Shown here: in pieces, positions 1 through 15,018 of the stretch
Numbering within the stretch: position 1 is the first letter of the stretch
How the letters are laid out: each line of letters opens with the position of its first letter
Origin: an uncultured Collinsella sp.
Lineage (GTDB): Bacteria; Actinomycetota; Coriobacteriia; Coriobacteriales; Coriobacteriaceae
NCBI GenBank assembly: GCA_900555585.1
Contig: USLT01000008.1
Span: 1 to 15,018, forward strand
Reading direction: 5' to 3'
DNA length: 15,018 nt
Notes under the pieces: model-generated
The model's input: only the letters and a program-made list of their open reading frames with translations
The model's database searches: none
What the model was told of the DNA's origin: nothing
Made by a program: the position numbers and the translations under genes

Positions 1-89
1 GCGAGGCAAAAACATCTGACCGCAAGGCATACGACAGCGCCGTCGAGGCATGGAACACGAGGGCGGGTGGCGACGATGAACGAGCCTAG
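1..89 (+). CDS. C-terminal end of a Lar-like (restriction alleviation) small zinc-ribbon protein, 5' truncated by window
   Basis: An open frame enters from the left edge (codons begin at base 3) and stops at TAG 87-89. The visible 28 residues include A-Y-D-S-A-V-E-A-W-N-T-R-A. This matches the way Lar-family proteins end: after their zinc ribbon they close with an Ala-rich helix and an A-W-N-x-R signature. The zinc-binding half would lie upstream, outside the window. Lar proteins of Rac-type prophages modulate host type I restriction, but in phages most family members have no tested role. The gene overlaps the next start by about 20 bases, as expected for a translationally coupled small-gene operon. 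The family call rests on this short tail only. Confidence 0.55.
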   Translation, partial: EAKTSDRKAYDSAVEAWNTRAGGDDERA

Positions 90-303
90 GCCCTGCCAGT
101 ACTGCGACGGCGAGAACCACGACTTCGACGTTGATGGATTCGATTACGAGGACGGCGTCGTGGTTGGCATCGAATGGAAGGACGGGATGCCGAGCATCTG
201 CGCGACGGGCTACTACGACGGCGGATACATCTGCGGCGTCGAGAACGTCGATATCCGGTACTGCCCGTTCTGTGGGAGGAGGCTGGTGAAAGATGCCGAG
301 TAA
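67..303 (+). CDS. Small phage zinc-ribbon protein
   Basis: A 78-residue protein starting at GTG 67, four bases after a GAGG sequence; an in-frame ATG at 76 is the alternative. Two cysteine knuckles frame an acidic middle: C-Q-Y-C at about residues 10-13 and C-P-F-C-G at about 66-70, the usual treble-clef or zinc-ribbon spacing in Lar-like phage proteins. The middle is rich in Asp, Tyr and Gly and looks like beta strands. It overlaps the genes on both sides (bases 67-89 and 293-303), so it is part of a coupled operon. No catalytic residues are evident. Metal binding is well supported by sequence; a role (restriction alleviation or nucleic-acid binding) is only inferred from the type. Confidence 0.75.
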   Translation: MATMNEPRPCQYCDGENHDFDVDGFDYEDGVVVGIEWKDGMPSICATGYYDGGYICGVENVDIRYCPFCGRRLVKDAE

Positions 304-631
304 CGAGGAGCGGAAGAAAATCGCCCAGATTCTACGTATGGGCATCGGCTCGACCGACAACATGAGCGACGGCGCATTCATCGAGTGGGTATTCAGCGTC
401 ATAAGCGACGGCTGCGATGGTCACATCCTCACCCACCTTGCGAATCTCGCGGAGCCACAAGAAGAGGAGACAACAACGGGAGCATTAATCGAAGCGAACG
501 ATGAGTGGGTGTGCGACTCATGCGGCGGCTCGATTCAGGGCGCGGTCTTCATCCCCGAAATAGACGCCTTCGTCAATACGCCGATCTATTGCCCCGCGTG
601 CGGCAGGAAGGTGATTCACCATGCCGATTAA
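293..631 (+). CDS. Small phage protein with C-terminal zinc ribbon
   Basis: A 112-residue protein whose ATG lies 11 bases inside the preceding gene. The N-terminal third (S-N-E-E-R-K-K-I-A-Q-I-L-R) is a charged helix. A helical middle contains H-L-A-N-L-A-E-P, equivalent to the R-L-A-D-L-I-E motif of the next gene. A C-terminal zinc ribbon has C-D-S-C-G (about 74-78) and C-P-A-C-G-R-K-V near the end. It shares this plan with the protein encoded at 621-992, so the two are probably paralogues arising by tandem duplication. No enzyme signature is visible; function unknown. Confidence 0.75.
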   Translation: MPSNEERKKIAQILRMGIGSTDNMSDGAFIEWVFSVISDGCDGHILTHLANLAEPQEEETTTGALIEANDEWVCDSCGGSIQGAVFIPEIDAFVNTPIYCPACGRKVIHHAD

Positions 632-992
632 CCGCGAGCGCCGCGAGGTGGCGCGTAGGCTGCGCGAGCTGGCGGCAGATTACGAGAAGGTACCAGCATG
701 GAGTGTCATCGCGAGCGGCGAGCTTCCCGCGCCGATAGACGATGCCTTCATGGCGTGCGGACTCGGGCGCGCTATCCACGCTACCGAGATTTGTAACCGC
801 CTCGCCGACCTCATTGAGACGAAGGAGCGGACGTGTCGAATGACGGTGCTCGAAAACGCCCGAGGCAATCCGAAGTACTTCCTCATGTACGTCTGCTCGG
901 AGTGTCACGGCGCGGTGGTCCACACCCAAAACGACCCGATTTACTACTGCCCGAACTGCGGGGCGCGCGTCGTGAAGGAGGATGGCGAATGA
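621..992 (+). CDS. Small phage protein with C-terminal zinc ribbon, paralogue of upstream neighbour
   Basis: A 123-residue protein starting at ATG 621, again overlapping its predecessor by 11 bases. Order of parts: a basic N-terminal helix (N-R-E-R-R-E-V-A-R-R-L-R-E-L), a middle helix with R-L-A-D-L-I-E, the stretch E-R-T-C-R-M, and a C-terminal ribbon with C-S-E-C and C-P-N-C-G-A-R-V-V. This recurrent architecture is, from memory, frequent in phages and mobile elements of Coriobacteriia, often in several diverged copies; I know of no assigned function. The stop TGA overlaps the next ATG as ATGA (989-992), indicating translational coupling. Confidence 0.75.
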   Translation: MPINRERREVARRLRELAADYEKVPAWSVIASGELPAPIDDAFMACGLGRAIHATEICNRLADLIETKERTCRMTVLENARGNPKYFLMYVCSECHGAVVHTQNDPIYYCPNCGARVVKEDGE

Positions 993-1189
993 AGCCAAGG
1001 GAAATGCGGCTGATGGTTACCAGCATCGAGTCGACCGTCTTCGTGCTCGGGCGCGTCGAACCGGTGAAGATCGAGGTCACGGCGACCGATTGTGACACCG
1101 AACTCGCCTTCAAAATCGGTATGCGGGAATCGCTCCGAGTCGGGGACGTCCTGAAAGTGACCGTCGAGCACGAGCAGGTGGACGAATGA
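989..1189 (+). CDS. Small hypothetical beta-rich phage protein
   Basis: A 66-residue protein beginning at the ATGA overlap with the previous gene; an upstream extension in the same frame only shadows the neighbour. The sequence alternates hydrophobic and polar residues (S-T-V-F-V-L-G-R-V-E-P-V-K-I-E-V-T-A) and ends with G-D-V-L-K-V-T-V-E-H, suggesting a small beta barrel or OB-like fold. It has no cysteine pair, unlike its neighbours. It is not recognised as a named family. Position and overlap place it in the same polycistronic unit. Confidence 0.65.
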   Translation: MKPREMRLMVTSIESTVFVLGRVEPVKIEVTATDCDTELAFKIGMRESLRVGDVLKVTVEHEQVDE

Positions 1190-1356
1190 CCGACGCCGAG
1201 AAGCTTTCGAGCCCCGCGGATATCGCCGACCGCCTGCACGACGAGGCGCGGGCGCTGTCCGAGCTGAGCGGCGAGCACCCGATGGGGCCGGGCGCCGCGT
1301 CGGCCATGGCCGTGAAGTTCGGAATCGCGGGCGAGCTGAGGGAGGTGCTGAGGTGA
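1186..1356 (+). CDS. Very small hypothetical protein
   Basis: A 56-residue reading frame from ATG 1186, in an ATGA overlap with the preceding stop, to TGA 1354-1356, in a GTGA overlap with the next start. The overlaps at both ends and codon use like the neighbours argue that it is translated. It begins M-T-D-A-E-K-L-S-S-P and contains one predicted helix (A-D-I-A-D-R-L-H-D-E-A-R-A-L) plus a second near the end (G-I-A-G-E-L-R-E-V-L-R). Its last codons carry the GGAGGTG ribosome binding site of the downstream DUF3310 gene. No family is recognised. Confidence 0.55.
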   Translation: MTDAEKLSSPADIADRLHDEARALSELSGEHPMGPGAASAMAVKFGIAGELREVLR

Positions 1357-1631
1357 CCGAGGTGCGACATAGCTGCGACATGGGTGCGAAACCTACTGCG
1401 ACAATGTCGCGACAGGAAAACGACACTGTCGCATCGCCAGCGCATTACACGCAAGGCGGAATCGAGTGCATCGACGCAATGGAATCCGCAATGCCGCGCG
1501 ATCAATTCGAGGGCTACCTACGAGGCAACGTCCTCAAATACGTCTGGCGCTACGACCGAAAGAACGGAGCTGAGGACCTGGAGAAGGCGCGCTGGTACCT
1601 CGACAAGCTGATTCAGAAGTTAACCGTCTAA
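1353..1631 (+). CDS. DUF3310 family phage protein
   Basis: A 92-residue protein. GTG 1353 is preferred because GGAGGTG at 1341-1347 is well placed; ATG 1380 and ATG 1404 are in-frame alternatives lacking such a site. The DUF3310 core is clear from about residue 27: P-A-H-Y-T-Q-G-G-I-E-C-I-D-A, then G-Y-L-R-G-N-V-L-K-Y-V-W-R-Y, then N-G-A-E-D-L-E-K-A-R-W-Y-L. Family members are common in phage early/middle regions and have been called nucleotide-kinase-like, but the activity is not established. The first 25 residues look unstructured, and the DNA there carries a regularly spaced repeat array. It is the last gene before a terminator. Confidence 0.9.
   Translation: MTEVRHSCDMGAKPTATMSRQENDTVASPAHYTQGGIECIDAMESAMPRDQFEGYLRGNVLKYVWRYDRKNGAEDLEKARWYLDKLIQKLTV
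1363..1433 (+). repeat. Helically spaced TGCGACA array (about 11-bp period) in the 5' end of the DUF3310 gene
   Basis: Units start at 1363 (TGCGACA), 1374 (TGCGACA), 1385 (TGCGAAA), 1397 (TGCGACA), 1408 (CGCGACA) and 1419 (AACGACA), giving steps of 11, 11, 12, 11, 11. Two inverted partners create palindromes: TGTCGCGACA at 1405-1414 and CGACA-C-TGTCG at 1421-1431, followed by TGTCGCA at 1427-1433. Units fall in all three reading frames, so the protein does not explain the repetition. Confidence 0.7.
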
Positions 1632-1636
1632 AACAT

Positions 1637-1667
1637 GCCTGCGGTGCTTCGGTGCCGCGGGCTTTTT
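1637..1667 (+). terminator. Rho-independent terminator of the small-gene operon
   Basis: An 11-bp stem (1637-1647 with 1652-1662, three G-T wobbles) is closed by a TTCG tetraloop and followed by five T (1663-1667). It lies just after the DUF3310 stop. Its T-run runs directly into the -35 hexamer of the next promoter. Confidence 0.88.
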
Positions 1668-1694
1668 GCGTATCTACCTGCCAAAACCTATAAT
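1666..1694 (+). promoter_or_regulatory. Promoter of the regulator gene
   Basis: TTGCGT (1666-1671) and a perfect TATAAT (1689-1694) are separated by 17 bp, the optimal sigma-70/SigA spacing. Transcription would start near 1701, inside the inverted repeat described separately. The regulator's ribosome binding site follows at 1720-1726. Confidence 0.72.
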
Positions 1695-1714
1695 AGATAA
1701 CATGTGTTAGATAA
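1694..1714 (+). promoter_or_regulatory. Operator-like inverted repeat over the start site
   Basis: TAACA (1698-1702), TG, TGTTA (1705-1709) is a perfect inverted repeat. It is flanked by a direct repeat of TAGATAA at 1694-1700 and 1708-1714. It touches the end of the -10 and covers the expected transcription start, a typical place for repressor binding or autoregulation. The binding protein is unknown. Confidence 0.45.
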
Positions 1715-1719
1715 GAAAC

Positions 1720-1735
1720 AAGGAGGCTTATCATA
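1720..1735 (+). promoter_or_regulatory. Strong ribosome binding site followed by a non-canonical ATA start codon
   Basis: AAGGAGG occupies 1720-1726. Six bases later is ATA (1733-1735) in the frame of the regulator. No ATG, GTG, TTG or CTG exists in that frame between the upstream stop (TAA 1712-1714) and ATG 1811, which has no ribosome binding site. Confidence 0.6.
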
Positions 1736-2191
1736 GACGCTAAATGCTATTTCGAGTCCGCGCGGGCTGCTCAACGCGCCATAGACCGCCGCTACCGCAT
1801 CATCGAGTCAATGCGCGCCCGCGAGGCTGTCCGCGCCCAGCGCTACGACGTCATAGGTCATGGCGGTGGAGGCTCGCACGACGCCATGCTCGCGACGGAC
1901 GCCCGCATGGATGCCGAGAGCGCAGCGCGAGCCGAGATAGCGCAGCTGACCTCCGAGGTGGAGGACGCACGCGCCGTGTGCGCTGGAGTACGCGCGGCGA
2001 ATCCAACGCAGCGATGGGGGGACGTGCTCGAAGCGCGGTACATCGAGTGCATGGATTGGCGTCACGTCGCGCTGCTCGTTGACATGAGCGAGCGCCAGGT
2101 GCATTCCGACCACGACGCCGCGCTCGAATGGGTGGACCTGGTTGGCATCGCAGCCGCACGCGAGGGCATGGGGCAGGCGTCGTTATTCTGA
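1733..2191 (+). CDS. RinA/ArpU/DUF1492-like late transcription regulator (probable ATA start)
   Basis: Read from ATA 1733 the protein has 152 residues. It begins D-A-K-C-Y-F-E-S after the initiator, resembling the D-A-K-x-Y-L opening typical of DUF1492/RinA-like phage proteins; from ATG 1811 it would lose 26 residues of that helical region. Residues about 1-85 are long charged helices interrupted by H-G-G-G-G-S. From about residue 105 there is a sigma region 4-like helix-turn-helix: L-E-A-R-Y-I-E-C-M-D-W-R-H-V-A, then M-S-E-R-Q-V-H. Related proteins (RinA in staphylococcal phages, ArpU) switch on packaging and structural genes. It has its own promoter and operator-like repeat upstream and an iterated-site promoter downstream, which makes it the likely late-gene controller. 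DNA binding is well supported. Whether it activates initiation or antiterminates is unknown. Confidence 0.75.
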   Translation: MDAKCYFESARAAQRAIDRRYRIIESMRAREAVRAQRYDVIGHGGGGSHDAMLATDARMDAESAARAEIAQLTSEVEDARAVCAGVRAANPTQRWGDVLEARYIECMDWRHVALLVDMSERQVHSDHDAALEWVDLVGIAAAREGMGQASLF

Positions 2192-2250
2192 AACTGCAGA
2201 CAATTGCAGAAACCTGCAGGTAAATGCATGCAAATGCAGCTAACTGCACG
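2192..2250 (+). repeat. Six TGCA-centred direct repeats at exact 10-bp spacing
   Basis: TGCA occurs at 2195, 2205, 2215, 2225, 2235 and 2245, each usually preceded by AA plus one base and mostly followed by G, so the consensus decamer is AA-N-TGCA-G-NN. A seventh TGCA at 2229 makes ATGCATGCA. The array begins immediately after the regulator stop and ends 12 bases before a -10-like hexamer. All six sites lie on the same face of the helix. Most likely it is a binding array for the regulator. Confidence 0.8.
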
Positions 2251-2262
2251 CGAAATAGAGCG

Positions 2263-2268
2263 TATAAC
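2263..2268 (+). promoter_or_regulatory. -10-like hexamer of a putative late promoter downstream of the TGCA array
   Basis: TATAAC matches five of six bases of the -10 consensus. The expected -35 position (about 2240-2245, CTAACT) has no consensus and is inside the repeat array, the arrangement seen at activator-dependent promoters. Transcription would start near 2273-2275. The AT-poor surroundings make the hexamer stand out, but a single hexamer is weak evidence. Confidence 0.45.
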
Positions 2269-2325
2269 TAAGATGTGCAGACGCACGGACAATTTCCAAC
2301 CGCGTCTTGTGCAACCTCCTTGTTA

Positions 2326-2353
2326 GCCGTCCGTTCGCGCGGGCGGCTTTTTT
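2326..2353 (+). terminator. Rho-independent terminator between regulator and HNH genes
   Basis: GCCGTCCG (2326-2333) pairs with CGGGCGGC (2340-2347), with one G-T wobble, and is followed by six T (2348-2353). It could end the regulator transcript, and it also lies only about 60-80 bases downstream of the putative late promoter. Confidence 0.88.
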
Positions 2354-2378
2354 ATTACCAATCTAAGGCGGCGAATCG

Positions 2379-2780
2379 ATGCCATCGAGCAACCCGCGAT
2401 ACGCGAACTACTCCGCACGCTCATCACTTCGAAAGCGTATGGCATCGCAGCCGCAAGCCTGCTGGATGTGCGGTATGCCGATAGATACAGCCCTGCCCGC
2501 ACGCCATCCATACGCGCTCGAACTAGACGAGCTTGTCCCGATCTCGAAGGGCGGAAGCGCGATAGACCCCGCGAACATCCGTGCCGCCCACCGCTGCTGC
2601 AACCAGTGGAGGGGCGACAAGCCCGTCGGCCGCGTGCAGTCCATCGCGACCGCCGCCCGCTCCGCGTTCGGGGCGTGGAGGTCGCCAGCCGAGTTCGTGC
2701 TGTTCGCGCGATCGGCGGCGAAGGGGGCGAAGCAATCGCCGACTAGGCGGGTCGAGCTAAGCAACTCAAGAAACTGGTGA
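2379..2780 (+). CDS. HNH endonuclease (probable packaging-associated type)
   Basis: A 133-residue protein whose ATG 2379 follows AAGGCGG (2365-2371) by seven bases. C-W-M-C (28-31) and C74/N75 in H-R-C-C-N-Q-W-R-G frame an HNH treble-clef fold, with E-L-D-E-L-V-P-I-S-K-G-G (48-59) in the first strand and H71 as the last histidine. The position normally D-H is D-E here (D50-E51). The D-E-x-V-P-x-S-x-G-G form occurs in other phage HNH proteins as I recall, so it need not be dead. Small HNH proteins encoded next to the terminase (HK97 gp74 type) are needed for cos cleavage. Location upstream of TerS and TerL fits this, although a second HNH gene lies between. Terminators flank the gene on both sides. 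Confidence 0.85.
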   Translation: MPSSNPRYANYSARSSLRKRMASQPQACWMCGMPIDTALPARHPYALELDELVPISKGGSAIDPANIRAAHRCCNQWRGDKPVGRVQSIATAARSAFGAWRSPAEFVLFARSAAKGAKQSPTRRVELSNSRNW

Positions 2781-2818
2781 TAAGCGGTCCAGCTAACCGC
2801 ATCACATATCACGGATGA

Positions 2819-2852
2819 GCCGTTCACTCCCTGCACCGGGTGGACGGCTTTT
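2819..2852 (+). terminator. Rho-independent terminator between the two HNH genes
   Basis: An 11-bp stem (2819-2829 with 2838-2848, two wobbles) with an 8-base loop CCTGCACC is followed by TTTTCTC. The loop plus one base (2830-2838) is perfectly complementary to CGGTGCAGG at 2859-2867, allowing a competing or pseudoknotted fold before the next gene. Confidence 0.8.
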
Positions 2853-2883
2853 CTCGTTCGGTGCAGGAAACAAGGTGCAGACA

Positions 2884-3921
2884 ATGACTAAGCGGATAAC
2901 CGAGGAGACCGCGCGTGAGTGGTTTGAACTTACGAGGCGCGGAGAATCGTCCTATCAGATAGCAGATAAATACGGAGTAGACAGGGGAACCGTATCCAAG
3001 CATCTTCGCAAACTCGGATATGCTCCAGGTAAAGGCGGAGGCGCTACAGCTCGCAACAATGCACGCCGTTCCAAAGAGGCTGAGGCAACACGCATCAAGC
3101 GACTAAACGATTTGCTCGCCGACAGGTTCGAGGTACTTGAATCGAACCGACGCTTCCAATGCACGCTCCGATGCAAGACCTGCGGGCATGTGTTCAAGCG
3201 CACGCTCGATATGAGGTACGAGCCGCGCTGCCCCGAGTGCGAGCGCGTGAGAATGGAGCGCAATGCACGCGAGATGGAAGCCGCCCGTGAATTAAATGGC
3301 AGAAACAAACAGCTCGTGAAAGCGTTCAACCTATTCCTTAAGGCGAAGCAACGCGACGATGAAACCAATAAGTGGCTCGATGCCGAGCATGTTTGCAGGG
3401 AATGTGGCAAGGTGTTCACAGCCAGGCAGCTCAGAGAATCAAATCCTTGGTACTCCAGCGATTCACCGACGTTCTGCTGCAATGAATGTTCCAAGAGATA
3501 CCACAGAAGGAACTCAAGGCATCGAAGGCGCGAGCGCTTGGTATGTGGGGATGGTGTATCGCTCGCGCAGCTTATCGATCGTGATGATGGCATCTGCTAT
3601 CTATGCGGTCAGCTCGTCGATAAGAACGATTTCAATATCACAGACGATGGATGGTTTGTTGCAGGCCCGAGCTACCCGTCTGTTGACCACGTTGTTCCAC
3701 TCGCGCGAGGCGGAATCAACAACATGGGCAACGCGAGGCTCGCTCATTGCAGGTGCAACGCGCTGAAGAGCGACAGCCTGCTCGAAGAGCTTGGAGATGC
3801 CCACGCCCCCGCCCCCGGGGGGTGCCCCACCTCAGACCCCGGCGGCATAGCAGTTCCACACCTAGACATCAAAATCCACAATAAGGAGGCGGCGGATGCC
3901 CAAGAACAAACCGCTCTCTGA
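2884..3921 (+). CDS. Large HNH endonuclease with N-terminal helix-turn-helix and zinc fingers, homing-endonuclease-like
   Basis: A 345-residue protein from ATG 2884, eight bases after AAGG; an earlier ATG at 2815 overlaps the terminator stem and is rejected. Parts in order: helix-turn-helix about 22-45 (S-Y-Q-I-A-D-K-Y-G-V-D-R-G-T-V); a C97/C100...C116/C119 zinc finger; a basic helical linker; a C171/C174...C198-C202 finger; then HNH with C238/C241, S-V-D-H-V-V-P-L-A-R-G-G (266-277), H288 and C291-N292. A DNA-reading front end on an HNH nuclease is the plan of phage homing endonucleases. Base composition is lower here (one hand-counted 60-base line, 2941-3000, is 47% G+C; 4681-4740 in terL is 77%), suggesting later acquisition. 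The last 40 or so residues (from G304) are Pro/Gly-rich, come from a GC-rich tract that may be the cos site, and overlap TerS by 26 bases. Confidence 0.82.
   Translation: MTKRITEETAREWFELTRRGESSYQIADKYGVDRGTVSKHLRKLGYAPGKGGGATARNNARRSKEAEATRIKRLNDLLADRFEVLESNRRFQCTLRCKTCGHVFKRTLDMRYEPRCPECERVRMERNAREMEAARELNGRNKQLVKAFNLFLKAKQRDDETNKWLDAEHVCRECGKVFTARQLRESNPWYSSDSPTFCCNECSKRYHRRNSRHRRRERLVCGDGVSLAQLIDRDDGICYLCGQLVDKNDFNITDDGWFVAGPSYPSVDHVVPLARGGINNMGNARLAHCRCNALKSDSLLEELGDAHAPAPGGCPTSDPGGIAVPHLDIKIHNKEAADAQEQTAL
3802..3845 (+). other. Candidate cos (packaging) site: GC-rich tract upstream of TerS
   Basis: The tract contains CCCCCGGGGGG (3812-3822), then TGCCCC and, after a short gap, ACCCCGG. 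Cos phages with HNH-TerS-TerL clusters commonly carry such a C/G-run palindrome just before terS. The position is right, but no overhang can be determined from sequence alone. The reading frame through it gives low-complexity Pro/Gly protein, consistent with a non-coding origin. Confidence 0.4.
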
Positions 3922-4159
3922 TTCCACCACCACCATCGAGCTGGCGTGGAGGGATGGCGACGAGCTATCCGTGACGCGCGAGGTGGTCCGCAAGTACGCC
4001 CGCGTGCTCGACATGACGGACAGCGGACGCGACATCAAGCCGCTTGCCTCTGGGATGTTCGAGGCAATCGACCGCCTGAAGGCGCTCGAGGACGCGGAGG
4101 CCGCGAAGTCCGGCGCGACGCCGCTTGAGAAGATTCTGAATGGCGTGGCCGATGGCTAG
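3896..4159 (+). CDS. terS: Probable terminase small subunit
   Basis: An 87-residue protein. ATG 3896 follows a perfect AAGGAGG (3883-3889) at six bases. It is short and mostly helical, with V-R-K-Y-A-R-V-L-D and L-A-S-G-M-F-E-A-I-D-R-L-K-A-L-E, the kind of YA..LD and closing L..L helix found in small actinophage TerS proteins. The gene directly precedes and overlaps terL by 20 bases. TerS recognises the packaging site (cos/pac) and loads TerL. No clear N-terminal helix-turn-helix is seen, so the assignment depends partly on position. Confidence 0.7.
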   Translation: MPKNKPLSDSTTTIELAWRDGDELSVTREVVRKYARVLDMTDSGRDIKPLASGMFEAIDRLKALEDAEAAKSGATPLEKILNGVADG

Positions 4160-5621
4160 GCGCGGTTGCCAGACGCCGACATACTCGTGGTGCGACAGCT
4201 ACGACCGCACCGAGGGCAGACAGGCGGTGGAGCTCTCGCGCGTCTACGGCATGCCGCCGCACCCGTGGCAGGCGTCCATCCTGAACGACTGGCTCGCGCT
4301 GGACGATGACGGGCGGCTACTCAACTCGCTGTGCGTCCTCGAGGTCCCGCGCCAGAACGGCAAGACGGGCGTGTGCGACCCGCGCGAGACGTGGGGCCTG
4401 GTGAAGCGCGGCGAGTGGATTCTGCACACCGCGCAGGAATACCAGACGGCGAAGAAGGCGTTCGACCGATTGCGTGCAAAGTTCGGTGATTGCAAGAACG
4501 ACCCACGCGCGAGATTCCCAGAGCTGAATCGACTGATTGATAAATACACGACAAGTGCCAACCAGATGGTTCTCGACCTTACCAACGGTGCGCACATCGA
4601 GTTCCGAACTCGCGGCAGCTCCACGCAGATGGGGCGCGGCGGAACGTTCGACCTTGTGGTCGTGGACGAGGCCCAGGACTACACCGACGAGCAGGACGCC
4701 GCGCTGTCGCCGCTCAACTCGGCCGCGCCGCACGGCTCGCCTCAGACCATCCTCATGGGCACGGTGCCCGACCCAAAGCGCGTCAACGCGGGCGAGGTCT
4801 TCACCCGCCTGCGCAAGATGGTGCGCGAATCCCCCGAGCGCGGCTTCTGCATGCACGAGTGGGGAGTCCCAGAGCTGCCGGACGACGTGGGCGACCGCGA
4901 TCTGTGGTTCGCCACGAACCCCTCGCTCGGATACCAATTGCTCGAGAGCGCCCTGCTCAAAGATTCCAAGTCGATGACGGCCGAGAAGTTCGCGATGGAG
5001 CACTTGGGGTGGTATCCGAAGACGATAGGCAAAGTGGAGAAGCCGATTAACGCTTCGGCATGGGCAAAGGCTGCAACATCAGCTCCCCCGCAGGATGGCG
5101 TGAAGGTCTTCGCCGTTAAGTTCTCGCCAGACGGAGCGACTGGATGTCTATCGGTTGGCGTCCGACCAGACGTCGGCCCCGGGTACGTGGAGGTCATACG
5201 GTACTTTACGCTGAGCGACGGTATCACATGGCTTGTTAACTGGCTATCAGAGCGCAAAGACGATGTTGCGCAGATCGTCATCGACGGACAGGGCAACGCC
5301 CAGAACCTCCACGATCGGCTCATCGACGAGGGTGGCGTGCCGCCGTGTGAGATTCAGAGACCGAAGACGGCGGATGCGGTATCAGCATTTTCGCGTATTG
5401 CGAATGATGTTAAAGAAGGCGCTCTTGAGCACTTTAATCAAGAGCTTCTCAACGACGCCGCCACTCAGTGCACGAAAAGAAAGATTGGAAGTGGAGGCGG
5501 ATGGGGATTCGAATCAACCGACACCGCCGACGCCTGCCTGATTGAGTCGGCAGCGCTAGCCTATTGGGGTGCGATGACTACCAATAAAGACCAGAGAGGG
5601 GAGCTGCTGCTGGGATGGTAG
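4140..5621 (+). CDS. terL: Terminase large subunit (packaging ATPase and nuclease)
   Basis: A 493-residue protein of normal TerL length. The ATPase domain has a Walker A variant V-P-R-Q-N-G-K-T (69-76), Walker B V-V-V-D-E (173-177) and a following coupling motif I-L-M-G-T. The C-terminal nuclease domain starts near 320 with F-A-V-K-F-S-P-D-G, continues with I-V-I-D-G-Q-G (379-385) and ends with D-T-A-D-A-C-L-I-E-S-A (461-471), giving acidic residues for metal binding. The first strand has K where many families have D, so D331 may supply the acid. Start: ATG 4140 or ATG 4152, neither with a strong ribosome binding site, so translation probably couples to TerS. The nuclease half is less GC-rich (5401-5460 is 47% G+C by hand count), hinting at mosaic exchange. 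Confidence 0.93.
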   Translation: MAWPMARRGCQTPTYSWCDSYDRTEGRQAVELSRVYGMPPHPWQASILNDWLALDDDGRLLNSLCVLEVPRQNGKTGVCDPRETWGLVKRGEWILHTAQEYQTAKKAFDRLRAKFGDCKNDPRARFPELNRLIDKYTTSANQMVLDLTNGAHIEFRTRGSSTQMGRGGTFDLVVVDEAQDYTDEQDAALSPLNSAAPHGSPQTILMGTVPDPKRVNAGEVFTRLRKMVRESPERGFCMHEWGVPELPDDVGDRDLWFATNPSLGYQLLESALLKDSKSMTAEKFAMEHLGWYPKTIGKVEKPINASAWAKAATSAPPQDGVKVFAVKFSPDGATGCLSVGVRPDVGPGYVEVIRYFTLSDGITWLVNWLSERKDDVAQIVIDGQGNAQNLHDRLIDEGGVPPCEIQRPKTADAVSAFSRIANDVKEGALEHFNQELLNDAATQCTKRKIGSGGGWGFESTDTADACLIESAALAYWGAMTTNKDQRGELLLGW

Positions 5622-7039
5622 AGCTTTCAAACATAACGAGCGCGGCGGGGCTTGACGCCGAATCCAAGCTCGCCCTAGAGCAGTTGGTGGAGGTCTACAC
5701 CAAGCACCAGCCGACGAACCACCTGCTCGAACAGTACTACGAGTGCAAGCAGCCGACGCCCCCAATCGGCATCACCAACATCCCCGACACCGTGCAGGTT
5801 CCGACGCGCTGCGACTGGGCGGCGAAGGCGGTTACCAGCGTTTCGGAGCGCGTCCGAATGAACGGCTTCACGTTCTCGGGCGATTACCGCGACGCGACCC
5901 TCGACCGCATCGAGCGTATGAACGGGCTTAGCACCAACTTCAACCGCCACGTTGCTTCCGAGTTGGTCCACGGCTGTATGTTCGCCACCGTGCAGCGAGT
6001 CGGCGATTCCGTCGCGGTCCGCACGCACACAGCCGAGACGGCGGCGGCTATATGGGACGTGGCAGCGCAGCGCATCGCGGCTGGCTTCGTCATCGCGGAT
6101 TCGCGGCGCACGAAGTGGAGTCCCAACGCGCCAGTTCCGGTGCAAGTGAACCTCCACCTTTCGCGCCGCGTGGTCGTCATCACGCAATACGACGCGGGCA
6201 AGTGGAGCGCGGCGAGCAACCCCACCCCGCTCGACCGCCCGATGATGGAGGCGTTCTGCTTTCGTCCTACAGGCTCCAAGCCATTCGGTCAGACGCGAAT
6301 CACGCCCGCCGTGCGCTACTACGTGGACGAGGTGCAGCGCACCTTGCGTTACATGGCTGTCAGCGGGGCGCTGTACGCGACGCCGAAGGACATTCTGACT
6401 GGTCTTACGGAAGCGCAGTTCAAGCAGATGCAGGGCCAGCAGTTCAGTGTCATGATGACCTCGCTATTCATGGCGACGCGCGACCCGAAGAGTGGGCAAG
6501 TCCCCGACTACAAGCGCCTGCAGGCGTCCAGCCCGCAGCCCTACATCGATTCGATCGCGACGTATGCAAAGCTCTTCAGCGGGGCTACTGGCGTCCCGCT
6601 CAACTCGCTCGGCATCGTGCAGGACAACCCCGCGAGCGCCGAGGCAATCGCCGCGCAGCGCGAGGACATCTGCGTTGCCGCCGAGGACTGCATCGAGACG
6701 AACCGCGAGAGCATGCGGAACGTCGCGCTCATGGCCATGGCGGTCGCTGAGAACAAGACGCTGGACCAGCTCACCGACGAGCAACTAACCGTCATGCCGG
6801 ACTTCAAGAACCCCATGCGGCCATCCCTCGCCTCCACCGCCGACGCCTACGTGAAGATCGCTGGCGTCCTCGAAGGTTTCGCCCAGACGCGCGAGTTCCT
6901 GCGCGGACAGGGCTTCACGCCGTCCGAGGTGGAGAGCGTCGCATCGCAGCTCAAGGCGGGCGAGAACCAACGCGCCCTGCTCGCCATCATGGGCGGGGCA
7001 AAGCCCACCTCCACCACCTCAGAACCGGTGGAGGGGTAA
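5615..7039 (+). CDS. Portal protein (SPP1 gp6-like type)
   Basis: A 474-residue protein overlapping terL by seven bases, with GGGGAG upstream. Family features: N-terminal helices with H-L-L-E-Q-Y-Y-E-C (36-44), the early P-T-R-C-D-W-A-A-K-A-V (about 63-73), a beta-rich wing, A-V-R-Y-Y-V-D-E-V-Q-R-T-L-R-Y-M near 230-245, S-S-P-Q-P-Y-I-D-S-I near 308, and the helix P-A-S-A-E-A-I-A-A-Q-R-E-D that leads into the crown. Portals form the dodecameric DNA channel at one capsid vertex and dock the terminase. Length and its place between terL and the MuF-like gene fit. The C-terminal 60 residues are variable. Confidence 0.9.
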   Translation: MVELSNITSAAGLDAESKLALEQLVEVYTKHQPTNHLLEQYYECKQPTPPIGITNIPDTVQVPTRCDWAAKAVTSVSERVRMNGFTFSGDYRDATLDRIERMNGLSTNFNRHVASELVHGCMFATVQRVGDSVAVRTHTAETAAAIWDVAAQRIAAGFVIADSRRTKWSPNAPVPVQVNLHLSRRVVVITQYDAGKWSAASNPTPLDRPMMEAFCFRPTGSKPFGQTRITPAVRYYVDEVQRTLRYMAVSGALYATPKDILTGLTEAQFKQMQGQQFSVMMTSLFMATRDPKSGQVPDYKRLQASSPQPYIDSIATYAKLFSGATGVPLNSLGIVQDNPASAEAIAAQREDICVAAEDCIETNRESMRNVALMAMAVAENKTLDQLTDEQLTVMPDFKNPMRPSLASTADAYVKIAGVLEGFAQTREFLRGQGFTPSEVESVASQLKAGENQRALLAIMGGAKPTSTTSEPVEG

Positions 7040-7042
7040 GCC

Positions 7043-8017
7043 GTGGCGCAGATTCCGCGCGCCGCGCTCGACTTCTTAACGAAGGAAATCAACGGCATTT
7101 CCGCCGACGCGAAGGCGAAGGTAGCCCGCGTGCTCAAGGAGCTTGATTGGAACGACGTGTCAGCGTGCCGAGACGCCGTGGTTGACGTGGTGAATGCCGT
7201 GCTTGACAACTACGGCTTGGCGGCTGGGCAGGCGGCGGCTGACTTCTTCGACGTGTCGCGCGAGATTGCAGTCGGAGAGAAGCTTGGGGCCATCGCAACG
7301 GCTGACAGGGACCCAGCTGCTACGGAGGGCGCGATTCGCGCATTCGTCGACAAGGTGAACGGCGGCGATTACGACGCATTCGAGCGCTTGGTGCTGTCGC
7401 GCATCGACTACGAGATAAAGCGAGCGGCGGGAACCACCATGACCGCCAACGCCGCACGCGACCCGCTGCGACCGAAGTACGCGCGAGTCCCGAGCGGGTC
7501 CGAGACGTGCCGTTTCTGCCTGATGCTCGCGAGCCGTGGTTTCGTGTACAGCTCGAAGCGCAACGCTGGCGCCGTGGACCACTACCACAACGACTGCGAC
7601 TGCCGCGTTGTATGCAGCTGGGGCGGCGGCGTGGAGGGCTACGACCCCGACGAGATAGCAGAGCGCTGGCATGACCTCGAATGGGCCGACGCCGAGGCGA
7701 GAGCCGAGAAGAGCGGAGCAGACCCAGACGAGGAGTATGCAAAGCGCATGCGACACCTGAGCGAGTCGGCTAGTCGTTCGCATGGGAAGAACCGTGTCAG
7801 CAAGTATGAGGCGTTTGCATATGACTCGCAGCGAAAGCGGCACATCGATTTTCACAGCTTCGATGATGTGCGCAATTATCTAGATGGCGCCAACAGCCAT
7901 GACGAGCTTATTAGACGATTCAACATCGTTGGCAGAACGTATGGCTACAAATCTGAGCAGATGCAAAGTAAGCGCATGAAAGACGCGATAAAGCATTTCG
8001 AGAAGAAATTCAGATAA
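7043..8017 (+). CDS. MuF-like minor head protein with a distinct C-terminal domain
   Basis: A 324-residue protein starting at GTG 7043, six bases after GGAGGGG. The N-terminal 140 residues are helical. The MuF/VG15-like core has C156-R-F-C159, then H182-N-D-C185-D-C187-R-V-V, the conserved Cys/His cluster of portal-associated minor head proteins. After about residue 200 comes an acidic linker, and after about 245 a separate segment rich in Lys, His and Phe (S-K-Y-E-A-F-A-Y, D-F-H-S-F-D-D-V, R-R-F-N-I-V-G-R-T-Y-G-Y). The DNA for that part drops in G+C (7861-7920 is 47%, against 75% at 7441-7500, hand-counted). MuF proteins in other phages carry exchangeable C-terminal toxin or effector domains; this tail may be one, but no catalytic motif is recognised. 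Confidence 0.82.
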   Translation: MAQIPRAALDFLTKEINGISADAKAKVARVLKELDWNDVSACRDAVVDVVNAVLDNYGLAAGQAAADFFDVSREIAVGEKLGAIATADRDPAATEGAIRAFVDKVNGGDYDAFERLVLSRIDYEIKRAAGTTMTANAARDPLRPKYARVPSGSETCRFCLMLASRGFVYSSKRNAGAVDHYHNDCDCRVVCSWGGGVEGYDPDEIAERWHDLEWADAEARAEKSGADPDEEYAKRMRHLSESASRSHGKNRVSKYEAFAYDSQRKRHIDFHSFDDVRNYLDGANSHDELIRRFNIVGRTYGYKSEQMQSKRMKDAIKHFEKKFR

Positions 8018-8100
8018 GCAAAGCCCCGTGGGAGGGCGTTAGCGCTCATCGGAAAGCGCAGCGCGGTAGACACGCAACGCCGCGTCAATTTTGGGGAATC
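8018..8100 (+). other. Non-coding spacer with several small hairpins, unknown role
   Basis: No reading frame stands out. GCGCT with AGCGC (about 8041-8059) and CGCGG with CCGCG (about 8063-8086) form two 5-bp hairpins, and CCCC near 8023-8027 can pair with GGGG near 8093-8096 to enclose them, a three-way-junction shape. There is no T-arm or CCA end, so it is not a tRNA. A terminator follows immediately. Confidence 0.35.
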
Positions 8101-8124
8101 GCCCGCCGCACGGTGGGCTTTTTT
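8101..8124 (+). terminator. Rho-independent terminator upstream of the methyltransferase cassette
   Basis: GCCCGCC (8101-8107) pairs with GGTGGGC (8112-8118), with one wobble, around a GCAC loop, followed by six T (8119-8124). Confidence 0.88.
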
Positions 8125-8129
8125 CATAT
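8117..8129 (+). repeat. Left copy of 13-bp direct repeat bounding the methyltransferase cassette
   Basis: GCTTTTTTCATAT occurs here and again at 8971-8983. Both copies start in the 3' edge of a terminator stem and end in CATAT. Confidence 0.7.
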
Positions 8130-8142
8130 GAAAAGGAGGGGC

Positions 8143-8949
8143 ATGGGAGCCACATCCCAAAGCAAGCTCAAGTTCGAGGATTACGACGGCTTCGTGGAGA
8201 AGTTCAAGCCGAAGAAGACAACGGACGATTGCTACACGCCGCCCGAGATTTACGACGTGGTGGCGGATTACGTCACGGAGCGCTTCGGCATCGACCGCGC
8301 CGACATGGTGCGACCGTTCTACCCTGGCGGTGACTTCGAGAGCTTCGATTACCCAGATGGGTGCTGCGTCGTGGACAACCCGCCGTTCTCCATCCTGCAG
8401 CGCATCAAGCGTTTCTACCGCGACAACGGCATCAAGTTCTTCATCTTCGCCCCGTCGCTCACGGCGTTCAGCGGTGCGCTCACGACCGAGTTCACGCACA
8501 TCATCTGCGACGCGAACATCACGTATGCCAATGGCGCGGTCGTCCGCACGGCGTTCGTCACGAACATGGGCGGCGACATCGTCGCGGAATCGTGCCCCGA
8601 GCTGGGCGACCGCATCAACACGAAGATGGACGAGATTAAGAGCCGCACGACGAAGAAGCTACCGAAATACGAGTACCCCGACGAGGTACTGACCGCTGCG
8701 AAACTCCAATGGTTCGCGGCGCATCACACGCCGTTCCAAGTGCGGCGCTCCGATTGCATCCGCATAAGCAAGCTCGAAGCACAGGGCGGCAAGGTCATTT
8801 TCGGCGGCGGGCTGCTTTTGAGCGAGCGAGCCGTAGCAGAGCGAGCCGTAGCAGAGCGAGCCGTAGCAGAGCGAGCCGCAGCCCATAAATGGGAGCTGTC
8901 GGAGCGCGAGCGTGCGATGGTTCACGCGCTGTCCAAACCCGTTGACTAA
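8143..8949 (+). CDS. Adenine-specific DNA methyltransferase-like protein (terminator-flanked cassette)
   Basis: A 268-residue protein. ATG 8143 is chosen because AAGGAGG (8133-8139) lies just before it; ATG 8113 is inside the terminator and ATG 8128 precedes the ribosome binding site. D-D-C-Y-T-P-P-E-I-Y-D-V-V (28-40), R-P-F-Y-P-G-G-D-F (57-65) as a degenerate SAM-binding motif I, and V-V-D-N-P-P-F-S (76-83), the catalytic motif IV of N6-adenine methyltransferases, lie in the expected order. The remainder, N-G-I-K-F-F-I-F-A-P and S-F/A-F-V-T-N-type strands, continues the Rossmann fold. Such proteins may modify phage DNA against host restriction. It sits oddly inside the head module, between two sets of terminators, so it looks like a moron. 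A pentapeptide repeat (E-R-A-V-A) lies near its C-terminus. Activity is unproven because motif I is weak. Confidence 0.72.
   Translation: MGATSQSKLKFEDYDGFVEKFKPKKTTDDCYTPPEIYDVVADYVTERFGIDRADMVRPFYPGGDFESFDYPDGCCVVDNPPFSILQRIKRFYRDNGIKFFIFAPSLTAFSGALTTEFTHIICDANITYANGAVVRTAFVTNMGGDIVAESCPELGDRINTKMDEIKSRTTKKLPKYEYPDEVLTAAKLQWFAAHHTPFQVRRSDCIRISKLEAQGGKVIFGGGLLLSERAVAERAVAERAVAERAAAHKWELSERERAMVHALSKPVD
8824..8883 (+). repeat. 15-bp coding tandem repeat (E-R-A-V-A pentapeptide)
   Basis: The unit GAGCGAGCCGTAGCA occurs three times exactly (8824-8838, 8839-8853, 8854-8868), followed by a diverged fourth (8869-8883). It keeps the reading frame and predicts an extended charged helix at residues about 228-247 of the methyltransferase-like protein. 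Confidence 0.9.
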
Positions 8950-8950
8950 G

Positions 8951-8978
8951 GCGGTCCCCGCACGGGAGCCGCTTTTTT
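8951..8978 (+). terminator. Rho-independent terminator directly after the methyltransferase-like gene
   Basis: Bases 8951-8959 pair with 8964-8972 (one wobble, one C-A mismatch) around a GCAC loop, followed by six T (8973-8978). It begins one base after the stop codon. Confidence 0.82.
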
Positions 8979-8983
8979 CATAT
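8971..8983 (+). repeat. Right copy of 13-bp direct repeat bounding the methyltransferase cassette
   Basis: GCTTTTTTCATAT is identical to 8117-8129, 854 bases upstream. The span between the copies contains only the methyltransferase-like gene and its stop-proximal hairpin. Confidence 0.7.
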
Positions 8984-8986
8984 CCA

Positions 8987-9008
8987 GCCGTCCAGCAGGG
9001 CGGCTTTT
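8987..9008 (+). terminator. Second, tandem terminator before the scaffold gene
   Basis: GCCGTCC (8987-8993) pairs with GGGCGGC (8998-9004), with one wobble, loop AGCA, then four T and CTC. The right arm and tail (CGGC TTTT CTC) are the same as in the terminator at 2819-2852. Confidence 0.72.
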
Positions 9009-9013
9009 CTCAT

Positions 9014-9048
9014 GCCCGCACGGGCTACACCGACGCGCCGCACGGCGC
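9014..9048 (+). other. Two further GCAC-loop hairpins in the scaffold gene leader
   Basis: GCCCG-CA-CGGGC (9014-9025) and GCGCCG-CA-CGGCGC (9035-9048) are perfect inverted repeats without T-runs. The ribosome binding site of the scaffold gene follows four bases later. With the two terminators before them they form an almost continuous train of hairpins. Confidence 0.6.
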
Positions 9049-9062
9049 AGGAAGGGGACAAT

Positions 9063-9593
9063 ATGCCTAACGCCGAGCCGACCGCCACCCCAGTGCAGGT
9101 GGAGGGGCAGCAGACCGAGCCGACCAACGCCGACGCGCTCGCTGAACTGCAAGCCAAGTACGACGCCTTGCTCGAATCCTCCCGCAAGTGGGAGGGTCGC
9201 GCGAAGAGCAATGCGGACAAGGCGAAGCAGTACGACGCGCTCGCCCAGCAGACCGCCGACGCGCAGGCCGCAGCCGACGAGGCCAAGGCCGACGCCGCGA
9301 AGCTCCAGGGCGAACTCGACGCCGCGAATCGCAGGCTCGCCGTCTCGCGCATCGCAGCCGAGAAGGGCGTGGACGCCGACATTCTCGCCGCCATGAGCGC
9401 CGAGGACGAGGACGGCATCACGGCAAATGCCGACAAGCTCGCCGCGAGCTACGCGGCGCGAAATCTCTACCCGTCCGTCACGGACGGCGGAGCGAATGCA
9501 GCCCCCGCGATCACTGCCGATTCCATCGAGCAGATTGAAGACCCGCTCGCCCGCGTCATGGCACGCGCCGAGCACATCAACCTCTACCAGTAA
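9063..9593 (+). CDS. Capsid scaffold protein
   Basis: A 176-residue protein. ATG 9063 follows AAGGGG (9052-9057) by five bases; an earlier ATG at 9012 lies in a leader hairpin. A disordered start rich in Pro, Thr and Gln is followed by a long coiled-coil from about 22 to 100 (L-A-E-L-Q-A-K-Y-D-A-L-L, A-A-D-E-A-K-A-D-A-A-K-L-Q-G-E-L), then a small helical part and a C-terminal tail. Composition (Ala, Asp, Glu, Lys), length and position immediately before the major capsid gene are those of phage scaffolds, which nucleate capsid assembly and are removed from mature heads. No protease domain is present, so it would be removed by exit or by another protease. Confidence 0.85.
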   Translation: MPNAEPTATPVQVEGQQTEPTNADALAELQAKYDALLESSRKWEGRAKSNADKAKQYDALAQQTADAQAAADEAKADAAKLQGELDAANRRLAVSRIAAEKGVDADILAAMSAEDEDGITANADKLAASYAARNLYPSVTDGGANAAPAITADSIEQIEDPLARVMARAEHINLYQ

Positions 9594-9602
9594 GGAGCCA
9601 TC

Positions 9603-10532
9603 ATGGCAGTACCCGCAAACATCACCAAGGCCGCGGCCGTCAACGCATCCCTCGACCAGGAGTTCATCAAGAACTTCAAGGGCGATTCCGACCGACTCGC
9701 CGAAATCCTCGGCATCTTCGGCGTGGAGCGCATCGCCGCCGGCACCGCGCTCAAGATGCTGAAGGTCACCGGCACCCTGAACAACGCCAAGACCGACGCC
9801 ACCACCACGCTCCCCGGTACCGGCACGTTCTCCACCGGCTCTTCCTCCGGCACCGCCTACGTCGAGGGCGACGAGGTTGCGCTCTCCACCTTCGGCACCG
9901 AGTGGGAGACCGTCGGCGAGGTCACGGCCAAGCCGTACCGCAAGATGACCACCGCCGCCGCCATCCAGAAGGCTGGCTACGCCAACGCCGTCATGAAGAC
10001 CGACCAGAAGATGCTCTCGCTCATTCGCGCCGAGATCATCAAGGAGTTCTTCACCTTCTTGGAGAAGGGCACCGGCACCGCCACGGGCAAGGGCCTGCAG
10101 CTCGCCGCCGCCAACGTCGATGCGAAGCTCGGCGACACCATGGAGAAGAACGGTGACGGTTCTGGCCGTATCATCCACTTCATCAGCCGCGAGGACGCCG
10201 CCGCCTACCTCGGCGCCGCGCCCATCACCACTCAGAACGTCTTCGGCCTGACCTACCTGCAGAACTTCCTCGGCATGACCGACGTTTTCCTGACCTCCCA
10301 GGTGCAGAAGGGCAAGATGTACGCCACCCCCGCCGAGAACATTCACGTCTTCGGCATCGACTTCGCAGAGCTGGCCCAGGGCGGTCTTGCCTACACCCAG
10401 TCCGCGAACGGCCTTATCGGCGTTTCCCATGCCCCCGCATACGACCACGTGTCCACCGAGACCAACGTTCTCACTGGCATGCTGCTCTTCCCCGAGGTCA
10501 AGGATTACATCATCAAGGGCACCATTTCCTAG
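9603..10532 (+). CDS. Major capsid protein (HK97 fold type)
   Basis: A 309-residue protein; AAGGAG (9592-9597) overlaps the scaffold stop and lies five bases before ATG 9603. It resembles the HK97-fold capsid proteins of many Gram-positive siphophages: N-terminal N-I-T-K-A, F-I-K-N-F-K-G-D-S-D-R-L-A-E-I-L-G-I-F-G-V, the E-loop segment E-G-D-E-V-A-L-S, then K-P-Y-R-K-M-T-T-A-A-A-I-Q-K-A-G-Y, the helix L-S-L-I-R-A-E-I-I-K-E-F-F-T-F-L, and a C-terminal I-T-T-Q-N-V-F-G-L-T-Y-L-Q-N-F-L-G block. There is no separate delta domain. Codons are strongly biased to C-ending forms, even more than in neighbouring genes, as expected for the most highly expressed protein of a phage. Confidence 0.92.
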   Translation: MAVPANITKAAAVNASLDQEFIKNFKGDSDRLAEILGIFGVERIAAGTALKMLKVTGTLNNAKTDATTTLPGTGTFSTGSSSGTAYVEGDEVALSTFGTEWETVGEVTAKPYRKMTTAAAIQKAGYANAVMKTDQKMLSLIRAEIIKEFFTFLEKGTGTATGKGLQLAAANVDAKLGDTMEKNGDGSGRIIHFISREDAAAYLGAAPITTQNVFGLTYLQNFLGMTDVFLTSQVQKGKMYATPAENIHVFGIDFAELAQGGLAYTQSANGLIGVSHAPAYDHVSTETNVLTGMLLFPEVKDYIIKGTIS

Positions 10533-10540
10533 GAGGAATA

Positions 10541-10900
10541 ATGGCGGCATACGCATTCTTCGATGATTACGCCGCGCGATACGCCGCCGACCCCGCCGAC
10601 AAGAAGCGAATCGAGGTGCTGCTCGGTGACGCATCGGACCTAATCGAGTCCATGCAGCCGAGCGGCACCGCGTCGGCGTCGCTGCTGACCTCCACCGCGT
10701 GCGCCATGGTCTACCGCGCCATGGCGTCAGCGGGGATGGGCGGAATCTCGCAGTACAGCGAGGGCGCTGCTGGCATGACCGCGAGCGTGACCTACGCCAA
10801 CCCGCACGGCGACCTCTACCTCACGCAGGTGGAGAAGGACGCGCTGGGCATCGGCGGCGGCATGGTCGGATTCTGCGACCTCACGGGCGGTGCGCGATGA
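10541..10900 (+). CDS. Head-tail connector (adaptor) protein
   Basis: A 119-residue protein with AGGAGG overlapping the capsid stop (10531-10536) and ATG at 10541. It is helical: F-F-D-D-Y-A-A-R-Y, then R-I-E-V-L-L-G-D-A-S-D-L-I-E-S and A-C-A-M-V-Y-R-A-M-A-S. The Y-S-E-G-A-A-G-M-T-A-S-V-T-Y-A-N-P segment is the pattern of gp15/gp6-like adaptors that ring the portal after DNA packaging. Location right after the capsid gene supports this. Confidence 0.82.
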   Translation: MAAYAFFDDYAARYAADPADKKRIEVLLGDASDLIESMQPSGTASASLLTSTACAMVYRAMASAGMGGISQYSEGAAGMTASVTYANPHGDLYLTQVEKDALGIGGGMVGFCDLTGGAR

Positions 10901-11235
10901 TGCGCGGGCTGCTGAAGGGTCAGAGCGTGGAGGTCGTGCGCGTCACCGCATCCTACGTGGACGGCGAGCGCGTCGAATCTACCGAGCGCGAGACCGTGCA
11001 GAACGTTCTCGTGTGTCCGGGTGCGACCGTCGACAGCGCGACCAACGCGCGCCCCGACGCAGACCGCGTGGCATACACGCTGGCCTTCCCGAAGGGCTAC
11101 GACAAGCCGCTCCGCAATTGCCGCGTGGTAATCGGCGGGCGCGAGTTCGCCGTGATGGGTGACCCGCAGCCATGCCGCGAGAACTGCCCCACGGCATGGT
11201 GGATGAGGGTGGAGGTCGAGCGCGTCGATGGCTAA
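10897..11235 (+). CDS. Probable head closure/stopper protein
   Basis: A 112-residue protein starting at the doubled ATGATG (10897) that overlaps the previous stop. It is beta-rich: G-Q-S-V-E-V-V-R-V-T-A, Q-N-V-L-V-C-P-G-A-T and A-Y-T-L-A-F-P-K-G-Y-D, ending in W-W-M-R-V-E-V-E-R-V. Being second after the capsid gene and a small beta barrel with Y-T-L-x-F-P-K and G-R-x-F-x-V features fits the head-closure (SPP1 gp16-like) group. The assignment is by position and fold guess as much as by sequence. Confidence 0.7.
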   Translation: MMRGLLKGQSVEVVRVTASYVDGERVESTERETVQNVLVCPGATVDSATNARPDADRVAYTLAFPKGYDKPLRNCRVVIGGREFAVMGDPQPCRENCPTAWWMRVEVERVDG

Positions 11236-11503
11236 GACGAAGGTTCGCATCAACAGCGCGGGCGCCCGCTCGATCCTCATGAGCGGAGCGGTGTCAGACG
11301 AACTCGACCGACGCGGGCAGTCCATCGCGCGGGCCGCGTGCGCCATGGCGAGCGAGGACACGCTGCGCAACCCGCCGTTCTCCGCGAACACCAAGAACGG
11401 CATGAACCGCGCCCGCTGCATTGTCGGAACGGCGTCGCCGCATGGCGTCAATAACAACAACAAGCACAACACGTTGATCAAGGCATTGGGGGCTGGTCGC
11501 TGA
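11228..11503 (+). CDS. Neck/tail-joining protein (HK97 gp10-like position)
   Basis: A 91-residue protein whose ATG 11228 lies inside the previous gene, eleven bases after GGAGGT. It starts K-V-R-I-N-S-A-G-A-R-S-I-L, continues with a helix E-L-D-R-R-G-Q-S-I-A-R-A-A, and ends in a basic, Asn-rich tail (G-V-N-N-N-N-K-H-N-T-L-I-K-A-L-G). This is the usual plan of short gp10-like neck proteins, where an N-terminal strand and long helix precede a flexible end. Its stop overlaps the next start by one base. Confidence 0.72.
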   Translation: MAKTKVRINSAGARSILMSGAVSDELDRRGQSIARAACAMASEDTLRNPPFSANTKNGMNRARCIVGTASPHGVNNNNKHNTLIKALGAGR

Positions 11504-11844
11504 TGGACGTAGAGAGGGAGTTCCGCCGCGTGCTGGGCGAGTTGCCCGCCGAGGTCTACATCGACGTTCCAGAAACGCGACCCGCCGAGTTCTACAGCGT
11601 GGAGCTGACGGGCACGACCACGGCTCACTCTGGCGCGCTCGCAACCTCCACCATCGCCGTGCAGTGCTGGGCGGCGACCCGCAGGCGTGCGCGCGAGTTG
11701 TTCGACGCGCTGGCCGCAAAGCTGCCGTCAATCTGCTACGCGTGCGGGGCCATCGGCTCCGCGACGTTGGAGGGAGGCTACCGATTCGATGACCTCGAAA
11801 GCGGCACCCCGCGCTACCAAGCGCTCATACAAATCACCTACTGA
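11503..11844 (+). CDS. Tail completion/terminator protein
   Basis: A 113-residue protein with TGATG overlap at 11501-11505. Sequence pattern: an N-terminal helix (V-E-R-E-F-R-R-V-L-G), P-A-E-V-Y-I-D-V-P-E-T-R-P, a strand T-I-A-V-Q-C-W-A, a helix T-R-R-R-A-R-E-L-F-D-A-L-A-A-K-L-P, and closing strands G-T-P-R-Y-Q-A-L-I-Q-I-T-Y. This is the gpU/gp17-like fold of proteins that cap the tail tube at the head end. It is the last gene before a terminator. Confidence 0.8.
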   Translation: MDVEREFRRVLGELPAEVYIDVPETRPAEFYSVELTGTTTAHSGALATSTIAVQCWAATRRRARELFDALAAKLPSICYACGAIGSATLEGGYRFDDLESGTPRYQALIQITY

Positions 11845-11849
11845 CGACG

Positions 11850-11874
11850 GCCCGCGCGAGCGGGCTTCTTTTTT
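11850..11874 (+). terminator. Rho-independent terminator between neck and tail genes
   Basis: GCCCGC (11850-11855) pairs perfectly with GCGGGC (11860-11865), loop GCGA, followed by TTCTTTTTT. The next ribosome binding site GGAGGT starts directly after it at 11875. Confidence 0.85.
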
Positions 11875-11884
11875 GGAGGTACAC

Positions 11885-12466
11885 ATGGCTAAATCCGAAG
11901 CCAAGAAGAACGACGTGAACAACGTCTCCGACGGCACGGGCCTTGCGGGCGGCTACCTCTTCCGCGCCCCGCTCGGCTCCACCAAGCCAACCGACCTTGA
12001 CGGATCACTCGACCCCGCGTTCAAGGTTCTGGGCTTCCTGTCCGAAGACGGTCTGACGTTCTCGACTGAGAGCGACCGCGAGGAAATCAAGGATATGAAC
12101 GGCGAGACCATCCATTCCGCCAAGTCCTCTCATTCCGAAACCTTCACCGCGACGCTTGCCGAGGTCAAGAAGGGCACGCTTGCCGTGCAGTACGGCGAGA
12201 AGAACGTGGAGGACACGGCTGGCAAGCTCACCGTCCACGTCAAGGGCGATGACCCCGAGCGCGCCATCTACGTCGCCGAGTGCGTGCTTAAGAACGGTCG
12301 CCGCTGGCGCCGACTCATCCACGACGCGCAGCCGACCGAGCTGGGAGACCTCGCGGTGAAGGCGGGCGAGCTTTTCGGCCGCGAGACCACTTTCACCGCG
12401 TACAAGGACTCGACCAGCGGCGATTACTACACCGACTGGTTCGAGTCCACCGAGACGGGTGAGTAG
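11885..12466 (+). CDS. Major tail tube protein
   Basis: A 193-residue protein; GGAGGT (11875-11880) is four bases before ATG 11885. Upstream in-frame codons belong to the previous gene's shadow and the terminator. Features are G-L-A-G-G-Y-L-F-R-A-P-L-G-S-T-K-P near the start, L-G-F-L-S-E-D-G-L-T-F-S near 50, then E-E-I-K-D-M-N-G and a series of strands (S-E-T-F-T-A-T-L-A, K-L-T-V-H-V). This is typical of siphovirus tail tube subunits, which stack as hexamer rings. Its place directly before the chaperone pair is conserved. Confidence 0.88.
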   Translation: MAKSEAKKNDVNNVSDGTGLAGGYLFRAPLGSTKPTDLDGSLDPAFKVLGFLSEDGLTFSTESDREEIKDMNGETIHSAKSSHSETFTATLAEVKKGTLAVQYGEKNVEDTAGKLTVHVKGDDPERAIYVAECVLKNGRRWRRLIHDAQPTELGDLAVKAGELFGRETTFTAYKDSTSGDYYTDWFESTETGE

Positions 12467-12468
12467 CC

Positions 12469-12756
12469 ATGGCGAAGCCCGATAAGCCGACCATCGTGGA
12501 CGGCATCAAGGTCGAGGTCACCGCCGACGCCTTCGACGATTTCGAAATCACCGAGTGCATTGCGGACCTCTACGACGAGGACGCCGACGATGGCGCCAAG
12601 ACCGCCGCTGCGGTGAAGATGTACCGCCTTGTCTTCGGCGCCGACTTCGCCCGCATCAAGCGCGAGCTTCGAGCAAAGCACGACGGCAGGCTGACCAACG
12701 AGGCCATGAGCGCATTCATGGCGGAGGTTATCGAGGCTGTCAACGCAAAAAACTAA
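12469..12756 (+). CDS. Tail assembly chaperone, short form (gpG-like)
   Basis: A 95-residue protein. It has an N-terminal strand G-I-K-V-E-V-T-A-D-A-F-D-D-F-E-I-T-E and a helical remainder (V-K-M-Y-R-L-V-F-G, R-I-K-R-E-L-R-A-K-H) ending A-V-N-A-K-N. As with lambda G, the last codons form a -1 frameshift heptamer. Chaperones of this type coat the tape measure protein until the tube assembles. Start ATG 12469 is two bases after the tail protein stop. Confidence 0.88.
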   Translation: MAKPDKPTIVDGIKVEVTADAFDDFEITECIADLYDEDADDGAKTAAAVKMYRLVFGADFARIKRELRAKHDGRLTNEAMSAFMAEVIEAVNAKN

Positions 12757-13148
12757 TCGGGCTTGCCCTTGCGCTTAAGCGGTACGGCGGTGAGCTGAGA
12801 GCCGATTTCCAGCAGTACTACGGCCTGGACCTGGACCGCATGGGAACCGACTACAGCCGCCGCCACGCCGCCGTGCTCATGGAGCAGCTGCCAGCCGACA
12901 GCAGGACGGCGCTCGCCCTGAATCCCGAGGCCGAGTGGGGCGCGACCGACTACCTGCTCTGGCGCATCGAACACACGCTGCGCGTCATCGCGTGGCAGTC
13001 CACGGAGGACGGCGCGAAGGGGCGCAGGCCCCCGAAGCCGCTCCCGACGCCCGCCGACCGCGCGAGGGTGGGGCGCAAGCTGCAAGCGACCGATTTGGAC
13101 TTCATCAATCAAAAACTAGGATTCACGGAGGTGGCCGATGGCAACTGA
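12469..13148 (+). CDS. Tail assembly chaperone, frameshifted long form (gpGT-like), -1 shift at about 12753
   Basis: If ribosomes slip back one base on the heptamer at 12747-12753, translation continues from CTA 12753 to TGA 13146-13148. This adds 131 residues (L-I-G-L-A-L-A-L-K-R-Y-G-G...) for about 226 in total. The extension has an F-Q-Q-Y-Y-G-L-D region and an A-T-D-Y-L-L-W-R-I-E-H-T-L helix, as in lambda T-like partners that bind the tape measure. No good start codon with a ribosome binding site exists for the second frame alone, which supports synthesis by frameshifting. It ends 11 bases inside the tape measure gene. Confidence 0.85.
12747..12753 (+). promoter_or_regulatory. Programmed -1 ribosomal frameshift site
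   Basis: A-AAA-AAC is in the correct phase (GCA AAA AAC TAA), one of the most efficient -1 slippery heptamers. The zero-frame stop follows at once. The palindrome CGCTTAAGCG (12772-12781) lies about 18 bases downstream and could stimulate slippage. Confidence 0.88.
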
Positions 13149-15018
13149 GTTGGCGACCGCCTATCTCTCCCTAATCCCAACGCTTAAAGGAGCGGGCAAA
13201 AGCATCCAAAACGAGCTTGACGGAATCAACGTCAACAAGCCCAGCAAGAAGATGGGCAAGCATCTCAGCGACGGTCTGACAGATGGTGCGAAGAGCGGGA
13301 GCAGCGGCATCATGTCCGCGCTCGGCGGCATCGCGAAGGTCGCGGGACCGATCCTCGCCGCCGTCGGCTTCTCGCAGCTCGTCGGCGAGGCCGCGTCTGC
13401 GACGGACGCGACGCAGAAGTTCAAGAGCACGCTTGAGTTCGCGGGCAAGGCAGACGAGGTGGAGCGCCTTACGGCATCGACGCGCAAGTATGCGGACCAG
13501 ACCGTGTACTCTCTGTCTGATATCCAGAACATCACCGCGCAGCTCGCCGCGAACTCGGTCAAGGGATACGACAAGCTCGCCGAGGCAGCGGGCAACCTCA
13601 ACGCCGTGGCGGGCGGCAACGCCGAGACGTTCTCGCGCGTGGGCCTCGTGCTCACGCAGACGGCGGGCGCTGGAAAGTTAACCACGGAGAACTGGAACCA
13701 GCTCGCGGACGCCATCCCCGGCGCATCGGGCAAGCTACAAGAAGCCATGCTCAAGAACGGCGCCTACACTGGCAATTTCCGTGACGCTATGTCTAAGGGC
13801 GAGATTACAGCCGAGGAATTCAACCAGGCAATCATGGACCTTGGATTCGAGGACGCCGCTATAGAGGCGGCGAAATCCACGAAGACTTTCGAAGGCTCCA
13901 TCGGAAACATGCGGGCTGCTTTCGTCGGCGGCATCGGTGACGTGCTGGCTAAGCTGCAGCCCGCCATCACGGGCGCAATCAACAGCATCACGCCTCTTGT
14001 CGAGGGCGCTTTCACGGCGCTCAGCGCTGGCGTAGGCATCTTCATGGACAAGATGGTGGAGGTCGGGACTGCGCTGCAGCCATTTATAGAGCAGGCGCAG
14101 GCTCAACTTGCACCAGCACTGTCTGAAATCGGCTCAGCCTTCCAGGCTCTTTGGACTGCGATACAGCCGATCGTGCAGATGGTCATCTCCATCGTCGTCC
14201 CGATGGTCGGTCAGGTAATCACGCTGCTCGCGTCGCTCGCCGCGACTATCATGTCCGCCGTCGCTCCCGTCATCACCAATATCGCCGCGCTCATCACGAC
14301 GCTCATGCCGACAATCCAGCTCATCTGGACCACGGCGATGACGGCAATCATGGGCGTGGTCAATGCTGTATGGCCCTTCATCCAGACCCTTATCACGACG
14401 GTGATGAACGTCATCGACGCTGTAATCACGACCGTGCTCGCAATCATCAACGGCGATTGGGCTGGCGCGTGGGAAGGCATCAAGGCCGTCGCATCGTCCA
14501 TCTGGGAAGGAATCAAGTCGCTTATCTCTGCTGGCATCAACGCAGCCAAGGGCGTCATCAGCTCCGTGCTCGGCGCCATAAAGGGCATCTGGAACGGCGC
14601 GTGGAACGGCTTGAAAAGCTTCGTCGGCTCCATCTGGGAGGGAATCAAAACTGGCGTTTCCAACGGCATCGGCGCCGTGATGGGGTACATCGGCGAGCTT
14701 CCTGGGAAAATCACCGGCTTCTTCTCTGGGGCTGGCTCGTGGCTAATCGATGCGGGCAAGTCGATTCTCGATGGATTGCTCAGCGGCCTTAAGTCCGCGT
14801 GGGGCAAGGTCACCGATTTCGTCGGCGGCATCGGCGATTGGATTGTCAGCCACAAGGGACCGCCGAGCTACGACGCCGTGATGCTCGTGAAGAACGGCGA
14901 GCTAATCATGGGCGGTCTGCTCGACGGCATGACGCGCGGCTGGGGTGACGTGGAGGACTTCGTTAAGTCACGCAACGCGAGCATCCAGGCGAGCTACGAC
15001 GTTGGCGCGGGCGGGTCT
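13138..15018 (+). CDS. Tail tape measure protein (TP901-type), 3' truncated by window
   Basis: Open without stop for 627 codons from ATG 13138 to the window end; GGAGGTG (13127-13133) lies four bases upstream. Residues about 57-85 form a hydrophobic segment. The TP901 core follows at about 99-258: T-R-K-Y-A-D-Q-T-V-Y-S-L-S-D-I, G-A-G-K-L-T-T-E-N-W-N-Q-L, and G-N-M-R-A-A-F-V-G-G. Residues about 340-428 are a long series of hydrophobic, probably membrane-active helices. Beyond these come Trp-containing repeats (I-W-E-G-I-K, I-W-N-G-A-W-N-G-L-K, I-W-E-G-I-K). The protein sets tail length and takes part in DNA passage through the host envelope. The end of the gene is outside the window. Confidence 0.92.
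   Translation, partial: MATELATAYLSLIPTLKGAGKSIQNELDGINVNKPSKKMGKHLSDGLTDGAKSGSSGIMSALGGIAKVAGPILAAVGFSQLVGEAASATDATQKFKSTLEFAGKADEVERLTASTRKYADQTVYSLSDIQNITAQLAANSVKGYDKLAEAAGNLNAVAGGNAETFSRVGLVLTQTAGAGKLTTENWNQLADAIPGASGKLQEAMLKNGAYTGNFRDAMSKGEITAEEFNQAIMDLGFEDAAIEAAKSTKTFEGSIGNMRAAFVGGIGDVLAKLQPAITGAINSITPLVEGAFTALSAGVGIFMDKMVEVGTALQPFIEQAQAQLAPALSEIGSAFQALWTAIQPIVQMVISIVVPMVGQVITLLASLAATIMSAVAPVITNIAALITTLMPTIQLIWTTAMTAIMGVVNAVWPFIQTLITTVMNVIDAVITTVLAIINGDWAGAWEGIKAVASSIWEGIKSLISAGINAAKGVISSVLGAIKGIWNGAWNGLKSFVGSIWEGIKTGVSNGIGAVMGYIGELPGKITGFFSGAGSWLIDAGKSILDGLLSGLKSAWGKVTDFVGGIGDWIVSHKGPPSYDAVMLVKNGELIMGGLLDGMTRGWGDVEDFVKSRNASIQASYDVGAGGS

Follow-up and report, generated by a model that had tools for sequence, protein, structure and literature searches.

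How does RNA polymerase reach the late genes of a phage when a strong terminator stands between the late promoter and the first of these genes? The question is raised by the window, that is, the whole stretch of 15,018 nucleotides from an uncultured Collinsella sp. analysed here, which is part of a phage of gut bacteria, one whose nearest relatives with a named host come from Coriobacteriia (Collinsella, Olsenella). Zinc-ribbon genes, a DUF3310 gene and a terminator are followed by the regulator gene, an array of repeats, the adjacent hexamers TATAAC and TAAGAT, a leader terminator, two HNH endonuclease genes with another terminator between them, and the genes for terminase, portal and head protein (Table 1). 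This is a RinA/ArpU-like layout, with the regulator gene before the packaging genes and the repeats and promoter 3' of it, in which the two HNH genes come first and terminase after them. Among the upstream genes, two adjacent ones at 293-631 and 621-992 both match PHROG 21525 and have zinc-ribbon-like cysteine pairs. Just 5' of the regulator gene, at 1689-1709, TATAAT is followed by the inverted repeat TAACA-TG-TGTTA, a possible repressor operator.

Table 1. Features of the window around the late promoter and along the late genes.
Feature	Position	Strand	Basis or remark
Terminator 3' of the DUF3310 gene and 5' of the regulator gene	1637..1662	+	
TATAAT, probable -10 of the promoter for the regulator gene	1689..1694	+	read from the sequence; predicted
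Gene of the putative late regulator (152 aa, starting with ATA)	1733..2191	+	PHROG 36 and PHROG 79 matches, structure model
Array of six TGCA cores in exact 10-bp steps; predicted regulator sites	2195..2248	+	
TATAAC, first -10-like hexamer of the late promoter	2263..2268	+	
TAAGAT, second -10-like hexamer (TANNNT); candidate sigma-dependent pause element or true -10	2269..2274	+	
Small inverted repeat GTGC-AGAC-GCAC, close to where the RNA is expected to begin	2275..2286	+	weak
Leader terminator between late promoter and late genes, stem-loop 2325-2348 and T-run	2325..2353	+	
HNH endonuclease, first late gene	2379..2780	+	
Second late-strand terminator	2817..2850	+	
Terminase large subunit	4140..5621	+	
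Internal late-strand terminator	8101..8118	+	
Internal late-strand terminator, member 1 of tandem pair	8948..8975 (about)	+	
Internal late-strand terminator, member 2 of tandem pair	8986..9005	+	
Internal late-strand terminator	11849..11866	+	

For comparison, 64 de-duplicated loci with such a regulator were used, mostly from Coriobacteriia; the regulator search across 396 Coriobacteriia genomes gave matches in 45, and neither a single-protein scan of viral contigs nor tblastn of INPHARED phages found relatives of the regulator. Duplicates were excluded (L009, L010, L015, L017, L028, L048, L018-L021 and L023), and L057 was dropped for a stop in frame and wrong orientation. The first hexamer of the late promoter was assigned by eye in 27 of the 64 loci, the other 37 being without an assigned promoter; L003, L011 and L012 carry no curated hexamer. 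The near-identical L004, L013 and L022 are excluded from all counts over 24 loci, and L053 too from the 23-locus count of TGn.

The regulator gene named in an earlier, sequence-only reading of this DNA holds up: its ATA start lies behind AGGAGG, and relatives of about 152 residues align from there on. An in-frame stop at 1712-1714 precedes this codon (1733-1735), and the next usual start is the ATG at 1811. At the equivalent position the relatives have ATT (L001), ATC (L014), TTG (L005) or ATG (L002); near-cognate start codons may tune the level of the regulator. The structure model (mean pLDDT 89.6) consists of an N-terminal helical hairpin and a C-terminal helix-turn-helix (HTH) resembling sigma region 4, and profile and fold comparisons recovered the same sigma-region-4-like HTH, as that reading had proposed.

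The family assignment is less direct. The same reading had called the protein RinA/ArpU-like, and what stands of this is the match to PHROG 36 (1e-06), a profile also matched by 16 of 20 diverse family members at 1e-3 but broad enough to have matches in 12 of 14 control genomes. The window protein has no match to TIGR01636 or TIGR01637 at E 0.01, nor do any of the 20 family members match these models, and hhalign of the wider family against RinA is insignificant (P 0.034). By these comparisons the protein appears to resemble RinA/ArpU distantly. PHROG 79, which is called Q-like, is among the two best PHROG matches of the protein (3.7e-06, residues 76-137), and hhalign against the QuuD family gave P values of 0.019, 0.00057 and 0.0013, in the HTH region only. 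The window protein has no match to PF06530, the Q21 family; the PDB fold search gave nothing at E 0.001, and no Q21 chain was among the 50 matches listed for each search. Membership in the Q family is not established by these profiles, similarity to Q21 being confined to the HTH.

The 10-bp-phased array described earlier is exact, with TGCA at 2195, 2205, 2215, 2225, 2235 and 2245. Three phased TGCA, with up to 2 mismatches allowed, occur four times in the window, every time within the array, and one of 200 shuffles reached four or more. Arrays with a period of 10, for which a minimum of four copies of one 4-mer had to stand in arithmetic progression between 100 bp upstream and 1500 bp downstream of the end of the gene, were found in 23 of the 64 loci, seven of which have near-identical regulators (L002, L003, L004, L011, L012, L013 and L022), and in 2 of 49 control windows. 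Exact 4-mers were used because an earlier period scan with wide cores had been swamped by codon periodicity in coding DNA. All other periods from 5 to 30 were seen in at most two loci each, some single counts being runs of N in L024, except for the harmonics 20 (11 loci) and 30 (8 loci); similarly, an elastic score of at least 20 was reached by 24 of the 64 loci at period 10, and by at most two at each of nine other periods. The relatives have 4 to 14 sites per array, and the core differs between phages: TGCA, TTGC, AGAC, TGAC, TGCC, TGAG, TTGG, TGGC, TGTC, TCGG and ACCC. The array is also in phase with the promoter. From 11 to 71 bp upstream of the first hexamer in 24 loci, 89 of 122 TG dinucleotides lie at a distance of 7-9 modulo 10, and at least three TGs lie in this phase at 17 of 24 promoters (fewer at the remaining 7); in the window, the T of the last TGCA is 18 bp from the first base of TATAAC. 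Short ORFs resembling HicA toxins by eye are found between regulator and array in L013, L014, L015 and L044.

The best evidence in this analysis that the regulator reads the array comes from a natural swap between L012 and L013. The two regulators share every residue up to 121 but diverge from residue 122 to the C-terminus; aligned to the model of the window protein, residue 122 is predicted to fall in the third helix of the HTH. The core YTGCAC is present in 39 of 49 repeats of five L012-like loci and in none of 20 repeats of L013 and L022, and over 70 bases of promoter and leader L012 and L013 differ at one position. This comparison of sequences suggests that the array core covaries with the recognition helix, together with a tail behind the helix that differs as well.

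At the late promoter, TATAAC was located as described before. The earlier statement that no second -10-like element can be seen does not stand: TAAGAT follows TATAAC directly. The same arrangement, with a second hexamer TANNNT starting 6-8 bases past the first, is present at 17 of 24 promoters, compared with a mean of 0.4 and a maximum of 4 in any of 2000 shuffles. In our reading the first hexamer is the -10, which would put the start site of the window at about 2275, and the second is a candidate pause element. The roles may also be exchanged, with a start at about 2281, because T at position six is kept in the second hexamer and not in the first. TGn before the hexamer is a feature of extended -10 promoters, and it precedes the first hexamer in 13 of 23 relatives, the window being without it. 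Behind the second hexamer, inverted-repeat stems of at least 4 occur in 10 of 24 loci, a number reached by 22 of 1000 shuffles (mean 5.6), and stems of at least 5 are at chance level; a 5' hairpin as a strong conserved element was weakened by these shuffles. A simple sigma-70 scan found one weak site in the window (7851-7879; shuffle mean 2.8), in agreement with the earlier remark that no other clear promoter is visible downstream, although this is a weak test since the late promoter itself escapes it.

The strong terminator noticed after the promoter is a stem-loop of -17.4 kcal/mol followed by a T-run, and all five further terminators of the sequence-only reading were found again (Table 1). 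A leader terminator lies at most 130 nt downstream of 20 of the 27 assigned promoters, where the background elsewhere on the strand is 0.07 per 130 nt; none was called for L006, L016, L024 (masked bases), L040, L046, L060 and L069. Leaders that are otherwise very different have in the same place a hairpin, with energies from -14 to -29 kcal/mol, and a T-run, and 11 of the 27 promoters are bracketed by terminators on both sides. The proposal of a Q-like late switch is partly supported, by the placement of terminators, the sigma-4-like HTH and the match to the Q-like PHROG 79; as to protein family it is reduced to a match in the HTH.

Inside the late operon the picture depends on how terminators are called. 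The strict scan of 1733-15018 gave no terminators on the opposite strand, and over the window and ten relatives it gave 40 on the late strand versus 9 on the opposite one, a count that includes some terminators upstream of the promoter and comes from 20-kb stretches which may overrun the late genes. Six of the 10 relatives have a terminator whose distance to the regulator is 5.2 to 7.4 kb. When the whole window was scanned by a laxer criterion, 11 terminators were called on the + strand and 20 on the - strand, for the most part hairpins that are long and imperfect. In the comparison as a whole, the laxer scan gave, outside leaders, 134 in 153,150 nt of the - strand versus 82 in 149,640 nt of the + strand; the strand bias of internal terminators therefore depends on the strict criterion. 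In addition, the strict scan finds no late-strand terminator in the lambda stretch, missing tR' (attributed to its long stem), so that strict counts are lower bounds. Tandem terminator pairs about 30 bp apart were seen in the window (8948-9005), in L246 (5823/5856) and in L249 (7349/7380, both in late-strand coordinates). The ORF at 8113-8949 contains a 15-bp tandem repeat of 3.9 copies with 97% matches (8824-8882).

What this comparison of loci shows is the array and its phase with the promoter, the correspondence between core and recognition helix, the two hexamers and where the terminators stand. Judged from the sequences, the succession of array, -10, -10-like element, terminator and late genes is how a Q-type switch would be expected to look, and it is kept where the sequence itself varies. 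Two anatomical features of that type are present in the window, the leader terminator and the -10-like element TAAGAT. We propose that the 152-residue protein is an array-bound activator that would also render RNA polymerase terminator-resistant, being Q-like in action without necessarily being a Q protein, and we give this reading a probability of about 0.58. The predicted late-gene regulator would place its sigma-region-4-like C-terminal domain on the TGCA cores, with one protomer to each turn along a single face of the helix. The protomer nearest the promoter would stand about 30 bp before the start site and about 13 bp from TATAAC, closer than a normal -35 contact allows, and may recruit RNA polymerase or replace sigma region 4. 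Polymerase would start at TATAAC and be held by TAAGAT, where the regulator could be picked up, and the regulator-charged polymerase would then pass the leader terminator and later ones. Binding of the protein to DNA, the pause, the transfer to polymerase and passage through terminators are what we infer from the anatomy.

The main rival, which we consider unlikely while taking it seriously, is a plain activator that recruits polymerase as described for Ltr/Alt, with a fail-safe terminator in the leader that limits basal expression of the prophage and lets some polymerase leak past at strong initiation, and with extra promoters for the distal genes. It agrees with Staphylococcus phage phi13, where, according to the excerpts of PMC13123087 used here, promoter activity depends on Ltr, the repeats upstream of the TATA box are required and further start sites are reported downstream. 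It also agrees with NCBIfam, which names RinA and ArpU as transcriptional regulators, both matching PHROG 36 like the window protein. Leader hairpins of the stability given above together with internal terminators, as called by the strict scan, would however be a costly design for a plain activator, and no downstream promoter-like site rose above chance in the simple, weak scan.

Two other explanations concern the leader itself. Its RNA, with the 5' stem, might act as a cis put-like antiterminator or attenuator, the regulator doing nothing beyond starting transcription; the stems of at least 4 behind the second hexamer speak for such RNA-based control, as does stem-capable sequence at the opening of the Alt, RinA, phi13 and A118 leaders (by eye), but the repeat is weakly above chance and varies widely in sequence and size, and we hold this account to be improbable. 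We think it still less probable that the leader terminator ends the early or regulator transcript, with the late promoter merely in front of it and late transcription leaking past. The window and 8 other loci with a leader terminator gave no terminator call in the stretch from regulator to promoter, which fits this account; the 11 bracketed promoters, each already insulated by a separate upstream terminator, do not, and in these loci the leader terminator is not merely the end of the early transcript, which weakened its candidacy as part of an early operon. The array-bound activator acting on termination remains our preferred reading.

Array promoters also occur in other viral contigs, where 45 stretches (L260-L304) have at least five TGCA at 10-bp steps, most of them without late-promoter anatomy. 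The strict double-hexamer pattern is present in 3 of 66 distinct array-strands, a count that alone is uninformative (shuffle mean 0.9, maximum 5). In these three, 18, 28 and 19 bp separate the last core from the first hexamer, and each is followed by a terminator; 10 of the other 63 array-strands have a terminator too. With L285 and L300 added by eye, the array promoters of L261, L263, L285, L294 and L300 have one terminator each, followed by genes for terminase (L263) or portal (L294) or, by eye, HNH- and terminase-like genes; no regulator was recognised upstream in L261. In L263 a tRNA-Leu gene (5877-5961) lies between regulator and array. The double-hexamer reading is possible by eye in L261, L263, L285 and L294, as well as in TP901-1 and phi11, is less clear in L300, where the hexamers are unclear, and finds no clear counterpart in phi13 and A118 (by eye).

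In Gram-positive phages late-gene control is described as activation, and antitermination of the Q type as a lambdoid matter. Among distinct RinA stretches, 19 of 23 have a + strand terminator downstream of the promoter and none of the 23 has one on the - strand; among distinct Alt stretches the corresponding counts are 65 of 70 and 14 of 70. The - strand matches indicate that the scan has a background in Alt stretches, where most terminator matches are moreover one hairpin type, others differing, and some + strand matches lie within genes. Behind some Alt promoters there are tRNA-Lys genes (L077 2135-2209, L175 1060-1134, L203 3081-3154). In A118 a terminator was seen by eye about 240 nt behind its hexamer, and a looser scan gave 11 versus 3 terminators on the late and the other strand in phi11, 10 versus 5 in TP901-1 and 12 versus 2 in phi13. 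In phi13 a terminator also stands behind P23, a promoter defined experimentally (PMC13123087, in excerpt). We suggest, tentatively and with less confidence than for the window itself, that RinA, ArpU, Alt, Ltr and the window family could all be promoter-loaded antiterminators, with repeated sites, an often doubled -10 and a terminator that would admit only regulator-charged polymerase. In such a switch the phased array would serve as a rack from which several regulators are loaded. A terminator behind the late promoter for these five regulator types makes antitermination directly testable there. The arrays, in which the core shifts with the recognition helix and the spacing stays at about one turn, offer a natural series for DNA recognition by sigma-4-like domains.

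That repeats accompany late promoters and their activators is already known, as far as the excerpted text of PMC13123087 goes, in which the term antitermination has no occurrence; a literature search with partial coverage of key papers found no description of RinA/ArpU or homologous activators as antiterminators. With the RinA/ArpU systems the window shares a small protein encoded immediately 5' of the late promoter, and phi11 and A118 have, by eye, TGGCA repeats at a spacing of 11 bp, as well as a -10-like hexamer and a terminator in the leader. The window repeats differ in being exactly 10 bp apart, more numerous and variable in core between phages. Profile matches in those phages are PHROG 36 (1.9e-38) and TIGR01636 for phi11 RinA, PHROG 248 (5.8e-38) and TIGR01637 (8.4e-37) for A118 gp66. 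The succession of regulator gene, direct repeats, -10, leader terminator and late genes is shared with Ltr of phi13 and Alt of Lactococcus phage TP901-1, whose families are PHROG 1058 and DUF722, respectively. In the excerpts of PMC13123087, Alt binds four imperfect repeats from -76 to -32, and phi13 has three 18-bp repeats and one partial repeat, unlike the window array.

The Q proteins offer the other comparison. In lambda, the Q gene adjoins its late promoter and a terminator lies downstream. The window resembles lambda Q and the Q21 type (PF06530) in having the regulator gene beside the late promoter and a terminator behind the promoter, with weak matches of its protein to the Q-like PHROG 79 and the QuuD profile, whereas it differs in its host group, Coriobacteriia, and in having arrays of 4 to 14 phased sites in its family instead of one binding element. 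The hexamer offset is 6-8 bp here and 12 in lambda, read from the lambda sequence between the hexamers that we take to be the relevant ones, so that a lambda-like pause is not assured. In its HTH, lambda Q is described in the consulted part of PMC7171158 as resembling Q21 and sigma region 4. Finally, GafY/GafZ of the Caulobacter gene transfer agent perform both activation and antitermination for a phage-like structural cluster; they differ from the window regulator in being two proteins that act with IHF, a phased array is not mentioned in the excerpts of PMC11150451, and GafZ is described there as unlike known antiterminators. As far as these excerpts go, GafY/GafZ indicate that a system other than the lambdoid phages can join activation with antitermination.
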